A DNA stretch of 64,000 nt, taken from NCBI RefSeq assembly GCF_013168275.1, contig NZ_AP019547.1:682001-746000 (forward strand). The letters are read 5' to 3'. The stretch is from Candidatus Nitrotoga sp. AM1P. GTDB taxonomy: Bacteria > Pseudomonadota > Gammaproteobacteria > Burkholderiales > Gallionellaceae. Shown here piece by piece: positions 1-64,000 of the stretch. The notes under the pieces were generated by a model. The model saw only the letters and a program-made list of their open reading frames with translations, was not told the origin of the DNA and did not search any database. A program made the translations under genes and the position numbers. Numbering within the stretch: position 1 is the stretch's first letter; each line of letters starts with the position of its first letter.

Positions 1-587
1 CAATCTACACCTATCAGCATCGAGCCATTGGGTCCGATTAATTTGGCTGCTTTGCGCAAGAGATTTTGCGCTTCTTCAGGTGTGTAATTGCCAATAGTAG
101 AACCTGGAAAGAAAATTACGGGACGCAAATCACAGGATATGGGCAACGGCAGAACTTGTAGTTGAGTGTAATCCGCACAGACGGATAATATTTTGATGTC
201 AGGATGCTGCGCGACCAAGCGTGCCTCTGTTTGTTCTAACTGCGGTTTGCAAATATCTATGAGTACGCAGGCTGCTGAAGAATCCAAATGACGCATAAGT
301 AATGGCGTTTTCACTGCGCTGCCGCAACCAAATTCGACTAGGGCACAAGGTTGACCGATGAGGTCCATCATCTCAACACTATACTGATCCAGAATGGCCG
401 TTTCAGTACGAGTCGGGTAGTATTCTGCAGTTTCACATATCTGCTGAAACAGCGCTGATCCTTGCGCATCGTAAAAATATTTCGGCGGAATCGAACGCTG
501 TTGCTGGCGCAGACCGGCGCAAACATCTAACCGAAAATTTTCACTCTCGACAATATCTACTAAAACGTTGGGGTATTCCATTTGCAT
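1..587 (-). CDS. egtD: L-histidine N-alpha-methyltransferase EgtD (partial, 3' end outside window)
   Basis: Reading the minus strand from an ATG at 587 gives an open frame of 195 codons that runs off the left edge. The N-terminal part contains PPKYFYDAQGSALF followed by YYPTRTE, a hallmark of the EgtD family, and a SAM-binding stretch around ALVEFGCGSAVKT; further on it reads PVIFFPGSTIGNYTP. EgtD trimethylates histidine to hercynine with three SAM molecules, the first step of ergothioneine synthesis, in the cytoplasm. The start overlaps the stop of egtB (TAATG), so the two genes form one translationally coupled operon transcribed leftward. A second ATG lies at 581. The C-terminal part cannot be judged. 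Confidence 0.9.
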   Translation of the reverse strand, partial: MQMEYPNVLVDIVESENFRLDVCAGLRQQQRSIPPKYFYDAQGSALFQQICETAEYYPTRTETAILDQYSVEMMDLIGQPCALVEFGCGSAVKTPLLMRHLDSSAACVLIDICKPQLEQTEARLVAQHPDIKILSVCADYTQLQVLPLPISCDLRPVIFFPGSTIGNYTPEEAQNLLRKAAKLIGPNGSMLIGVD

Positions 588-1867
588 TACAAATCCTCTG
601 CTAAACGTAAACCTGAGAATACCCAACGACTCCCTGGTGGAAAGAAATTTCGATAGCTCACCCTGATATGATCCTCTGCTGTTGCGCATGACCCGCCACG
701 CAGCACCATCTGATTACACATGAATTTTCCGTTGTATTCACCTAACGCACCGGAAAGAGAGCGGAAGCCCGGATAAGATTGATAAGGGCTCTGAGTCCAC
801 TCCCAAAGATCACCGTAAAGCTGGGTTAGACCAGAACATCGAGCGCCATCTGGATGGAAGCGCCCGGAATCAAGGAAATTTCCTTCTATCGGCAACTTGG
901 CGGCGGCGTATTCCCATTCGCTCTCGGTCGGTAGCCGCTTGCCAGACCATCGTGCGAAAGCATCGGCTTCATAGTAGCTCAGGTGAGCTACTGGTTCATT
1001 CAGGTCAATAAGCTGCTGACCCGCCAGCCCCGTTAACAACCAGTTATCCTCTTCTTTTATCCAATAAAGTGGGGCTTGCCATCCCTGCTCGTTGACAGTG
1101 CGCCAGCCATCGGAGAGCCAAAGCTCAGCCCGTTGATAACTTTTATCGGCGATGAAAGATAAATATTCTGCATTGGCGATTAGCCTTGTGCCCAAGCGAA
1201 AGTCTCTGAGAAAAGTTTTATGGCGTGGCCTTTCGTTGTCAAAAGAAAAACCTTGGTCATCATGCCCAATCTCGACAATACCGCCTCCAAATTCCTCCCA
1301 GGCCAATGGTGGTGGCTCTGGGCATCGAATCAGAGGCTGATTATGATAAGCCGGCTTTAGAGGATTAATGAAAAAATTGTATTTCACATCCATAAGCAAA
1401 AGCTCTTGATGCTGAATCTCATGCTCAATGCCCAAACGAATTCGTTCAGCAATCTCTTGCCAATTCTGCCCGGTGAAATTCAGCAAGATTTGATCAAGTG
1501 CGGCGTTTACGTGGCAGCGATAGTTATAAACCTCTGCTACGGTTGGACGAGAGAGAAGTCCACGCTGTGACCTGGGAAAGAAAGTACCAACCGTTTCATA
1601 ATAGGAATTAAACAGATATCCGTAGGCATGATGAAAAACGACATAATTTTGCACAAAAGGCACTAAAACAAAGTTTTCAAAAAACCATGTGGTATGCGCC
1701 AAATGCCATTTGGGCGGACTGACATCAAGCATGCCCTGAATACAGTAATCCTCTTTTTCCAAAGGCGCGCAGAGAGCCTCCGTGCGCGCTCGCACCGACC
1801 TTAGTCGCTCTCTCAACAAGTGTGGATCAAGCTTATCGAAATTTTTCCGGGGGGAATTAATATTCAT
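587..1867 (-). CDS. egtB: Ergothioneine biosynthesis protein EgtB (hercynine sulfoxide synthase type)
   Basis: 426 residues, normal for the family. The N-terminal DinB-like domain carries the WHLAH motif (about 54-58) and the H-x3-H-x-E motif HEIQHQE (149-155), which in known EgtB proteins hold the non-heme iron. The C-terminal half is a formylglycine-generating-enzyme-like (FGE-sulfatase) domain with RLPTESEWEYAA and a terminal VLRGGSCAT...SGLRLAEDL. The enzyme joins hercynine to a thiol (gamma-glutamylcysteine or cysteine, depending on subclass) using oxygen. It is followed directly by egtD. No egtC glutamine amidotransferase or egtE lyase is visible here, so the remaining steps must be elsewhere or use the cysteine-dependent route. 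The subclass cannot be fixed by eye. Confidence 0.92.
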   Translation of the reverse strand: MNINSPRKNFDKLDPHLLRERLRSVRARTEALCAPLEKEDYCIQGMLDVSPPKWHLAHTTWFFENFVLVPFVQNYVVFHHAYGYLFNSYYETVGTFFPRSQRGLLSRPTVAEVYNYRCHVNAALDQILLNFTGQNWQEIAERIRLGIEHEIQHQELLLMDVKYNFFINPLKPAYHNQPLIRCPEPPPLAWEEFGGGIVEIGHDDQGFSFDNERPRHKTFLRDFRLGTRLIANAEYLSFIADKSYQRAELWLSDGWRTVNEQGWQAPLYWIKEEDNWLLTGLAGQQLIDLNEPVAHLSYYEADAFARWSGKRLPTESEWEYAAAKLPIEGNFLDSGRFHPDGARCSGLTQLYGDLWEWTQSPYQSYPGFRSLSGALGEYNGKFMCNQMVLRGGSCATAEDHIRVSYRNFFPPGSRWVFSGLRLAEDL

Positions 1868-2103
1868 ATATTCACCTTATCAGAAACCAGGAGATCATAA
1901 AAGCTTGCGGCTTTTTCCGCCGCGCACGTTGCACTGACCTCGCATGACATAAGAATTCATGGTGCGCAGCTTAAATCGGGAGAGGCATTATTCTCAACAC
2001 ATTTAATTTCGCTAACTATTGGAGCAAAACCCCATGTATAGATCAAGCAGATATCATCAAACGACTTTTTTAGGGGATACACTGCTGGAACTCATCGGCA
2101 AAT

Positions 2104-2175
2104 CAGGCTGGGAATATCTGGTTTTTGCCCGATGAGGATGGCCTGCTAATTGTGATGAAGGGCTTAACTTGTTGA
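2104..2175 (+). pseudogene. ParE-like C-terminal fragment (remnant)
   Basis: One frame reads NIWFLPDEDGLLIVMKG before a stop. This resembles the SYIIFYMLDKDGLLVVRML stretch near the C terminus of the intact ParE encoded at 2551-2847, including the DGLL-V core. There is no start or upstream domain in frame, so at most it is debris of an older ParE-type toxin gene. The match is short and could be chance. Confidence 0.35.
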
Positions 2176-2215
2176 AAATTTCAGTTGTGAATAGCTTGCT
2201 AGACAACTTTTGTTG

Positions 2216-2244
2216 TATGGCGGTTTATGGCATAAACTGCCATA
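2216..2244. promoter_or_regulatory. Operator-like palindrome upstream of parD
   Basis: A nearly perfect 29-base inverted repeat with arms TATGGCGGTTTATG and CATAAACTGCCATA lies 32 bases before the parD start. A smaller palindrome, CAACTTTTGTTG, sits just upstream at about 2204-2215. ParD antitoxins bind such sites and repress their own operon together with ParE, so autoregulation is the likely use. The binding itself is inferred. Confidence 0.6.
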
Positions 2245-2275
2245 CTGCTACTAATGTTTATTTGGGAGAATTGCC

Positions 2276-2551
2276 ATGTCTATAAACGTATCTTTGCCAC
2301 CTGAATTAGAGGCACGTGTTCGTCAGCGCGTTGAGTCTGGCATGTATGGCTCGGCAAGCGAAGTCATTCGTGAGGCGTTGCGGCTATTCGAAGCGTATGA
2401 ACAGGTCAAGACAGTGAAACTCGACAGCCTGCGCCAAGATATTGCCAAGGGTTTGAACGATGCAAAAAACGATTTGGCAAAGGAAATTGATTTTGCCAAC
2501 CTGAAGAAACAAGGTCGCCAGTTACTGAAAACTCGCAAGGCTGCTGCTTGA
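2276..2551 (+). CDS. parD: ParD-family type II antitoxin
   Basis: 91 residues. The first half is a ribbon-helix-helix (CopG/Arc) DNA-binding fold: INVSLPPELEARVRQRVESG, then YGSASEVIREALRLFE, which is the characteristic ParD pattern. The charged lysine-rich C-terminal half is the usual disordered toxin-neutralising segment. GGGAGAA precedes the ATG by a proper distance. Its stop overlaps the parE start by one base. It should neutralise ParE and repress the operon through the palindrome at 2216. Confidence 0.9.
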   Translation: MSINVSLPPELEARVRQRVESGMYGSASEVIREALRLFEAYEQVKTVKLDSLRQDIAKGLNDAKNDLAKEIDFANLKKQGRQLLKTRKAAA

Positions 2552-2847
2552 TGCTTCGTATCCGCTTTACCAATTCAGCAGAAGCCGATCTGCTGGAGCT
2601 ATGGTTGACCATAGCGGAAGAAAATCTGGTTGCAGCAGATGAATCTTTGGATTCCATTCAATCAACAGTTTCACTGTTGGCTACTCAGCCAGAGATGGGT
2701 AGGGCGCGCCCAGAATTGGCAAACGGGTTGCGCTGCTTTCCGACACGTACGTCATATATCATTTTCTACATGCTAGATAAAGATGGCCTGCTGGTTGTTC
2801 GTATGTTGCACCATGCCCGAGATATTGATGCAGATTATTTTTCTTAA
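2551..2847 (+). CDS. parE: ParE/RelE-superfamily type II toxin
   Basis: 98 residues from the ATG at 2551, which overlaps the parD stop as TGATG; an in-frame TTG at 2548 is the alternative. The protein shows the RelE/ParE fold pattern: LRIRFTNSAEADLLELWLTIAEEN at the start, then PEMGRARPELANGLRCFPTRTSYIIFYMLD and DGLLVVRMLHHARDID. Family ParE toxins poison DNA gyrase. It completes a typical addiction module with the upstream parD. Confidence 0.9.
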   Translation: MLRIRFTNSAEADLLELWLTIAEENLVAADESLDSIQSTVSLLATQPEMGRARPELANGLRCFPTRTSYIIFYMLDKDGLLVVRMLHHARDIDADYFS

Positions 2848-3264
2848 GGGATTGGCATCGGTTCTTTTCATTGACCAAATTTACGGATGGCAAGGGTCGG
2901 GGCAATAAAAATTGCTGAAAGTCAACTAACGATAAACGTTGTTATCAATAGTCAGGATTCGGAACTGTTGTTGCCATTATCAAGTGTCATTGTTACATTG
3001 AGCTGTTGAGATACTCACCAATACCCAAAGGAATGGCTGCTTTTCGGCCATAGCCGACTTCAGCAATGAGCGCAGAAACGTCCGCTAAGCTAAGAAGACC
3101 TCAGTTCGAGTCCGGGGCGACGAGCCAATCCGGTACACCTAACGGCACCCTTTATATATGTGCCATTATCTTTATGTAGAACGGTTAAATGCCTCTCCAA
3201 GAAAGTACAATATAGAATAAAGCTCTCCCCGCTTGCAACAACAAATCAAAACAGGAATGACAGA
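2848..3264. other. Intergenic region before the hsd operon
   Basis: About 417 bases between parE and hsdM. It carries the left arm of an inverted repeat (3039-3113) that recurs behind hsdR. The sequence at 3104-3113 (GTTCGAGTCC) looks like a tRNA T-arm, but I cannot fold a complete tRNA around it. The hsd promoter should lie between 3114 and 3250. Confidence 0.5.
3039..3113 (+). repeat. Left arm of inverted repeat flanking the hsd-prrC island
   Basis: The first 28 bases (3039-3066) are the exact reverse complement of 10485-10512 behind hsdR. Similarity continues imperfectly to the GTTCGAGTCC block at 3104-3113, matched by 10434-10443. The two arms face each other across the complete hsdM-hsdS-prrC-hsdR operon. 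Confidence 0.8.
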
Positions 3265-4821
3265 ATGACAAGTACCCAACAACGCGCAGCAGTGCAACGC
3301 CAGATCTGGCAAATCGCCAATGAGGTACGCGGCGCAGTCGATGGCTGGGATTTCAAGCAGTATGTGCTCGGCACCCTGTTTTATCGCTTTATCAGTGAAA
3401 ACTTTGCCAATTACATCGAAGGTGGTGATGACAGCATCGATTATGCGAAGGTCCCCGATAGTATCATTACCCCGGAAATCAAAGATGATGCCATTAAAAC
3501 CAAGGGCTACTTTATCTATCCCAGCCAGCTGTTTGCCAACATCGCCGCCAGCGCCAACACCAACGAAAGCTTGAATACCGATCTGGCTGCCATCTTTGCC
3601 GCCATCGAAAGCTCAGCCAACGGCTACCCATCCGAGCGCGACATTAAAGGCCTGTTTGCCGATTTCGACACCACCAGCAACCGCCTCGGCAACACCGTGG
3701 TCGACAAGAACACCCGTTTGGCTGCTGTACTCAAAGGCGTGGCCCGGCTGGATTTTGGTGATTTTGACGGCAGCCACATTGACCTGTTTGGCGTTGCCTA
3801 CGAATTCCTGATCTCCAACTACGCCGCCAATGCCGGCAAATCCGGTGGCGAGTTTTTCACCCCGCAACATGTGTCCAGGCTGATTGCCCAGCTGGCCATG
3901 CATAAGCAAACCAGCGTCAACAAGATTTATGACCCGGCGTGTGGTTCTGGCTCGCTGCTGCTGCAAGCCAAAAAACACTTCGACGCCCACATCATTGAAG
4001 ACGGTTTTTGGGGGCAGGAGCTCAACCACACCACCTACAACTTGGCGCGTATGAACATGTTCTTGCACAACATTAACTACGACAAGTTCGATATCCAGCT
4101 CGGTGATACGCTGCGAAATCCGCATTTTGGTGACGACAAACCCTTTGATGCCATCGTCTCCAACCCGCCTTACTCGGTGAAATGGATCGGCGCAGACGAC
4201 CCCACCCTGATCAACGATGACCGCTTTGCCCCCGCTGGCGTGCTGGCCCCCAAATCCAAAGCCGACTTTGCCTTTGTGCTGCATGCGCTCAGCTACCTAT
4301 CCAGCAAAGGCCGCGCCGCTATTGTCTGCTTTCCCGGCATTTTTTACCGGGGCGGTGCCGAGCAGAAAATTCGCCGATATCTGGTGGATAACAATTACGT
4401 TGAAACCGTGATCTCGTTAGCACCCAACCTGTTTTTTGGCACCACCATCGCCGTGAATATTTTGGTGCTCTCCAAACACAAAACCGACACCACCACCCAG
4501 TTTATTGATGCCAGTGGCCTGTTTAAAAAGGAAAGCAATAACAACGTACTCACAGCGACGCACATCGAACACATCATGCAGGTGTTCGACAGCAAAGCCG
4601 ATAGTGAGCACTTTGCCAAATCGGTGAACTTTGATGCCATCGCCGCCAACGATTTCAACCTGTCGGTCAGCAGCTATATCGCAGCCAAGGACATCCGCGA
4701 AGTGGTGGATATTGGCGAGCTAAATGTCGAGCTGAAAATCACGGTCGCCCGGATAGCCCACCTGCGGTCGGATATCGACGCCATTGTGGCGGAGATTGAA
4801 GGCAAGGAGCTTGAAGCATGA
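3265..4821 (+). CDS. hsdM: Type I restriction-modification DNA methyltransferase HsdM
   Basis: 518 residues from the ATG at 3265, which has AGGA at the right distance; an upstream in-frame extension to 3160 lacks support. Adenine N6-methyltransferase subunit of a type I enzyme. Visible features are the N-terminal HsdM helical domain ([19 protein letters not shown]), [17 protein letters not shown], the SAM motif DPACGSG (223-229) and the catalytic NPPY (300-303). It works as a complex with HsdS, and with HsdR for cleavage. Its last codons overlap hsdS by four bases (ATGA). The sequence is most like the EcoprrI/type IC group, in agreement with the PrrC gene downstream. Confidence 0.96.
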
Positions 4822-6011
4822 ACAGTATGAACTTTATGGAAAGGCTTCTGGATGGCGTTGGGGTGGAAGAGAAGGCGTTAGAAGAAATTGCCATAAAAAT
4901 TTCGTCCGGCGGAACTCCGAAAACTGGTGTCGCTGAATATTATGACGGCGATATCCCTTGGTTGCGGACTCAAGAAGTTGATTTCGGGGAAATTTGGGAT
5001 ACAGGTGTAAAAATAACCGAAGCTGGATTAAAAAATTCCAGCGCAAACTGGATACCTGAAAACTGTGTGATCGTTGCAATGTACGGAGCAACGGTCGGAA
5101 AAATTGGGGTTAACAAAATTCCGATGTCCACAAATCAGGCGTGCGCTAATATTCAGCTTAATGGGAATATCGCAAACTACCGTTATGTTTTCCATTTTTT
5201 ATCCAGCCAATATGAATATATAAAATCTCTCGGGGAAGGCTCTCAGACAAATATAAATGCAGGGATTGTGAAAAAGCTCCCAATCCCCATCCCCTGCCCA
5301 GAAAACCCAGAAAGATCGCTTAAAATTCAAGCCGAAATCGTCCGCATTTTGGACACCTTTACCGAACTGATCGCCGAGCTGACCGCCGAGCTGACCGCCC
5401 GCAAAAAGCAATACAACTACTATCGCGACCAGTTGTTGAGTTTTGAAGAAGGGGAAGTGGAGTGGAAGACGTTGGGGGATCTGGCAGAGAATCTTGATTC
5501 GATGCGAAAGCCCATCACGAGTGGCTTAAGAGATCCGGGTGATATTCCGTACTATGGTGCATCAGGCATTGTCGATTACGTTAAAGGCTATATCTTCGAT
5601 GGGGATTTTTTACTTGTTTCCGAAGACGGTGCTAATTTGTTGGCACGAAATACCCCAATAGCTTTTAGCATCAACGGAAAAAGCTGGGTGAACAATCACG
5701 CACACATCCTTAAATTCGAAACATACGCTGAGCGCAGATACGTTGAATATTATATAAACAGCATTGATTTAACGCCCTATATTTCCGGCGCAGCTCAGCC
5801 AAAGCTAAACAAGAAGAATTTGGAAAGCATCAGCATTCCGAATCCTTCCCCCGAAGAAAAAGAGCGCATTGTCACAATTTTGGACAAATTCGACGCCCTT
5901 GCCAATTCCATCAGAGAAGGCTTGCCTCGCGAAATTGCATTGCGCCAAAAGCAACACGAGCATTACCGCGACTTGCTGTTGAGCTTCCCTAAACCAGAGG
6001 TGGTGGCCTAA
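4818..6011 (+). CDS. hsdS: Type I restriction-modification specificity subunit HsdS
   Basis: 397 residues with two target recognition domains. The first spans about residues 15-185, the second about 215-365. Each is followed by a conserved coiled spacer: [19 protein letters not shown] in the middle and [17 protein letters not shown] at the end, so the protein has the internal pseudo-repeat typical of HsdS. The subunit sets the bipartite DNA target of the HsdM/HsdR complex. Both recognition domains look intact. Which bases are recognised cannot be predicted by eye. The start overlaps hsdM by four bases, and prrC begins one base after its stop. Confidence 0.94.
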
Positions 6012-6012
6012 C

Positions 6013-7191
6013 ATGAGCAAGACGCTAACGGAAATAGCTCAGCAACTGAGCACACCCAAAACAGTCAAAAAAACTGTGCCTGAAAAAACTAAGGAAGTTG
6101 AAGAAGCCAAACCCGTTCCAAAGGTACAGCTAATATATGCATTTAATGGAACGGGTAAAACTCGACTGTCTCGAGAATTCAAAGAGTTAATTGCACCAAA
6201 AACCGACGCTGAAGAGGCACAACAATCGGAGTTGGCGCAAAAGAAAATCCTTTATTACAGCGCATTTACGGAAGATTTGTTCTATTGGGACAACGACTTG
6301 GAGCTTGATGCTGAGCCGAAATTAAAAATTCAACCCAATTCTTTCACCAAATGGGTGCTTGAAGAGCAAGGTCAAGACCAGAACATTACCGCTACTTTTC
6401 AGCACTACACCAATGAAAAATTAACGCCTCATTTTAGTTCTGACTTTTCGGAAGTCAGCTTCTCATTCGAGCGAGGGAATAGTGAACTAGAGTCAAATAT
6501 TAAGATTTCAAAAGGCGAAGAAAGCAACTTTATTTGGAGTGTGTTTCATTCGCTGATTGAGCAAATGATTTCTGAATTAAACATTGCCGAAGTTACCAAT
6601 CGATCAACTGATGTTTTTAATAATTTGGAATACGTTTTCATTGATGACCCTGTGAGCTCACTGGATGAGAACCATTTAATTGAGCTGGCCGTCAATTTGG
6701 CGGAGCTAATCAAATCCAGCCAGTCAGGCCTGAAGTTTATCGTCACGACGCACAACCCGCTATTTTACAATGCGCTCTACAATGAACTGAACAAAAAAGC
6801 TTGCTATCTATTGGAGCGTTTTGAAGATGGCACCTTTGCCCTGACTGAAAAACACGGCGACTCCAACATGAGTTTTTCCTACCATCTGTATTTAAAGCAA
6901 ATCATTGAGCAGGCGATTGCTGAGAGTAAAGTTCAAAAATACCACTTTACGCTGTTGCGAAACCTGTATGAAAAAACCGCCAGCTTTCTCGGCTACCCGA
7001 AATGGTCAGAACTTTTGCCAGATGATAAACAGCTGTATCTAAACCGAATCGTTAACTTTACAAGCCATAGCACGCTATCCAATGAAACTGTTGCAGAGCC
7101 AACGCCGCAAGAGAAGGCCATGGTTGAATTGCTGCTCGATCACTTGAAAAGCAACTATGGCTTTTGGCAGAAGGAAACTCAAAATGGTTGA
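6013..7191 (+). CDS. prrC: Anticodon nuclease PrrC (tRNA-Lys restriction RNase)
   Basis: 392 residues, against 396 for Escherichia coli PrrC as I recall it, and similar along the whole length. The N-terminal ATPase half has a Walker A-like AFNGTGKT (43-50), a signature-like SKGEES (166-171), Walker [14 protein letters not shown] (209-221) and VTTHNP. The C-terminal nuclease half has R316, E320 and H352, each exactly four positions lower than the catalytic R320/E324/H356 known for E. coli PrrC. It also keeps [11 protein letters not shown] (280-290), aligning with a segment implicated in recognising the tRNA-Lys anticodon. In E. coli, PrrC stays silent in complex with the type I enzyme and cleaves tRNA-Lys when a phage peptide disables restriction. 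The position between hsdS and hsdR is the classical one. Confidence 0.93.
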
Positions 7192-10100
7192 CTACACCAA
7201 ACCCATCGCCGAATCGAATAACTTCATCGTTCTGGATAAATACAGCAAAGACTGGCAAGTCAACGAAAGCTACCAAAGCGAATATGATTTGGAGCGTGAA
7301 TTTATTCAGGATTTGCAGAATCAGGGCTATGACTATGTGTCCGATTTAAACACGCCAGATAAACTGCTGGCCAATGCGCGCGAGCAGCTGCAAGCCCTGA
7401 ATAATATGCAATTTGCTGATAGCGAGTGGTTGCGTTTTGTAGAAACCTATCTGGATAAACCCAGCGACAGCGTCGTCGATAAAACCCGCAAAATTCACGA
7501 TGACTATATTCACGATTTTGTGTTTGACGATGGCCGCATTAAGAACATCTACCTATTAGACAAAAAGAACATTGCCCGCAACAAGGTGCAAGTCATCAAG
7601 CAGTTTGAGCAAACCGGCGGTCACGCCAACCGCTACGATGTGACGATCTTGGTCAATGGCCTGCCCTTAGTGCAAGTTGAGCTGAAGAAACGCGGTGTGG
7701 CGATTCACGAAGCCTTTAATCAGGTGCACCGCTACAGCAAAGAGAGTTTTAACAGCGAGCATTCCTTGTTCAAGTATTTGCAGCTGTTTGTGATCTCCAA
7801 CGGTACCGACAGCCGTTATTTTGCCAACACCACGGCGCGTAATAAAAACAGCTTCGACTTCACCATAAACTGGGCGAAGGCGGATAACAGTCTGATTAAA
7901 GACCTGAAAGACTTTACCGGCACGTTTTTCCAGAAGAACACCTTGCTCAATGTACTGCTGCATTATTCGGTGTTTGATGTGAGTGATATCTTGCTGGTGA
8001 TGCGCTCCTACCAGATTGCTGCCACCGAGCGAATTTTGTGGAAAATCAAAAGCGCCTATCAAGCCAAAAGCTGGAGTAATACTGAAAGTGGCGGGTTTAT
8101 CTGGCACACCACCGGCTCGGGCAAGACACTGACCAGTTTTAAAGCGGCGCGTTTGGCGACTGAGCTGGATTTTATCGATAAGGTATTTTTTGTGGTGGAT
8201 CGTAAAGATCTGGATTATCAGACCATGAAGGAATACCAGCGCTTTTCGCCAGATAGTGTCAATGGCTCTGACAGCACCGCCGGCCTCAAGCGCAACCTAG
8301 ATAAGGACGACAACAAAATCATCGTCACCACCATTCAGAAGCTCAACAACCTGATGAAAAGCGAAGGCGACCTGCCCATCTATAACAAGCAGGTGGTGTT
8401 TATTTTTGATGAATGCCACCGCAGCCAGTTTGGCGAAGCACAGAAAAACCTGAAGAAAAAATTTAAAAAGTTTTATCAGTTTGGCTTTACCGGTACACCG
8501 ATATTTCCGCAAAATGCCCTTGGCGCAGAGACGACCGCCAGCGTGTTTGGCAGCGAGCTGCATTCCTATGTCATCACCGACGCTATCCGTGATGAAAAGG
8601 TATTGAAGTTCAAGGTCGATTACAACGATGTACGCCCACAGTTCAAAGCAATTGAAAGCGAGCAGGACGAGAAAAAACTCAGTGCAGCAGAAAACAAGCA
8701 AGCCTTGTTGCACCCTGACCGTATTCGAGAGATTTCGCAGTACATCTTAAATAACTTCCGGCAAAAAACCCATCGCCTGCAAGCCGGCGCCAAAGGCTTT
8801 AATGCCATGTTTGCCGTGAGCAGCGTGGATGCCGCCAAGCTGTATTACGAGTCGTTCAAGGATTTGCAAAAAGGCAGCGATAAGCCACTGAAAGTGGCCA
8901 CCATCTTCTCGTTTGCAGCCAATGAAGAACAGGATGCCGTAGGCGATATTCTGGATGAAAGCTTTGATGTTTCCGCCATGAATAGCAGCGCCAAAGAATT
9001 TTTAAACGCGGCCATTGCTGACTATAACGCGCTGTCTAAAACCAATTTCAGCGTGGATAGCAATGGCTTTCAAAACTATTACCGCGATCTTGCCAAGCAA
9101 GTGAAAGCCAAGGAAATCGACTTGCTGATTGTGGTGGGCATGTTTATGACCGGCTTTGATGCCCCCACGCTGAACACCTTGTTTGTTGATAAAAACCTGC
9201 GCTACCACGGTTTGATGCAAGCCTATTCGCGCACCAACCGTATTTATGATGCCACCAAAACCTTTGGCAATATCGTCACCTTCCGCGATTTAGAGCAAGC
9301 CACAATCGATGCCATTACCCTGTTTGGTGATACAAACACCAAAAACGTGGTGCTGGAAAAAAGCTATAAGGAATACATGGAAGGCTTTACAGATGTGGTC
9401 ACTGGTGAAGCCCGACGTGGATATATTGAGGTGGCCAAGGAATTACAGCAGCGCTTCCCCAGCCCTGCGGAGATTGTTAAAGAATCCGAAAAAAAAGCCT
9501 TCGCGAAATTATTTGGTGAATATTTGCGCGTTGAGAATGTGCTGCAAAACTACGATGAATTCGCCAGCCTGAAAGCCTTGCAAACCTTTGATATGAGTGA
9601 CCCGCAGGCGGTTGAGGCATTTAAGGCACAGCATTATTTAAACGATGATGACTTGGCAACACTGCAAGCGATTCAGGTGCCTGCTGAACGAAAAATCCAG
9701 GATTACCGTTCAACCTACAACGACGTTCGCGACTGGCTGCGTCGGGAAAAATCTTCCGATGAAAAAGAAAAATCCACCATTGATTGGGATGACGTGGTCT
9801 TTGAAGTCGATCTGCTTAAGTCACAAGAGATCAACCTGGACTACATTCTGGAACTGATTTTTGAAAACAATAAAAAGGTCAAGGACAAAGCCTTACTGGT
9901 TGAAGACGTACGCCGGGTGATTCGCGCGAGTCTTGGCAACCGCGCCAAAGAAAGCTTGCTGGTTGATTTTATTAATCAAACCGATCTGGACAAGATTGGC
10001 GATACGGCCAGTGTTATCGATGCCTTCTTCACCTTTGCACAAGCGGAACAACAGCGTGAGGCTGCGGAACTCATTAACGCTGAAAACCTTAATACAGAGG

Positions 10101-10285
10101 CGGCCAGGCGTTATATCGCAACCTCCCTAAAGCGGGAATTTGCTAGTGACAACGGCACTGAGCTCAACGCCATTCTGCCTAAAATGAGTCCGTTAAACCC
10201 ACAATATCTGACAAAAAAACAAAGTGTTTTTCAGAAGATTGCGGCTTTTGTTGAGAAGTTTAAAGGCGTGGGGGGACAGGTTTAA
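7184..10285 (+). CDS. hsdR: Type I restriction endonuclease subunit HsdR
   Basis: 1033 residues from the ATG at 7184, preceded by AAGGA; this start overlaps prrC by eight bases. The N-terminal nuclease domain (PD-ExK type) shows [22 protein letters not shown] at about residues 147-168. Then come the motor domains: Walker A TTGSGKT at about 308-314, the DECH box in [12 protein letters not shown] at about 409, and motif VI-like [11 protein letters not shown]. The long C-terminal helical part binds the methyltransferase core. HsdR drives ATP-dependent translocation and cleavage away from the target. It is the last gene of the operon and appears complete. Confidence 0.95.
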
Positions 10286-10310
10286 TCTAAGTAGCTCGGG
10301 GAAAAGCCAT

Positions 10311-10381
10311 GCATAACAAGGCACTGCTATCGGACATTTTTCCGCTGAGCTCCTAATTTGCCGCAGAGCGCGGCGTTAAAT
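10311..10381 (+). other. attC-like integron recombination site (candidate)
   Basis: A 71-base block starts GCATAACAAG and ends GGCGTTAAAT, giving the TAAC...GTTAAAT (GTTRRRY) core pair of attC sites. Inner segments GCACTGC-CGGA and CCGCAGAGCGC are partly complementary, so the single strand could fold as an imperfect hairpin. The layout resembles attC sites of environmental chromosomal integrons. No integrase or cassette array is visible, so this would be a lone site. Confidence 0.5.
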
Positions 10382-10433
10382 CAGAACTGACAGATACCAG
10401 TTACCAGATTTGTTCGAACCGACGAGTTGATCT

Positions 10434-10512
10434 GGACTCGAACTAAGGTCTCCTTAGCATGCGTAGTGGACATGGCGGTGCTCGTTGCTGAAGTCGGCTA
10501 TGGCCGAAAAGC
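10434..10512 (-). repeat. Right arm of inverted repeat flanking the hsd-prrC island
   Basis: 10485-10512 is the exact reverse complement of 3039-3066. The imperfect similarity extends inward to 10434-10443 (GGACTCGAAC), matching 3104-3113. With the left arm it brackets about 7.3 kb. Confidence 0.8.
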
Positions 10513-10644
10513 GGTCCGTTCCCATAACATCTCGACCGTCTAAAAATGACATATTGCTGCGAGTGACGAATAGCCACAATCGGACAAGCTAACCCAGCTT
10601 CAGCTCTAATATTTAAGGCGTGGCACGTCTGGTATCATTACACC

Positions 10645-12510
10645 ATGCTAAACATTCAAAATCTGACGTACCTGCAAGGCGGCACTACGCTATTGCAGCA
10701 AGTAAATTTTCAGGCGTACGCCAGCCAGCGTATCGGGTTGGTAGGCAAAAATGGCTGCGGCAAATCCACGCTATTTCGCCTGATTCGCGGCGAAGTTTTG
10801 CCGGACAGCGGCGAAATATCGCTGCAATCCGGCAAGACAATCGCTTTTGTCGAGCAGGAAATCGCTAACTCGGATCAGCCCGCTTTGGAGTTTGTGCTCG
10901 ACGGCGATGTGGAGTTGCGTGAGCTTGAAAAAAATCTGGCGCGAGAGCAGCATGATCCAGCCTGGTTCGATGCTCAGCACCGCTACGAAGCAATTAATGG
11001 CTACGTGGCCAAAGCTCGTGCCGCTCAACTGCTGAATGGATTAGGTTTTGCCAACGATACCCTGGAGCGCCCGGCCAGCAGCTTTTCCGGAGGTTGGCGC
11101 ATGCGTTTGAATCTAGCCCGCGCGCTAATGCATAGAGCCGATTTACTGTTGCTGGATGAACCCACCAATCACCTCGACTTGGAGGCGATCCTCTGGCTTG
11201 AACAATACCTTGCACGTTACCCCGGCAGCCTTATTCTGGTTTCGCATGACCGCGAATTTCTCAATGCCTGCGTCAACCGCATCGCCCATGTCCACAACCA
11301 AGTGATTGATAGCTATACCGGAAACTACGACGATTTCGAGCGTGCCCGCGCCGAGCGCATAGCACAGCAAAATCAAGCTTTTCACCAGCAGCAGGAAAAA
11401 ATTGCGCACTTGGAAGATTTTGTCCGCCGCTTCAGTGCCAAGGCAACCAAGGCTAAACAAGCACAGAGCCGCGTTAAAGCGCTGGAGCGGCTCACGCGCA
11501 TCGCCCCGGCCCATATTACAGATGGCCATTTCGAGCTAGAGATCGAAGCGCCGGAGCGTAGCCCCGATTTATTACTACGTGCCGATAAAATGGGCTTTAG
11601 TTATGGCGACAAAGCCCTATTCCATAATGTTGACTTGGTACTGCGAGCGGGCGCGCGCATTGCCTTGCTCGGGCCGAACGGCGCCGGGAAGTCCACCCTA
11701 ATCAAGCTGTTGGTGGGCGAGCTTAAGCCCACCTTGGGTCAGCTGGAAATCCCGCCGGACATCCGCATCGGTTATTTCGCCCAGCATCAGCTGGAAAACC
11801 TGGACAGCGCGGCTACGCCTTTGCAACACATGGAAAAACTGGCACCCAAAGTAACGACACTGGCACTACGCACTTTTCTCGGCCGTTTCGGTCTGGCTGG
11901 AGACAGCGAAGATCGCCCGGTGGCAAGCTTTTCCGGTGGCGAAAAAAGCCGTTTGGCGCTGGCCCTGCTTGCTTGGCAAAAGCCACATTTATTGTTGCTC
12001 GACGAACCAACTAACCATCTCGATCTGGACATGCGCGACGCTCTCACGCTGGCGCTCGAGGAATATACCGGCGCAGTGGTATTGGTGTCCCACGATCGCA
12101 GCCTGATCCGTGCCGTAGCCGATGAGTTATGGCTGGTTGCGGATGGCAATGCCAAACTGTTTGATGGCGATCTGGAAGACTACAAAAATTGGATCGAAAC
12201 ACGCCGCCCGCGCGAAACCGCTCAAGCTCAGCCAGAAAAATCGCGCCAGCCAACCGTATCCAAGCCAAATAAGAAGGTACTTCTATCGAAACAATCCAAA
12301 CTCGAAGCCGTGCTCTCAAAAGCTCAGGCGGAACTGGCTGAAGTCAATCGCCAGTTGGCTGATCCAGCTACCTATGTCAATCCTGACCGTGATGAAATCA
12401 TCAAGCTGAACACCTTGCATACAACCTTCGAAAAAAAAGTGGCCGAATTGGAGGAAAGCTGGCTTGAACTTGAAATGGCTCTTGAAATGGCTATGGAAGA
12501 AGGAATCTAG
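10645..12510 (+). CDS. ABC-F family ATP-binding protein (YheS/Uup-like)
   Basis: 621 residues with two ABC ATPase domains and no membrane segments. First domain: Walker A GKNGCGKST (about 35-43), signature SFSGGWRMRLNLARAL, Walker B LLLLDEPTNHLD. Second domain: Walker A GPNGAGKST, signature SFSGGEKSRLALALL, LLLLDEPTNHLDLDMRD. The linker between them is charged and helical (about 230-285), and the tail is a lysine/glutamate-rich coiled coil. ABC-F proteins act on the ribosome near the E site to relieve stalling. Length and motif spellings fit the YheS branch better than Uup. It stands alone. Confidence 0.9.
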   Translation: MLNIQNLTYLQGGTTLLQQVNFQAYASQRIGLVGKNGCGKSTLFRLIRGEVLPDSGEISLQSGKTIAFVEQEIANSDQPALEFVLDGDVELRELEKNLAREQHDPAWFDAQHRYEAINGYVAKARAAQLLNGLGFANDTLERPASSFSGGWRMRLNLARALMHRADLLLLDEPTNHLDLEAILWLEQYLARYPGSLILVSHDREFLNACVNRIAHVHNQVIDSYTGNYDDFERARAERIAQQNQAFHQQQEKIAHLEDFVRRFSAKATKAKQAQSRVKALERLTRIAPAHITDGHFELEIEAPERSPDLLLRADKMGFSYGDKALFHNVDLVLRAGARIALLGPNGAGKSTLIKLLVGELKPTLGQLEIPPDIRIGYFAQHQLENLDSAATPLQHMEKLAPKVTTLALRTFLGRFGLAGDSEDRPVASFSGGEKSRLALALLAWQKPHLLLLDEPTNHLDLDMRDALTLALEEYTGAVVLVSHDRSLIRAVADELWLVADGNAKLFDGDLEDYKNWIETRRPRETAQAQPEKSRQPTVSKPNKKVLLSKQSKLEAVLSKAQAELAEVNRQLADPATYVNPDRDEIIKLNTLHTTFEKKVAELEESWLELEMALEMAMEEGI

Positions 12511-12549
12511 CTCCGACGACCCAATATCCTTAAGGCCACGTTGAACAAA

Positions 12550-12674
12550 TCCGTTCGCGTTGAGCTTGTCAAAACGAGCTTGTCAAAAAAAGCTTGTCGA
12601 AACAAGCTTGTCAAAACACAATCCTTGCAAATCAATAAGTTGCCAATGGTTTCGACAGGCTCAGCCCGAACGGA
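12550..12674. repeat. Dispersed inverted repeat with an internal 4 x 14-bp tandem
   Basis: The ends are CCGTTCGCGTTGAGCTTGTC and, inverted, GACAGGCTCAGCCCGAACGG, the same family as the repeat inside the methyltransferase gene at 37732-37827. The left arm is expanded into four head-to-tail 14-base units (12562-12617) of the form GAGCTTGTCAAAAC. It lies between the convergent ABC-F gene and cysM, where it may also act as a transcription stop. Confidence 0.7.
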
Positions 12675-12715
12675 GGGACTTGTTCAGCATTGCCTTAATT
12701 TCAAAAGCAAGCACA

Positions 12716-13603
12716 TCACGCTGGAAATACACCTGTGCTCAAATAACGATCTCCACGATCACACACAATGAACACGATGGTTGCGTTTTGCACCGTCTGC
12801 GCTACGCGTAGGGCCACTGCTAGCGCACCGCCGGATGAGATGCCACAAAAAATGCCTTCTTCACTCGCCAGACGACGAGTCATTTCTTCCGCCTCTTGCT
12901 GACCAACGTTCTCCAGCTTGTCTACACGTTTGGTATCATAAATTTTCGGAAGGTAAGCTTCAGGCCATTTGCGAATGCCGGGGATTTGCGCACCTTCTTC
13001 CGGTTGTGCACCGATGATTTGAATGTGGGGATTTTTTTCCTTGAAATAGCGCGAACATCCCATGATTGTGCCGGTGGTGCCCATACTACTAATGAAATGA
13101 GTGATACCACCTTGCGTATCTCGCCAAATTTCCGGGGCGGTGCCCTGATAATGAGCCAGAGGATTGTCCACGTTAGCGAATTGGTCGAGGATGACCCCGC
13201 GCCCTTCGTCGCGTAGTTTCTCTGCCATATCGCGCGCCAATTCCATGCTGCCCTCCTGGGATGTCAGCACCAATTCCGCGCCATAGGCGCGCATGCTCTG
13301 TCGACGCTCGATACTCTGGTTTTCAGGCATTACCAGTATCATCTTATAGCCTCGCATGGCTGCTACCATCGCAAGTGCAATGCCAGTATTGCCACTGGTT
13401 GCTTCTATTAGCGTGTCACCGGGTTTAATATCACCGCGCTTTTCGGCCTGCATGATCATTGAGAGCGCAGGACGATCTTTCACCGAGCCCGCAGGATTGT
13501 TGCCTTCCAACTTGGCCAACAGCACATTACTCGTTACACCGGGAATACGTTTTAGCCGGACCAGCGGCGTGTTGCCAACAAAATGTTCAATAGTGTGGTA
13601 CAT
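12716..13603 (-). CDS. cysM: Cysteine synthase B (O-acetylserine sulfhydrylase), CysM-like
   Basis: 295 residues, the usual length of CysM. It begins MYHTIEHFVGNTPLVRLKR. The PLP-binding lysine is K42 in GNNPAGSVKDRPA, and the substrate loop reads EATSGNTGIALAM. A glycine-rich phosphate-binding region follows (ISSMGTTGTIMG). The enzyme makes cysteine from O-acetylserine and sulfide or thiosulfate in the cytoplasm. It is transcribed leftward, alone. The long 3' half reads GISSGGALAVALRVAQ, as expected. The assignment to CysM rather than CysK rests on the shorter length and the ISSMGTTGTIMG stretch. Confidence 0.92.
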   Translation of the reverse strand: MYHTIEHFVGNTPLVRLKRIPGVTSNVLLAKLEGNNPAGSVKDRPALSMIMQAEKRGDIKPGDTLIEATSGNTGIALAMVAAMRGYKMILVMPENQSIERRQSMRAYGAELVLTSQEGSMELARDMAEKLRDEGRGVILDQFANVDNPLAHYQGTAPEIWRDTQGGITHFISSMGTTGTIMGCSRYFKEKNPHIQIIGAQPEEGAQIPGIRKWPEAYLPKIYDTKRVDKLENVGQQEAEEMTRRLASEEGIFCGISSGGALAVALRVAQTVQNATIVFIVCDRGDRYLSTGVFPA

Positions 13604-13648
13604 CTATATGTTCCTGAAACAAAGGTATTATCTTACCATTACATACAG

Positions 13649-13700
13649 GTACAAATAACAACCCCGTCAAGCTCACGCCAGACGGGGTTGTTATTTGTAC
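13649..13700. terminator. 20-bp perfect hairpin between comEA-like gene and cysM
   Basis: Arms 13649-13668 and 13681-13700 are perfect reverse complements (GTACAAATAACAACCCCGTC / GACGGGGTTGTTATTTGTAC) around a 12-base loop. It lies downstream of the comEA-like gene and upstream of cysM, both leftward. No T-run follows directly on either strand, so it may be a terminator of weak type, an RNA-stabilising stem or a mobile palindrome. Confidence 0.5.
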
Positions 13701-13846
13701 TACATCAAAAACTTAAAATAAAACCTTGTATAGCCTTAGATGACCGGGAATGGTATCTAACCTGTAATGGGGAAAAGCAAAACAACCCAATACTTACCGG
13801 TATCATCGTTGCAGGCGTAAACAGAATCTCAGCTATAAATTACTTT

Positions 13847-14155
13847 TCACTTTGTTTTTTTGTCGGTTGCTTTAACTGCCGCTGGCTTGTTAGCAGGAGA
13901 AATACCGGCCACTGTCAACTCGGAACGTAATTTTTTTACCGACTTGCTACCAAAACCTTTAACATTTTCTAATTCATCTACGCTCTTGAATGCACCATTC
14001 TTTTTGCGGTAATCGATGATTAATTGAGCCTTCACCGGGCCTATACCCTTCACTCCATCTAAATCATCCTTTGTGGCCGTATTCAGGTTCACAGTAGCCA
14101 TCGCCATGCTGGTAGAAATAATTAGTGAAATAAACGTCAGTAGCAATTTTTTCAT
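13847..14155 (-). CDS. ComEA-like helix-hairpin-helix DNA-binding protein
   Basis: 102 residues. A signal peptide (MKKLLLTFISLIISTSMAMA) is followed by a ComEA-type domain with two helix-hairpin-helix motifs: VNLNTATKDDLDGVKGIGPVKA and ELENVKGFGSKSVKKL. The tail is rich in lysine and alanine. Such small periplasmic proteins bind double-stranded DNA and take part in DNA uptake in competent bacteria; in many betaproteobacteria they are encoded alone, as here. No other competence gene is in the window. Confidence 0.88.
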   Translation of the reverse strand: MKKLLLTFISLIISTSMAMATVNLNTATKDDLDGVKGIGPVKAQLIIDYRKKNGAFKSVDELENVKGFGSKSVKKLRSELTVAGISPANKPAAVKATDKKTK

Positions 14156-14657
14156 TATAGCCCTCTTGCAAAAATGAACGACGGAGTCGCCCTTCGATCA
14201 AAAACGCATGGCACCCTAACAACGTTGACTGGCCTAACAAAACTCACATAATCCACCTAAGGAGACGCTGATTAATTCAAAATTTCGCGGAATTTATAGC
14301 GTAACAAATTGATTTTTAAATATATTTAACTATTAAATGCGAGTTAATCAGCGCTTCCCTAATTTTCCACCGTAAGCGTCTCTTGTCATAATTTCCACTG
14401 ATATTAATAAAAATATTAATTCAAAGCAGGCGATTGCTATTAACAGACTATGTGAAAATTCAAATATGGTCGGTGTATGTAACGGACAGAGTAGACCATG
14501 TAAAGAGGATAGAATTTATAATAGAGTACCCTGGCGGGGTAGTAGCTGCGCTCTTATGATTCACTGACTTTCAATCAGCATTAATGCCAAGGATATTTGG
14601 CAGGCGTAAGTATCAAAACCAGTTATCTAACGAGGTGTGATAATTAAGAGCAATCCA
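14156..14657. other. Intergenic region containing a MITE
   Basis: About 500 bases between the divergent comEA-like and BrkB genes. It holds the 98-bp MITE at 14261-14358. The remainder is AT-rich, with no open frame of note. Promoters for both neighbours must lie here. Confidence 0.5.
14261..14358. mobile_element. 98-bp MITE, IS5-type ends with CTAA target duplication
   Basis: Terminal inverted repeats GGAGACGCTGATTAA and TTAATCAGCGCTTCC agree at 13 of 15 positions. The element is flanked on both sides by CTAA (14257-14260 and 14359-14362), a four-base duplication that fits the YTAR target of IS5-group elements. The interior is AT-rich and noncoding, so movement would need a transposase from elsewhere. 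Confidence 0.75.
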
Positions 14658-15563
14658 ATGAATATCAAACAAATTTTTAATCTTATCAAAGCCACTTTTA
14701 CAGCGTGGATTGATGACAATGCACCCAGCATGGGAGCAGCACTTGCCTATTACACCGTGTTTTCGATTGCTCCACTTCTACTAATTGTTATATCTGTAGC
14801 GGGACTTATTTTTGGCGTTGATGTAGCAAGGGGAGAGATTTTTACTCAACTACAGGGCTTAATGGGGAAAACCGGGGCATTAGTTGTACAAGGTTTGCTT
14901 GAAAGCGTGAGTAAACCGGCAGAGAGTGTAACTGCCGCTATTATTGGCGTGATTTTGCTCCTTGTTGGTGCAACTACAGTATTTGCCGAGTTGCAGGACG
15001 ACCTGGATAGAATATGGCGTGCACCAAAAAGAACCGAAGATGCGGGGATATTTGGATTAATCCGCACGCGAGTGCTTTCTTTTGGAATGATCTTGGGAAT
15101 AGGTTTTTTATTGATTGTTTCGCTTATATTTAGTGCTGCGTTGGCAGCATTAGGGAAATGGTGGGAGCCTGTATTTGGCGGGTTTAGGCTACTCGCAAAC
15201 TTAGTCGATATTACGCTGAGTTTTTTGATAATTACCCTTGCATTTGCAATGATCTACAAGTTAATGCCACGAATGAAGATCGATTGGCGCGATGTATGGA
15301 TTGGTGCGGTGGTTACCGCGTTTCTGTTTACAATCGGCAAATTCCTGATCGGTTTTTATATTGGCAGAAGTGGCGTTGCTTCAGGATTTGGAGCGGCAGG
15401 GTCGCTTGTTGTTTTATTGGTATGGATATATTACTCAGCTCAGATTTTTTTGATGGGTGCGGAATTTACGCGGATCTACTCTTATACGTTCGGATCGCAC
15501 AAAGATCAGCCCACACAAACGGCAACTGGTCTGGCTAACAAAACAGAAATTCGCATCTCTTGA
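14658..15563 (+). CDS. YihY/BrkB family inner-membrane protein
   Basis: About 301 residues from the ATG at 14658, preceded by AAGAG; a GTG at 14637 would add seven residues but has its Shine-Dalgarno too close. The family signature is plain: [21 protein letters not shown] near the start, then six hydrophobic segments and [24 protein letters not shown] near the end. The protein is an integral membrane protein of unproven function (once called ribonuclease BN or serum-resistance BrkB in relatives). It stands alone and converges on the M48 protease gene. Confidence 0.9.
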
Positions 15564-15612
15564 ATATTTGCTTGAGTATGCTATGCAAATGGTGTCTCCA
15601 AAAACAAGGAAC

Positions 15613-16755
15613 TCATCTGTCAAGCTTTCTCACATGGTTTGAAATGTGCGCAGGGAGTACTGCTTTAATCGCTGTGTAATCATAAGGCAATGGCTTGGCC
15701 GCGACAGTTGCCGGTGGTAGTGCTTTAATGGCGGCATCAAGCGACATGAAGCGGTCGTTGCTTGCAGGATGAGACGAGAACCATTCCAGATTACGAGTCT
15801 CTTTTTCACTCATTTTTCGAAAAAAATCACGCATTCCTATAGGTGAAATACCAGAGCCCACCAAGGCTTTGAGACCCTCCATGTCGGCTTCTGCTTCATG
15901 CTGACGTGAAAACTTATACTTGATCAGAGCAGAACCAAGTGAAGCCACACCGCTGAGATCGCCGAACACCAGGCTGGCAGTTACCATCAGACCTGCTGAT
16001 TTCACCATGCCATTCAGACTGTGACGTTTTTCCACGTGCTGGATTTCATGCGCAATAACCCCCGCTACCTGTTCAGCATTATCGGCCAGTGCCAGTAACC
16101 CGGTGTTTATTACAATGAAACCTCCGGGCATCGCAAAAGCGTTAACTGACGCATCGTCCGCCACATAAAATTCATATTGATATGCCGAGCCTTGCGCTAG
16201 CCGCGCACCTATTTCTCGTACCATGGTGGCACCCGGACCTTCGGCCAGTGTTAAGTGCTGCTTGGTGAGCGCGAATATTTGCTCGCCCCATTTGCGTTCC
16301 TGTGTCACCGTCACATGCGAAATGGCCCATGCAGCAAGTCTCTCGTGCTCCCATATAATCGCAATGAGCACCAACGTCGGCAATAAGAATATGCCCCAGA
16401 TGAATGCATTTGACCAAGCTCGAGTCGCTCTATCCTGTATTTTGGCTCCAGCCGTTTTGATGTTTTCTTTATTCTGAGTGGCAGTCTTGTGTTGTGCTTT
16501 AAGTGTGGTTACCGATGATAAGTCTGATACTGTCAGCATATAACTCCCAGCACGCCCCTGCCATTCGATCATCACTTGACTGTCATTAAATCCCCCCTTA
16601 CGCACAGAGATATCGCGCCAGGCAGGCGTTCCGTCGTAGTCATCCTGCGTGGTTAGTCGCAATCCATAGTTCGATACCAAGACTTCAACCGGGCTGCCGG
16701 TACTCTGAAATCCTGGCCCCCAAGCAAGCCCTATGATTTTATTAAGCTCAGCCAT
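15613..16755 (-). CDS. M48-family membrane metalloprotease
   Basis: 380 residues. A cytoplasmic-looking N-terminal domain (1-110) precedes one clear membrane segment (about 118-136). Then comes the M48 peptidase domain with zinc motif HEIQH (236-240) and a downstream acidic ligand in RQHEAEADMEGL (285-295). NAFAMPGGFIVINTGLL is the usual M48 substrate-cleft sequence. It ends with SSHPASNDRFMSLDAAI, typical of the BepA/Oma1 branch. Such proteases handle misfolded envelope proteins. It follows the AIM24-like gene by 28 bases on the same strand, so the two are probably co-transcribed. The N-terminal extension is not one I recognise. Confidence 0.88.
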   Translation of the reverse strand: MAELNKIIGLAWGPGFQSTGSPVEVLVSNYGLRLTTQDDYDGTPAWRDISVRKGGFNDSQVMIEWQGRAGSYMLTVSDLSSVTTLKAQHKTATQNKENIKTAGAKIQDRATRAWSNAFIWGIFLLPTLVLIAIIWEHERLAAWAISHVTVTQERKWGEQIFALTKQHLTLAEGPGATMVREIGARLAQGSAYQYEFYVADDASVNAFAMPGGFIVINTGLLALADNAEQVAGVIAHEIQHVEKRHSLNGMVKSAGLMVTASLVFGDLSGVASLGSALIKYKFSRQHEAEADMEGLKALVGSGISPIGMRDFFRKMSEKETRNLEWFSSHPASNDRFMSLDAAIKALPPATVAAKPLPYDYTAIKAVLPAHISNHVRKLDR

Positions 16756-16783
16756 GTCGAATTGAGATAGTTGAACTTACCGC

Positions 16784-17599
16784 TTAGTCATCGCCATTAA
16801 ATATACCTCCCAAGATGCCGCCTTCCTCCCGCCCACCGCCACTACCCAAACCAAATGCGCTGGCTACACCACTACTTTTTGGTGCTGCGGCAAAAATGCG
16901 CGAAGCCAGCCGATTGAATGGTAAGGATTGGATGATGACCATACCTGGCCCACGTAATACGGCGAAAAACAGACCTTCGCCTCCAAATAACGCGGTCTTG
17001 ATTTTGCCCACATATTGAATATCGTAGTCTACGGTAGGTTGCATTGCTACCAGGCAACCAGTATCAACGCGTAGCGTTTCACCCGGTGCTAAATCGCGCT
17101 TCATCATGGTGCCCCCGGCATGAATGAATGCCAAACCATCCCCTTCCAGTTTTTGCATGATGAAGCCTTCGCCACCAAAAAATCCGGTACCCAGTTTTTT
17201 CTGGAATGCGATTGACAGCGAAACCCCTTTGGCAGCGCATAGAAAGGCGTCTTTTTGACAAATAAGAGAGCCACCGAGTTTGGACAGATCCATCGGCAAC
17301 AATTTCCCTGGATAGGGCGCGCCGAACGCAACTTTCTTTTTCCCGGAGCCTTTGTTTGTATAAACAGTGGTGAAGAGCGATTCACCAGTGAGCACTCGTT
17401 TACCAGCCCCCAGCAGCTTGCCAAAAATACCAGACTGTTGCGCCGAGCCATCACCGAATATCGTGTCCATATCAATGCCATCTTCCATGTACATCATGGA
17501 ACTGGCTTCGCCTACGGCGGATTCCTCAGGATCAAGTTCGATTTCTACAAACTGCATTTCTGATCCGTAAATTTGGTAGTCGATAACATCCATTGCCAT
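16784..17599 (-). CDS. AIM24/TIGR00266 family protein
   Basis: 271 residues. The sequence has the glycine-rich beta-helix style of the AIM24 family: [26 protein letters not shown]-type repeats ([31 protein letters not shown]) and [23 protein letters not shown]. The last 25 residues are glycine-rich and of low complexity ([16 protein letters not shown]). Function is unproven in bacteria; a yeast relative is mitochondrial. It is the first gene of a leftward pair with the M48 protease, which suggests a joint role at the membrane. Confidence 0.85.
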
Positions 17600-17867
17600 G
17601 TAATACTCCTTTAATTTGTTGATTTATACGCCGTATTGTTTTCTATATGATATTTACAATATTGAAACCAGAAAAACGTTAGAGCTATCTTTAAAATATA
17701 AGAAATCCTCTTATTTTTTCTCCGAATAACATTGACTATGTAGCAGTCATATATGCTTCAAAGGATTGGCTAAATTATCTTTTAGATTGATAGCTTATAA
17801 TTAGCACAACCTCTCTTGGAAACATTAACGCCATATTATTTATAATAAAAAATATTAAAACGACCAA

Positions 17868-18389
17868 ATGATTATTGAAGATCCTTCGATAGCTCACATT
17901 CATAGCTTTCCGCCAATCGAAACAAATAATTCAAGAATCCTTATCCTTGGCACGATGCCAGGCAAGGCCTCCTTGCAAGCACAACAGTATTATGCACATC
18001 CACGAAACGTATTCTGGAAGATTATTAGCGAAATTCTTGGCGTCAAGGACGTAAATTCTTATGAAGCAAGAACATCATCAATTGTTGCGGCAAGAATTGC
18101 ACTCTGGGACGTTTTGAAGTCATGCAGGCGGGAGAGTAGTCTCGATTCTGATATAGACCATGACACGATCATGCTAAACGATTTTGCGAGTTTTTTTAAA
18201 AATCACCCGCACATTCATAGGGTGTGTTTTAACGGAGCCAAAGCGGAAAGTCTGTATATGAAACTTGTGCAACCATTTCTTCAAACCTCCTCAAATATCA
18301 AATATATTCGCCTGCCTTCGACGAGTCCAGCGAATGCCACAACTTCCTTTGATAAGAAATTAGGGGCATGGAAGGCAATAGCAAGTTGA
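17868..18389 (+). CDS. DNA-deoxyinosine (hypoxanthine) glycosylase, UDG superfamily
   Basis: 173 residues. The N-terminal part has SFPPIETNNSRILILGTMPGKASL, followed by YYAHPRNVFWKI, the motif pattern of the small family 6 uracil/hypoxanthine-DNA glycosylases. The C-terminal part reads RLPSTSPANATTSFDKKLGAW, another conserved block. The enzyme would remove deaminated adenine (hypoxanthine) from DNA as the first step of base excision repair. The upstream 268 bases are very AT-rich; no obvious Shine-Dalgarno precedes the ATG, and the ORF stands alone. Which deaminated base it prefers cannot be read from sequence. Confidence 0.85.
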   Translation: MIIEDPSIAHIHSFPPIETNNSRILILGTMPGKASLQAQQYYAHPRNVFWKIISEILGVKDVNSYEARTSSIVAARIALWDVLKSCRRESSLDSDIDHDTIMLNDFASFFKNHPHIHRVCFNGAKAESLYMKLVQPFLQTSSNIKYIRLPSTSPANATTSFDKKLGAWKAIAS

Positions 18390-18608
18390 TGCTTAACCTT
18401 CTTCATAAGCTTGCTACCGCACAGATTCCTCTTTAATAAGACGGCTATAATTATCCGTAAATGTGATAATAACGCAGTACATCGTATCTACGGATTCACT
18501 CCAAATCTCAACCTACTAGAGGATCACCACCATATGATATAAATCGCTCACATGAAAACCCTAATCTTTAATCACTGAACTAACTAATAATAAAATAAAG
18601 GAATATTC

Positions 18609-19154
18609 ATGACTATCCATAATTTTCTTAAGCTACAAGTATTTGCACTACTATTTGCTGCAATTATTTCTCCACTAAGTGCAGTTGCTGATATTGTTTC
18701 AAATCCGGCAACGATAAAGTTTGTCTTGGGTACACACGAAGTTTTAGATTATGGAAAAGATAGTTGTTCTTATCCTAAATTTGCTGGCACGATAACTGGA
18801 ATAGGAAGTGGCACGATTACTGAGATAGGAAAAAAAAGCAAACGTTTAGGTGTACTTTCTCTGATAGCCGATGATTGCATTACTCCAAATCCGATGCAGA
18901 ATTCTTTTTCGGCCAGAGGAAATTTGATGCTTACTACTGGTAACGGCGACAATATCATGGCCAATTATTCTGTTTCCTTTATTCCGACCAGTATTCCACT
19001 AATCTATAAGTATGAGGATTTTGATCTCCACATAAGCGGAGGAACGGGTCTCTTCACGGGAGCAACCGGGTCAGGTATCTTGGAAGGAACGTCTAATATC
19101 AAAACGGGACTAGGGATAGTTGAAGGCACTATTACTATGTATATTTCCAAATGA
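18609..19154 (+). CDS. Secreted hypothetical protein
   Basis: 181 residues. A signal peptide is clear (MTIHNFLKLQVFALLFAAII..., likely cleaved after AVA near residue 27). The mature part is rich in glycine, threonine and isoleucine with alternating hydrophobic strands (GTITGIGSGTITEIGKKSKR, GTGLFTGATGSGILEGTSN), so a small beta-barrel or jelly-roll fold is probable. The GTGLFTGATGSG pattern is seen in exported all-beta proteins of unknown role. AAGGA precedes the ATG. I do not recognise the family. Confidence 0.7.
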   Translation: MTIHNFLKLQVFALLFAAIISPLSAVADIVSNPATIKFVLGTHEVLDYGKDSCSYPKFAGTITGIGSGTITEIGKKSKRLGVLSLIADDCITPNPMQNSFSARGNLMLTTGNGDNIMANYSVSFIPTSIPLIYKYEDFDLHISGGTGLFTGATGSGILEGTSNIKTGLGIVEGTITMYISK

Positions 19155-19360
19155 GCCTTACGTAAGCCGATGTGCATCTATTTTTTCCGTGGCTGTCCAT
19201 TTTCAGTTGAATACGCAATTTGAACTTGGCGGCCCACCCCATAGATAGGAAGTTGCGTTTGATCGCTTCGCTATTACAATTCTGAAAACGAATACCGCAT
19301 CCCTAACAAATTCGGTATACACAAAATTCAGGTATCTTCCCCTTTATCCCCCTCTATTTA

Positions 19361-20818
19361 TCATTTGCTTATCAATGGAATAAAAATCATATTGCCCTCA
19401 CGCTGCACCAGCAAAGCGGCACGCATGCCCACTTCAGCCATCACAGTACGGAACTGCTTAATACTGGAGATGCGTTGGCTATTAATGGCGATAATAATGT
19501 CCTTTGGCTGAATGCCTGACTCTGCCGCAATACCGTCAGCTGCATCAACTACTACATAGCCGTCTGTGCGCAGCATTTGCCGCTCACCAGGATTCAACTC
19601 ATGCATAGTCAAGCCAATTTTGTCCGGTGCTATTTCTTTGTCCGTCGGCCTCGGTTTGGATGTTTTGAGGTCACTTTCCGTGTCTCCAAGGGTGACTACC
19701 ACTTCCTTTGCTGCCCCTCGACGCCATACACTAAGTCGTGCAATTGATCCAGGCGCGGCGTCGGCAACTGTACGAGCCAAATCATCTGCATCCGCCAGTT
19801 CTTTACCATTAAACTTCAAGATAATATCCCCGATCTCAAGGTTGGATCGTGCTGCCGGTGTGTCCTTCCCTACCGTAGTAATCAGCACGCCACCTGCCTT
19901 GGTCAGCCCAAATGATCTGGCATGTTCAGGGCCTACGTCTTGGATCGTCACACCAAGCCAACCACGTTTAACAGTGCCATGCTTCAATAGCTCGTTCTTT
20001 ACCTTTATTGCAAGGTCGATTGGGATCGCAAAAGACAAACCCATATAGCCTCCGCTACGACTATAAATCTGTGAATTGATACCGATGACCTCACCCTTTA
20101 AATTGAACAGCGGCCCCCCAGAATTCCCCGGGTTGATTGGAACATCAGTCTGAATAAATGGCGTGGTATTTTCGCCGGGCAAGCTACGTCCCATGGCACT
20201 TACAATACCCTGAGAAACCGAGTTGGTGAAACCAAATGGCGATCCAATTGCAACGACCCATTCACCAACCTCAAGCTTTGAGGTGTCACCAATACTCGCA
20301 ACAGGAAGATCCTTAGCTGAAATTTTCAATAGTGCAATATCGCTGCGCTTGTCGGCACCAACTACCTTTGCCTTGAACTCTCGTTTATCAGTCAGTCGCA
20401 CCGTTACCGCGTCCGCATTATCGATAACATGAGCGTTGGTAAGAATATAACCGTCCTGGCTAATAATGAAACCGGAACCAAGCGACTGACTGCGAAATTC
20501 ATGCGGAAGTATCTCGCCAGGCGCAAACCGACGAAAAAACTCATAGAATGGATCATCTTGTTTGGTACCAGGGGAAGCCGGGAATGGAAGATGTTCCCTG
20601 CGAATCTTCTGTGTAGTACTAATGTTGACAACCGCTGGTCCTTCTTTCTTGACCAAAACTGTAAAATTGGGGAGCGCAACAATTGTTGATGCTGCGCTGA
20701 CAGGGCTACTGGTGGTCACGGGAGGCGGTGCTTGTTGTTTCTTTCCACAGCTATCTAATGCAAACAAAGCGATCAATAAAACAACTGTGAGTACAGGTTT
20801 TTTCATAGTGCGCATCAT
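19361..20818 (-). CDS. Periplasmic serine protease of the DegQ/DegP (HtrA) family
   Basis: 485 residues. An N-terminal hydrophobic segment ends at ALDSCGKK; the cysteine could be lipidated but the residue before the serine is an unusual aspartate. The trypsin-like domain carries H130 (TNAHVID), D160 (RSDIALLKI) and S233 (NPGNSGGPLFN). Two PDZ domains follow (about 280-375 and 390-480). The protein degrades or refolds damaged envelope proteins. It begins 10 bases after the small zinc-binding gene on the same strand, so the two form an operon. ATGs at 20815 or 20806 are possible alternative starts. Confidence 0.92.
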   Translation of the reverse strand: MMRTMKKPVLTVVLLIALFALDSCGKKQQAPPPVTTSSPVSAASTIVALPNFTVLVKKEGPAVVNISTTQKIRREHLPFPASPGTKQDDPFYEFFRRFAPGEILPHEFRSQSLGSGFIISQDGYILTNAHVIDNADAVTVRLTDKREFKAKVVGADKRSDIALLKISAKDLPVASIGDTSKLEVGEWVVAIGSPFGFTNSVSQGIVSAMGRSLPGENTTPFIQTDVPINPGNSGGPLFNLKGEVIGINSQIYSRSGGYMGLSFAIPIDLAIKVKNELLKHGTVKRGWLGVTIQDVGPEHARSFGLTKAGGVLITTVGKDTPAARSNLEIGDIILKFNGKELADADDLARTVADAAPGSIARLSVWRRGAAKEVVVTLGDTESDLKTSKPRPTDKEIAPDKIGLTMHELNPGERQMLRTDGYVVVDAADGIAAESGIQPKDIIIAINSQRISSIKQFRTVMAEVGMRAALLVQREGNMIFIPLISK

Positions 20819-20828
20819 AAATTTTCGG

Positions 20829-21332
20829 TTAGTGCGTCCAACTCACGCGTAACAAATTTTCCTCTTTGTTATAGTGAAACTTTAGTTCCCCCTGATAGGC
20901 ATGGTGCAAAGCTTCGCCTATACCACGAGCAAGATGTAGATCAGTTGTAGTTACCAGGATACCACCATCTTTTTTATCTTCCACTGCCATAATGCGCTTG
21001 AGTGGGTGTTCTGTTCGTTCACGTTTTTCCACGTTATGGACAAGATTCATAATTTCCTCGCCATGAGTGGCAAAAAACTGACCCTGTAAAGTAAGAAAAC
21101 CTGCAGGATAGTGGTCTTGTATACGATGGCAGGCAGGACACGTTTCCCGATGTGCTTTTGCCGGAGCTTGCTGCCACTGCCAGCGTCCTTCATGAAATAC
21201 CGCGTTACATTGTGGACAAACAGTTGGATCTTGCAATTTTCCCTTTAATTTGTAGGCATCGTGCTCATGTTCTTGCAACATATGTTCGCTTCGTTTGTTA
21301 TTAAAACCGGTAGGAATGGTTGCATTACTCAT
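20829..21332 (-). CDS. BCAM0308-like zinc-binding protein
   Basis: 167 residues. Two CxxC pairs, CPQC at about 39-42 and CPACH at about 65-69, form a likely zinc ribbon; between them lies HEGRWQWQQAP. The C-terminal half is an alpha/beta domain ending GELKFHYNKEENLLRVSW. This is the pattern of proteins named after Burkholderia BCAM0308, whose function is not established. GGGGAG precedes the ATG at a good distance. It is the first gene of an operon with the DegQ-like protease, which hints at a stress role. Confidence 0.75.
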   Translation of the reverse strand: MSNATIPTGFNNKRSEHMLQEHEHDAYKLKGKLQDPTVCPQCNAVFHEGRWQWQQAPAKAHRETCPACHRIQDHYPAGFLTLQGQFFATHGEEIMNLVHNVEKRERTEHPLKRIMAVEDKKDGGILVTTTDLHLARGIGEALHHAYQGELKFHYNKEENLLRVSWTH

Positions 21333-21730
21333 GATAATCTCCCCTGTGGCTCGTTACCCCAATTCCACAACTTCCAGAAAACTCAAATCCATTTACACTA
21401 ACATCATCATGTAAAGGTGACTTGACTTACCAATGATCGCAATTTATATGAATACCTTTTTAACGCATTGAAATGAGCGATCTATAAAGCATATTACTAA
21501 TATCAATTAATATATTAAACGTACTTCTTAAGTAACTACATAGCATGCGGTTTAAATTTGACAATGAAAAGATATGTTAGTGCGCCATCTAACATAAATG
21601 AATAAGCAAATTGCTTATTTTTAGCTACGGTAATAGTTTAAACACGATATTCAGCCGAACATTAATACTTTATTATTTGTAATGGTATCAATAGGATAAT
21701 CTGCCAGATGCTGCTATCAGATGATCATCG
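21333..21730. other. Intergenic region with no visible gene
   Basis: 398 AT-rich bases between the response regulator stop and the start of the zinc-binding gene, both leftward. It should contain the promoter of the zinc-binding/protease operon. I see no repeat, tRNA or substantial open frame. Confidence 0.5.
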
Positions 21731-22393
21731 TTATAATTGAATAATGTCACACAGAATAGCCAAGCGAACAAGCTGCGCAGTGTTCTGCAATTTGAGTTTT
21801 CTCATTATGCTAGCGTGGTGAACACCAACAGTTTTTGGGCTAATGGAAAGATTTTCGGCAATTTCTAGTATTGAATTACCTTCTGCCATCAATTTGAATA
21901 ATTGGAATTCACGTTTGGAAAGCGCGTTTATTGGATCCAGGGCCGCGTGAAACAACTGCCTATCTACAACCAGGTCCGAAATATGCTCCGGGTCGACATA
22001 GGTTTTTCCCAACTTTACTTGGCGTACAGCGTGTACCATTTGTTTGAGACCGCTTTGTTTGGTTAGATAACCCGTTGCGCCCATCTCCAAGGCGCGCTGA
22101 ACCATAGTTTCATTACTGTGCATACTGAATACCAGAATGTGTGCAACCGGATCATGTGCCCTGATACGACGAATTGTTTCCAAGCCACCAATACCTGGCA
22201 TATTAAGATCAAGAACCACTACATCAGGTTTGAATTCCCGGTAAAGAATATAGCCTCTTTCTCCATCATCGGCTTCCGCCACTATTCGAATGTCAGTTGT
22301 ACTTTCAAGCAAACGACGAAAACCGTCGCGCACTACGGGGTGATCGTCTATCAGTAATACTGCGATCGGCTGTAAAGAAGGGCTTAAATTCAT
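21731..22393 (-). CDS. LuxR/NarL-family response regulator
   Basis: 220 residues. The receiver domain has the acidic pair in LLIDDHPVVRDGFRR, phosphoacceptor D62 in VVVLDLNMPGIGG, and a conserved lysine in YLTKQSG. The C-terminal DNA-binding domain (about 155-215) is a LuxR helix-turn-helix: LSKREFQLFKLMAEGNS, then NLSISPKTVGVHHASIMRKL. Its ATG overlaps the kinase stop by four bases (ATGA), so kinase and regulator are made together. It would act as a transcriptional activator or repressor of unknown targets. Confidence 0.93.
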   Translation of the reverse strand: MNLSPSLQPIAVLLIDDHPVVRDGFRRLLESTTDIRIVAEADDGERGYILYREFKPDVVVLDLNMPGIGGLETIRRIRAHDPVAHILVFSMHSNETMVQRALEMGATGYLTKQSGLKQMVHAVRQVKLGKTYVDPEHISDLVVDRQLFHAALDPINALSKREFQLFKLMAEGNSILEIAENLSISPKTVGVHHASIMRKLKLQNTAQLVRLAILCDIIQL

Positions 22394-24171
22394 TTTTTTC
22401 TTCTTTCTAACTGATACTTAAGCGGTAATCGAACGTCGATACGCACACCATGGCCGGGAGTACTAAATGAAGAAAACTCTCCCCCCGCTGCAATTGCCCG
22501 CTCACGAATGCCTAATAGCCCGAATCCATTAAACGCCTGGTTTGGATCAAAGCCTTTGCCGTCATCCGTTACCCTCAGGAACACTGCATCGGCATCAGGT
22601 GTCGTACCCGATTCACGACTCAAGCATACAGAAACATGCTTGGCCAGGGCGTGACAGCAAATATTAGTGAGCGCCTCCTGAATAATGCGGTATACAGTAA
22701 TATTAATATTCTCACCCAAACTGTTTAAATCACCCGCAAGTGCAAACTCGAAAATTATGTCTGAGTTATGTAAACACCACTTATTCGTCAGTTCACGCAG
22801 GCTATCCGCCAGTCCAAGTTCATCCAATAATGCCGGGCGCAAATGACGCAACATGCCACGGATCACTTCATGCATTTCCTTGGCGCTTTCGCTAATAGCT
22901 TGTACGCTTGCTCGGACTGTAGATTCTCCGTGGGACATACATAAAATCGCCTGAGCTTCCGCATGAATAGCGGTAAGCCACTGACCTAATTCATCATGTA
23001 ATTCACGCGCCAGATGGCAACGTTCAGTTTCCTGAACACTGTACAGATTTTGCGTAAGCGTGCGGTTTTGCTGCAACAATTCCAGATTGATATCTGCTGC
23101 CTTTTTAAGTGAACTAATGTCGATGCCGACTCCCAATAATCCAGCAACATTACCTTCCTGATTATTAAGAGGGGCGAGCACAGTAGACAAATAAACTGCA
23201 TTGCCGCTTGCATTGGTAAGTCTATTTTCTATATTCGCTTTGATTACGCCCGATTCCAGCACTTCACGGTTTATGCGCTGACAGTCCTCGGCTAGTTCGC
23301 GTGGCAGGAGCTCAAAATCGGTTTTACCGAGCACGTTTTCTACTGTATGGCCGAGAAAATCAGCAAACATCTGACTAACGGTTACATAACGCAAATTCAG
23401 ATCCTTGTAGAACACGATGGCCGGTATCGCATTCAGCAAGGCATCTTGCTCAGTTCGTTTTTGTTGTAGTGCCAATGCAATACGTTTCTGTTCGGTAATA
23501 TTGGTCATCACCGTGCGACAGGCACGTATCCCATCCCCTATCGCTGCACTTTCCAGGCGGATATAGTCTGGCTCATCAGTACGCGTCATGATTCTCAATT
23601 CGGTAACAATATTGCCAGAGGAATTGAAAGTTTGCTGCAGATGGTGTGAGAGTGCGTAAACATCACCTTTGATAACACGAGTTACAAAAAGCGTGCCCAC
23701 AATGTTTTCACGCGCTTCACACAGCATGGTGGCTCCAATTAGATTGATTTCCTGAACGTATCCCGCCTCATCAAGAGTGAGATAGCCCACGGGGATAAAA
23801 TCATAAAGATTGGCATAACGATCGCGTGTTTCTTCCAGTACCCGTTGTGCTTCCCTTAGTTCGCGGTTCTGCATCTCCAGCTCAATGTGACGCAATTGCA
23901 ACTCATGCAACAAATGAATTTTGTCATTTTCTGTCTCTCTGTCCGAGGCTCTCCTATGCATCTCTCTAAATTTTCGATTTTCCGCCTCCAGCTCAAGATG
24001 GCGCATCTGCAACTCGTGCAATAATTGCATTTTGCCATCTTCCAACCCTCCATCTGGGGTTCTCTTATTTCGTAAAACAACCTCGTTGGATTGATTCTCT
24101 TCACTGTCATTTTTGGGGTCATCAAATCTTCGATTTTGATTTGTCTGCATCTGGGTCATCACATTCCTCAT
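22390..24171 (-). CDS. PAS-domain sensor histidine kinase (HisKA_3 / NarX-type)
   Basis: 593 residues, no membrane segment visible, so probably cytoplasmic. The N terminus has a duplicated coiled-coil unit (about 48-75 and 84-111, both with LLHELQ-RH-ELE). Two PAS domains follow (about 115-225 and 240-355). The dimerisation/phosphorylation helix contains H392 in CHLARELHDELGQW, the HisKA_3 pattern. The ATPase domain has the N box (IIQEALTNICCHA), DDGKGFD and GFGLLGIRERA. The partner is the LuxR regulator overlapping its end. A further ATG lies at 24159. Confidence 0.92.
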   Translation of the reverse strand: MRNVMTQMQTNQNRRFDDPKNDSEENQSNEVVLRNKRTPDGGLEDGKMQLLHELQMRHLELEAENRKFREMHRRASDRETENDKIHLLHELQLRHIELEMQNRELREAQRVLEETRDRYANLYDFIPVGYLTLDEAGYVQEINLIGATMLCEARENIVGTLFVTRVIKGDVYALSHHLQQTFNSSGNIVTELRIMTRTDEPDYIRLESAAIGDGIRACRTVMTNITEQKRIALALQQKRTEQDALLNAIPAIVFYKDLNLRYVTVSQMFADFLGHTVENVLGKTDFELLPRELAEDCQRINREVLESGVIKANIENRLTNASGNAVYLSTVLAPLNNQEGNVAGLLGVGIDISSLKKAADINLELLQQNRTLTQNLYSVQETERCHLARELHDELGQWLTAIHAEAQAILCMSHGESTVRASVQAISESAKEMHEVIRGMLRHLRPALLDELGLADSLRELTNKWCLHNSDIIFEFALAGDLNSLGENINITVYRIIQEALTNICCHALAKHVSVCLSRESGTTPDADAVFLRVTDDGKGFDPNQAFNGFGLLGIRERAIAAGGEFSSFSTPGHGVRIDVRLPLKYQLERRKK

Positions 24172-24520
24172 TCAGTAATTGTCAGGGGAATTGAATTGCT
24201 CAATTCACCTATAACTTAGAAGTTATTTACCATTTATGCTCTCAGCTATCCAAGGTACGGTGGTACGGTGGTACGGTACCAGACATTATCAAGAAACCAT
24301 TTCACCGTGAAAGTGCTGCGCGATGTGACTTAATTCAGGATTTTTAGCATTGTTCTTGATGTATTTCAAAAACAGGTTGAATTTCCATCGTTAAGTATTC
24401 AAGGAATATTTTCCATATTAACCAGTTCGACTATATTGCCTCTCTTCTCTTTCCACAAGCAGGGAATATATCCTGTCTCTGCTAAAATCATCTCACCCTG
24501 TCCACATATTACTAAGCCAC
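24172..24520. other. Divergent intergenic region between kinase and recJ
   Basis: 349 bases holding promoters for the leftward kinase operon and rightward recJ. The only structure I see is the direct repeat at 24254-24277. Confidence 0.45.
24254..24277. repeat. Three direct copies of GGTACGGT
   Basis: GGTACGGT occurs at 24254, 24262 and 24270, in register with an 8-base period and ending in the palindrome GGTACC. It is 80-110 bases upstream of the kinase start. It could be a binding-site array or simple slippage; no function is shown. Confidence 0.55.
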
Positions 24521-26218
24521 ATGATACAAATAAGACAACGTTCTTACCCAACCGATACTGCACAACAGCTTATCGACACTGGCATCACACCGCTATGGGC
24601 ACGTATTTACGCGGCGCGTGGCATTGGTAATGTGGCGCAGTTAAATACCAGCCTGCAATATCTGTTGCCTTTCACGCAACTCAAAAATGCACAAAAAATG
24701 GCGTGTTTATTGGCTGATGCCATCGCCGCACAACGCAAGCTGTTGATCGTGGCAGATTATGATGCCGACGGCGCGACCGCCTGTGCTGTAGGGCTGCGTG
24801 GCTTGCGTATATTGGGTGCGCAAGTGGATTTCATCGTACCTAACCGATTCGAATACGGTTATGGTTTGACGCCGGAGATCGTGCGGCTGGCGGCGCAATC
24901 CACCCCCGATATATTAATCACCGTCGACAACGGTATCGCCAGCGTGGAAGGCGTGGCCGAGGCCAATCGATTGGGTATGCAAGTGTTGGTCACCGACCAC
25001 CATCTGCCGGGCGATGCTTTGCCGGATGCTCTTTGTATTGTCAATCCAAACCAACCGGGTTGCAATTTCCCCAGCAAAAATCTGGCGGGAGTTGGTGTCA
25101 TGTTCTATGTGTTACTCGCATTACGCGCCGAACTGCGAACTCGCGGCACATATACAGAACAGGCGGAGCCCAATCTAGGCAAGTTACTCGATCTGGTTGC
25201 CTTGGGAACAGTTGCAGATGTTGTAAAACTGGATGAAAACAATCGTATTCTGGTACAACAAGGACTACAGCGCATCCGCTCCATGCACGCATGTTGCGGC
25301 ATCAACGCATTGTTGCAGGTAGCCGGTAAAAATTATGCACAGGTTTCCAGTTATGAATTGGGCTTTGTCGTGGGGCCACGGCTGAATGCGGCTGGACGGC
25401 TGGAAGATATGAGCCTAGGTATCGCATGTTTGATTAGCGATGATGCCACTGAAGCAGCCAAAATTGCGACGCAACTTGATACTCTAAACCATACGCGGCG
25501 CAACATAGAAGCTGATATGCAACAAACGGCACTAGCCACACTGGAGCACATCACTCCGACGGACAGTTGCAGCCTCTCGTTGTTTGACGAAACTTGGCAC
25601 CAGGGTGTTATCGGCATTCTCGCTTCGCGTCTGAAAGACCGCTACCATCGCCCTGTTATCGCTTTCGCACGATCACTGAATGGTGAAATAAAAGGCTCTG
25701 GGCGCAGCATCCATGCCCTGCATCTACGCGATGCACTTGATCTTGTATCCAAACGCCATCCGCATTTGCTGCAAAAATTTGGCGGTCATGCCATGGCAGC
25801 AGGCCTTAGCCTGCGCGAGGAGCATTTTGATGAATTTAAGGTGGCCTTTGAAGCCGTAGCACAAAGCCTGCTTTCCCCAGCCGATCTCACCAGGATTATT
25901 GAAACAGATGGTCTACTCGCACCTTCCGAATTCACATTAAGCATTGCGCGCAGCTTGGAACAACAGGTTTGGGGACAAGGTTTTCCGCAGCCATTCTTTG
26001 AAGGCGAGTTCACTGTGGAAAGCCAGCGCGTGGTTGGCGAAAAACATCTCAAACTAAAACTCACCACGTCAGGTGCAGCATATGATGCCATTCATTTTTT
26101 TTGCGCTGACCTCATGCCGTCCTGCATTCGAGCGGTTTTCAATCTGGCTGTCAATGAATACAACGGCAGCATCAACTTGCAACTCATCGTGCGACACTGG
26201 CAAGATACAGATATATGA
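24521..26218 (+). CDS. recJ: Single-stranded-DNA-specific exonuclease RecJ
   Basis: 565 residues, normal length. DHH-family phosphoesterase motifs are all in place: VADYDADGATA (about 75-85), VDNGIAS, TDHHLPGD (about 155-162), GPRLNAAGRLEDMSLG, and the DHHA1 motif SGRSIHALHLRDAL with FGGHAMAAGLSL. A C-terminal OB-fold completes the enzyme. RecJ is a 5'-3' exonuclease acting in recombination and mismatch repair. Together with prfB and lysS downstream it makes the recJ-prfB-lysS neighbourhood of many proteobacteria, here interrupted by other genes. Confidence 0.95.
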   Translation: MIQIRQRSYPTDTAQQLIDTGITPLWARIYAARGIGNVAQLNTSLQYLLPFTQLKNAQKMACLLADAIAAQRKLLIVADYDADGATACAVGLRGLRILGAQVDFIVPNRFEYGYGLTPEIVRLAAQSTPDILITVDNGIASVEGVAEANRLGMQVLVTDHHLPGDALPDALCIVNPNQPGCNFPSKNLAGVGVMFYVLLALRAELRTRGTYTEQAEPNLGKLLDLVALGTVADVVKLDENNRILVQQGLQRIRSMHACCGINALLQVAGKNYAQVSSYELGFVVGPRLNAAGRLEDMSLGIACLISDDATEAAKIATQLDTLNHTRRNIEADMQQTALATLEHITPTDSCSLSLFDETWHQGVIGILASRLKDRYHRPVIAFARSLNGEIKGSGRSIHALHLRDALDLVSKRHPHLLQKFGGHAMAAGLSLREEHFDEFKVAFEAVAQSLLSPADLTRIIETDGLLAPSEFTLSIARSLEQQVWGQGFPQPFFEGEFTVESQRVVGEKHLKLKLTTSGAAYDAIHFFCADLMPSCIRAVFNLAVNEYNGSINLQLIVRHWQDTDI

Positions 26219-26295
26219 GTCATGAGAGATCGTTTGTTTATCTGAAATATTGGTAAAGCACGCTTCGTTTTAATTACCACTAAGGTGACCTGGCG

Positions 26296-27558
26296 ATGAA
26301 TCATCAAATTTGGCAAAGTAACGGTATTGAGGTACTGCCACAATTCCTCGCCAGCCTCGCCATCGGCCTGCTGATCGGCCTGGAACGGGAGCGCAGACTT
26401 TCGTCCAAAGCGGGACTGCGAACCTTTGCCCTGGTTGCGCTCTTGGGCACTCTCACCGCCATGCTCTCCAGCAAAATTGGCTCTCCCTGGCTGTTGGTTA
26501 CAGGCTTCTGCACCGTGGGCATTATGATCATTGCCGCCTATTTCACCAGCCCCACCGAAGACAATGATCCAGGCACCACCACGGTTGCCGCTTTACTGTT
26601 GTGTTATGCACTCGGCGCATTAATTTGGTATGAACAAACAACATTGGCCGTCATGCTAGCCATCGTCACCACTACCCTGCTCTATTTCAAACCCGAACTA
26701 CGCGGCATGACGAAACGTTTGACGCGCCGCGACCTGGTTTCCATCCTGCAATTTTTAGTATTAACCTTCGTCATCCTGCCAGTCCTGCCAAACCAGAACT
26801 ACGGTCCTTATGAGGCATTCAATCCGCAGCAGATCTGGATGATGGTCGTGCTGATTTCCGGACTCAGTCTAGCGGGTTATGTCGCTCTGCACTGGACGGC
26901 TCAACGCTATGGCGCAGCACTGCTAGGCTTGCTCGGTGGCTTGGTATCCAGCACCGCAACCACATTGGTTTACGCGCGCCACGCCAAAACCAGTGAAATC
27001 ATGGCGCGACTGTCTGCGGTGGTTATCCTGCTTGCCAGCCAGGTTGTGCTGCTGCGCTTGACCGTGGTAAGTGCAGTAGTGTCGCCTGGCTTACTCACCA
27101 AACTATTGCCGGTGATGGGGCTCGGCCTTTTGTTTGGAGTAATCGTTACCCTTCTCGATTGGCGTAAATTGCATACCTCTTCAGATCTACCCATGCCAAA
27201 AACGTCCAACCCGACCGAGATCCCTGTTGCTCTGAGCTTCGGCCTACTCTACGCGGTGGTACTGTTTTTTGCTGCCTGGCTTTCAGATATTGCCGGCAGC
27301 AGCGGCCTTTATGTGGTTGCATTGATCTCCGGGCTTGCCGACGTGAATGCCATCACCCTCTCCAGCCTGCATTTATTCGATTTGGATAAACTGAGCGATG
27401 ATCAGGCAGTGACAGCCATCGCCATCGCTTTCCTGTCCAATATGGTATTCAAATTTGGGCTGGTGGTATTTATCGGTGGCATGACCCTGGCAAAACATGT
27501 CGCAACAGGGTTTTTGGCGATGGGAGCCGGTGTTGCGCTGGGTCTGTTTATGCTGTAG
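26296..27558 (+). CDS. MgtC/SapB-domain and DUF4010 membrane protein
   Basis: 420 residues with about a dozen hydrophobic segments. The N-terminal 130 residues resemble the MgtC/SapB membrane domain (LASLAIGLLIGLERERRLSSK, AGLRTFALVALLGTL). The rest matches the DUF4010 pattern, with GGLVSSTATTLVYARHAK and GLADVNAITLSSLHL. AAGGTG precedes the ATG. Function is unknown; MgtC-type proteins are linked to magnesium stress and phosphate handling. It separates recJ from prfB. Confidence 0.87.
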   Translation: MNHQIWQSNGIEVLPQFLASLAIGLLIGLERERRLSSKAGLRTFALVALLGTLTAMLSSKIGSPWLLVTGFCTVGIMIIAAYFTSPTEDNDPGTTTVAALLLCYALGALIWYEQTTLAVMLAIVTTTLLYFKPELRGMTKRLTRRDLVSILQFLVLTFVILPVLPNQNYGPYEAFNPQQIWMMVVLISGLSLAGYVALHWTAQRYGAALLGLLGGLVSSTATTLVYARHAKTSEIMARLSAVVILLASQVVLLRLTVVSAVVSPGLLTKLLPVMGLGLLFGVIVTLLDWRKLHTSSDLPMPKTSNPTEIPVALSFGLLYAVVLFFAAWLSDIAGSSGLYVVALISGLADVNAITLSSLHLFDLDKLSDDQAVTAIAIAFLSNMVFKFGLVVFIGGMTLAKHVATGFLAMGAGVALGLFML

Positions 27559-27628
27559 CTGCCTCCTTAAACTCCGAGCTGAGCTTTCAGCTATAATCGC
27601 CCCCCCTTTTCCGTACTCGACAATACTA

Positions 27629-28733
27629 ATGGAAGCCGAACAACTCAACGCCCTCACCCACCAGTTACAGGACCTCCGTCTTCGTATCACTGAACTACGG
27701 AGGTATCTTTGACTTCGATGGCAAACAAGAGCGACTGTCCGAAGTCGTAATTCTCGCTGAAGATCCAGCCATCTGGCAGGACAATAAGCGCTCTCAAGAA
27801 CTAGGACGTGAACGCAAGATGCTTGAAGGCATCGTTCTCACCCTGAATCAGCTAAATCACGATCTTGATGATACAGCCGAGCTATTCGAAATGGCGTTGG
27901 CGGAAAATGACGATGCCAGCCTCAACAGCATCGTGCAGGATGTGCAAGAAATGGAGAAGACCGTGGCGGACATGGAATTCCGCCGCATGTTTTCCAAGCC
28001 TATGGATTCCAACAACTGCTTCCTCGACATTCAGGCGGGCTCTGGTGGTACCGAGGCGCAGGATTGGGCTTCGATGCTGCTGCGCATGTACCTGCGCTAC
28101 TGCGAAAAAAAAGGCTTTCAGGTGGAAGTGCTGGAGCAATCCGATGGCGAAGTAGCCGGCATCAAAGGTGCCGTACTCAAGGTGACGGGCGACTATGCTC
28201 ATGGCCATTTGCGCACCGAGACTGGCGTACACCGACTGGTGCGCAAATCCCCATTCGACTCCGGAAACCGCCGCCACACCTCGTTTTCCAGCGTATTTGT
28301 TTACCCTGAAATAGATGAATCCATCGAAATCGAAATCAATCCGGCAGACCTGCGCGTAGATACGTACCGCGCAAGCGGTGCCGGAGGACAGCACATCAAC
28401 AAGACCGATTCAGCGGTGCGCATCACCCACGCACCCACCGGCATTGTGGTGCAATGCCAGAGCGACCGCTCGCAACACCGCAATCGCGCCGAAGCGATGG
28501 CAATGCTAAAGTCGCGCATGTATGAAGCTGAATTGCGCAAACGCAATGCCGAAAAAAAGGAAATGGAAGATGGAAAAACCGACATCGGCTGGGGACACCA
28601 AATCCGCTCCTACGTTCTGGATCAATCGCGCATCAAGGATCTACGCACCAATGTGGAAATCGGCAACACTCAGGGTGTGCTGGATGGCGACCTGGATGAA
28701 TTTATTAGTGCCAGTTTGAAGCAAGGGGGATAA
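27629..28733 (+). CDS. prfB: Peptide chain release factor 2 (programmed +1 frameshift)
   Basis: The protein is read in two frames: 27 codons from ATG 27629 to CTT 27709, then a +1 slip over the in-frame TGA (27710-27712) and 340 codons from GAC 27711, giving 367 residues. RF2 terminates translation at UGA and UAA. Codon-recognition tripeptide SPF lies in [15 protein letters not shown], and the peptidyl-transferase motif GGQ in [19 protein letters not shown]2 level is self-regulated: when RF2 is scarce the ribosome stalls at UGA and shifts. lysS, its usual neighbour, is 17 kb downstream. No good Shine-Dalgarno precedes the ATG. Confidence 0.96.
27698..27713 (+). promoter_or_regulatory. prfB programmed +1 frameshift site
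   Basis: CGG AGG TAT CTT TGA C: an internal Shine-Dalgarno-like GGAGG, the slippery CTT and the UGA-C stop context sit with the spacing known from E. coli RF2. It shifts ribosomes into the main frame when RF2 is limiting. Confidence 0.95.
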
Positions 28734-29045
28734 TCAGATTAAGCTGACGAAGGCCAATAATTTAGACGCATAGCGTAATGCGTGTCAGACACAACTGACG
28801 TTCGTCTCCGCCTTGGTTGACCTTCAAAATTGAATTAGATTGCTTAACATGTCTGGACTTTCAGCTCCTGTTCTATTCCCCAACTTTGCAGCCACTTTTT
28901 GGTTGGCCCGAACATTCGAAACCCTTTGAAGTCGGCTATCGTTTACCTCCAAATAATCCAACGCTATAATTTATATTAGATAAGCGTGATTCCAGATATC
29001 TTGGAAAGTCAAGCAAGCCGCCAATTCACAAAAAACAGTCCAATC
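28734..29045. other. Intergenic region behind prfB
   Basis: About 310 bases. This is where lysS would normally start; instead the accessory segment begins here. I see no att site, tRNA or repeat at the junction. Confidence 0.4.
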
Positions 29046-30170
29046 ATGCTCAATATGCAGACCAAAACCATCAGTATCGTCATTGGCCAAGACCAGCCCC
29101 ATCTGTCTAAAGAACAAAAAGCGTTCAATACCCTGATCAAGCAAATTGATGCAAAACGCGTCAGACTGACCGCTTGGCAGGAGATTATCCCGACTTATCA
29201 GCGAAAATACGCCAGAGAATTAGCCCCGCTTGTTAAAACCTCACAAGATATAGAAATCGAGTTAGTGCATTGCCTTGACCGTACCAGTGATCAAAAAGGA
29301 CTTACTTCAACTGAGCGCCGCATGATTGATGACCTGATTAGCGAATTGACTGGGAGACTTGCAGCAGAGCGTGATGATGCAGATTTGAAGATCATCTACA
29401 ACAAACACAGTGGCTCTGACTTCGATGCTAAAGAAACTGCCGCCGTGGAAGGCATGAAATCCATGTTTGAGGATGTGTTGGGCGTTGACCTGGGCGACGA
29501 CTTTGACATGAGTTCACCCGAAGAATTGTTGAAGCGGGCGCAAGCGCACCTGCATGAACAGCAGACACAACACCAAGCCGACCGACAGGCGCAAGAAGAA
29601 CGCCGGGCAAAACGAAAAAAGACAGCCAAACAAATAGCCAAAGAGTCGCAGCAACTGGCTGAAGAGCAACAAACCAGTCAGTCCATCCGCGAGTTGTACC
29701 GTAAACTGGCCAGTGCCCTGCACCCCGACCGCGAACCAGATCCACAGGAGCGCGACCGAAAAACGATCTTGATGCAACGCATTAACCAAGCCTATGACAA
29801 CAAAAATCTGTTGCTTTTATTGGAACTTCAGCTGGAGCTAGAGCACATCGACCAAGCCACCATCAACAACATTACTGCAAGCCGACTGAAGCATTACAAC
29901 AAAATATTGAAAGAACAACTCAACGAGTTAGAGCATGAAATCTTTCATACAGAGGATATGTTCAAAACACAATTTGGCATCTCCCCTTTTACTCAAATGT
30001 CTCCCAGCACCATCATGCGCAATCTCGCCACCGACATCGTCGATGTCCAACACACCATCCGCGAATTAAAAGACGATTTACTCGTATTTCAAGACATCAA
30101 GAAGGTCAAAGCCTGGCTCAAAGACATGCGGCGGCGGCCGAAAAAGGATTATTTTGACTGCCCTTTTTGA
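29046..30170 (+). CDS. J-domain-like (DnaJ-like) protein
   Basis: About 374 residues from the ATG at 29046; the frame is open back to a GTG at 28986 and a further ATG lies at 29055, so the start is uncertain. A J-domain-like core sits past the middle: IRELYRKLASALHPDREPD with the HPD tripeptide, followed by MQRINQAYDNKNLLLLLELQ. Before it is a long glutamine/arginine-rich charged helix (HLHEQQTQHQADRQAQEERR). The C terminus is helical, with no zinc-finger domain, so it is not a canonical DnaJ. It could recruit Hsp70 to a client. It stands at the edge of the accessory segment. Confidence 0.75.
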   Translation: MLNMQTKTISIVIGQDQPHLSKEQKAFNTLIKQIDAKRVRLTAWQEIIPTYQRKYARELAPLVKTSQDIEIELVHCLDRTSDQKGLTSTERRMIDDLISELTGRLAAERDDADLKIIYNKHSGSDFDAKETAAVEGMKSMFEDVLGVDLGDDFDMSSPEELLKRAQAHLHEQQTQHQADRQAQEERRAKRKKTAKQIAKESQQLAEEQQTSQSIRELYRKLASALHPDREPDPQERDRKTILMQRINQAYDNKNLLLLLELQLELEHIDQATINNITASRLKHYNKILKEQLNELEHEIFHTEDMFKTQFGISPFTQMSPSTIMRNLATDIVDVQHTIRELKDDLLVFQDIKKVKAWLKDMRRRPKKDYFDCPF

Positions 30171-30285
30171 TCCATGGTGGGCAGGCGAATGGACTATGGC
30201 AACGTTTCCGCTATAGACAAACTTATAGCCACGAATCTATTCCTTTCCAGTATCACCAGTTATGCAGTTTATTGAGAGTTAAAAA

Positions 30286-30913
30286 ACCACGTCCTATGGA
30301 CGTGGTCATCACCTGATTGGCTTTGCCTGTCAGAGTACCTGCCCATACAGTTATCTTTCGGAGTGTTGTCCCCACAACACTTAACGAAAGGAAAAGATAT
30401 GAGCAGGTTTGCAAGAGCATCGCACGTTATATGGCATTGTCAATATCATTTGGTATGGGTTCCGAAGTACAGATTTCGGATACTCCAAGGGCCGGTAGGT
30501 CGAGAGGTCTATAAATGCGTGATGATATTCAGCCAGTAGTTAGGGTGCGAAGTAGTGGAATTGAATGTGCAGGCGGATCACGTAGACTTGTTGGTAAAGG
30601 TGCCACCGAAATTATCGGTATCGGGCTTGATGGGCATATTGAAAGGTCGTACGGCGATAAGGTTGTTCAGCGTATTTCCGTTTCTCAAGAAACGGCCCTA
30701 TTGGGGCAATCATTTCTGGGCGAAGGGCTACTGTGTTGACACGGTGGGACTGAACGGAGAGATGATACAAAAGTACGTGCGGTTTCAAGAGAAGGAAGAG
30801 CAGCATCAAGAGCAATTACAACTGGAACCTGGCAGAGCGCCTTCTCGGAAGGCGCGATAGGTGTGCCCCCTCTGGGGGGCATTGGGCAATACCACGTTCT
30901 ACGAACGTGGTAT
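30286..30913 (+). mobile_element. IS200/IS605-type insertion sequence, decayed
   Basis: A tnpA pseudogene lies between two subterminal hairpins: left 30286-30306 (CCACGTCC-TAT-GGACGTGG) and right 30889-30913 (CCACGTTCTACGAACGTGG within a longer stem). Single-strand-transposing IS200 elements have exactly this layout, without inverted terminal repeats. Exact tips and target site were not determined. Confidence 0.8.
30399..30860 (+). pseudogene. tnpA: IS200/IS605 TnpA transposase, broken
   Basis: The frame starts MSRFARASHVIWHCQYHLVW, is stopped by TAG at codon 47 (30537-30539), and continues in the same frame as LGCEVVELNVQADHVDLLVK, then GLMGILKGRTAIRLF and GYCVDTVGLNGEMIQKYV. Intact relatives have a lysine where the stop is and DHVHLL at the HUH metal site; here the second histidine is replaced by aspartate. 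Both changes should abolish activity. Downstream the acidic tail (QEKEEQHQEQLQLE) is still readable. Confidence 0.88.
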
Positions 30914-31080
30914 GTTTACTTCACAATCAGCTTTTCTGATGGGCTTTCAGTAGGCAATTTGCGGCCTCGGCCTGATTACCCTGCTAACCATTCAACCCGG
31001 CCAATCACAATTAGTGCGTCAACTGATTTTGTCGCTATGTCTCAATAAACCCGGATAATCTATTAGGAAATGTAACCAGC

Positions 31081-31185
31081 CTCCCCCTTTGCAAAAGGGG
31101 AGAACTTGCGAGGGGGCAGAGGGGGATTTTTGTGCCCCTGCAACGCTCAAATCCCCCCTAGCCCCCCTTTTTGCAAAGGGGGGAA
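31081..31185. repeat. Dispersed palindromic repeat block
   Basis: Two G/C-run hairpins: CTCCCCCTTTGCAAAAGGGG at 31081-31100 and a second built from CCCCCCTTTTTGCAAAGGGGGG at 31161-31182. The block is framed by a weaker inverted repeat (GGATAATCTATTA near 31052 and TAATGGATTATCTGG near 31211), suggesting one mobile palindromic unit of about 170 bases. Confidence 0.6.
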
Positions 31186-31503
31186 TGCGTGTCATCGCGC
31201 AAATCACGTTTAATGGATTATCTGGGATAAATACAGCTCATCATGGCGAAATCGATATACAAACTCACAGCCCGATGGAATCCAGACAAAAAGTTGCGAC
31301 GACTTGAATTCATGACGACCTTCATCAACGGGAAATGCAAGCGGGCCAAGCTGTTGACGCCGACCGAAAATTGACTTGATTTCAGCTTCTATGCCTTTCC
31401 AGCGTATTTATCTATTCCGTGATTTCTGATGTGGTCTTTTGAAAAAGTTTACATCAGAATCAGTTAAAATTTACCGATTGATAATTCAGGATTTTTTCAA
31501 ACG

Positions 31504-31821
31504 ATGGATACGATAAGTGTACTTCTCCTGTTGTTATTAGCCGCGCTGGGGTGGTTCTGGTTCGATAGTCTGCGCGCCCTTGAGATTGCCCGGAATATGG
31601 GAAAAAATATCTGCAACAGAGAAAATCTGCAATTCCTCGACGACACAGTTGCCAACATTGGGCTGGCTCTTGCGCGCGATAAGACTGGACGAAGGGTATT
31701 GCGACGCACCTATCATTTCTTATTCACAGAGACTGGTAACACTCGGCTGGAAGGTCAGTTGGTCTTGCTGGGTGATAAAGTCGAGTCAGTAACGATGGAA
31801 CCCTATCAAATAATGTCCTGA
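31504..31821 (+). CDS. DUF3301 family protein
   Basis: 105 residues. A single N-terminal membrane anchor (ISVLLLLLLAALGWFWFDSL) is followed by the family pattern ALEIARNMGKNICNRENLQFLDDTVA and RRTYHFLFTETGNTRLEGQLVLLGDKV. The family is widespread in beta- and gammaproteobacteria and has no established function. The protein is probably inner-membrane anchored with a small cytoplasmic beta domain. It is a likely core gene lying inside the accessory segment between prfB and lysS. Confidence 0.85.
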   Translation: MDTISVLLLLLLAALGWFWFDSLRALEIARNMGKNICNRENLQFLDDTVANIGLALARDKTGRRVLRRTYHFLFTETGNTRLEGQLVLLGDKVESVTMEPYQIMS

Positions 31822-32042
31822 ACAGATGGCCTTCAAGTGAACTCATATCCTCTTCCGCTACTGGCAGACTCGCACACCGTACGATGAATCAACGTGCCTC
31901 CCACCTTGCCAGTATTCGCTACGCATTAAACCTATAGCTGAACTGGCGGTTCCCAACGATCTATATATTCCTGTTTATTGCCCATCTGCGCGGCGCGGGA
32001 TACTATCCACGGATAAAGTAAAACTGCGTCGATAACAACAAA

Positions 32043-35000
32043 ATGGCAAACGCATTCTTTGATCGTCCAATTCTCAACTCGCCCTATGAATGTCCCTCTC
32101 GCCATTGGGAACTCAACCATGGACAGCCCACACAGCAGGTTATTGAGAAACGCCGCGTTGCGGAATACATAACACCGCTTCCCAAGCCGAAGAAACGCAA
32201 AGGCCAAGCAGAACAAGCATCTCTATTGCTGGATGATGACAAGGGACTTTCAACCCAAGTGCAGGAATACCAAAAAACGGCGGCCATCATCAACGCAGTT
32301 CGCCAGGAAGTTGGCAAGTGGCGTGCGTTGCCTAATCCAAACACTTGGCACGTCACGCCAGAAACTGCCCGGCTGTTACAACATTGGCGGCATCATAAGT
32401 TCAGCGGCGTTCGTCCCTTTTTCTGTCAGGTCGAGGCGGTTGAAACGCTTATCTGGCTGATCGAAGTTGCACCACAATTAGGAAAATCAGCCGAGCGGTT
32501 TCTAGATTATCTGACCAACGCCAGCAACGATGCCAACCCAGAACTGATGAGATTGGCACTGAAGCTCGCCACCGGTGCGGGCAAGACTACCGTCATGGCA
32601 ATGCTGATCGCGTGGCAAACCATCAACGCCGTGCGCCACCCTGCCAGCAAGAAATTCACGCGCGGCTTTTTGATCGTCGCCCCCGGCCTCACCATAAAGG
32701 ATCGTCTGCGCGTACTGCAACCGAATGACCCGGACAGTTATTACCAAAGTCGCGAACTGGTGCCCAGTGACATGATGGGCGATCTCGAGCGCGCCAAGAT
32801 CGTCATCACCAACTACCACGCCTTCAAACTGCGCGAACGCATGGAATTATCCAAAGGCGGACGATTGCTGTTACAAGGACGTAGCGGCGACCCACTCGAT
32901 ACCCTCGAGACTGAAGGCCAGATGCTGCAGCGCGTCATGCCAGAACTGATGGGCATGAAAAACGTTCTGGTCATCAACGATGAAGCTCATCACTGCTACC
33001 GCGAAAAGCCGAAAGCAGATACCGATGACGAAGACTTGAAAGGCGACGACAAAAAAGAAGCCGAAGAAAACAACGAGGCAGCACGTTTATGGATTTCCGG
33101 CCTCGAAGCCATCAATCGCAAGTTGGGTATACCTCGCGTCATTGATCTCTCTGCCACGCCATTCTTCCTGAGCGGCTCCGGCTATGTTGAAGGCACTTTG
33201 TTCCCTTGGACAATGAGCGACTTCTCGCTGATGGATGCCATCGAGTGCGGCATCGTCAAGCTGCCGCGAATACCGGTAGCCGACAACATCCCCGGCAACG
33301 AAATGCCCATGTTCCGCAACCTGTGGGAGCACATTCGCGCCAAGATGCCAAAGAAAGGACGCGGCAAGGGAGAACCACTAAACCCGCTTGACCTGCCGAC
33401 CCAACTTCAAACTGCCCTCGAAGCGCTCTACGGGCACTACGAAAAAACCTTCGAGCTTTGGATGAAAGAAGGTATTTCCGTGCCGCCCTGCTTCATCATC
33501 GTCTGCAACAACACATCGGCATCTAAGCTGGTGTATGACTACATCTCCGGCTTTCAGCAACAGCATGAAAATGGCACCAGCAAACTAATCGAGGGACGTT
33601 TTTCCCTGTTCCGCAACCACGACGAACACGGCAACCCGCTGGGGCGTCCACGCACACTTTTGATCGATAGCGAACAACTTGAATCCGGCGAGGCGCTGGA
33701 CGATAACTTCCGTAACATGGCAGCCGACGAAATCGAGCGTTTCCGCAGTGAGATTTTTGAAAGAGGGGGCAAACTCGCCGACGAACTACGCGCGGGGAAA
33801 TCTATTGACGACGCCACGCTGCTGCGCGAAGTCATGAATACCGTCGGCAAAGCGGGGCAACTGGGCGATTCCATCCGCTGTGTCGTGTCTGTCTCCATGC
33901 TCACAGAAGGCTGGGACGCCAACACGGTCACCCATGTCCTCGGTGTGCGAGCCTTCGGCACCCAGTTGCTGTGCGAACAGGTGATAGGCCGCGCCCTGCG
34001 CCGCCAATCCTATGAGCTCAACGAGAATGGCCCCAACAAAGGTCTGTTCAACGTCGAATATGCCGATGTGCTCGGCATCCCCTTTGACTTCACCGCCAAG
34101 CCCGTGATTGCGCCGCCGCAAAAACCGCGCGAAACCATCCAGGTCAAAGCCATCCGTCCCGACCGCGATAATTGCGAGATCACATTCCCGCGTGTGCAAG
34201 GCTATCGCACCGAGCTGCCGGAAGAGCGGCTCACTGCCGACTTCAACAACGATTCTGTACTCGAACTCACCCCCGATCTGGTGGGCGCAACCGAAACGCG
34301 CAATTCCGGCATCATAGGCGAAACAGTTGATTTGAATCTGGTGCATACCGGCGACGTACGCCCTTCACAAGTCATTTACGAACTGACCTCGCATCTGGTA
34401 CTGACAAAATTTCGCGATGCCAACGGCGACCCCCAGCTCAACCTGTTCGGTCAACTCAAGCGCATCGCACGCCAGTGGATTGAGGGTTATCTGGTGTGCA
34501 AGGGTGGCACCTATCCGGCACAACTCAAATACAAGACGCTGGCCGACATGGCCTGCGAGCGCATCACCGCTGGCATCACTCGCGCACTGGTGGGCAGCAA
34601 GCCGATCAAAGCTGTGCTCGACCCCTACAACCCTGTGGGCAGCACTACGCATGTCAACTTCAACACCTCGAAGCTGGATCGGTGGCAGACCGATGCACGC
34701 CGCTGCCAGATTAACTGGGTAATTCTCGATAGCGATTGGGAAGCCGAATTCTGCCGCGTCGCCGAATCGCATCCGCGCGTCAAAGCCTACGTCAAGAACC
34801 ACAACCTCGGTCTGGAAGTGCCTTATCGCTATGGCTCGGAGATGCGTAAATATATCCCCGACTTCATCGTGCAGGTGGATGACGGCCACGGCGAGGATGA
34901 CTTGCTTAACCTCATCGTCGAGATCAAAGGCTACCGCCGCGAAGATGCCAAGGAAAAAAAGAACACCATGGACGTCTACTGGGTGCCCGGCGTGAACAAC

Positions 35001-35129
35001 CTCAAGCAGCATGGTCGCTGGGCCTTCGCCGAATTCACCGAGGTGTACCAGATCGAAGCCGACTTCACGAAAAAGGTCGAGGCCGAATTCAACAAAATGA
35101 TTGATGGAACACTAAAGAATGAGGGGTGA
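32043..35129 (+). CDS. Helicase-nuclease restriction enzyme (BPTD_3080-type, type III Res-like)
   Basis: 1028 residues. N-terminal 150 residues are family-specific (RPILNSPYECPSRHWEL). The SF2 motor has Walker A ATGAGKT (about 176-182), DEAH in LVINDEAHHCYR (about 313), DLSATPFF, and a motif VI-like CEQVIGRALRRQSY. The C-terminal domain carries a PD-(D/E)xK nuclease pattern, YIPDFIVQVDD (about 938-948) and LIVEIKGYRRED (about 957-968). It should cleave DNA with ATP, paired with the methyltransferase two genes downstream. It opens a six-gene rightward operon and overlaps the next frame. Confidence 0.88.
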   Translation: MANAFFDRPILNSPYECPSRHWELNHGQPTQQVIEKRRVAEYITPLPKPKKRKGQAEQASLLLDDDKGLSTQVQEYQKTAAIINAVRQEVGKWRALPNPNTWHVTPETARLLQHWRHHKFSGVRPFFCQVEAVETLIWLIEVAPQLGKSAERFLDYLTNASNDANPELMRLALKLATGAGKTTVMAMLIAWQTINAVRHPASKKFTRGFLIVAPGLTIKDRLRVLQPNDPDSYYQSRELVPSDMMGDLERAKIVITNYHAFKLRERMELSKGGRLLLQGRSGDPLDTLETEGQMLQRVMPELMGMKNVLVINDEAHHCYREKPKADTDDEDLKGDDKKEAEENNEAARLWISGLEAINRKLGIPRVIDLSATPFFLSGSGYVEGTLFPWTMSDFSLMDAIECGIVKLPRIPVADNIPGNEMPMFRNLWEHIRAKMPKKGRGKGEPLNPLDLPTQLQTALEALYGHYEKTFELWMKEGISVPPCFIIVCNNTSASKLVYDYISGFQQQHENGTSKLIEGRFSLFRNHDEHGNPLGRPRTLLIDSEQLESGEALDDNFRNMAADEIERFRSEIFERGGKLADELRAGKSIDDATLLREVMNTVGKAGQLGDSIRCVVSVSMLTEGWDANTVTHVLGVRAFGTQLLCEQVIGRALRRQSYELNENGPNKGLFNVEYADVLGIPFDFTAKPVIAPPQKPRETIQVKAIRPDRDNCEITFPRVQGYRTELPEERLTADFNNDSVLELTPDLVGATETRNSGIIGETVDLNLVHTGDVRPSQVIYELTSHLVLTKFRDANGDPQLNLFGQLKRIARQWIEGYLVCKGGTYPAQLKYKTLADMACERITAGITRALVGSKPIKAVLDPYNPVGSTTHVNFNTSKLDRWQTDARRCQINWVILDSDWEAEFCRVAESHPRVKAYVKNHNLGLEVPYRYGSEMRKYIPDFIVQVDDGHGEDDLLNLIVEIKGYRREDAKEKKNTMDVYWVPGVNNLKQHGRWAFAEFTEVYQIEADFTKKVEAEFNKMIDGTLKNEG

Positions 35130-35133
35130 TGCC

Positions 35134-35981
35134 ATGAGCAACATTAAATTGTTTGAATCGAAACATATCCGTTCAATCTGGGACGACAAGGCACAGTGTT
35201 GGTTGTTCGCTGTCGTGGATATTGTCGCGGCTTTAACTGACAGTCAGAACCCCCAAGTCTATTGGCGTGTTTTAAAAAAACGGCTGTTGGCCGAGGACAA
35301 TGAAACCGTTACAAATTGTAACGCTTTGAAAATGACTGCGCCTGATGGGAAGCAACGGCTCACCGATGTGGCGGATACTGAGCAATTGCTTCGACTCATC
35401 CAATCCATCCCCTCGCCCAAGGCAGAACCCTTCAAACGCTGGCTGGCCAGGGTCGGCTACGAACGCCTCGAAGAAATCGAAAACCCCGAACTGGCCGCAG
35501 CACGGATGCGCGAACTTTATAAGGTCAAGGGTTACAGCGACGAATGGATCGAAAAGCGCGTGCGCGGCATCGCCATCCGCGACGAGCTGACTAACGAATG
35601 GCAGAAGCGCGGCGTGAAAGAACAGCGCGAATACTCCATCCTCACCGCCAAAATCAACCGCGCCACTTTCGGCATGACTCCAACCGAGTACAAGGCATTC
35701 AAAAGCCTCGACAAACCGGCGGACAACCTGCGCGACCACATGAATGATCTGGAACTGATCTTCACCATGCTGGGCGAAGCCTCCACCACCGAAATTGCAC
35801 ACAATAAAGACGCGCAAGCTATGTCGAGAATCGCAACGCCGCCGAGGCTGACGGCGCGGTGGCAGGCCGCGCACGGCGCGACCTCGAAAAGAAATCCGGC
35901 AAGCGCGTCGCCAGCCAGGAAAACCACAAGGCTCTGCCCGAAGCAGTGGCGCGCAAACGGCTAAAAAACAAGGATAACTGA
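35134..35981 (+). pseudogene. BRO-N domain protein with a -1 frameshift near the C terminus
   Basis: Start at ATG 35134, behind GAGGGG. The N-terminal BRO domain reads FESKHIRSIWDDKAQCWLFAVVDIVAALTDS, and the second half contains RGIAIRDELTNEWQKRGVK. After DAQ at about 35817 the reading frame changes: the open frame runs to 35964 as unlikely residues, but the other frame from 35820 gives YVENRNAAEADGAVAGRARR then DLEKKSGKRVASQENHK..., stopping at 35981, which is the expected tail. One G is missing from CAAGGC. With it restored the protein would have about 283 residues. BRO-N proteins are DNA-binding, phage antirepressor-like. Real mutation and sequencing error cannot be told apart. Confidence 0.8.
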
Positions 35982-35984
35982 TCG

Positions 35985-38900
35985 ATGGCCAAAGTACCTA
36001 AAAGCAAACTCACCGTCGAAACCATCAAGCACGACGAGGCGACGCGCAAGAACATTCCCACTGCCGAATACCAATCGGTGATGCAAAAGGAAGAGCTGAC
36101 TCCCATCCGCGTGGCCTACGAACGTCGCAATCGCGACCTCGATCCGCAATTGGTCTGGCACGGCAAGGACGAGCAGGACTGGTCTGATTTAGTGGTGCAT
36201 GCGCCGCCGCTCTACATTCAGGAAAAGGTTCACCCCAAGGTGCTGATCGACGACCTGAAACGGCAGACGGAGCAAGCCGAAGCAGACAAAGCGGTCAACC
36301 AGTCTGGCTTCACCACCGACCTCTTTGGCGACTTTAACGGTCTGCCCAACGATGGTGCCAAGACCGAGTTCTACCAGCACGACGCCCATTGGGCCAATCG
36401 CATGATCCTCGGCGATAGCCTGCAAGTGATGGCCAGCCTCGCCGAGCGCGAAGGGCTGCGCGGCAAGGTGCAATGCATCTATTTCGATCCGCCCTACGGC
36501 ATCAAATTCAACTCCAACTTCCAGTGGTCCACCACCAGCCGCGACGTCAAGGACGGCAACGCTGGTCACATCACCCGCGAGCCGGAGCAAGTAAAAGCCT
36601 TTCGCGATACTTGGCGCGATGGCATTCACTCCTACCTTACCTATCTGCGCGACAGGCTGACCGTGGCGCGGGATTTGTTGACCGATTCCGGGTCGATCTT
36701 TGTGCAGATCGGGGATGAGAATGTGCACCGGGTGCGGGCGGTGATGGATGAGGTATTTGGGGAGGATAACTTCGTCTCAACGATTGCATACGCAAAAACT
36801 ACCGGGTTCTCTGGTGATACGCTTTCAAATGTCGCTGACTACATGGTTTGGTTTGCCAAGAAAAAAGACCTGCTTAAGTACCGCGATCTCTATACGGCGA
36901 AGCAAGCTGGCGAAGCTGGTGCAACAAAATATCGCGAGATATCGTCTATTCAGGCTCTTAGAAACTCTACGCATGAACGGACTCGCCTTGCGACGTCAGA
37001 TCAGCTGACGTCGCAAGGCGAGTCCAGTTCGGAGCAGATGTTTCCTTTCGCCGGACGTAAATGGACTGCGCCGAAAGGACTGCACTGGAAAACGACCGTT
37101 GAAGGCTTGATTCGTACCGCAAAAGCAGAGCGAATAATGGAAGAGGGCGCCTCAGTCAGGTACGTACGCTGCCTTGATGATTTCGCAGCCACACCAAGAA
37201 CGAATCTCTGGCTTGACATTGGAGGCGTCCAAAGCCGAACCGATCCCAAGATATATGTGGTGCAGACAGCAACGGAGGCCGTACAGCGCTGCGTCCTCAT
37301 GACTACCGACCCTGGCGATCTCGTCCTCGACCCCACCTGCGGTTCCGGCACGACGGCCTATGTCTCCGAGCAATGGGGCCGCCGCTGGATCACCATCGAC
37401 ACTTCTCGCGTCGCACTGGCGTTGGCCCGCGCCCGCATCATGGGAGCGCGCTACCCCTACTATCTGCTCGCCGACAGCCGCGACGGCCAGATCAAAGAAA
37501 GCGAAGTCACCCGCACCGTTCCATCGAGTCAGCCCACGCGCGGCAATATCCGCCAAGGCTTCGTCTATGAACGTGTGCCGCACATCACCCTGAAATCCAT
37601 CGCTAACAACACCGAGATTGATGTCATCTGGGACAAGTGGCAGCAGACGCTGGAATCGTTGCGTGAACAACTCAACAAGGCGCTGGGCAAGCAATGGCAG
37701 GAATGGGAAATCCCCCGCGAGCTTCCGAAATCCGTTCGCCCTGAGCCTGTCGAAGGGCGTGCTTCGACCTCGCCTTCAGTGCTGAGTACTGTTCCCGCTC
37801 ACCCTTCGACAGGCTCAGGGCGAACGGCAACAGTAGTCGAAGCATCAGCACGAACGGAGGAGGAGATTCACCGGGAATGGTGGAGTGCGCGCATCGCCCG
37901 CCAGAAAGAAATCGACGCCTCCATCGCAGCCAAAGCCGAGCACGAATACCTCTACGACAAACCCTACGAGGATAAGAAAAAAGTCCGCGTTGCTGGGCCG
38001 TTCACCGTCGAAAGCCTCTCGCCCCATCGCGTGTTGGCTGTGGATGAAAACGACGAACTGATCGACGGTGTCGCCGAATCCAAGACCGGCTACGGTGAAG
38101 AGCGCGACTTCGTCCAGATGATCCTGGAAAACCTCAAGACCGCTGGCGTGCAGCAGGCGCACAAAGAAGACAAAATCACCTTCACCACGCTCACCCCGTG
38201 GCCCGGCGATCTGGTCTGCGCCGAAGGCAAGTATCTGGAACCCTCTCCCCTTGGAAGAGGACAGGGTGAGGGTGGAGTTGAACGCCGCGCCGCCATCTTC
38301 ATCGGTCCCGAATTCGGCACCGTCTCTCGTCCCGATCTGGTCTCTGCCGCACGAGAAGCAGGAGACTCTGGCTTTGATGTACTCATCACCTGTGCCTTCA
38401 ACTACGATGCGCATTCATCCGAATTCGACAAACTCGGACGCATCCCCGTGCTCAAGGCGCGCATGAACGCCGACCTGCACATGGCCGATGACCTCAAGAA
38501 CACCGGCAAGGGCAACCTCTTCGTCATCTTCGGCGAACCCGACATCGACATTCTCGATGCCGAAGCCGGTCAGGTTCGCGTCAAGATCAACGGTGTGGAC
38601 GTATTCCACCCCAACACCGGCGAAGTACGCAGCGACGGTGCCGAGGGCATTGCCTGCTGGTTCATCGACACCGACTACAACGAAGAAAGCTTCTTCGTCC
38701 GCCACGCCTACTTCCTGGGAGCAAACGATCCCTACAAGGCACTCAGAACCACCCTCAAAGCCGAGATCAACGAAGATGCCTGGGCATCGCTCAACAGCGA
38801 CACCTCAAGGCCATTCGATAAACCGAAGTCCGGGCGGATTGCGGTGAAGGTCATCAATCATCTGGGGGATGAAGTGATGAAGGTGTTTAAGGTTGTGTGA
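35985..38900 (+). CDS. Site-specific DNA-methyltransferase (type III Mod-like, beta class)
   Basis: 971 residues. The catalytic motif DPPY lies in IYFDPPYGIKFN (about 166-175) and the SAM motif in DLVLDPTCGSGTTAY (about 444-458), in the order of beta-class adenine methyltransferases. It should protect the host from the helicase-nuclease encoded upstream. Two dispersed repeats interrupt the C-terminal half in frame: residues about 582-625 (RPEPVEG...HPSTGSGRT) and about 752-765 (PSPLGRGQGEGG). Both fall between blocks that otherwise look normal (REWWSARIARQKEID, DAHSSEFDKLGRIPVLKARM). The next gene starts by a one-base overlap. Confidence 0.88.
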   Translation: MAKVPKSKLTVETIKHDEATRKNIPTAEYQSVMQKEELTPIRVAYERRNRDLDPQLVWHGKDEQDWSDLVVHAPPLYIQEKVHPKVLIDDLKRQTEQAEADKAVNQSGFTTDLFGDFNGLPNDGAKTEFYQHDAHWANRMILGDSLQVMASLAEREGLRGKVQCIYFDPPYGIKFNSNFQWSTTSRDVKDGNAGHITREPEQVKAFRDTWRDGIHSYLTYLRDRLTVARDLLTDSGSIFVQIGDENVHRVRAVMDEVFGEDNFVSTIAYAKTTGFSGDTLSNVADYMVWFAKKKDLLKYRDLYTAKQAGEAGATKYREISSIQALRNSTHERTRLATSDQLTSQGESSSEQMFPFAGRKWTAPKGLHWKTTVEGLIRTAKAERIMEEGASVRYVRCLDDFAATPRTNLWLDIGGVQSRTDPKIYVVQTATEAVQRCVLMTTDPGDLVLDPTCGSGTTAYVSEQWGRRWITIDTSRVALALARARIMGARYPYYLLADSRDGQIKESEVTRTVPSSQPTRGNIRQGFVYERVPHITLKSIANNTEIDVIWDKWQQTLESLREQLNKALGKQWQEWEIPRELPKSVRPEPVEGRASTSPSVLSTVPAHPSTGSGRTATVVEASARTEEEIHREWWSARIARQKEIDASIAAKAEHEYLYDKPYEDKKKVRVAGPFTVESLSPHRVLAVDENDELIDGVAESKTGYGEERDFVQMILENLKTAGVQQAHKEDKITFTTLTPWPGDLVCAEGKYLEPSPLGRGQGEGGVERRAAIFIGPEFGTVSRPDLVSAAREAGDSGFDVLITCAFNYDAHSSEFDKLGRIPVLKARMNADLHMADDLKNTGKGNLFVIFGEPDIDILDAEAGQVRVKINGVDVFHPNTGEVRSDGAEGIACWFIDTDYNEESFFVRHAYFLGANDPYKALRTTLKAEINEDAWASLNSDTSRPFDKPKSGRIAVKVINHLGDEVMKVFKVV
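37732..37827. repeat. Dispersed inverted repeat inserted in frame in the methyltransferase gene
   Basis: Two perfect 26-base arms (37732-37757 and 37802-37827) face each other; the arm begins CCGTTCGCCCTGAGCCTGTC. The family also occurs at 12550-12674. A further partial copy (CGAACGGA) ends near 37858. The block adds about 43 residues without breaking the frame. Confidence 0.85.
38241..38275. repeat. Second dispersed repeat inserted in frame in the methyltransferase gene
   Basis: CCCTCTCCCCTTGGAAGAGG followed by ACAGGGTGAGGGTGG is a common palindromic intergenic repeat of proteobacteria. Here it is translated as PSPLGRGQGEGG between the blocks EGKYLE and ERRAAIFIGPEFG. Confidence 0.75.
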
Positions 38901-41524
38901 TGGCATTGATTGACGAAATTCTAAAGTGGTCAGAAGAGAAGCTACCTCTCTGGCAACGTGATGCGGCTCGCCGTATATTTCAGCAAGAGAATGGCTTGTC
39001 TGTCGATGATTACGCGGAGCTATATACCTTACTGAAAGCAGCCCATGGGTTACCTAACCCATTGGGCCTGACACCAGAGCCGTTAAAGGCGGCTCATCTG
39101 CCGCCGGTGCTTCAAGCTGGCGAGAAGGTTGTTCTGAAGGCGATACGAAATTTGGTGTATGTAAACCGAATCGCGCAGGGGCAGAAACTGAATTTCGCAC
39201 CATCGGGAATGACGGTGATCTACGGTGGAAACGGAAGCGGGAAGTCGGGCTATGTAAGAGTAATGAAACGGGCATGCCGTGCACGAGATCAGGCAGAGAA
39301 AGTCCTTGCAGATGCAAACGATCCTGCTGCCCAGAATAGCGTGCCTAAAGCAATTTTCGACATTGAAATTAACGGGGCTTGCAAACCTATACACTGGACT
39401 TTCAATAGTGACTCACCCGACGATCTGGCTAAGATTTCAGTTTTCGATTCACACTGTGCTCGCGCTTACCTGACTGCCGAGCAGGATGTGGCTTATCTGC
39501 CATATGGGCTGGACGTTGTTGAGAATCTTGCAAATAAAGTTCTACCAGAGTTGACTCGCCGCCTTAACGAAGAAATTGCTACTATCAATGTTGATCGCCA
39601 ACCATTCCAGCATTTAGTTGGCGAGACAGAAGTTGGGCGGCTGGTTCTAGCACTAAGCGAAAGGACGAATCCAGACAAGGTTAAAGCTCTTGGCACATTA
39701 TCCGAGATCGATACGGCACAGATTAAGGAAATTGACGCAGCACTTGCCGAATCTGATCCAGGAAAGAAAGCAAAAGAGCATCGCCTTTCAGCGGGGCGTT
39801 TAAAGAGTTGGGCGGAAAGAATCGAAACCGCATTGTCTTGGGTCAGTGATGCCGCTATAGAGAAACTCAAAAAAATTACCGATACCACGGTCACTGCCAA
39901 TCAGACCGAGAAGCAAGCAGCAGAAACACTTCAGTCAGGAGAATTGCTTCTGCCTGGAACCGGTGAGCCAGTATGGAAGGTATTGTTTAATGCTGCACGC
40001 AAGTTCTCAACTGAGGTCGCCTATCCAGAACATTCGTTCCCTCATGCCACTGCCGAGGCAAAATGTCCTCTCTGTCAGCAACCGTTGAACGATGCCGGAG
40101 AACGGTTGAAACGATTTGAGGAATATATACAAAACGATGTGGCTAAAGCTGCCGCAGAGCAACGACAAAAACTTGAAGCAACAAAGGTAAAGATTGAAAG
40201 AGCCAACCTGAGCGTTAGTTTCGACAAATCTCATGTTGAAGAGCTGGCACAGCTTGATGATGCAGTTGCCTCTATTATCAATGCATTTGAAAAAAACATA
40301 GAAACTCGCCGTAGTTGGATGCTTCAAAATCTCAACTCCTATACGTGGGTGGACGCGCCCGCGCTTGGAGAGAATCCACGTAAGCGACTGCGTAATCTCG
40401 CTGCACATCAATTCAAGTCAGCAAGAATCCTTGCCCGAGCAGTGGACGAAGTTAAGAAAAAATCGCTGATAGATAAACGAGAAGAACTACGTGTTCGCCA
40501 GAATCTTTCAGCATGCCTAGGCGCAGTGCTTGCACTGATTGACCGATTTAAGATGAGGCAGGCACTAAAAACCTGTGAACAAGACCTTAAAACAAGGCCA
40601 ATTTCAGACAAGTCAAAAGAATTTGCAAGTGGTGCTGTTACTGTTGCGCTAAAAAATGCGTTGGATGAGGAATTCAAGTCTCTCGGGATAGGACATATAC
40701 AAACTAAGCTTAAAGATCGAAATGATAAAGGGAAAATTAAGCACCAATTACTTCTGGATCTCCCAACAACAAACAAACTGGAACAAATACTCAGTGAAGG
40801 TGAGCAGCGAGCCATCGCACTGGGTTCATTCCTCTCAGAATTGAAGCTTGCAAATCATGCATGCGGCATCGTTTTTGATGACCCCGTTTCATCACTGGAT
40901 CACATACGCCGAGGCAGAGTCGCAAGGCGATTGGCGGTAGAGTCCAAGCAAAGACAGGTTTTGATTTTCACTCACGATGTTGTGTTTCTTCAGCAGTTAC
41001 GAGATCAATGCGACAAGCTTAATGTGCCACCGTTTTTTTGCCGACTTGAGGCGAACAGGGGTTTTTATGGCAACGTATCCGAAGGGCTTCCATGGACACA
41101 CAAGAGCTATGGCGAAAGAATCGACTTCCTAGAAAAGGCACAAAAGCAATTTGAGAAAATGCCATGGCCTGCTGACCCATCAGAGGAGCTGGCTCGTGAG
41201 ATGATCCGGCAATACAGTTTTCTCAGGGCAACAATTGAGCGGGTGGCACAAGATTTTGTTCTTGGCGGCACAGTGCAGCGTTTTAAGGATTACATAGACG
41301 TTAAGAAGCTGAAGCTGGTGATTGGACTTCAAAAATCAGAAGTAGATGAAATTCTCCGCATTAACCAACGTTGCCATGATTTGGTCGAGGCACATGATCC
41401 ATCCTCAGCTAAGGATGAGCCGCCACCAACTCCTGATGAACTGAAACAAGACATTGCCGATTTACAGAAGCTAATTCAAGGCATCACGGATCGGCGAAAA
41501 GGCGCAGCAAATAGGGTGACGTGA
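38900..41524 (+). CDS. Rad50/RloC-like AAA ATPase with zinc hook and possible HEPN nuclease tail
   Basis: 874 residues from the ATG at 38900, which overlaps the methyltransferase stop (TGATG). Walker A is GGNGSGKS (109-116), signature LSEGEQRA (631-638), Walker [12 protein letters not shown] (657-667), and IFTHD at 689-693. The middle is coiled coil with a CPLC pair at 389-392, like the zinc hook of Rad50 and RloC. Near the C terminus R776 and E780 (RATIE) and R820-x5-H826 (RINQRCH) resemble the R/E/H and HEPN-type residues of anticodon nucleases. RloC couples such parts to cut tRNA in response to DNA damage. The ATPase and hook are clear; the nuclease call is inference. Confidence 0.72.
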   Translation: MALIDEILKWSEEKLPLWQRDAARRIFQQENGLSVDDYAELYTLLKAAHGLPNPLGLTPEPLKAAHLPPVLQAGEKVVLKAIRNLVYVNRIAQGQKLNFAPSGMTVIYGGNGSGKSGYVRVMKRACRARDQAEKVLADANDPAAQNSVPKAIFDIEINGACKPIHWTFNSDSPDDLAKISVFDSHCARAYLTAEQDVAYLPYGLDVVENLANKVLPELTRRLNEEIATINVDRQPFQHLVGETEVGRLVLALSERTNPDKVKALGTLSEIDTAQIKEIDAALAESDPGKKAKEHRLSAGRLKSWAERIETALSWVSDAAIEKLKKITDTTVTANQTEKQAAETLQSGELLLPGTGEPVWKVLFNAARKFSTEVAYPEHSFPHATAEAKCPLCQQPLNDAGERLKRFEEYIQNDVAKAAAEQRQKLEATKVKIERANLSVSFDKSHVEELAQLDDAVASIINAFEKNIETRRSWMLQNLNSYTWVDAPALGENPRKRLRNLAAHQFKSARILARAVDEVKKKSLIDKREELRVRQNLSACLGAVLALIDRFKMRQALKTCEQDLKTRPISDKSKEFASGAVTVALKNALDEEFKSLGIGHIQTKLKDRNDKGKIKHQLLLDLPTTNKLEQILSEGEQRAIALGSFLSELKLANHACGIVFDDPVSSLDHIRRGRVARRLAVESKQRQVLIFTHDVVFLQQLRDQCDKLNVPPFFCRLEANRGFYGNVSEGLPWTHKSYGERIDFLEKAQKQFEKMPWPADPSEELAREMIRQYSFLRATIERVAQDFVLGGTVQRFKDYIDVKKLKLVIGLQKSEVDEILRINQRCHDLVEAHDPSSAKDEPPPTPDELKQDIADLQKLIQGITDRRKGAANRVT

Positions 41525-42528
41525 TGAGCGAATCGCAACACTTCCTGATCTACCAAAGCGAAGACGGCTCCACCCGCATTGACGTGATGCTGGAGGCGGA
41601 AACCCTTTGGCTGAACCAGAAGCAGTTGACCGAGTTGTTCGGCAAGGCCAAAGGGACAATCAGCGAGCATATCAAACACATCTTCGAGGATGGTGAAATG
41701 ACTCCGGAGGCAACTGTTCGGTTATTCCGAACAGTTCAACCTGAGGGGGGGCGTGACGTGACCCGCGAGGTTGAACACTACAATCTGGACATGGTGCTGG
41801 CTCTGGGCTTCCGGGTGCGCAGCCCTGTGGGCGTGCGTTTCCGCCAGTGGGCCAACGACAAGCTGAAGGAATATATCGTCAAGGGCTTTGTGCTGGATGA
41901 CGCGCGTCTGAAAAACCCCGGCAAAGGGCGGGATTACTTCGACGAACTGACACGCCGCCTGCAAGACATACGCACCAGTGAGCGGCGGTTTTACCAGAAG
42001 ATTACGGACATCTACGCGACCAGCGTGGATTACGATGCCAACCATGCGCTCACCCAGGCGTTCTTTGCCACGGTGCAGAACAAGGTGCATTTCGCCATTC
42101 ACGGCCAGACTGCCGCCGAACTGATCGCCACCCGTGCCGACAGCAGCCAGCCGAACATGGGGTTGACGACTTGGGAGGGGGCACGCATTCGCAAGGCCGA
42201 TGTGAGCATCGCCAAGAATTACCTGAACGATGAAGAGCTGCGCGCCCTCAATAATCTGGCCGAGCAGTATTTGATTTTTGCCGAAGGTCAGGCTGCACGG
42301 CATATAGCCATGACTATGCAAGACTGGATCAGCAAACTGGAAGGTTTTTTGACACTGAATGACCGCGAGATTTTGCAAGGCGCAGGCAAGGTATCGGCTG
42401 AGCTTGCCAAATCTCACGCAGAGCAGGAGTTCGACAAATGCCGGGTATTGGATGACCAGCGTTTCGAGTCTGACTTCGATCGCATGGTGAAGCGATTGCC
42501 CGCCAAAACGCCAGGGAAGGAAAACTGA
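41524..42528 (+). CDS. RhuM-family protein
   Basis: 334 residues from ATG 41524 in a TGATG overlap. Family pattern is strong: FLIYQSEDGSTRIDVMLEAET, LWLNQKQLTELFGKAKGTISEHI (a helix-turn-helix-like region), YNLDMVLALGFRVRSPVGVRFRQW, and YLNDEELRALNNLAEQYLIFAE. RhuM was named from a Salmonella pathogenicity island, and relatives are frequent in restriction and toxin loci, but the biochemical role is not established. The first part resembles phage antirepressors, so a regulatory role in this defence operon is possible. It looks complete. Confidence 0.87.
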   Translation: MSESQHFLIYQSEDGSTRIDVMLEAETLWLNQKQLTELFGKAKGTISEHIKHIFEDGEMTPEATVRLFRTVQPEGGRDVTREVEHYNLDMVLALGFRVRSPVGVRFRQWANDKLKEYIVKGFVLDDARLKNPGKGRDYFDELTRRLQDIRTSERRFYQKITDIYATSVDYDANHALTQAFFATVQNKVHFAIHGQTAAELIATRADSSQPNMGLTTWEGARIRKADVSIAKNYLNDEELRALNNLAEQYLIFAEGQAARHIAMTMQDWISKLEGFLTLNDREILQGAGKVSAELAKSHAEQEFDKCRVLDDQRFESDFDRMVKRLPAKTPGKEN

Positions 42529-44609
42529 TGGATTTCCGCATCGCCGATACATTCACTGACAGCCTCGTCAAACTCACAGGCGAAGAGCAGAAAGCTGTCA
42601 AGACCACTGCCTTCGATCTGCAAATGAACCCGATCAATCCCGGCATGAGTTTCCACAAGCTGGACAAGGCGCGTGACAAGAATTTCTGGTCGGTGCGAGC
42701 CAGCAGCGACATCCGTTTGATCGTCCACAAAAACGATGCCAGCCTGTTGTTGTGCTATGTCGATCATCACGACAAGGCCTATGACTGGGCGGAACGGCGC
42801 AAGTTGGAAACGCATCCACAAACCGGCGCGGCACAGTTGGTGGAGATACGCGAGACGGTGCAGGAAATCGTTATCCCTAAGTATGTCGAGGTGATGCAAT
42901 ACGCTGCAGCGAAGCCGCGCCTGTTCGCCCATGTCGCCGAAGAGGTACTGCTGAGCTACGGCGTGCCGGAAGAGTGGTTGCCTGATGTGCAACAAGCCGA
43001 CGAGGACAGCCTGCTTGATCTGGCCGAGCATCTGCCGGGCGAGGCGGCGGAGGCGTTACTGGAGCTGGCCACCGGCGGCAAGCCGCAAGTAGTACCACCC
43101 ATCGCAGCAGGGGCTGACCCTTTTGCACATCCCGATGCGCAACGCCGCTTCCGGGTGATGAATGATGTTGAGGAGCTGGAACGTGCACTGGCGTTTCCGT
43201 GGGAGAAGTGGACAACTTTTCTTCATCCGGCGCAGCGGCAGTGGGTGGAGCGGGATTACAGCGGCCCAGCGCGCGTCTCCGGTTCGGCGGGTACGGGCAA
43301 AACCATTGTCGCGTTGCATCGTGCGGTGTTTCTGGCGCGGCAACATCCTGAATCGCGCGTGTTGCTGACTACGTTCTCCGACACTTTGGCAAATGCGTTG
43401 CACACCAAGCTGCGGCGATTGATCAGCAACGAGCCGCGTCTGGCGGAGCGACTGGAAGTGCATTCCATGAATGCCATAGGCGAGCATATGTATGAATTGC
43501 ACTTTGGTCGACCTAAAATTGCCAGCGCAGACAAAATCAGGCAATTGTTGGTTGAAGCAGCCAGCAAGACTGATGGGCAGAGATTCGGTCCGCACTTTCT
43601 GAAGACGGAGTGGGACGAGGTGGTGGATGCATGGCAATTGGATGGCTGGGAGGCTTATCGCGATGTACGGCGACTGGGGCGCAAGACACGCCTGCCAGAG
43701 CCGCAGCGTGTGTTGCTCTGGTCTATCTTCGATGCAGTGCGAAGTGCATTGAAGTCACAGGGCTTGGTTACTCGCTCCGCGATGTTCAGCCAGTTGGCCG
43801 CACAGATTGTCGAGCGCAAGCATCCACCTTTCGATTTCGCAGTGATGGACGAGGCGCAGGATGTCAGCGTAGCTCAGCTGCGTTTCCTTGCGACGATGGG
43901 TGCTTGGCGTACCGATGCCCTGTTTTTCGCGGGCGATTTAGGCCAACGTATTTTCCAGCAGCCGTTTTCGTGGAAGTCGCTGGGCGTGGATATTCGCGGA
44001 AGATCATGCACGCTGCATATCAACTATCGCACCTCACATCAGATCAGGATGCAGGCCGACCGATTGCTGGGTCCGGAAGTTTCCGATGTGGACGGCAACA
44101 CGGAAAACCGGCGCGGCACGGTGTCGGTATTCAATGGCATAGCGCCGGTTATCAAGACATTCGACAGTCAGGAAGATGAAATCAACGCGGTCGGCGACTG
44201 GCTGCGTGAGCGAAGCAGCGAGGGAATTGCACCGCACGAGATCGGCGTATTCGTCCGTTCCGATAATGAATTAGAGCGCGCTCGCGTGGCAATCGGGAAA
44301 TCCGGACTGCCTTTTAAGATGCTTGATGAGCATGTCGAAACGACCAGCGGTTATATTTCCATCAGCACGATGCACTTGGCCAAGGGGTTGGAATTTCGCG
44401 CAGTGATTGTGATGGCGTGCGACGATGAAATTATTCCTTCTCAGGATCGCATCGAAACGGTAGCTGACAATGCCGACTTGGAAGAGGTCTACAACACCGA
44501 GCGACATTTGCTCTATGTCGCATGCACTCGCGCTAGAGATCATCTGCTGGTAACCAGCGTTGAACCTGCTTCCGAATTTCTTGCTGATTTGCTTGTGGAG
44601 GTTGACTGA
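42528..44609 (+). CDS. RelE-like domain fused to a UvrD/Rep-type helicase
   Basis: 693 residues from ATG 42528 in a TGATG overlap. Residues 1-95 resemble a RelE/HigB-type toxin fold: FHKLDKARDKNFWSVRASSD, IRLIVHKNDASLLLCYVDHH, DKAYDWAERRK. From about 215 the protein is a superfamily 1 helicase: Walker A GSAGTGKTIVALHRA (about 251-265), LLTTFSDTLANAL, AVMDEAQDVSVAQLRF, INYRTSHQIR, STMHLAKGLEFRAVIVMACD and LLYVACTRARDHLLV. Such helicases move 3'-5' on DNA. Whether the RelE-like part keeps nuclease activity is unknown. It is the last gene of the operon and is followed by a strong hairpin. Confidence 0.85.
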   Translation: MDFRIADTFTDSLVKLTGEEQKAVKTTAFDLQMNPINPGMSFHKLDKARDKNFWSVRASSDIRLIVHKNDASLLLCYVDHHDKAYDWAERRKLETHPQTGAAQLVEIRETVQEIVIPKYVEVMQYAAAKPRLFAHVAEEVLLSYGVPEEWLPDVQQADEDSLLDLAEHLPGEAAEALLELATGGKPQVVPPIAAGADPFAHPDAQRRFRVMNDVEELERALAFPWEKWTTFLHPAQRQWVERDYSGPARVSGSAGTGKTIVALHRAVFLARQHPESRVLLTTFSDTLANALHTKLRRLISNEPRLAERLEVHSMNAIGEHMYELHFGRPKIASADKIRQLLVEAASKTDGQRFGPHFLKTEWDEVVDAWQLDGWEAYRDVRRLGRKTRLPEPQRVLLWSIFDAVRSALKSQGLVTRSAMFSQLAAQIVERKHPPFDFAVMDEAQDVSVAQLRFLATMGAWRTDALFFAGDLGQRIFQQPFSWKSLGVDIRGRSCTLHINYRTSHQIRMQADRLLGPEVSDVDGNTENRRGTVSVFNGIAPVIKTFDSQEDEINAVGDWLRERSSEGIAPHEIGVFVRSDNELERARVAIGKSGLPFKMLDEHVETTSGYISISTMHLAKGLEFRAVIVMACDDEIIPSQDRIETVADNADLEEVYNTERHLLYVACTRARDHLLVTSVEPASEFLADLLVEVD

Positions 44610-44999
44610 TAGCAGACGGTGACTGGCCGCTTCGGGTCGCTATGTAAAACTTTACATAGCGACCCGAAGCATAAGACCGAACTATGTGAAGTGCCGCGCA
44701 GGAGAACGTCTCAGATTGACGTATTCTGTTGGCTTTGGACACTATAACTTGGCTGTGAACTAGACATTAGCTCGCTTCTCTGCATAGGGGTCGAAGCCGG
44801 CCATTCGTGAATGGCAAGTTTGTGCCAGAAACAGCCATTTGCAAATTGCCCAAACTGTTGCATGAGCAGCGGGATGAGCTCAAAGAGATTGTCTGGCTAG
44901 TTTAGCTTCTGCTTGTAAATCCCACAGAATCAGACCAAAATGTTTACATTTATTGCTATAAGATCTATGAATTCAACAACGCAGATAGCATCTATAAAA
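44610..44999. other. Intergenic region at the right end of the defence operon
   Basis: About 390 bases. It holds the hairpin at 44629-44670, and at 44790-44860 a GGCCATTCGTGAATGGC palindrome of the type seen in dispersed intergenic repeats. The start of the following secreted protein is uncertain, so its promoter is not located. Confidence 0.4.
44629..44670. terminator. Hairpin at the end of the defence operon
   Basis: Arms 44629-44648 and 44651-44670 are perfect 20-base reverse complements (GCTTCGGGTCGCTATGTAAA / TTTACATAGCGACCCGAAGC). It lies 20 bases after the last stop. A T-run is lacking, so the termination role is inferred from position and stem strength. Confidence 0.6.
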
Positions 45000-45830
45000 A
45001 TGAAAAATATCAAATCTCTATTCGAAAACAAGATTAATGGCGCCTTCCAAATTGCTATCGCTCGCAAGCTGCGTACTTGCTTTGGCGCGGTTATGACGCT
45101 GGCGTTTCTTCTTGTATCGCCTATGGCCAGTTCGACGGGCTTTACCGTTTATACCACGATCTCACCAATGACAGGCTTATGGTCGAATCAGAATGAATCT
45201 GGCTGGGGTGTTGGACTTACTCAGCAATATGGTGTGATTTTCGCTACGCTCTATACCTACGATTTTGATGGTAGGCCAACGTGGTATGTCGCTTCTAATT
45301 GTGTGGTGGCGGCCGATGGGTGTACTGGCGATTTATACGCGGTAACGGGAGGCTCAGCGCTGACAATTCCATGGAACAGTGCCAATAAGATCGTAACTAC
45401 GGTTGGAACGATCAATTTTGCGTTTACTGATACCAATACTGGCACAATGAAATATACGATTAACGGTGCATCAGGATCAAAGAGGATTACAAGACAAGTG
45501 TTTGCCACTGAACCGGTTCAGGCGGGTCACTTTCCTTTTGACTTCAAAGGTATTCGACTCAACTCTATGGCATTCAACCCCTTATTTGGCATTATTTGCC
45601 AAGCTACGTTGTCATTTACCAATGTGAGCGCCGTCACAGTTTCACCTACCCTCTCCTTCGATGTAATAGTCGATGGTGTTATAACGGGCCAGGTGCCTTT
45701 CCTTACCTTTGGGCTTGCACCAGGCGCTACAGCGACAGCGACTTCACAACCGGTGGTGAACAATGGCTCGTATCTGGCATGCGGTACCTTCACACTTCAA
45801 TTTAATTCGTCTGCCAGTCAGGTACGTTAG
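45000..45830 (+). CDS. Secreted protein with a GLWSNQNESGWGVGLTQQ-type domain
   Basis: 276 residues from the ATG at 45000; the frame is open to ATGs at 44940 and 44967 and none has a good Shine-Dalgarno. A signal-type hydrophobic segment lies at LTLAFLLVSPMASS-like residues 40-55 of the longer form. The mature part opens with GLWSNQNESGWGVGLTQQ and FATLYTYDFDGRPTWYVAS, a pattern I know from many proteobacterial exported proteins of unknown function. The C-terminal part (SFTNVSAVTVSPTLSFDVIV) looks like a beta sandwich. Probably an envelope or secreted protein. Confidence 0.7.
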   Translation: MKNIKSLFENKINGAFQIAIARKLRTCFGAVMTLAFLLVSPMASSTGFTVYTTISPMTGLWSNQNESGWGVGLTQQYGVIFATLYTYDFDGRPTWYVASNCVVAADGCTGDLYAVTGGSALTIPWNSANKIVTTVGTINFAFTDTNTGTMKYTINGASGSKRITRQVFATEPVQAGHFPFDFKGIRLNSMAFNPLFGIICQATLSFTNVSAVTVSPTLSFDVIVDGVITGQVPFLTFGLAPGATATATSQPVVNNGSYLACGTFTLQFNSSASQVR

Positions 45831-45938
45831 GCCTTCGCATATGCTTTGCTTAAATTGCACGTAATATGGCATTCGTGCCACAATCCTGCGCCTTTGGAAG
45901 TACTCCTGAATTCTTGATCTTAAATTTATCCACACATC

Positions 45939-47444
45939 ATGACTACCGAACCAACCAACCCTCAGCAAGACGAAAATCAAATTATCACCGAGCGCCGCGC
46001 CAAGCTCACTACACTTCGCAAAGAAAGCGTAGCTTTTCCGAATGATTTTGAGCGAAAAAATCTGGCTGGTGATTTGCATGATGCTTACGATGCAATGAGC
46101 CACGACGAACTGGAGACAGTACATATAGGCGTGGCCATAGCCGGGCGCATGATGTTAAAACGAGTAATGGGTAAAGCCAGCTTTGCCACTGTGAATGACA
46201 TGAGCGGACGCATCCAGCTATTCATTAATAATAGCGATACCGGCGAAATTGCGCATGATGCCTTCAAGCACTATGACCTGGGCGACATACTTGGTGCAAC
46301 AGGCGTACTGTTTAAAACCAAAACGGGTGAACTTTCTGTTCGTGTGACTGAGCTGCGTCTGTTAACTAAAGCACTCCGCCCGTTACCGGAAAAATTTCAC
46401 GGTCTGAGCGATCAGGAACAAAAATACCGTCAACGGCATGTGGATCTCATCACCAATGAAGACACGCGCAAAACATTTATCATTCGCTCCAAAGTAATTC
46501 AGGCTATACGGGAATTTTTCATACGCCACAATTACCTCGAAGTCGAAACGCCAATGATGCATTCCATTCCGGGTGGCGCATCGGCCAAACCCTTTATCAC
46601 GCACCACAATGCCTTGGATATGCAGCTGTATCTGCGCATTGCGCCGGAGCTGTATCTTAAGCGGCTAGTGGTCGGTGGGTTTGAGAAGGTATTCGAAATC
46701 AACCGCAACTTTCGCAATGAAGGGCTTTCCACGCGACATAACCCCGAATTCACCATGATCGAGTTTTATGAAGCCTATCGGGATTATCGTTATCTAATGG
46801 ACTTCACCGAGAAACTGTTTAGCGAAGTGGCGCGCAAGGTGCTGGGCACCACAGTGTTCTCTTACCAGGGACGTGAACTTGACTTGGGGCAACCGTTCCA
46901 TCGACTGACCATTGCACAGGCAATCCAGAAATATCATCCGCAGTTTTCTGACGCACAATTGAACGACCGCGATTTTCTGATCAACGAATTACAAGACCTG
47001 AAGGCCAAATACAGGACGGCGGATGGTGTGGGCGGACTGCAACTTTCGCTGTTTGAAGAACTGACCGAACATCAATTATTCGAGCCAACTTTCATCATCG
47101 ACTATCCCGCAGAGGCCTCGCCACTGGCACGCCGCAGTGATACGCGCCCAGAAATTACCGAGCGTTTTGAACTGTTTATGGTTGGGCGCGAAATCGCTAA
47201 TGGTTTCTCTGAGTTAAATGACCCGGAAGACCAGGAAGCCCGTTTTGATGCGCAAGTATCGGCTCGGGAAGCAGGTGACGAAGAAGCCATGTTCAAGGAC
47301 AGCGATTATATTCGCGCGCTGGAATATGGCTTGCCACCCACCGCTGGAGAGGGCATCGGAATAGACCGACTAGTGATGCTGCTCACCGATAGCCCCAGCA
47401 TTCGCGATGTGATTTTATTTCCACAAATGCGCCCCGAAAGGTAA
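45939..47444 (+). CDS. lysS: Lysyl-tRNA synthetase, class II
   Basis: 501 residues, normal for bacterial LysS. The N-terminal anticodon-binding OB fold includes [17 protein letters not shown]. Class II motifs follow: motif 1 around [22 protein letters not shown], motif 2 [22 protein letters not shown], motif 3 [19 protein letters not shown]. It charges tRNA-Lys, the known target of PrrC-type nucleases. It usually follows prfB directly; here 17 kb of accessory genes lie between. It converges on the metalloprotease gene. Confidence 0.97.
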
Positions 47445-47494
47445 AAAATAACCGAACACTTGGAATTGAAATAAGCTAACTAGATTAATTTTAC

Positions 47495-50400
47495 TTAATT
47501 TCCCCATGCCTCGATTTCGACGATGCGGGAGTAACCGGCGAGCACGCTGGTGACGTTTACTCGAATCCGATCGGTGGTAAACGCAGTGAAGCTTAGAGTG
47601 CGCTTGACCAGATTGTTTCCACTTACCGTAGCAAGCGTGGTCCAGGCCGACCCATCCCATCCCTGGATGGTAAAGCCGGTTATACCTTCATTTTTAAAGG
47701 TTAGCGTATCGGTCGGTTCGATCCCGTTAATGTAGTTGTCCTGAAGGGTATAGACCACCACGCGATCGATCGTTTGCGTACCATTGAAGTTGATTTGCAC
47801 CCAGTCGGGTTGCGTGTTGAATGTGGCATCGTTCCAGCCACCTCCTTTAGCCCAGGTAGCACCGGTGCGCAGATTGTCGTTAACCGCCCCCACCGGGTAA
47901 GCACTGCTGTGGGTGCTTGATGCCGAAGCAACCGCGCCGACACTGGCGAGTGCAATGTTACTACTCGTAATGACAGGCATCGTCGTTGCTGAAACCGGAT
48001 TTGACTGAGCTGAGCAGTTGTTTGCAGCGTCACACGCCGCTAATGTATAGCTGTAGCTGGTCGCGGCAGTCAAACCCGTATCGGCAAAGCTCGTCGTAGT
48101 CGGGTTTCCAACCAGAGTGCCTCCGCGATAAACTTTGTAGCCGGTCACGCCCACATTGTCCGTCGAGGCCGCCCAGCTCAGGTTGATTTGAGCAGAACTG
48201 ACGGGGGTGGCCGAAAGTCCTGTTGGTACGGTAGGTGCAGTCGTGTCTGAGCTACCAGACGCAGCAGCGCTCCATGCCTCGATTTCGACAATACGGGAGT
48301 AACCGGCGAGCACGTTGGTGACATTTACTCGAATCCGGTCGGTGGTAAACGCAGTGAAGTTTACAGTGCGCTTGACCAGATTGTTTCCACTTATCGTAGC
48401 AAGTGTGATCCAGGCTGATCCATTCCAGCCCTGGACGGTAAAGCCGGTTATACCTTCATTTTTAAAGGTGAGTGTATCAGTCGGTTCGATCCCGTTAATG
48501 TAGTTGTCCTGAAGGGTATAGACCACTACGCGATCGATCGTTTGCGTACCATTGAAGTTGATTTGCACCCAGTCGGGTTGCGTGTTGAATGTGGCATCGT
48601 TCCAGCCACCTCCTTTAGCCCAGGTAGCACCGGTGCGCTGATTGTCGTTAACCGCCCCCACCGGGTAAGCACTGCTGTGGGTGCTTGATGCCGAAGCAAC
48701 CGCGCCGACACTGGCGAGTGCAATATTACTACTCGTAATGACAGGCATCGTCGCTGCAGAAACCGGATTTGACTGAGCTGAGCAGTTGTTTGCAGCGTCA
48801 CACGCCGCTAATGTATAGCTGTAGCTGGTTGAGGCAGTCAAACCTGTATCGGCAAAGCTCGTCGTTGCCGGGCTTCCAACCAGAGTGCCTCCGCGATAAA
48901 CTTTGTAGCCGGTCACGCCCACATTGTCCGTCGAGGCCGCCCAGCTCAGGTTTATTTGAGCAGAACTGACGGGGGTGGCCGAAAGTCCTGTTGGTACGGT
49001 AGGTGCAGTCGTGTCTGAGCCACCAGACGCAGCAGCGCTCCATGCCTCGATTTCGACAATACGGGAGTAGCCGGCGAGCACGTTGGTGACATTTACCCGA
49101 ATCCGGTCTGTGGTAAACGCAGCGAAGCTTAGAGTGCGCTTGACCAGATTGTTTCCACTTACCGTAGCAAGCGTAGCCCAGGCCGATCCATTCCAGCCCT
49201 GGACGGTAAAGCCGGTTATACCTTCATTTTTAAAGGTGAGTGTATCAGTCGGTTCGATCCCGTTAATGTAGTTGTCCTGAAGGGTATAGACCACTACGCG
49301 ATCGATCGTTTGCGTACCATTGAAGTTGATTTGCACCCAGTCGGGTTGCGTGTTGAATGTGGCATCGTTCCAGCCACCTCCTTTAGTCCAGGTAGCACCG
49401 GTGCGCTGATTGTCGTTAACCGCCCCCACCGGGTAAGCACTGCTGTGGGTGCTTGATGCCGAAGCAACCGCGCCGACACTGGCGAGCGCAATGTTATGAC
49501 TGCTCGCAGTTGCCGTCATTGTCGTTGCCGAAACCGGATTTGACTGAGCTGAGCAGTTGTTTGCAGCGTCACACGCCGCTAATGTATAGCTGTAGCTGGT
49601 TGAGGCAGTCAAACCTGTATCGGCAAAGCTCGTCGTTGCCGGGCTTCCAACCAGAGTGCCCCCACGATAAACTTTGTAGCCGGTCACGCCCACATTATCC
49701 GTCGAGGCCGCCCAGCTCAGGTTTATTTGAGTAGAACTAACGGCTGTAGCAGTAAGCCCCGCCGGTACAGTCGGTGATAAATTGTCGGCGCCACAATTTC
49801 CTCCGACCGTTCCCGTTCCATCCATTTTAAAAATGGCCGAAGCCGCACATCCAGCCGTGATCGAAATCTGAGTTGGTGTACTTCCTCCAAACACAACGGG
49901 AGCTATCGCCACTCCGTTATTATAAAGTGGTGGCTGGAAAGAAACCCCCGAAGATGTTTCCGCATAGGGGCCGATGCTGGAACCTGCAGTAAATGCGGTA
50001 TGAATTACTTCTGCATGCAGTGTGTAGTTGCCAGAGGGGAGCAGCAATTTAAAGTAGCCGGTATTCTGGCTAAGGTAATCCGAAACAAAACTAAACACTT
50101 TATTGGTGCTTACTTCTTTAGCCCAGATGTTGGCACCACGAATAGGCGTGCCATTGGCTTGAGTGAAATTTCCGGTAAGCTGTCCATAAACGCTGGTCAG
50201 TGTTGCATTGGGATAAAGGGCGCTCACTGCGGCAGTGTCGTCTTCGTGTAAAGAACTGGAGCCCCGGTATGCAATCGGATACATTAATGGATAATTCGAA
50301 TTCACCAGCCCTTGTGAATTATCCAATTGGGTGTGATCCACGCCGATCAAGTGGCCCGTTTCATGGGCAAGTACGACTTTCATCGTAATGTCACTTACGG

Positions 50401-50881
50401 ATATATAGCCGTTGATTACAGCACGGCCTTCCGTATATGCACATTGCGTACCATTATTGTTCCAGGCAGAACCTGCAAAACCCAGAACACTATTTTTTGC
50501 ACCCACACCGAACATGGAATCAATAATGGAACCATCAGTGTCATAAATCACAGGATTCAAACCATCCGAGAAATTACTTAAGAAGGTCGAATAGTTACTG
50601 CTGGTAACGTCCACGGGGAGATCTGGCCCACGAGTGAGTGCCACCGTTGATGTGGTCACATTCGTCCACAGGGAAACCGCCTCTGTGACCAATGCATCTG
50701 CTTGAGCTTTAGTACGGGAACCCAGGATTCCTTGGTCATAGTTAAGCGACACGGAACCTGCCCCCGGGTATTTTGTAGGGAGCTGATAACAAACTACCAA
50801 CGGGCCACCAGCAAAGCTAGAAGCCGTAAATGTAATCAAGGCGCAAGTTATGAGCCTGCGCATCATTCTCAGGCATATCAT
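47495..50881 (-). CDS. Secreted matrixin-like metalloprotease with FN3 and discoidin repeats
   Basis: 1128 residues. A signal peptide (RLITCALITFTASSFA) precedes a metzincin domain with HETGHLIGVDH, matching HExxHxxGxxH, at about residues 178-188. A carboxypeptidase-regulatory-like beta domain follows (VYGQLTGNFTQANGTPIRGANI). Then three units of a fibronectin type III domain (PTVPAGLTATAVSSTQINLSW) plus an F5/8 type C-like discoidin domain (SSTHSSAYPVGAVNDNQRTG). The units repeat at exactly 768 bp. Discoidin domains bind glycans or cell surfaces, so the protease may act on surface polymers. Its start overlaps the upstream gene by four bases; ATGs at 50863 and 50860 are alternatives. Confidence 0.9.
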   Translation of the reverse strand: MICLRMMRRLITCALITFTASSFAGGPLVVCYQLPTKYPGAGSVSLNYDQGILGSRTKAQADALVTEAVSLWTNVTTSTVALTRGPDLPVDVTSSNYSTFLSNFSDGLNPVIYDTDGSIIDSMFGVGAKNSVLGFAGSAWNNNGTQCAYTEGRAVINGYISVSDITMKVVLAHETGHLIGVDHTQLDNSQGLVNSNYPLMYPIAYRGSSSLHEDDTAAVSALYPNATLTSVYGQLTGNFTQANGTPIRGANIWAKEVSTNKVFSFVSDYLSQNTGYFKLLLPSGNYTLHAEVIHTAFTAGSSIGPYAETSSGVSFQPPLYNNGVAIAPVVFGGSTPTQISITAGCAASAIFKMDGTGTVGGNCGADNLSPTVPAGLTATAVSSTQINLSWAASTDNVGVTGYKVYRGGTLVGSPATTSFADTGLTASTSYSYTLAACDAANNCSAQSNPVSATTMTATASSHNIALASVGAVASASSTHSSAYPVGAVNDNQRTGATWTKGGGWNDATFNTQPDWVQINFNGTQTIDRVVVYTLQDNYINGIEPTDTLTFKNEGITGFTVQGWNGSAWATLATVSGNNLVKRTLSFAAFTTDRIRVNVTNVLAGYSRIVEIEAWSAAASGGSDTTAPTVPTGLSATPVSSAQINLSWAASTDNVGVTGYKVYRGGTLVGSPATTSFADTGLTASTSYSYTLAACDAANNCSAQSNPVSAATMPVITSSNIALASVGAVASASSTHSSAYPVGAVNDNQRTGATWAKGGGWNDATFNTQPDWVQINFNGTQTIDRVVVYTLQDNYINGIEPTDTLTFKNEGITGFTVQGWNGSAWITLATISGNNLVKRTVNFTAFTTDRIRVNVTNVLAGYSRIVEIEAWSAAASGSSDTTAPTVPTGLSATPVSSAQINLSWAASTDNVGVTGYKVYRGGTLVGNPTTTSFADTGLTAATSYSYTLAACDAANNCSAQSNPVSATTMPVITSSNIALASVGAVASASSTHSSAYPVGAVNDNLRTGATWAKGGGWNDATFNTQPDWVQINFNGTQTIDRVVVYTLQDNYINGIEPTDTLTFKNEGITGFTIQGWDGSAWTTLATVSGNNLVKRTLSFTAFTTDRIRVNVTSVLAGYSRIVEIEAWGN
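47505..49790. repeat. Three tandem 768-bp coding repeats
   Basis: The sequence beginning CATGCCTCGATTTCGAC occurs at 47505, 48273 and 49041, a period of exactly 768 bases (256 codons). The copies are nearly identical over long stretches; the oldest-looking FN3 unit (about 49500-49790) has more changes. This indicates recent duplication or ongoing gene conversion. Confidence 0.92.
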
Positions 50882-51459
50882 TTAGCCGCATCCCTTTTCT
50901 GACGCACAAGTTGTTTAAATTCGTCAAGATCAAGCCGATTAATAGGACCCGAGGCCCGTTGCATTTTGATTTGAGCTGATGGGGGAACCAAGTCAGCGGA
51001 GATACCCAAGGTCATTTCTTTAAAATCTCTGCCATTGGTTACATGAAAGCCCGTTGATACCGGGATGATAGTAAATTTTCCCTGATCAAGACCCACTGGG
51101 CTGGAAAAGCCTGCTGCCGAAACTCCGTAGAGGAAAAGTACATAGTTTTCTCCCACTGTAAACGTAGGCACGCCTGTTGTTTGATGTGTCTCTCCTGCTA
51201 ACTTTCCGCCGATTTGCTTAATGGTATGTGTGGCTCCCACCTCACCCTTGAGAATCTCCTGCACTTCGAAAGTAGAATAAGTGACAATGGAACCTGTTTG
51301 TAGATCACGTTCGCTATGATTCTCAAGAGATTTACCCTGAAATGCGATAGCAGCGTCGTTGACGATTTCATCCAGGTAGAGTGGTAATACACTCATGGCG
51401 CGTACTGGCATTGCAATTATAAGGCTGAGTAAACAAGTAAAAAGAAATTGTCTTGGCAT
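50878..51459 (-). CDS. Secreted hypothetical protein encoded next to the metalloprotease
   Basis: 193 residues from ATG 51459, chosen because GGAGG lies just upstream; the frame is open to 51498. A signal peptide is clear (MPRQFLFTCLLSLIIAMPVRA). The mature protein has DEIVNDAAIAFQGKSLENHS, then STFEVQEILKGEVGATHTIKQIGG and PTFTVGENYVLFLYG, a pattern found in secreted proteins often encoded beside matrixin-type proteases. The family name is not known to me. The four-base overlap with the protease indicates joint expression and perhaps a chaperone or inhibitor role (inference). Confidence 0.75.
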   Translation of the reverse strand: MPRQFLFTCLLSLIIAMPVRAMSVLPLYLDEIVNDAAIAFQGKSLENHSERDLQTGSIVTYSTFEVQEILKGEVGATHTIKQIGGKLAGETHQTTGVPTFTVGENYVLFLYGVSAAGFSSPVGLDQGKFTIIPVSTGFHVTNGRDFKEMTLGISADLVPPSAQIKMQRASGPINRLDLDEFKQLVRQKRDAAK

Positions 51460-52109
51460 CGAAGTACCTCCAAAGGGGTAATGCATACGAACCAGCATCC
51501 CAAAATTATGATTGATACGGCCAAGTGAAATTCACCAGCAGGTGCTGTCGCTGTAAAACCTAACTAGCGGATAAATTCAAACATATCCTGGTCGGATTAA
51601 CTTGGTCGGATTAAATAGTTCAATATTTTATTGCTGGGAAAAAAACCTCGAAGCACTATCAGATTCGCATCTTACTATTACTTAGCATTAACCTTAAAAA
51701 GTTAATCAAGCCTGCTTTCAGGTTGCTAATCCAAGCAAGCTTTGCAGAAAAGCACGCCAGTGTAAAAATTACATAACAATCATCTTCATGCCAGACAATC
51801 AACAAAACCATAATTGGCACATGGTTTATTAAAAATGTTAAAATTAAAAAGGTTGATTCATTTAACTAAAATTAATAAAAAGTTTGCTCATAAAACCAAT
51901 AGATGCAAGCATTTTCATTAAAGTTTTTGTAGCAAATAATACATAGCAAGAAGCGCAAATCCTGAAGTCCGGTCGAACAAGGATCTAAAGATTTGCGAAA
52001 TAGCGCCGACTATATGGGCAACGGATTCAGTGCCAGTCAGGCTGACACCCCAAAGTATGGACAATTAAATCAATATTCCATCAATAGAGCAAAGGGAGCA
52101 ACAGCGCAC
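51460..52109. other. Divergent AT-rich intergenic region before the glycan locus
   Basis: About 530 bases are noncoding; the last part could encode an N-terminal extension of the permease (TTG 51993 or ATG 52014). The segment 51640-51960 is strongly AT-rich and holds promoters for both sides. No repeat or RNA gene is visible. Confidence 0.4.
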
Positions 52110-52928
52110 ATGATTGCCGTAGTAAAAAATCTTGCCGAATACCGCGAACTGATGACTGTACTTGCCTGGAAGAATGTCACGTTGCGCTATAAACAGGCTT
52201 ATTTAGGCATTGCCTGGGCTGTGATAAAACCACTCATCCTCATGCTGATTTTTACATTGGTTAAGAGCTTCGTTGGAATTGATAGTGGCAGCATTCCTTA
52301 TCCTCTCCTAACCTTCGCTGCACTTATGCCGTGGATTTTCTTTCAAGAATCTGCATCGGAAGGCGTAAACAGTGTAGTGGGCAATGCCAACCTGATCAAA
52401 AAAATCTATTTTCCTCGCGAGATATTCCCCATAACGGCAGTCGTCACCAAGCTTGTAGAGCTTGGCATCAATTTTGTCATCCTGGCCGGCCTCATGATCT
52501 GGTTTCAATATATACCCAGCATTTACATCCTATGGGTACCTTTCATTATTCTTTACACAATTCTGGCCGCCTTAAGCATCGCATTTGCCGGTGCAGCAAT
52601 CAATGTTTACTACCGGGATATGGGAACAGCCCTACCTGTGCTGCTTTCCCTGCTAATGTATCTATCTCCGGTAATTTATCCATTGCAACTGGTGAAGAAT
52701 AAACTTTTGGAGCAACAAGCTGCCGGCGAGTGGTCCAATTTGCTCTATACCCTATACACCCTTAACCCTCTGGCGGGCATCATTGACGCATTTCAGAGTG
52801 TAGTGCTGAGAAACCAGCCGCCAGATATGACGGCCATGGTACCCGGCATAATCCTGGTTGCGATCCTGCTTCCGCTAAGCTACGTCTTCTTCAAGCGGGC
52901 GGAGTCTTATTTCGCAGATGTAATTTGA
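52110..52928 (+). CDS. wzm: Polysaccharide ABC transporter permease (Wzm/TagG-like)
   Basis: 272 residues from ATG 52110, preceded by GGGAG; the frame is open to 51993 and an extended start at 52014 is possible. ABC-2 type permease with six membrane segments: GIAWAVIKPLILMLIFTLVKS, PYPLLTFAALMPWIFFQESA, FVILAGLMIWF and so on. The LTVLAWKNVTLRYKQAYLG-like N-terminal amphipathic helix is typical of Wzm. With the ATPase encoded at 53495 it would export a lipid-linked glycan across the inner membrane. A hicBA pair separates the two. Confidence 0.9.
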   Translation: MIAVVKNLAEYRELMTVLAWKNVTLRYKQAYLGIAWAVIKPLILMLIFTLVKSFVGIDSGSIPYPLLTFAALMPWIFFQESASEGVNSVVGNANLIKKIYFPREIFPITAVVTKLVELGINFVILAGLMIWFQYIPSIYILWVPFIILYTILAALSIAFAGAAINVYYRDMGTALPVLLSLLMYLSPVIYPLQLVKNKLLEQQAAGEWSNLLYTLYTLNPLAGIIDAFQSVVLRNQPPDMTAMVPGIILVAILLPLSYVFFKRAESYFADVI

Positions 52929-53089
52929 GAGCAACGGGTAGGAATTAGTGGATAGCGCGCAAAGATTACAGAATAGTATAAAGACTTAGGATTTAATTGA
53001 TGGTGAAAGGCTATAAAAAGCTGATCGGGATCGTTGCGGCATGAAACTGACCACGACACCCCCTATATCTATTACAGAGGCAATGAACC

Positions 53090-53296
53090 ATGAAAAACCT
53101 TAAATTTGTCGTTTACCGGGAAAATAAATATTACGTTTCACAATGCTTAAACATTGACGTAGCAAGCTGTGGCAACACTATCGACGAAGCGATCCAGAAT
53201 CTGAAGGAGGCCACCGAACTCTACTTTGAAGAAGGAGAGGCAGAATACCACCCCATAGAAGAAGCCCTGCTTGGAGAATACGCTGTCAATGGCTGA
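53090..53296 (+). CDS. hicB: HicB-family antitoxin
   Basis: 68 residues. It has the HicB partial RNase H-like fold pattern: LKFVVYRENKYYVSQCLNIDVAS, then GNTIDEAIQNLKEATELYFEE, with an acidic tail. It lacks the extra C-terminal DNA-binding domain of longer HicB proteins. Its stop overlaps the start of hicA by eight bases. It should neutralise HicA. Confidence 0.87.
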   Translation: MKNLKFVVYRENKYYVSQCLNIDVASCGNTIDEAIQNLKEATELYFEEGEAEYHPIEEALLGEYAVNG

Positions 53297-53492
53297 ACTT
53301 TATTCATCAAAAGCGATTGTTAATGTCTTGCTGCGGCACGGTTTCATTTTTATTTCCCAAAAAGGCAGCCATAAAAAATTCCGCAAAGATGAAAGAACTG
53401 TGATTATTCCTGATCCAAAGAAGGAAATACCATTAGGCACATTTGCCTCTATTCTCAGGCAGTCCGGCCTTAATAAGGAAGACTTTAAATAA
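53289..53492 (+). CDS. hicA: HicA-family mRNA interferase toxin
   Basis: 67 residues from ATG 53289, within the overlap with hicB; the frame is open to 53271. The double-stranded RNA-binding-like fold is recognised by LLRHGFIFISQKGSHKKFRK with the catalytic histidine in GSH, then TVIIPDPKKEIPLGTFASIL and RQSGLNKEDF. HicA cleaves mRNA in a translation-independent way. The gene order antitoxin-toxin is the reverse of classical hicAB. wzt begins two bases after its stop. Confidence 0.88.
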   Translation: MAELYSSKAIVNVLLRHGFIFISQKGSHKKFRKDERTVIIPDPKKEIPLGTFASILRQSGLNKEDFK

Positions 53493-53494
53493 CT

Positions 53495-54736
53495 ATGGCC
53501 ATCATCGAAGTTAACCACGTCACCAAAGAATACCAGCTCGGCCAATTGCAGAGTCTGAAAACAACTTTATTTAACCAGTGGCGGCGGCTCACAGGCCAGC
53601 CAGTTGAAGAACGTACCCCATTCAAGGCCCTTGATGACATCACGTTCTCTGTCGAGCAAGGCGAGGTCCTTGGCATAATTGGCCACAACGGCGCTGGCAA
53701 GAGCACCATGCTCAAACTTCTGGCCAACATTTCAAAACCGTCCAGCGGTTCCATCCAGGTCAAGGGAAAGATAGCGCCGCTGATTGAGGTGGGTGCTGGC
53801 TTGGTGGGCGACCTCACTGGTCGCGAGAATATCTATCTCAACGGCGCCATCCTCGGCATCCCAAAGAGTGAGATCAATATCAAATTTGATGACATCGTCG
53901 CATTCGCTGAGCTAGAAGAGTTCATCGACACCCCCATTAAACGCTACAGCTCAGGTATGTCGGTGCGACTTGGCTTTGCCATCGCTACCAGTGTGAAATC
54001 TGACATTTTGATCGTCGATGAAGTGCTGGCAGTAGGAGATCTTGCGTTTCAGCGGAAATGCTTTGACCGTATGGAAGACCTAATAAGGCAGCAGGGCAGA
54101 ACTGTCCTTTTGGTCAGCCACAACATCCGCCAAGTGGAAAGAATGTGCACCCGTGTTATGTTGCTAAACCATGGCTCAATTCTTCAGGACGGTGAGCCGC
54201 ATGCCATATGCGATAAGTTTTACCAGCTAAGCAACCAAACAATCCGAGATCAAAAAGCCAAAAACAGCTCAATGCGAATCATCTCATCTGGTGAGTTAAA
54301 AAACGTCGAAGTTGCAGTGCTTGATTCAAAGGATAACGTTACCGATTCACTCACGGAAGGTAGCGCATTACGGATACGGATTCGGTTTACGCTGGCTCAA
54401 ACGCTTTCAAACCCAGAATTTCACGTTGGAACGCATACAACTGACTTCATTTATCTCACGGGCGAGTCAACCGCAGTGCTTGGTCAGTCACATGAATTTC
54501 CCGCCGGCACCCACGAAGTTAAACAACTGATCCCCACCTACCCCATGGTTCCGGGCACCTACGGTATCCGCTTTGCAGTTATCGACCAGCGTGGTAGGGT
54601 GGTATTTCACGGTGAAAGCCTCAAATTTTTCACAGTAACAGCGAAAACAATGGATGCCCCATTGCAAGATGAACTTCGCCTCGTCGCCATTCCCGTGCAA
54701 TGGGAGTTGCAAGGCGCACGTTATTCTCATGCCTGA
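53495..54736 (+). CDS. wzt: Polysaccharide ABC transporter ATP-binding protein (Wzt-like)
   Basis: 413 residues. The nucleotide-binding domain has Walker A GHNGAGKST (63-71), signature RYSSGMSVRLGFAIA, Walker B ILIVDEVLAVGD and LVSHN. Residues after about 250 form the extra C-terminal beta-sandwich (Wzt-C) domain seen when the exported glycan carries a terminal mark (LTEGSALRIRIRF, GTHEVKQLIPTYPMVPGTYGIRF). It therefore belongs to the O-antigen class in which the ATPase recognises the finished chain. Partner is the permease at 52110. Confidence 0.92.
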   Translation: MAIIEVNHVTKEYQLGQLQSLKTTLFNQWRRLTGQPVEERTPFKALDDITFSVEQGEVLGIIGHNGAGKSTMLKLLANISKPSSGSIQVKGKIAPLIEVGAGLVGDLTGRENIYLNGAILGIPKSEINIKFDDIVAFAELEEFIDTPIKRYSSGMSVRLGFAIATSVKSDILIVDEVLAVGDLAFQRKCFDRMEDLIRQQGRTVLLVSHNIRQVERMCTRVMLLNHGSILQDGEPHAICDKFYQLSNQTIRDQKAKNSSMRIISSGELKNVEVAVLDSKDNVTDSLTEGSALRIRIRFTLAQTLSNPEFHVGTHTTDFIYLTGESTAVLGQSHEFPAGTHEVKQLIPTYPMVPGTYGIRFAVIDQRGRVVFHGESLKFFTVTAKTMDAPLQDELRLVAIPVQWELQGARYSHA

Positions 54737-54823
54737 TCCCATAATATTGGGCCGCTCCAAAATCAAGCTAGCAGCCTGTCGAACTTAATAATCCATAAAG
54801 ATTATATAATTCACTAAGGTAAA

Positions 54824-55211
54824 CCCCCGGCTCGCCGGGGGACTCACAAAGGTTTGACCTATACCTCGGTGAGAGTGAATCTGTAATCTCGACTAAGAGA
54901 TGGAGATTCACGATGAAAGTACCAGAGTTTAAGCCACACGAGATGGGACTGTAAGTACCACGTAGCATTTATCCCGAAGAAACGCAAGAGGCGAGAGCAG
55001 AATTTCACTGACGAAGTATTTTGGGCTCGTGGATATTTCGTCTCAGCAGTTGGGCTCGATGAAGCAATGGTTAGAACATACATTCGCAACCAAGAGGAAG
55101 AGGATGAGCGTTACGACCAGATGAAGCTAGGGCTGTAGCCGCCTTGGGCGGCTCACGGTTTATTGGTCCCTTTGAGGGGCTCACCCAATAAGCCTCCGGC
55201 TTTGCCGGAGG
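54824..55211 (+). mobile_element. IS200/IS605-type element, internally deleted
   Basis: Hairpins CCCCCGG-CTCG-CCGGGGG-like at 54824-54841 and CCTCCGGC-TTT-GCCGGAGG at 55193-55211 flank a short tnpA remnant. The hairpins differ from those of the element at 30286, so it is a separate lineage. Confidence 0.75.
54913..55138 (+). pseudogene. tnpA: IS200-type TnpA transposase remnant
   Basis: ATG 54913 opens MKVPEFK and then the frame shifts by one base to SHTRWDCKYHVAFIPKKRKR, the classical N terminus. It jumps directly to FWARGYFVSAVGLDEAMVRT, the region of the catalytic tyrosine helix, ending at TAG 55136-55138. The central HUH histidine region of about 60-70 residues is deleted. Confidence 0.85.
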
Positions 55212-55254
55212 TCATTTAACTTGTTATTAATAAAATTATTAATAAATTTAACCC

Positions 55255-55785
55255 ATGAGATTCTTTAAACCAATCAAACGCGACATAAACTACCTATTCC
55301 CGCCGTCGATGTATGATTGGCTGCCGGAACAGCATTTGGCACGCTTTGTGGTTGAAATAGTGGAGCAACTGGACTTAAAAAGTTTAGAACACGCCTACCG
55401 TGGAGCGGGAAGTACGCCGTTTCATCCAGCGTTACTGCTGTCGATTCTGGTTTACGGCTATGCGACGTGCTTGTTCTCCAGTCGGAACCTGGAGCACGCC
55501 ACCTACGACTCGATTGTCTTTCGGTTTGTTGCAGCGGATAAACACCCTGATCACGATACGCTGAACACCTTTCGAAAACGATTTCTGAAGGAAATCGGAG
55601 GTTTGATGGTGCAAATTCTCCTGATCGTACGCACGATGGGGATGCTCAAGCTCGGCAACATCGTCTTGGACGGCAGCAAGATCAAGGCCAACGCATCCAG
55701 GCACAGCGCGCTGAGTTACGGACACATTACGAAACTGGAACAGCAATTGATAAGGAGAGGTCGCAAAACTCCTGGCCTTGGCCGA
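55255..55785 (+). pseudogene. IS1182-family transposase, 3'-truncated
   Basis: The frame begins MRFFKPIKRDINYLFPPSMY, then YGYATCLFSSRNLEHATYDS, HDTLNTFRKRFLKEI and LDGSKIKANASRHSALSYGH, all typical of the IS1182 N-terminal half. At about 55750 the frame slips: the shifted frame reads EVAKLLALAE, the expected continuation. The catalytic C-terminal half is absent. The open frame itself runs on to 55848 into the glycosyltransferase. It is a relic of an insertion between wzt and the glycan genes. Confidence 0.85.
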
Positions 55786-55829
55786 GAGGTGCATATGCCT
55801 CTATGCTTGAAAAATCTTAGTGGAAGCCT

Positions 55830-56879
55830 ATGGATACAGAGGCTTTAGGTGAAAGGAATACGCCACTCATTTCAGTTATTGTACTCAACTGGAATGGTGC
55901 TGACGATACGCTCGCATGCTTGGACTCGCTTGCAGCGTTGACGTATACAAATTTCAACATAATCGTCGTGGACAACTGCTCAACCGACAATTCTTTGGAG
56001 AAGTTGCGCGCCTACAGCAGCCCCTTCCCACTTGTCCTACTCGAAACAGGACAAAATCTAGGCTACGCCGGGGGCAATAACGTTGGTACGCGTCATGCGC
56101 TGGAACACGGTGCGGATTTTGTGCTGCTACTGAACAACGACACCACGGTAGCGTTTGATCTACTTGAACAATTGATAAATGCCGCCCGGCGAACTCCAGA
56201 TGCAGGAGTGTTTAGTGCACGCGTGATGTACTTCGATAACCCGGAATTGGTATGGTTCGATGGTGCGTGCTGGAATGAATCATCTCTACGATTGGAGTGG
56301 CCTGGGCAAGGTGCGCGTGAAACCGAACTCAGCACAATGGACCGCGACACTGACTACGCTTGCGGTGCGGCGCTATTCTTCCGCGCTGAAGTCGCCCGAA
56401 AAATTGGTCTGCTGGATGAGATGTTTTTTTTGGTATGGGAGGAAGTCGATTGGTGCTTCCGCGCCCGCAAAGCTGGCTGGCGCAATAAGGTGGTTGCAGC
56501 TGCAAAAGTCTGGCATAAAATCGGGGTTTCCTTTGGCAGCGAATCCTCACCATTACGCACATATTTCAGTATCCGAAATCAATTGCTGTGGTTCAGCCGG
56601 CATGCGTCACTTTCTGCCCGGCTACGGCTGTGGACGAATAATTTGCGGCGCTTGATACCAAAATTTCATGTCAGCACCGATCTTAATGTCAGCTTTACCA
56701 AGCGTTTTGTGTGGGCTATACAGGATTATGGTCAAGCCTGGTTGGGACGCGGCTCGCGTCTGCAGTATATGGCAACACGGCGGGCGATTATGGATTATAT
56801 GCATGGTCGGTTCGGCGATTGCCCTGATGAGGTGCGCGTCTGGAGCAAGACATGGGCAGCGCAACAACGAGACTCATGA
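55830..56879 (+). CDS. Glycosyltransferase family 2 (rhamnosyltransferase-like)
   Basis: 349 residues. GT-A fold: ISVIVLNWNGADDTLACLDS at the start, IIVVDNCSTDNS, NLGYAGGNN, and the metal-binding DxD equivalent in LLLNNDTTV (about 96-104). Later VWEEVDWCFRARKAGW is the conserved acceptor-side block with the catalytic acid. It transfers a sugar from a nucleotide donor to a growing lipid-linked glycan on the cytoplasmic face. It starts inside the tail of the truncated transposase frame; GGAAG precedes the ATG. Confidence 0.9.
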   Translation: MDTEALGERNTPLISVIVLNWNGADDTLACLDSLAALTYTNFNIIVVDNCSTDNSLEKLRAYSSPFPLVLLETGQNLGYAGGNNVGTRHALEHGADFVLLLNNDTTVAFDLLEQLINAARRTPDAGVFSARVMYFDNPELVWFDGACWNESSLRLEWPGQGARETELSTMDRDTDYACGAALFFRAEVARKIGLLDEMFFLVWEEVDWCFRARKAGWRNKVVAAAKVWHKIGVSFGSESSPLRTYFSIRNQLLWFSRHASLSARLRLWTNNLRRLIPKFHVSTDLNVSFTKRFVWAIQDYGQAWLGRGSRLQYMATRRAIMDYMHGRFGDCPDEVRVWSKTWAAQQRDS

Positions 56880-56898
56880 AATCTGAATTGAGCATGCT

Positions 56899-58782
56899 AT
56901 GCATTCAGCAATACATAACACAACCGTGACCGAATTCAATCTCAACACGCTTTTTACTGCGGATGATCCATATGTGCGCTTGAATCATAGCCAGCGCAGC
57001 CACACCCAATCCGTGGGTATACAGCGAATTCAGGATACGTTTGAGGGTGCAGACTGTCTTTTCTTGCGTGCTGATACAGCCCTCTGCTTGCGGCTGAATG
57101 GTAATTACGCATTGCAACGCTGTGCTGCCGGCGGTTGGCTGCTGCGTAACCGAGGTTCTGATGCGCCGAACTATTGGTTTCCTGTCCTGGCAAAGCTGCG
57201 ACGCAACAACGCGCAAGGCCACATCTTGGAAGAACATACTGCCGAATGGAGAGGTTTCAGCTTGGATTCAAGCGGCGTGGACATCTCATTCACAGCCATT
57301 GCCGAGGGTTGGACGCTCGACGCGGTGATTTGGCGATTCAACGACCCTAGCCTTATCGACGAGTTGCAAATGCTTACACCCGCCGAAACCCAAGGCTATT
57401 TCCTGCTCGGCTCGCACACCCGCTACAACCAGCCCGCTGATCTTTATCGTCATCTTACCCACGGTTGGGTGTATGAAGACCGTTTTGCCTGGCCGCACAA
57501 GCGGCGCATTTGTTCTGAGAATGACGCACACGCGCTGCATCTGATCTTTAGCGGTCTCAAACGCACCACGGGCAAGCGCATTTATGGGCTACTAAAAAAT
57601 CAATTGCTGCTGTCGGTATTGTCGCGTCAAAGTGAAGATGGTGGTTTCCGCCATGGCGAGTGGACGGATAAAATGGAATCGCATTATCGCCTGCACTGTT
57701 CAGCTATGCATTTGATGATGGATGCCTTGAGCGAAACAGATGATCCAGTTGTACAGACTGCACTTGCGCATGGCATGCACTTTATTTCGGACAAACATGA
57801 TTTAACTGATGCAGGCACATGGTTCTATCATGACGAACTGGAATGCAGTATGACTGAAATGCACCGGGCGCCATTCAAATGGTGGCCCGGAAATGCACTT
57901 GGGAAGTCGCCGCAGAATATGTTGGTACTGAACACGCAACTCGACACGCTGGTGGCACTGGATCGGTACGGCATGCTCACCGGTGACACGCAATACGCGC
58001 CACTGGTCGAGTCGGGCTACCAGGCAGCCAGCACCTTGCTGGCATTGCGGCCAATGGAATGGCTGTACCGGCTGCTGTTCTCCGCCATCAATCTGACACT
58101 GCTGCCAACTGAGCAAGCGGCCCGACTGCCACGGTGGAAGCGTTTATGGAAGCGCATTGGCTGGCAGGTATTCGTGCCTCGTCTACCGCGTTTGAAGACG
58201 CGCTATCCGCGTCTTGTCATGCCTGGCGGTTATATCGACCGCGAACTAAGTTTGCAGGTATGGGCCTATGACTATCTGGCGGTCAATTTGATGGACTTGG
58301 TGCGCGCTTCTCATGGCACACGCAGTGCGGTATTCAATCCCTACATCAAGGATATTCTGAACTACTGTGCCACCACTGGAATCGCGCAGCGATGGCTGGA
58401 ACACAAAGGCCGTGCTTACTCAGTCGGCTTTTATGCAGAGGCATTATATTTACTGTGTCTGCGGGAACCGAGCCCTGAACTCGATGCAATCCTGGCCGAT
58501 GCCCTGTTGTTATGTGTACGGAATCAATTGGGCCTGCCACCTTCACTCTTAGGCGGCAACGCTGAAGCGAACGGTATGGCACCAGGACAGCAGGATATTC
58601 CTCAATCTGTGCTTCCAGAAATCATCATCGCGAATTTGAGCAATAATGAACAGGCTGTTTGCTTGATAGTTAACGCGGGACAAGCTGTTGCCCTAAAAAC
58701 TGCACTATGCGCCGTGCCAACCGATTGGCATATTCCAGCAAGCGTATTACCACCCGGTGCACACCTCAGGATCAAGGCATGA
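56899..58782 (+). CDS. Unrecognised 627-residue protein of the glycan locus
   Basis: No signal peptide or membrane segment is visible. The first 220 residues look beta-rich (DTALCLRLNGNYALQRCAAGG). The larger second part is helical with repeated aromatic and acidic blocks: QSEDGGFRHGEWTDKMESHYR, AGTWFYHDELECSMTE, KSPQNMLVLNTQLDTLVALD and KGRAYSVGFYAEALYL. This recalls alpha/alpha-toroid sugar-active proteins (lyases, epimerases, glycosidases), but I cannot name a family. It shares a four-base overlap with the glycosyltransferase behind it, so it belongs to the glycan operon and probably handles the same polymer. Confidence 0.7.
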   Translation: MHSAIHNTTVTEFNLNTLFTADDPYVRLNHSQRSHTQSVGIQRIQDTFEGADCLFLRADTALCLRLNGNYALQRCAAGGWLLRNRGSDAPNYWFPVLAKLRRNNAQGHILEEHTAEWRGFSLDSSGVDISFTAIAEGWTLDAVIWRFNDPSLIDELQMLTPAETQGYFLLGSHTRYNQPADLYRHLTHGWVYEDRFAWPHKRRICSENDAHALHLIFSGLKRTTGKRIYGLLKNQLLLSVLSRQSEDGGFRHGEWTDKMESHYRLHCSAMHLMMDALSETDDPVVQTALAHGMHFISDKHDLTDAGTWFYHDELECSMTEMHRAPFKWWPGNALGKSPQNMLVLNTQLDTLVALDRYGMLTGDTQYAPLVESGYQAASTLLALRPMEWLYRLLFSAINLTLLPTEQAARLPRWKRLWKRIGWQVFVPRLPRLKTRYPRLVMPGGYIDRELSLQVWAYDYLAVNLMDLVRASHGTRSAVFNPYIKDILNYCATTGIAQRWLEHKGRAYSVGFYAEALYLLCLREPSPELDAILADALLLCVRNQLGLPPSLLGGNAEANGMAPGQQDIPQSVLPEIIIANLSNNEQAVCLIVNAGQAVALKTALCAVPTDWHIPASVLPPGAHLRIKA

Positions 58783-59939
58783 CAATGCGTATCGGACTCA
58801 TCACTTCGGAATTCCCGCCCGATCTCGGTGGTGTGGAGACCTACGCGTGGCAATTGGCGAAAGAACTGGGCCGTAGACAGGACTTGCAAGTAACGATTTA
58901 TGCACCACCCAAATCTGCAACCATCACTCCGCCACCGGGGGCCACACTCAAGCCAATTCTACAAAGCTGCGCAGGACTGGATTGGCCCAAACTCAAAAAT
59001 GAACCCATCGATGTCTGGCACGCGCTCTCCGCTTGTCATTCCTGGATTGCCGAAAAAAACAGGCCCACAGTTGTTTCAGTGCATGGCAATGATTTTCTTG
59101 GCCCCTATCCTTTGGTAGCACGCCCTGCCCTTGCCCTGCCTGGTTTCTGGCGGCTGCGCCCATGGGTATGGCGCAAACTGCATCCGCTGTGGAGCAATGC
59201 AACCCGGCGTGTATTGGCGCGTGCCTTGCCCAAGACGAGCGCACTGCTTTCCAACAGCCGCTATACCGCCGATGTTTTGCTGGATAAATATCCTGACTGT
59301 GCTGCTAAAACACACATAGCCCTGGTCGGTGTTGATCCGATATTTTTTGATGTGCCGCGTGCACCAAAAAACAAAATAGCGCAGTTGCTCACCGTCTGTC
59401 GTCTATCCGAGGAACGCAAGAATATCGATCTCGTGTTACGTGCACTGGCTACGTTAAAAGATCGCTTTGAATTTGAATACATCATTGCAGGCGAAGGGAC
59501 TTTACGTCCTTCTTTGGAACGCCTGGCAAATTCTCTGGGGCTCGGCACCTGTGTTCGTTTTGTTGGACGTATTAGTGACGCTGACTTGCGTCAGTTATAT
59601 TCCCGCGCTGACCTTTTCATACTAACGGCATCGATCATTCCCGGCAGCCATGAAGGCTTTGGTATTGTCTATCTTGAAGCCGCTGCCAGCGGTGTGCCCA
59701 GCCTGGCAGCACGACTGGCTGGTGCTGTAGAAGCTATTGGGGAAGGTCGTTCCGGGTTTTTCGTTGAGCAGCCTGATGTTACTTCTATTAGTAACGCACT
59801 TATCCGTTTCCTGTCCGGTGAGGTGCATCTGGATGCCGAAGAATGCCGTAACTTTGCTCGAAATTTTAGCTGGGTGCGTGTCGCCGATATTGCAGAAAAA
59901 GCTTATCGACAAATTTTTGTGCAAAACATACATTCATGA
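58779..59939 (+). CDS. Glycosyltransferase family 4 (GT-B)
   Basis: 386 residues from ATG 58779 in an ATGA overlap. The N-terminal Rossmann domain opens MTMRIGLITSEFPPDLGGVETYAWQLAKEL, the classical GT4 start. The C-terminal donor-binding domain has LTVCRLSEERKNIDLVLRAL, YIIAGEGTLRPSLERLA and HEGFGIVYLEAAASGVPSLAA, with the E-x7-E motif. It adds a sugar from a nucleotide donor to the glycan. The next gene overlaps its stop by four bases. Confidence 0.92.
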   Translation: MTMRIGLITSEFPPDLGGVETYAWQLAKELGRRQDLQVTIYAPPKSATITPPPGATLKPILQSCAGLDWPKLKNEPIDVWHALSACHSWIAEKNRPTVVSVHGNDFLGPYPLVARPALALPGFWRLRPWVWRKLHPLWSNATRRVLARALPKTSALLSNSRYTADVLLDKYPDCAAKTHIALVGVDPIFFDVPRAPKNKIAQLLTVCRLSEERKNIDLVLRALATLKDRFEFEYIIAGEGTLRPSLERLANSLGLGTCVRFVGRISDADLRQLYSRADLFILTASIIPGSHEGFGIVYLEAAASGVPSLAARLAGAVEAIGEGRSGFFVEQPDVTSISNALIRFLSGEVHLDAEECRNFARNFSWVRVADIAEKAYRQIFVQNIHS

Positions 59940-60904
59940 GCGATCCCTCCATTATCTCCACTCGTATCAGCGTAATCATGCCTTGCTACAATGCGGCCAA
60001 CTTTGTCGAGGAGGCCGTGAATTGTGTCATGAATCAGACCTATCTCGATGTCGAACTGATTGTGGTGGATGATGGCTCTACTGATGGCAGTGTTGCTATC
60101 CTGCAACGGCTTGTCACACAACATTCACCACGCTTGATTCTGCTGCACCAAGATCACAAAGGGCCGTTTCCGGCACGCAATTTTGGACTAAAACACGCGC
60201 ATGGCGGACGTATTGCATTTCTCGATGCTGACGATTACTGGACGCTGGATGCACTGGAAAAACTTGCGGCGTCGATGCAAAGCAATCACGCCGACATCAC
60301 CTACTGCGGCTGGCAAAACGTTGGCATAGGTGCACCCGGAACAGCGCCTCACATCCCTCCGGATTATAGTCAGATGGATACAGCGGCTGAATTCTTGCGT
60401 TCATGCCCTTGGCCCATTCATGCAGCGTTAGTACGGCGAGAAGTTATCGATGCTGTTAAAGGATTTTCCGAACGACGTTTCTCAGCTATGGATTACGATC
60501 TATGGCTGCGACTTTATGCACACACCCAAAAACTGGTGCGGGTAGCCGAGGTGATGGCCTTTTACCGCTGGCACGACAAAGGACAAATTTCTAAAACAAA
60601 ATGGAAACAAGTGCTCAATGCCTTGCAGGTACGGCGCGATTTTGTGACTAATCATCCTGAACGCATCGCACATTTGTCAAAAGACAAGGTACTTGAGTTG
60701 TCCGAAGGCTTCTTGTTAGGTGAAGCTTATCGCTCTTACTGGCAACGTAATTTGATCGACGCGCAGCAACTGTTCCGACGCGCTTTCGTACAGGGCTTGT
60801 GGAAAACAAGCGATTTAAAATATCTTCTTCCCGCCCTGCTACCTGGCATACTTTTTAAATGGCTGGTCAGCATAGCCGACCAGCCGAAAGAGAAACACAG
60901 ATGA
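59936..60904 (+). CDS. Glycosyltransferase family 2
   Basis: 322 residues. GT-A fold with ISVIMPCYNAANFVEEAVNC, LIVVDDGSTDGSVAIL, ARNFGLKHAHGGRIAFLDADDYW (DxD at about 95-97) and a later WLRLYAHTQKLVRVAEVMAFY. ATGA overlaps join it to the genes on both sides. Sugar and linkage are not predictable by eye. Confidence 0.92.
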   Translation: MSDPSIISTRISVIMPCYNAANFVEEAVNCVMNQTYLDVELIVVDDGSTDGSVAILQRLVTQHSPRLILLHQDHKGPFPARNFGLKHAHGGRIAFLDADDYWTLDALEKLAASMQSNHADITYCGWQNVGIGAPGTAPHIPPDYSQMDTAAEFLRSCPWPIHAALVRREVIDAVKGFSERRFSAMDYDLWLRLYAHTQKLVRVAEVMAFYRWHDKGQISKTKWKQVLNALQVRRDFVTNHPERIAHLSKDKVLELSEGFLLGEAYRSYWQRNLIDAQQLFRRAFVQGLWKTSDLKYLLPALLPGILFKWLVSIADQPKEKHR

Positions 60905-61686
60905 GCTCCGAACGAATTCCTGTACTCATGTACCACCGCGTAGGAGATGCGCATAATATGTGGGAACGCAAATATTGCATCAGCCCACAACGCTTTGCAG
61001 AACACATGAGGGCTCTGATGCAATCCAACTGGCAGGCTGTTTCTGTCGATGACTTCATGGCTTGGCGGCACGGTAATAAAACTTTACCGAAGAAGGCCTT
61101 CCTGATTAGCTTCGATGATGGCTTTAAAGGTGTGTATGAGCATGCCTGGCCGGTCTTGCGTCAATATCACTGGCCAGCAGTGATGTTTCTGGTAAGTAAT
61201 TTGATTGGTCAGAAGGATGCGTGGTCTAAAAACGAAAATCCTGAGGGGCGTACCTATTCCCTTTTAAACAGGGCGGAAATTGCAGAAATGGCACAAGGAG
61301 GATTTAGCTTTCATGGCCATTCTCGCAACCACAGGGATCTCACTACCTTGAACGAGACAGATTTGATCGATGAAACAGAAGGATGCAAAGCTGAACTAAA
61401 CCTTCTTGGTATCCCATGCCGCTATTTCGCTTACCCCTATGGTCGTTTCAGCGAACGGGAAATGTCTGCTGTAAAAGCGGCAGGTTTTGAAGCAGCCTTT
61501 TCAGTACAACCCGGTTTCAATCGACCTGACGTGGATATGTTCCATATCCGTCGCCTGGATATCTTCGGTACAGACACATCGGCCATGCTGCTGAGAAAAA
61601 TAACGCTCGGCAGCAATGACGGCCGCCTCACGGCCTGGGCCAAGTATTACCTCAAACAATTACAAAGCCGACTGGGACTGGGATGA
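60901..61686 (+). CDS. Polysaccharide deacetylase (NodB/CE4 family)
   Basis: 261 residues from ATG 60901 in an ATGA overlap. The fold begins IPVLMYHRVGDAHN. Metal-binding acids are in LISFDDGFKGVYEHAW, and the paired histidines in FHGHSRNHRDLTTL (H-x3-H). YFAYPYGRFSEREMSAVKAAG is the conserved later block. The enzyme removes N-acetyl groups from a hexosamine polymer or precursor. There is no signal peptide, so it probably acts in the cytoplasm on the lipid-linked intermediate. Confidence 0.9.
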   Translation: MSSERIPVLMYHRVGDAHNMWERKYCISPQRFAEHMRALMQSNWQAVSVDDFMAWRHGNKTLPKKAFLISFDDGFKGVYEHAWPVLRQYHWPAVMFLVSNLIGQKDAWSKNENPEGRTYSLLNRAEIAEMAQGGFSFHGHSRNHRDLTTLNETDLIDETEGCKAELNLLGIPCRYFAYPYGRFSEREMSAVKAAGFEAAFSVQPGFNRPDVDMFHIRRLDIFGTDTSAMLLRKITLGSNDGRLTAWAKYYLKQLQSRLGLG

Positions 61687-62591
61687 AGCTGACGCTATCT
61701 ATCTGCACCCACAACCATCTGGCGGCTCTCAAGCAAACGCTTGCCGACTTACATGATTTGCATCCCCCTCAAGGTTCTTGGGAACTTTTAATCGTGAATA
61801 ACGCCAGTCCAGATGGCACTGGGGCATGGCTCGCTCAAGGGGGTTGGCAGCGGATGGGAATCAACTGCCGCGTAGTACAGGAAAATCAGTTGGGCGTGGC
61901 TCACGCCCGCAATCGGGCGCTCACGGAAGCAGAAGGCGAATATGTGGTGTTTCTGGATGATGACGAAACCCCTGAAGCTGATTGGTTGGTGAATTTAGAA
62001 CAGGTTATTGACTACCATCATCCCGCTGCCATTGGCGGCCGCATACGGGCACTCTTGCCCAATGGCCGCCCTGACTGGCTCACAGACGAATTATTGGGAT
62101 TTCTGGGTGAACTGAATTATGGACCTGCAGAACGGACACTCACCGAATCTTCTACCCCCATTTTTACCGGCAATGCAGTTTTTCACCGTCAAACCGTTCT
62201 GGAAGCGGGTGGATTTGACGGTAATCTGGGGCGGCGCGGTAATATTCAGTCAGGCGGTGAGGATACCGAACTCTATCGACGCTTGATTAAATTGAAGAAA
62301 ATCGTACGCTGGGTGCCTCAAGCAATCATCCATCATCGTATTGAGCCATGGAAACTGCGCCGAACTTATTTTCTGCAACTACACTTTCGTCAAGGACGCA
62401 TGGAAGGTGCGCGAAAGCGAGGATCTGCCTCGCGTATCCCACCGTTTTATCTCATCCCGCAATTAGCGCGTGCGCACGGGCGGGCGCTCATGCAGCGCTT
62501 TAAACAAGGTGCACACCAATCGCTGCGGCAAGAAATGAACGCAGCGTATTTTGTTGGATATTTTTTGGGTTGGTTGCGCGATCCAGCATGA
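61683..62591 (+). CDS. Glycosyltransferase family 2
   Basis: 302 residues. LTLSICTHNHLAALKQTLAD opens the GT-A fold; LLIVNNASPDGTGAWLA and VVFLDDDETPEADWL (DDD at about 97-99) follow. The block GGRIRALLPNGRPDWLTDE and later SGGEDTELYRRLIKLKKIVRWV carry the acceptor side with the ED pair. Four-base overlaps on both sides. The next gene is of the same type, suggesting duplication within the cluster. Confidence 0.9.
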   Translation: MKLTLSICTHNHLAALKQTLADLHDLHPPQGSWELLIVNNASPDGTGAWLAQGGWQRMGINCRVVQENQLGVAHARNRALTEAEGEYVVFLDDDETPEADWLVNLEQVIDYHHPAAIGGRIRALLPNGRPDWLTDELLGFLGELNYGPAERTLTESSTPIFTGNAVFHRQTVLEAGGFDGNLGRRGNIQSGGEDTELYRRLIKLKKIVRWVPQAIIHHRIEPWKLRRTYFLQLHFRQGRMEGARKRGSASRIPPFYLIPQLARAHGRALMQRFKQGAHQSLRQEMNAAYFVGYFLGWLRDPA

Positions 62592-64000
62592 ATGCCGCTC
62601 TTACCATCCTGATCTGCACCCATAACCGCGCAGATTTGCTGGAACGGGCGCTCGCTTCGCTAAATGCGGCACAGCGTCCCGTCATACCGGTGCAGATTTT
62701 GGTCGCAGCCAATGCCTGCACTGATGATACGGTGGCTCGCATGCGGGCATATCAGTCTCAACAGGTTGGCAATAGCTGGATGCCACTACGCCTGATTGAA
62801 GTTCCCACACCGGGTAAGTCGCATGCGCTCAATCGGGCCATTCCAGAAATCGATACTGAACTGATCGCCTTTGTCGATGATGACCATCGAGTCGATGCAA
62901 ATTATCTGGTTGCAATTACACATGCTGCACAAAGCTGGCCCGATGCGGGTTTGTATTGTGGTCGCATCTTGCCTGACTGGAATGGAACTGAGCCCGCATG
63001 GGTGCATGACGAAGGACCGTATCGAGTTTACCCGCTGCCTGTGCCACGCTATAACCAAGGCGATCAACCCAAAACGATCACGGCGGAAGAAGGCCCTATC
63101 CCCGGTGGTGGCAACCTCGTGGTGCGACACCACGTGTTCGCACTTGCCGGGCAGTTTTCAACCGAGCTTGGACCGCACGGTCACGATTTGGGTGGCGGCG
63201 AGGACAGCGAATATGTATTGCGCGCCATGATTCGCGGTATACGTTGCCAATACGCGCCGAACATCGTTCAGCATCATTATGTAGATATTGATCGCCTGAA
63301 ACTCAGTTACCTGCTTAAAAAAAGTTTTCAACGCACTCGCTCCACCTCGCGTATTCAGGGCAATGGCCGAATACCGCTCTACATGTGGCGCAAGCTGGCG
63401 GAATATGGGCTGCACAGCGTGTTCAGCCGGTCATGGGCTAAGCGACGTTTCTTCTGGATGCGGACCGCTGCTGCCTTGGGAGAATTGCAAGGCCGTCGGG
63501 AATCGGGGCATCGTGGCAACAATCTTTCGCTTCCTCCCGATCGAGGCATCTTGCTCATGGTAGCGCTGGCGATTTCGACAGTTACCTGTGGATTGATTGC
63601 CTGCTTTACCAGCAGCAGTACACACTGGATTGGTGGTGTGTTACCTGCGTTATTTGTGGCAAGCGCAGGTTCTGTGGCACTGCTTGTAAAATCGCTAATG
63701 GACTTTTCTCAAACCGGGCCACGCATTCAAAAAGAAGTGCTGACCCATTACCGACGCTACACTCTGTTTGCGCTCGCCCGTCTATCTGCCTGGGCATTTT
63801 TTATCATGCTATTTACAGGCAGCACAGGAGTATTGTTATATTACATGCTGAATGTAAGTCTGGGCGGCGAATGGTCAAGTAGCCTTGCAACACTCGCGGC
63901 AACGCTAGGGATCTTAAGCGCTGTCATAGTGCAATTTATCCGCAAGCTACGCTTTAATCCTGGGCTGCTTGTTGCCTCCATGCATTACCGCATAAGCCGA
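62588..64000 (+). CDS. Glycosyltransferase family 2 with C-terminal membrane segments (partial)
   Basis: Starts at ATG 62588 in an ATGA overlap and remains open for 471 codons to the window edge. GT-A domain: LTILICTHNRADLLERALAS, GKSHALNRAI, LIAFVDDDHRVDANYL and GGGEDSEYVLRAMIRGIRC. From about residue 315 there are at least four hydrophobic segments (ILLMVALAISTVTCGLIACF, GGVLPALFVASAGSVALLV, FALARLSAWAFFIMLFTGS, SSLATLAATLGILSAVIVQF), so it is anchored in the inner membrane. The 3' end is missing. Confidence 0.9.
   Translation, partial: MNAALTILICTHNRADLLERALASLNAAQRPVIPVQILVAANACTDDTVARMRAYQSQQVGNSWMPLRLIEVPTPGKSHALNRAIPEIDTELIAFVDDDHRVDANYLVAITHAAQSWPDAGLYCGRILPDWNGTEPAWVHDEGPYRVYPLPVPRYNQGDQPKTITAEEGPIPGGGNLVVRHHVFALAGQFSTELGPHGHDLGGGEDSEYVLRAMIRGIRCQYAPNIVQHHYVDIDRLKLSYLLKKSFQRTRSTSRIQGNGRIPLYMWRKLAEYGLHSVFSRSWAKRRFFWMRTAAALGELQGRRESGHRGNNLSLPPDRGILLMVALAISTVTCGLIACFTSSSTHWIGGVLPALFVASAGSVALLVKSLMDFSQTGPRIQKEVLTHYRRYTLFALARLSAWAFFIMLFTGSTGVLLYYMLNVSLGGEWSSSLATLAATLGILSAVIVQFIRKLRFNPGLLVASMHYRISR

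Follow-up and report, generated by a model that had tools for sequence, protein, structure and literature searches.

Do six adjacent genes that read in one direction encode a single defence machine, or a smaller system that carries passengers? The question is raised by positions 32,043 to 44,609 of the window (the whole 64,000-nucleotide stretch of Candidatus Nitrotoga sp. AM1P DNA that we analysed), where a helicase-nuclease (RES), a BRO-N protein, a methyltransferase (MOD), a zinc-hook ATPase, a RhuM protein and a RelE-like/UvrD-type protein (RU) are encoded in this order. A preliminary description had reported six same-direction ORFs and three one-base TGATG junctions. All were confirmed, the one-base overlaps lying at MOD/ATPase, ATPase/RhuM and RhuM/RU. 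RES and BRO-N overlap by 11 bases, a 20-base gap separates BRO-N from MOD, and upstream GTG start options exist for the ATPase (38897) and RhuM (41521). The six protein families first read from the sequence were recovered by profile matches, the RelE-like part of RU being weak by sequence.

The operon occupies an acquired block of ∼13 kb with approximate limits 31900..44900. ORFs that are conserved within the genus bound it on either side, and it is flanked by prfB-like and lysS-like genes. DNA similarity to five genus mates stops at 31826-31900 and resumes at 44898-44985 in four of them; at the same site genus mates are empty or hold a GGDEF/EAL gene, as read from translations.

RES (32043..35129, + strand), the first core gene, matched NF046055 (BPTD_3080 restriction endonuclease) with 1364.6 bits at a cut-off of 800, as well as ResIII and RE_endonuc. 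It possesses the SF2 helicase and C-terminal PD-(D/E)xK of type III Res, with the motifs ATGAGKT, DEAH, SATPF, QVIGRALR and PDF..EIK. MOD (35985..38900, + strand), the second core gene, is a large type III Mod-like methyltransferase (N6_N4_Mtase PF01555; PADLOC MTase_III, 1428.9 bits) in which DPPY at 168 precedes DPTCGSG at 449, the motif IV before I order of the beta class. Type III restriction relies on a Res-Mod complex, an asymmetric site, two inversely oriented copies of that site and cleavage 25-27 bp away. The domain architecture of RES, the motif order of MOD and the neighbouring position of their genes all resemble type III restriction-modification. In contrast to such systems, MOD reaches 971 aa, RES matches PADLOC REase_III models poorly (only at E 1.6e-4) and there is a third gene, RU.

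RU (42528..44609, + strand), the third core gene, joins a RelE/HigB-like domain (residues ∼1-95) to a UvrD-type helicase whose motor motifs are intact in the window. Its N-terminus matched HigB-like_toxin at E 8.6e-4 with 20.2 bits, under the cut-off of 27; at a loose limit of E 10, 16 of 22 RU N-termini matched this profile (best 2.5e-6), and the best PDB profile match was YoeB, weak at E 0.015. All 22 N-termini share S55, R63, I65, H81, D82, A84, Y85 and W87. In the predicted model (mean pLDDT 70, pTM 0.45), residues 1-90 follow the order E-H-H-E-E-E-E with pLDDT block means of 73-91. VIA-align fold matches spanned residues 219-693 only, which belong to the helicase, and none of the 50 matches listed was a RelE fold. 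A phage origin of RU was dismissed: four phage records matched, none covering 80% (best 43% at 24% identity).

Such a RelE-UvrD fusion is already published as ArmD, which is required by ARMADA type II, where defence is lost on deletion of any gene or on mutation of the ArmD Walker A (PMC12458937). Judged by sequence, RU is a relative of ArmD: tblastn matched it to plasmid genes ending ARMADA-like operons at 30-37% identity over 93-99% of RU. The locus and ARMADA type II (ArmA-ArmB-ArmC-ArmD) share a full-length RU relative accompanied by a methylase and large helicases. They differ in that no YprA-like ArmC, BrxHII-like ArmA or PglX-like ArmB was found in the six genes or the ten flanking genes scanned, and membership of ARMADA was ruled out by the absence of these counterparts. 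In a tree of RU proteins, a branch with support 98/97 separated 12 ARMADA-context rows from 36 RES-MOD rows, a label that includes rows with only MOD in view (L074, L087), and the program warned of long branches meeting. Ten of 61 rows, being duplicates from a single place or additional rows from viral contigs, were omitted from the tree, and the putative ARMADA context of six weaker genomic matches was assigned from a 1281-2134-aa ORF directly upstream. Under midpoint rooting, two Thermales ArmD rows lay nearest the RES-MOD rows.

The preliminary description had counted the RelE-UvrD gene among those added to a restriction pair. The distribution of RU did not agree with this, as RU goes with RES and MOD. 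RES scored above its cut-off in 27 of 398 genomes, and RU reached at least 500 bits in 19, a line set after seeing the scores, which split into 516-1573 and 260-344 bits. RU of this clade was thereby present in 18 of the 27 RES-positive genomes versus 1 of the 371 others (Fisher p=1.3e-23; p=1.8e-22 without the window's genome). Among the 26 other RES genomes, RU lay downstream on the same strand in 16, contigs ended early in 5 and RU was lacking in 5; in G018, one of those whose contig ends early, RU was found on another contig. In a further member of the genus (G406), RES is split across the ends of two contigs and is accompanied by MOD, a different cargo gene of 394 aa and RU.

We also assembled 42 RES loci, a set that overlaps with the 27 RES genomes and is distinct from it. 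It is restricted to loci of at least 6.5 kb, after removal of ten that duplicated others. Its members are not independent: the bait was RU for L084-L098, MOD for L076-L081 and the ATPase for L011 and L012, and several viral contigs nearly duplicate one another. RU was downstream and on the same strand in all 35 of the 42 loci having RU, and five loci consist of the bare RES-MOD-RU trio (L021, L030, L054, L076, L098). Pairwise distances of RES, MOD and RU agreed over 31 loci (r=0.88, 0.93 and 0.87, none of 2000 permutations reaching values as high), the 0.93 being that of RES with RU.

These observations bear on the simplest alternative, in which an ordinary type III-like restriction pair lies in a defence island and RU, like the others, is an unrelated neighbour sharing the transcript. 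RES and MOD do match type III-like families, the genes between them and RU are highly variable, and RES-MOD pairs without RU exist. Among RES genomes without RU, MOD is of normal length in G125, truncated or missing in G105 and G065, and on the other side of a distant RES in G253 and G123. A viral contig (L077), a Burkholderiales metagenome-assembled genome (L011) and two Methylibium plasmids also have RES without RU. Moreover, 27 full-length plasmid RES matches below 50% identity had no full-length RU counterpart in the 60 of 98 RU records listed, so that RES-MOD need not be accompanied by RU. Three further exceptions are a Tistrella plasmid with the order MOD-RES and RU on the opposite strand, G175 with a stop inside RES and another inside RU, and Qipengyuania, where RU has a DUF4011 gene as neighbour and both RES and MOD are missing. 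Against chance neighbourhood stand the non-random occurrence of RU, its parallel divergence with RES and its downstream, same-strand position in the 35 loci with RU, and we regard this alternative as unlikely.

Genes other than the trio occupy two slots, RES/MOD and MOD/RU. Counting ORFs of at least 100 aa as cargo, we found 65 ORFs in 41 clusters over the 42 RES loci, the clusters including the window's three genes. Follow-up of 40 of the 41 clusters identified representatives that include nucleases, ATPases and PADLOC PDC/HEC families. The neighbourhood check suggested at the outset gave a divided answer: RES, MOD and RU recur together, whereas all six genes were found together in 1 of the 42 RES loci, namely the window. 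The ATPase was rejected as a core gene, being present in 3 of 27 RES genomes versus 15 of 371 others (p=0.11), and the two ATPase genomes besides the window's that have RES, of 18 in total, carry the ATPase and RES on separate contigs. We conclude that BRO-N, the ATPase and RhuM are independently travelling cargo and not part of the core.

Accordingly, a genuine six-component system in which all six proteins form one machine is very unlikely, and we rejected it because the full set was confined to that single locus. Same-strand genes with three one-base overlaps speak for it, as does L011, which has RES, a BRO-N, MOD, an ATPase and RhuM in the window's order. However, L011 is without RU and its BRO-N was not found by phmmer at 1e-4 with the window BRO-N as query, the ATPase has a G+C of 0.47 versus 0.55-0.57 in the other five genes, the tail of the window BRO-N is out of frame, and only 3 of the 18 ATPase genomes among the 398 have RES. 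Start/stop overlaps are in any case widespread in operons of this kind, being present at 54 of 131 junctions over 35 loci including the window (counting only ORFs of at least 90 aa with mechanical starts). Because stop and start codons often overlap, cargo is probably co-translated with the core, although the restriction of overlaps to 54 of the 131 junctions speaks against it.

The ATPase (38900..41524, + strand; MOD/RU slot) matched AAA_13 (PF13166) and PADLOC PDC-S06 (631 bits), and carries a CPLC motif. We aligned 97 of the 120 relatives listed (55-92% identical). The zinc-hook residues C389 and C392, sited between Walker A and the ABC signature, were present in 97/97, as were G109, G114-K115-S116, L631-S632, G634-E635, D660-D661-P662 and T691-H692 (Walker A/B, ABC signature, His switch). 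R776-X3-E780-X51-H832 in the C-terminal part was equally invariant; H826 of 'RCHD', tried as the C-terminal His, was dropped, being kept in only 64/97. The RloC rule is Arg-X3-Glu-X36-52-His (PMC2610378), and the protein resembles RloC/PrrC anticodon nucleases in this triad, in its ABC motifs and CxxC hook, and in its 875 aa, within the range of 658-897 (PMC2610378). It differs in that the conserved His is preceded by Ala (90 rows) or Ser (7), Ser being common in RloC (PMC2610378), and in being embedded in a RES-MOD-RU locus. RloC is further characterised by a coiled coil that surrounds the hook, a HEPN fold in the C-terminal part and cleavage of tRNA at the wobble nucleotide. Since it agrees with the RloC sequence rules examined, it is likely a second-line anticodon nuclease; a putative HEPN assignment of its C-terminal part draws on motifs only. 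Invariance of hook and triad strengthened the RloC-like call made beforehand.

BRO-N (35119..35964, + strand; RES/MOD slot) matched Bro-N (PF02498, 43.2 bits, cut-off 25.6) and PADLOC PDC-S13 with 366 bits over residues 7-237, the profile being matched to 233 of its 286 positions. Its last ∼45 residues are read in another frame than those of a relative at L022, whose residues 28-260 and 259-310 match the window in two different frames; the window copy is possibly impaired. RhuM (41524..42528, + strand; MOD/RU slot) matched PF13310 (367 bits, cut-off 33.7) and PDC-S05 (472 bits). All three cargo proteins thus resemble PADLOC PDC candidates (PDC-S13, PDC-S06 and PDC-S05 for BRO-N, the ATPase and RhuM, respectively), that is, candidates found embedded in defence systems by 'guilt-by-embedding' (Payne et al. 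2024 preprint, via PMC12988326).

A multilevel defence that combines a PrrC/RloC-like protein, restriction and RhuM had already been put forward in 2013 (PMC3710099), and those neighbourhoods share with the locus the successive layers of DNA restriction, RNA-level HEPN nuclease and RhuM. Unlike for those, we found no description of this locus or of RES-MOD-RU in the available text of PMC3710099, whose main text has 'Bro-N' 0 times and 'UvrD' once. RES-MOD-RelE/UvrD as a unit was likewise not found in the available text of PMC12458937, PMC12988326, PMC2610378 and PMC10853773, and our literature search found no paper on BPTD_3080 and none joining RhuM, Bro-N and type III restriction-modification. 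The parts are thus mostly of known kinds and the RES-MOD-RU trio appears unnamed. Of the undescribed multi-layer system first suggested, the core trio is what appears unnamed; the layering idea, the PDC families and ArmD were already known.

We consider it probable that a RES-MOD-RU core carries three embedded accessory defence genes. The architecture, linkage and parallel divergence of this core are observed, and we infer its activity as follows. MOD would methylate host copies of the target site, and RES would attack DNA without the MOD mark. The UvrD-type motor of RU may act on DNA engaged or opened by RES, comparable to the requirement for ArmD in ARMADA type II, and the RelE-like domain of RU would serve as a nucleic-acid-binding or RNase part. 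The ATPase would sense DNA damage through its zinc hook and, upon a block of restriction or a build-up of DNA breaks, halt translation with its C-terminal anticodon nuclease as a second line. RhuM could be the travelling partner of the ATPase or a further effector, and BRO-N a separate embedded candidate. Of the layered defence originally envisaged, a restriction core with an RNA-attack gene is supported, but not six genes that function as one set.

An addiction or safety role of RU in place of an effector role, with its RelE-like part as a toxin kept in check by MOD or RES and stabilising the locus, would fit the RelE/HigB-like similarity and the frequent addictiveness of restriction operons. 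Such a role is highly improbable, as the five bare trios have no same-strand slot ORF of at least 60 aa as separate antitoxin and the UvrD motor motifs are intact. The ArmD Walker A, needed for ARMADA defence, would be superfluous for addiction (PMC12458937).

Extending the reading of a core with embedded cargo, we tentatively propose, at slightly less than even chances, that RES-MOD-RU is an unnamed obligate three-component system with RU as indispensable effector, that its ArmD-type motor is shared with ARMADA II after a single ancient switch in one direction or the other, and that the operon is a docking platform whose two fixed slots take up unrelated second-line defence genes by the dozen, in many cases through overlapping stop/start codons. 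If RU is required, one RelE-helicase would be common to ARMADA II and type III-like restriction, otherwise different systems, its so far unexplained role would be testable in a three-gene setting, and some loci filed as plain type III restriction would be three-component systems. The two slots offer a targeted source of candidate defence genes (41 clusters from 42 loci).

Finally, two repeats were observed. A candidate end-of-transcript hairpin, detected by eye, lies just 3′ of the RU stop (44629..44670; 20-bp perfect inverted repeat without a T run). A REP-like inverted repeat inside MOD (37732..37828; 26-bp arms, 44-base loop), with short matches elsewhere in the genome, is read through in frame and gives the protein an insert of 36 residues (588-623) that is gapped in >80% of 33 relatives.

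All six open reading frames proposed in the preliminary description were found on the forward strand at 32043..44609. The first (RES, a BPTD_3080-family restriction enzyme) matched NF046055 with 1364.6 bits, against a cut-off of 800; the other five matched Bro-N (BRO-N), N6_N4_Mtase (MOD, a large beta-class DNA methyltransferase), AAA_13 (the ATPase), RhuM (RhuM) and UvrD (RU, a RelE-like/UvrD protein). The catalytic motifs searched for in the six genes were present, and PADLOC models MTase_III, PDC-S13, PDC-S06 and PDC-S05 recognized MOD, BRO-N, the ATPase and RhuM, respectively. One-base TGATG overlaps were confirmed at the MOD-ATPase, ATPase-RhuM and RhuM-RU junctions; RES and BRO-N overlap by 11 bases, and 20 bases separate BRO-N from MOD. 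Start/stop overlaps of 1, 4, 8 or 11 bases occurred at 54 of 131 junctions in 35 loci, the window included. Such coupling is thus common in these operons and does not mark a six-part function, as had been suggested. Nor did the six genes recur as a set: among 42 RES loci, collected with differing baits (RES, MOD, RU or ATPase) and including some near-identical viral contigs, the full combination was present once, in the window. We conclude that this is an embedded-defence locus, its parts mostly of known kinds, on a restriction core that includes a relative of ArmD (ARMADA type II) as its third gene. What was observed directly is which genes are present, their motifs and linkage, the parallel divergence of the core genes, the diversity of the cargo and the site of the block.

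The core consists of RES, MOD and RU. Across 398 genomes of the phylum, NF046055 exceeded its cut-off in 27, which include that of the window, and RU scored at least 500 bits in 19 of the same 398, a line set after the scores were known, these being either at least 516 or at most 344 bits. Eighteen of the 19 were RES-positive (Fisher p=1.3e-23; p=1.8e-22 without the window's genome); in the nineteenth (G004), RU starts at the first bases of its contig. We fetched the RES neighbourhoods of all 26 other RES genomes. In 16 of them a same-strand RU comes after MOD; one of these (G175) carries stops inside RES and RU. The contig ended ahead of a possible RU in five (L023, L028, L033, L040 and L047), and for L023, from genome G018, RU was located on a different contig (L165). 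The remaining five loci contained no RU: L024, L044 (truncated MOD), L045 (MOD not found), and L042 and L043, each with a distant RES. The distances of RES, MOD and RU across 31 loci were correlated pairwise (0.88, 0.93 and 0.87), and none of 2000 permutations gave values as high.

Twelve plasmid RES matches reached at least 50% identity, and ten of them share their record with RU. Three of these ten are P. amygdali plasmids of nearly equal size, and in one, from Tistrella, the order is MOD-RES and RU is encoded on the opposite strand; both records that lack RU are from Methylibium. For 27 full-length plasmid RES matches below 50% identity, no full-length RU was among the matches listed (60 of 98 records). 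The trio is thus characteristic of a subset of the RES-MOD family. RES and MOD would provide methylation-guided restriction, and RU would act on the engaged DNA.

RU is a relative of ArmD of ARMADA type II. Six genomes had weaker matches to RU (260-344 bits), in every case immediately downstream of an open reading frame of 1281-2134 aa, the shortest of which is cut off by a contig end. In six plasmid records the UvrD protein was immediately preceded by a DEAD/DEAH helicase of 1838-2133 aa, and the helicase by a methylase in all five records with that stretch in view. In a tree of 51 RU proteins, a branch with support 98/97 parted 12 ARMADA rows from 36 RES-MOD rows, the latter side also holding two unplaced rows and a Qipengyuania row (DUF4011 context). 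Midpoint rooting placed two Thermales ArmD rows nearest the RES-MOD rows; the tree is itself unrooted and came with a warning of long branches meeting. S55, R63, I65, H81, D82, A84, Y85 and W87 were invariant in 22 RU N-termini from all contexts, which suggests a conserved active or binding site. The N-terminal domain is putatively RelE-like, as indicated by weak profile matches and predicted element order rather than by structure comparison. The literature searched, to the extent of its available text, contained no description of RES-MOD with an ArmD-related third gene. A third RU context was seen on a Qipengyuania citrea plasmid (L101, 7787-19757), between a TM0106 RecB-like nuclease plus a 240-aa gene and a 1900-aa DUF4011 gene.

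RU was present in 35 of the 42 RES loci. Five were bare trios (L021, L030, L054, L076 and L098), and most others carried genes in the RES-MOD slot, the MOD-RU slot, or both. Cargo reading frames of at least 100 aa numbered 65 in 41 clusters, counting the window's three. Pfam matches in 40 cargo representatives included HNH, two PD-(D/E)xK families, NYN, PIN, GmrSD and REase-ARP nucleases, as well as AAA ATPases, BRO-N and RhuM; three of ten representatives scanned singly had no match. PADLOC cargo matches included PDC, HEC, AbiLi and AriA models, among 25 of 186 families listed. A Burkholderiales MAG (L011) matched the gene order of the window for five of the six genes and lacked RU; JetD (Wadjet) followed its RhuM. 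Other orders were RES-MOD-ATPase-RU (L012) and RES-BRO-N-MOD-x-RU (L022). Genus mate G406 carried RES, split between the ends of two contigs, and MOD and RU with a 394-aa protein between them that has 89% identity to the cargo in L022.

The ATPase (E up to 1e-50) occurred in 18 of 398 genomes, three with RES above cut-off; in both of these other than the window's (G154 and G133), the two genes were on different contigs. In L009, the ATPase was directly followed by RhuM, truncated at the end of the contig, and the ~10 kb available upstream contained no RES or MOD; the ATPase and RhuM may therefore move as a pair. According to PMC2610378, RloC proteins are 658-897 aa long and have ABC motifs, a zinc-hook insert with CxxC, and Arg-X3-Glu-X36-52-His; the window ATPase agrees with this description. 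C389, C392 and the triad R776, E780 and H832, spaced by 3 and 51 residues, were kept in 97 of 97 aligned relatives, drawn from the 120 listed of 2501 found; two remote relatives showed CPLC plus R-x3-E-x48-H. That paper places 8 of 72 RloC genes within restriction loci of type I or III and reports that zinc-hook mutations increase nuclease activity. The ATPase would block translation as a second line. PMC3710099 reports loci in which PrrC-like genes accompany restriction and RhuM-like genes, and proposes a multilevel defence. RhuM and BRO-N are putative accessory defence genes here. The C-terminal tail of BRO-N (35119-35964) is in a different frame from that of a relative, so BRO-N may be impaired or the assembly in error.

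MOD (E up to 1e-100) was found in 3 of 60 genomes of the host's family, a sparse distribution that fits horizontal acquisition of the unit. DNA similarity to genus mates stops at 31826-31900 and restarts at 44898-44985, and in G403 no more than about 40 bp separates the reading frame at 31504-31821 from the one after it, at 44940-45830; a GGDEF/EAL-type gene occupies the site in G406 and G409. A ~13 kb block holding the six genes thus replaced or entered this site between prfB-like and lysS-like genes. Its G+C content is 0.538, compared with 0.479 in the remainder of the window; that of the ATPase is 0.47. No integrase or transposase is encoded among the six genes. The prfB-lysS interval (28733-45939) varies within the genus, lacking the block in G403 and carrying the GGDEF/EAL-type gene in G406 and G409; for G400, no prfB match was found in ~18 kb fetched upstream of lysS. 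Judged by eye, 30270-30900 looks like an IS200-type element whose two ends carry the same short stem.

Within the MOD coding sequence, the two 21-bp arms of a perfect inverted repeat at 36979-37026 flank a 5-base loop. Inverted arms reached at most 9 bp in 40 synonymous shuffles, and none of at least 14 bp was found in MOD of seven other loci; the stretch of protein encoded there is alike in many relatives. A REP-like repeat with short matches elsewhere in the genome is inserted in frame in MOD at 37732-37828 (residues 588-623). Right after the last stop codon, at 44629-44670, perfect 20-bp inverted arms enclose a 2-base loop, and no T run follows. Two further loci on contig 1 of the same genome hold distant MOD and RES matches: a 568-aa MOD (89 bits) and a 901-aa RES (24 bits) at about 1175000-1194900, with a RhuM DNA match nearby (L050), and an 892-aa RES (80 bits) and a 765-aa MOD (114 bits) at 2826000-2842000 (L053).
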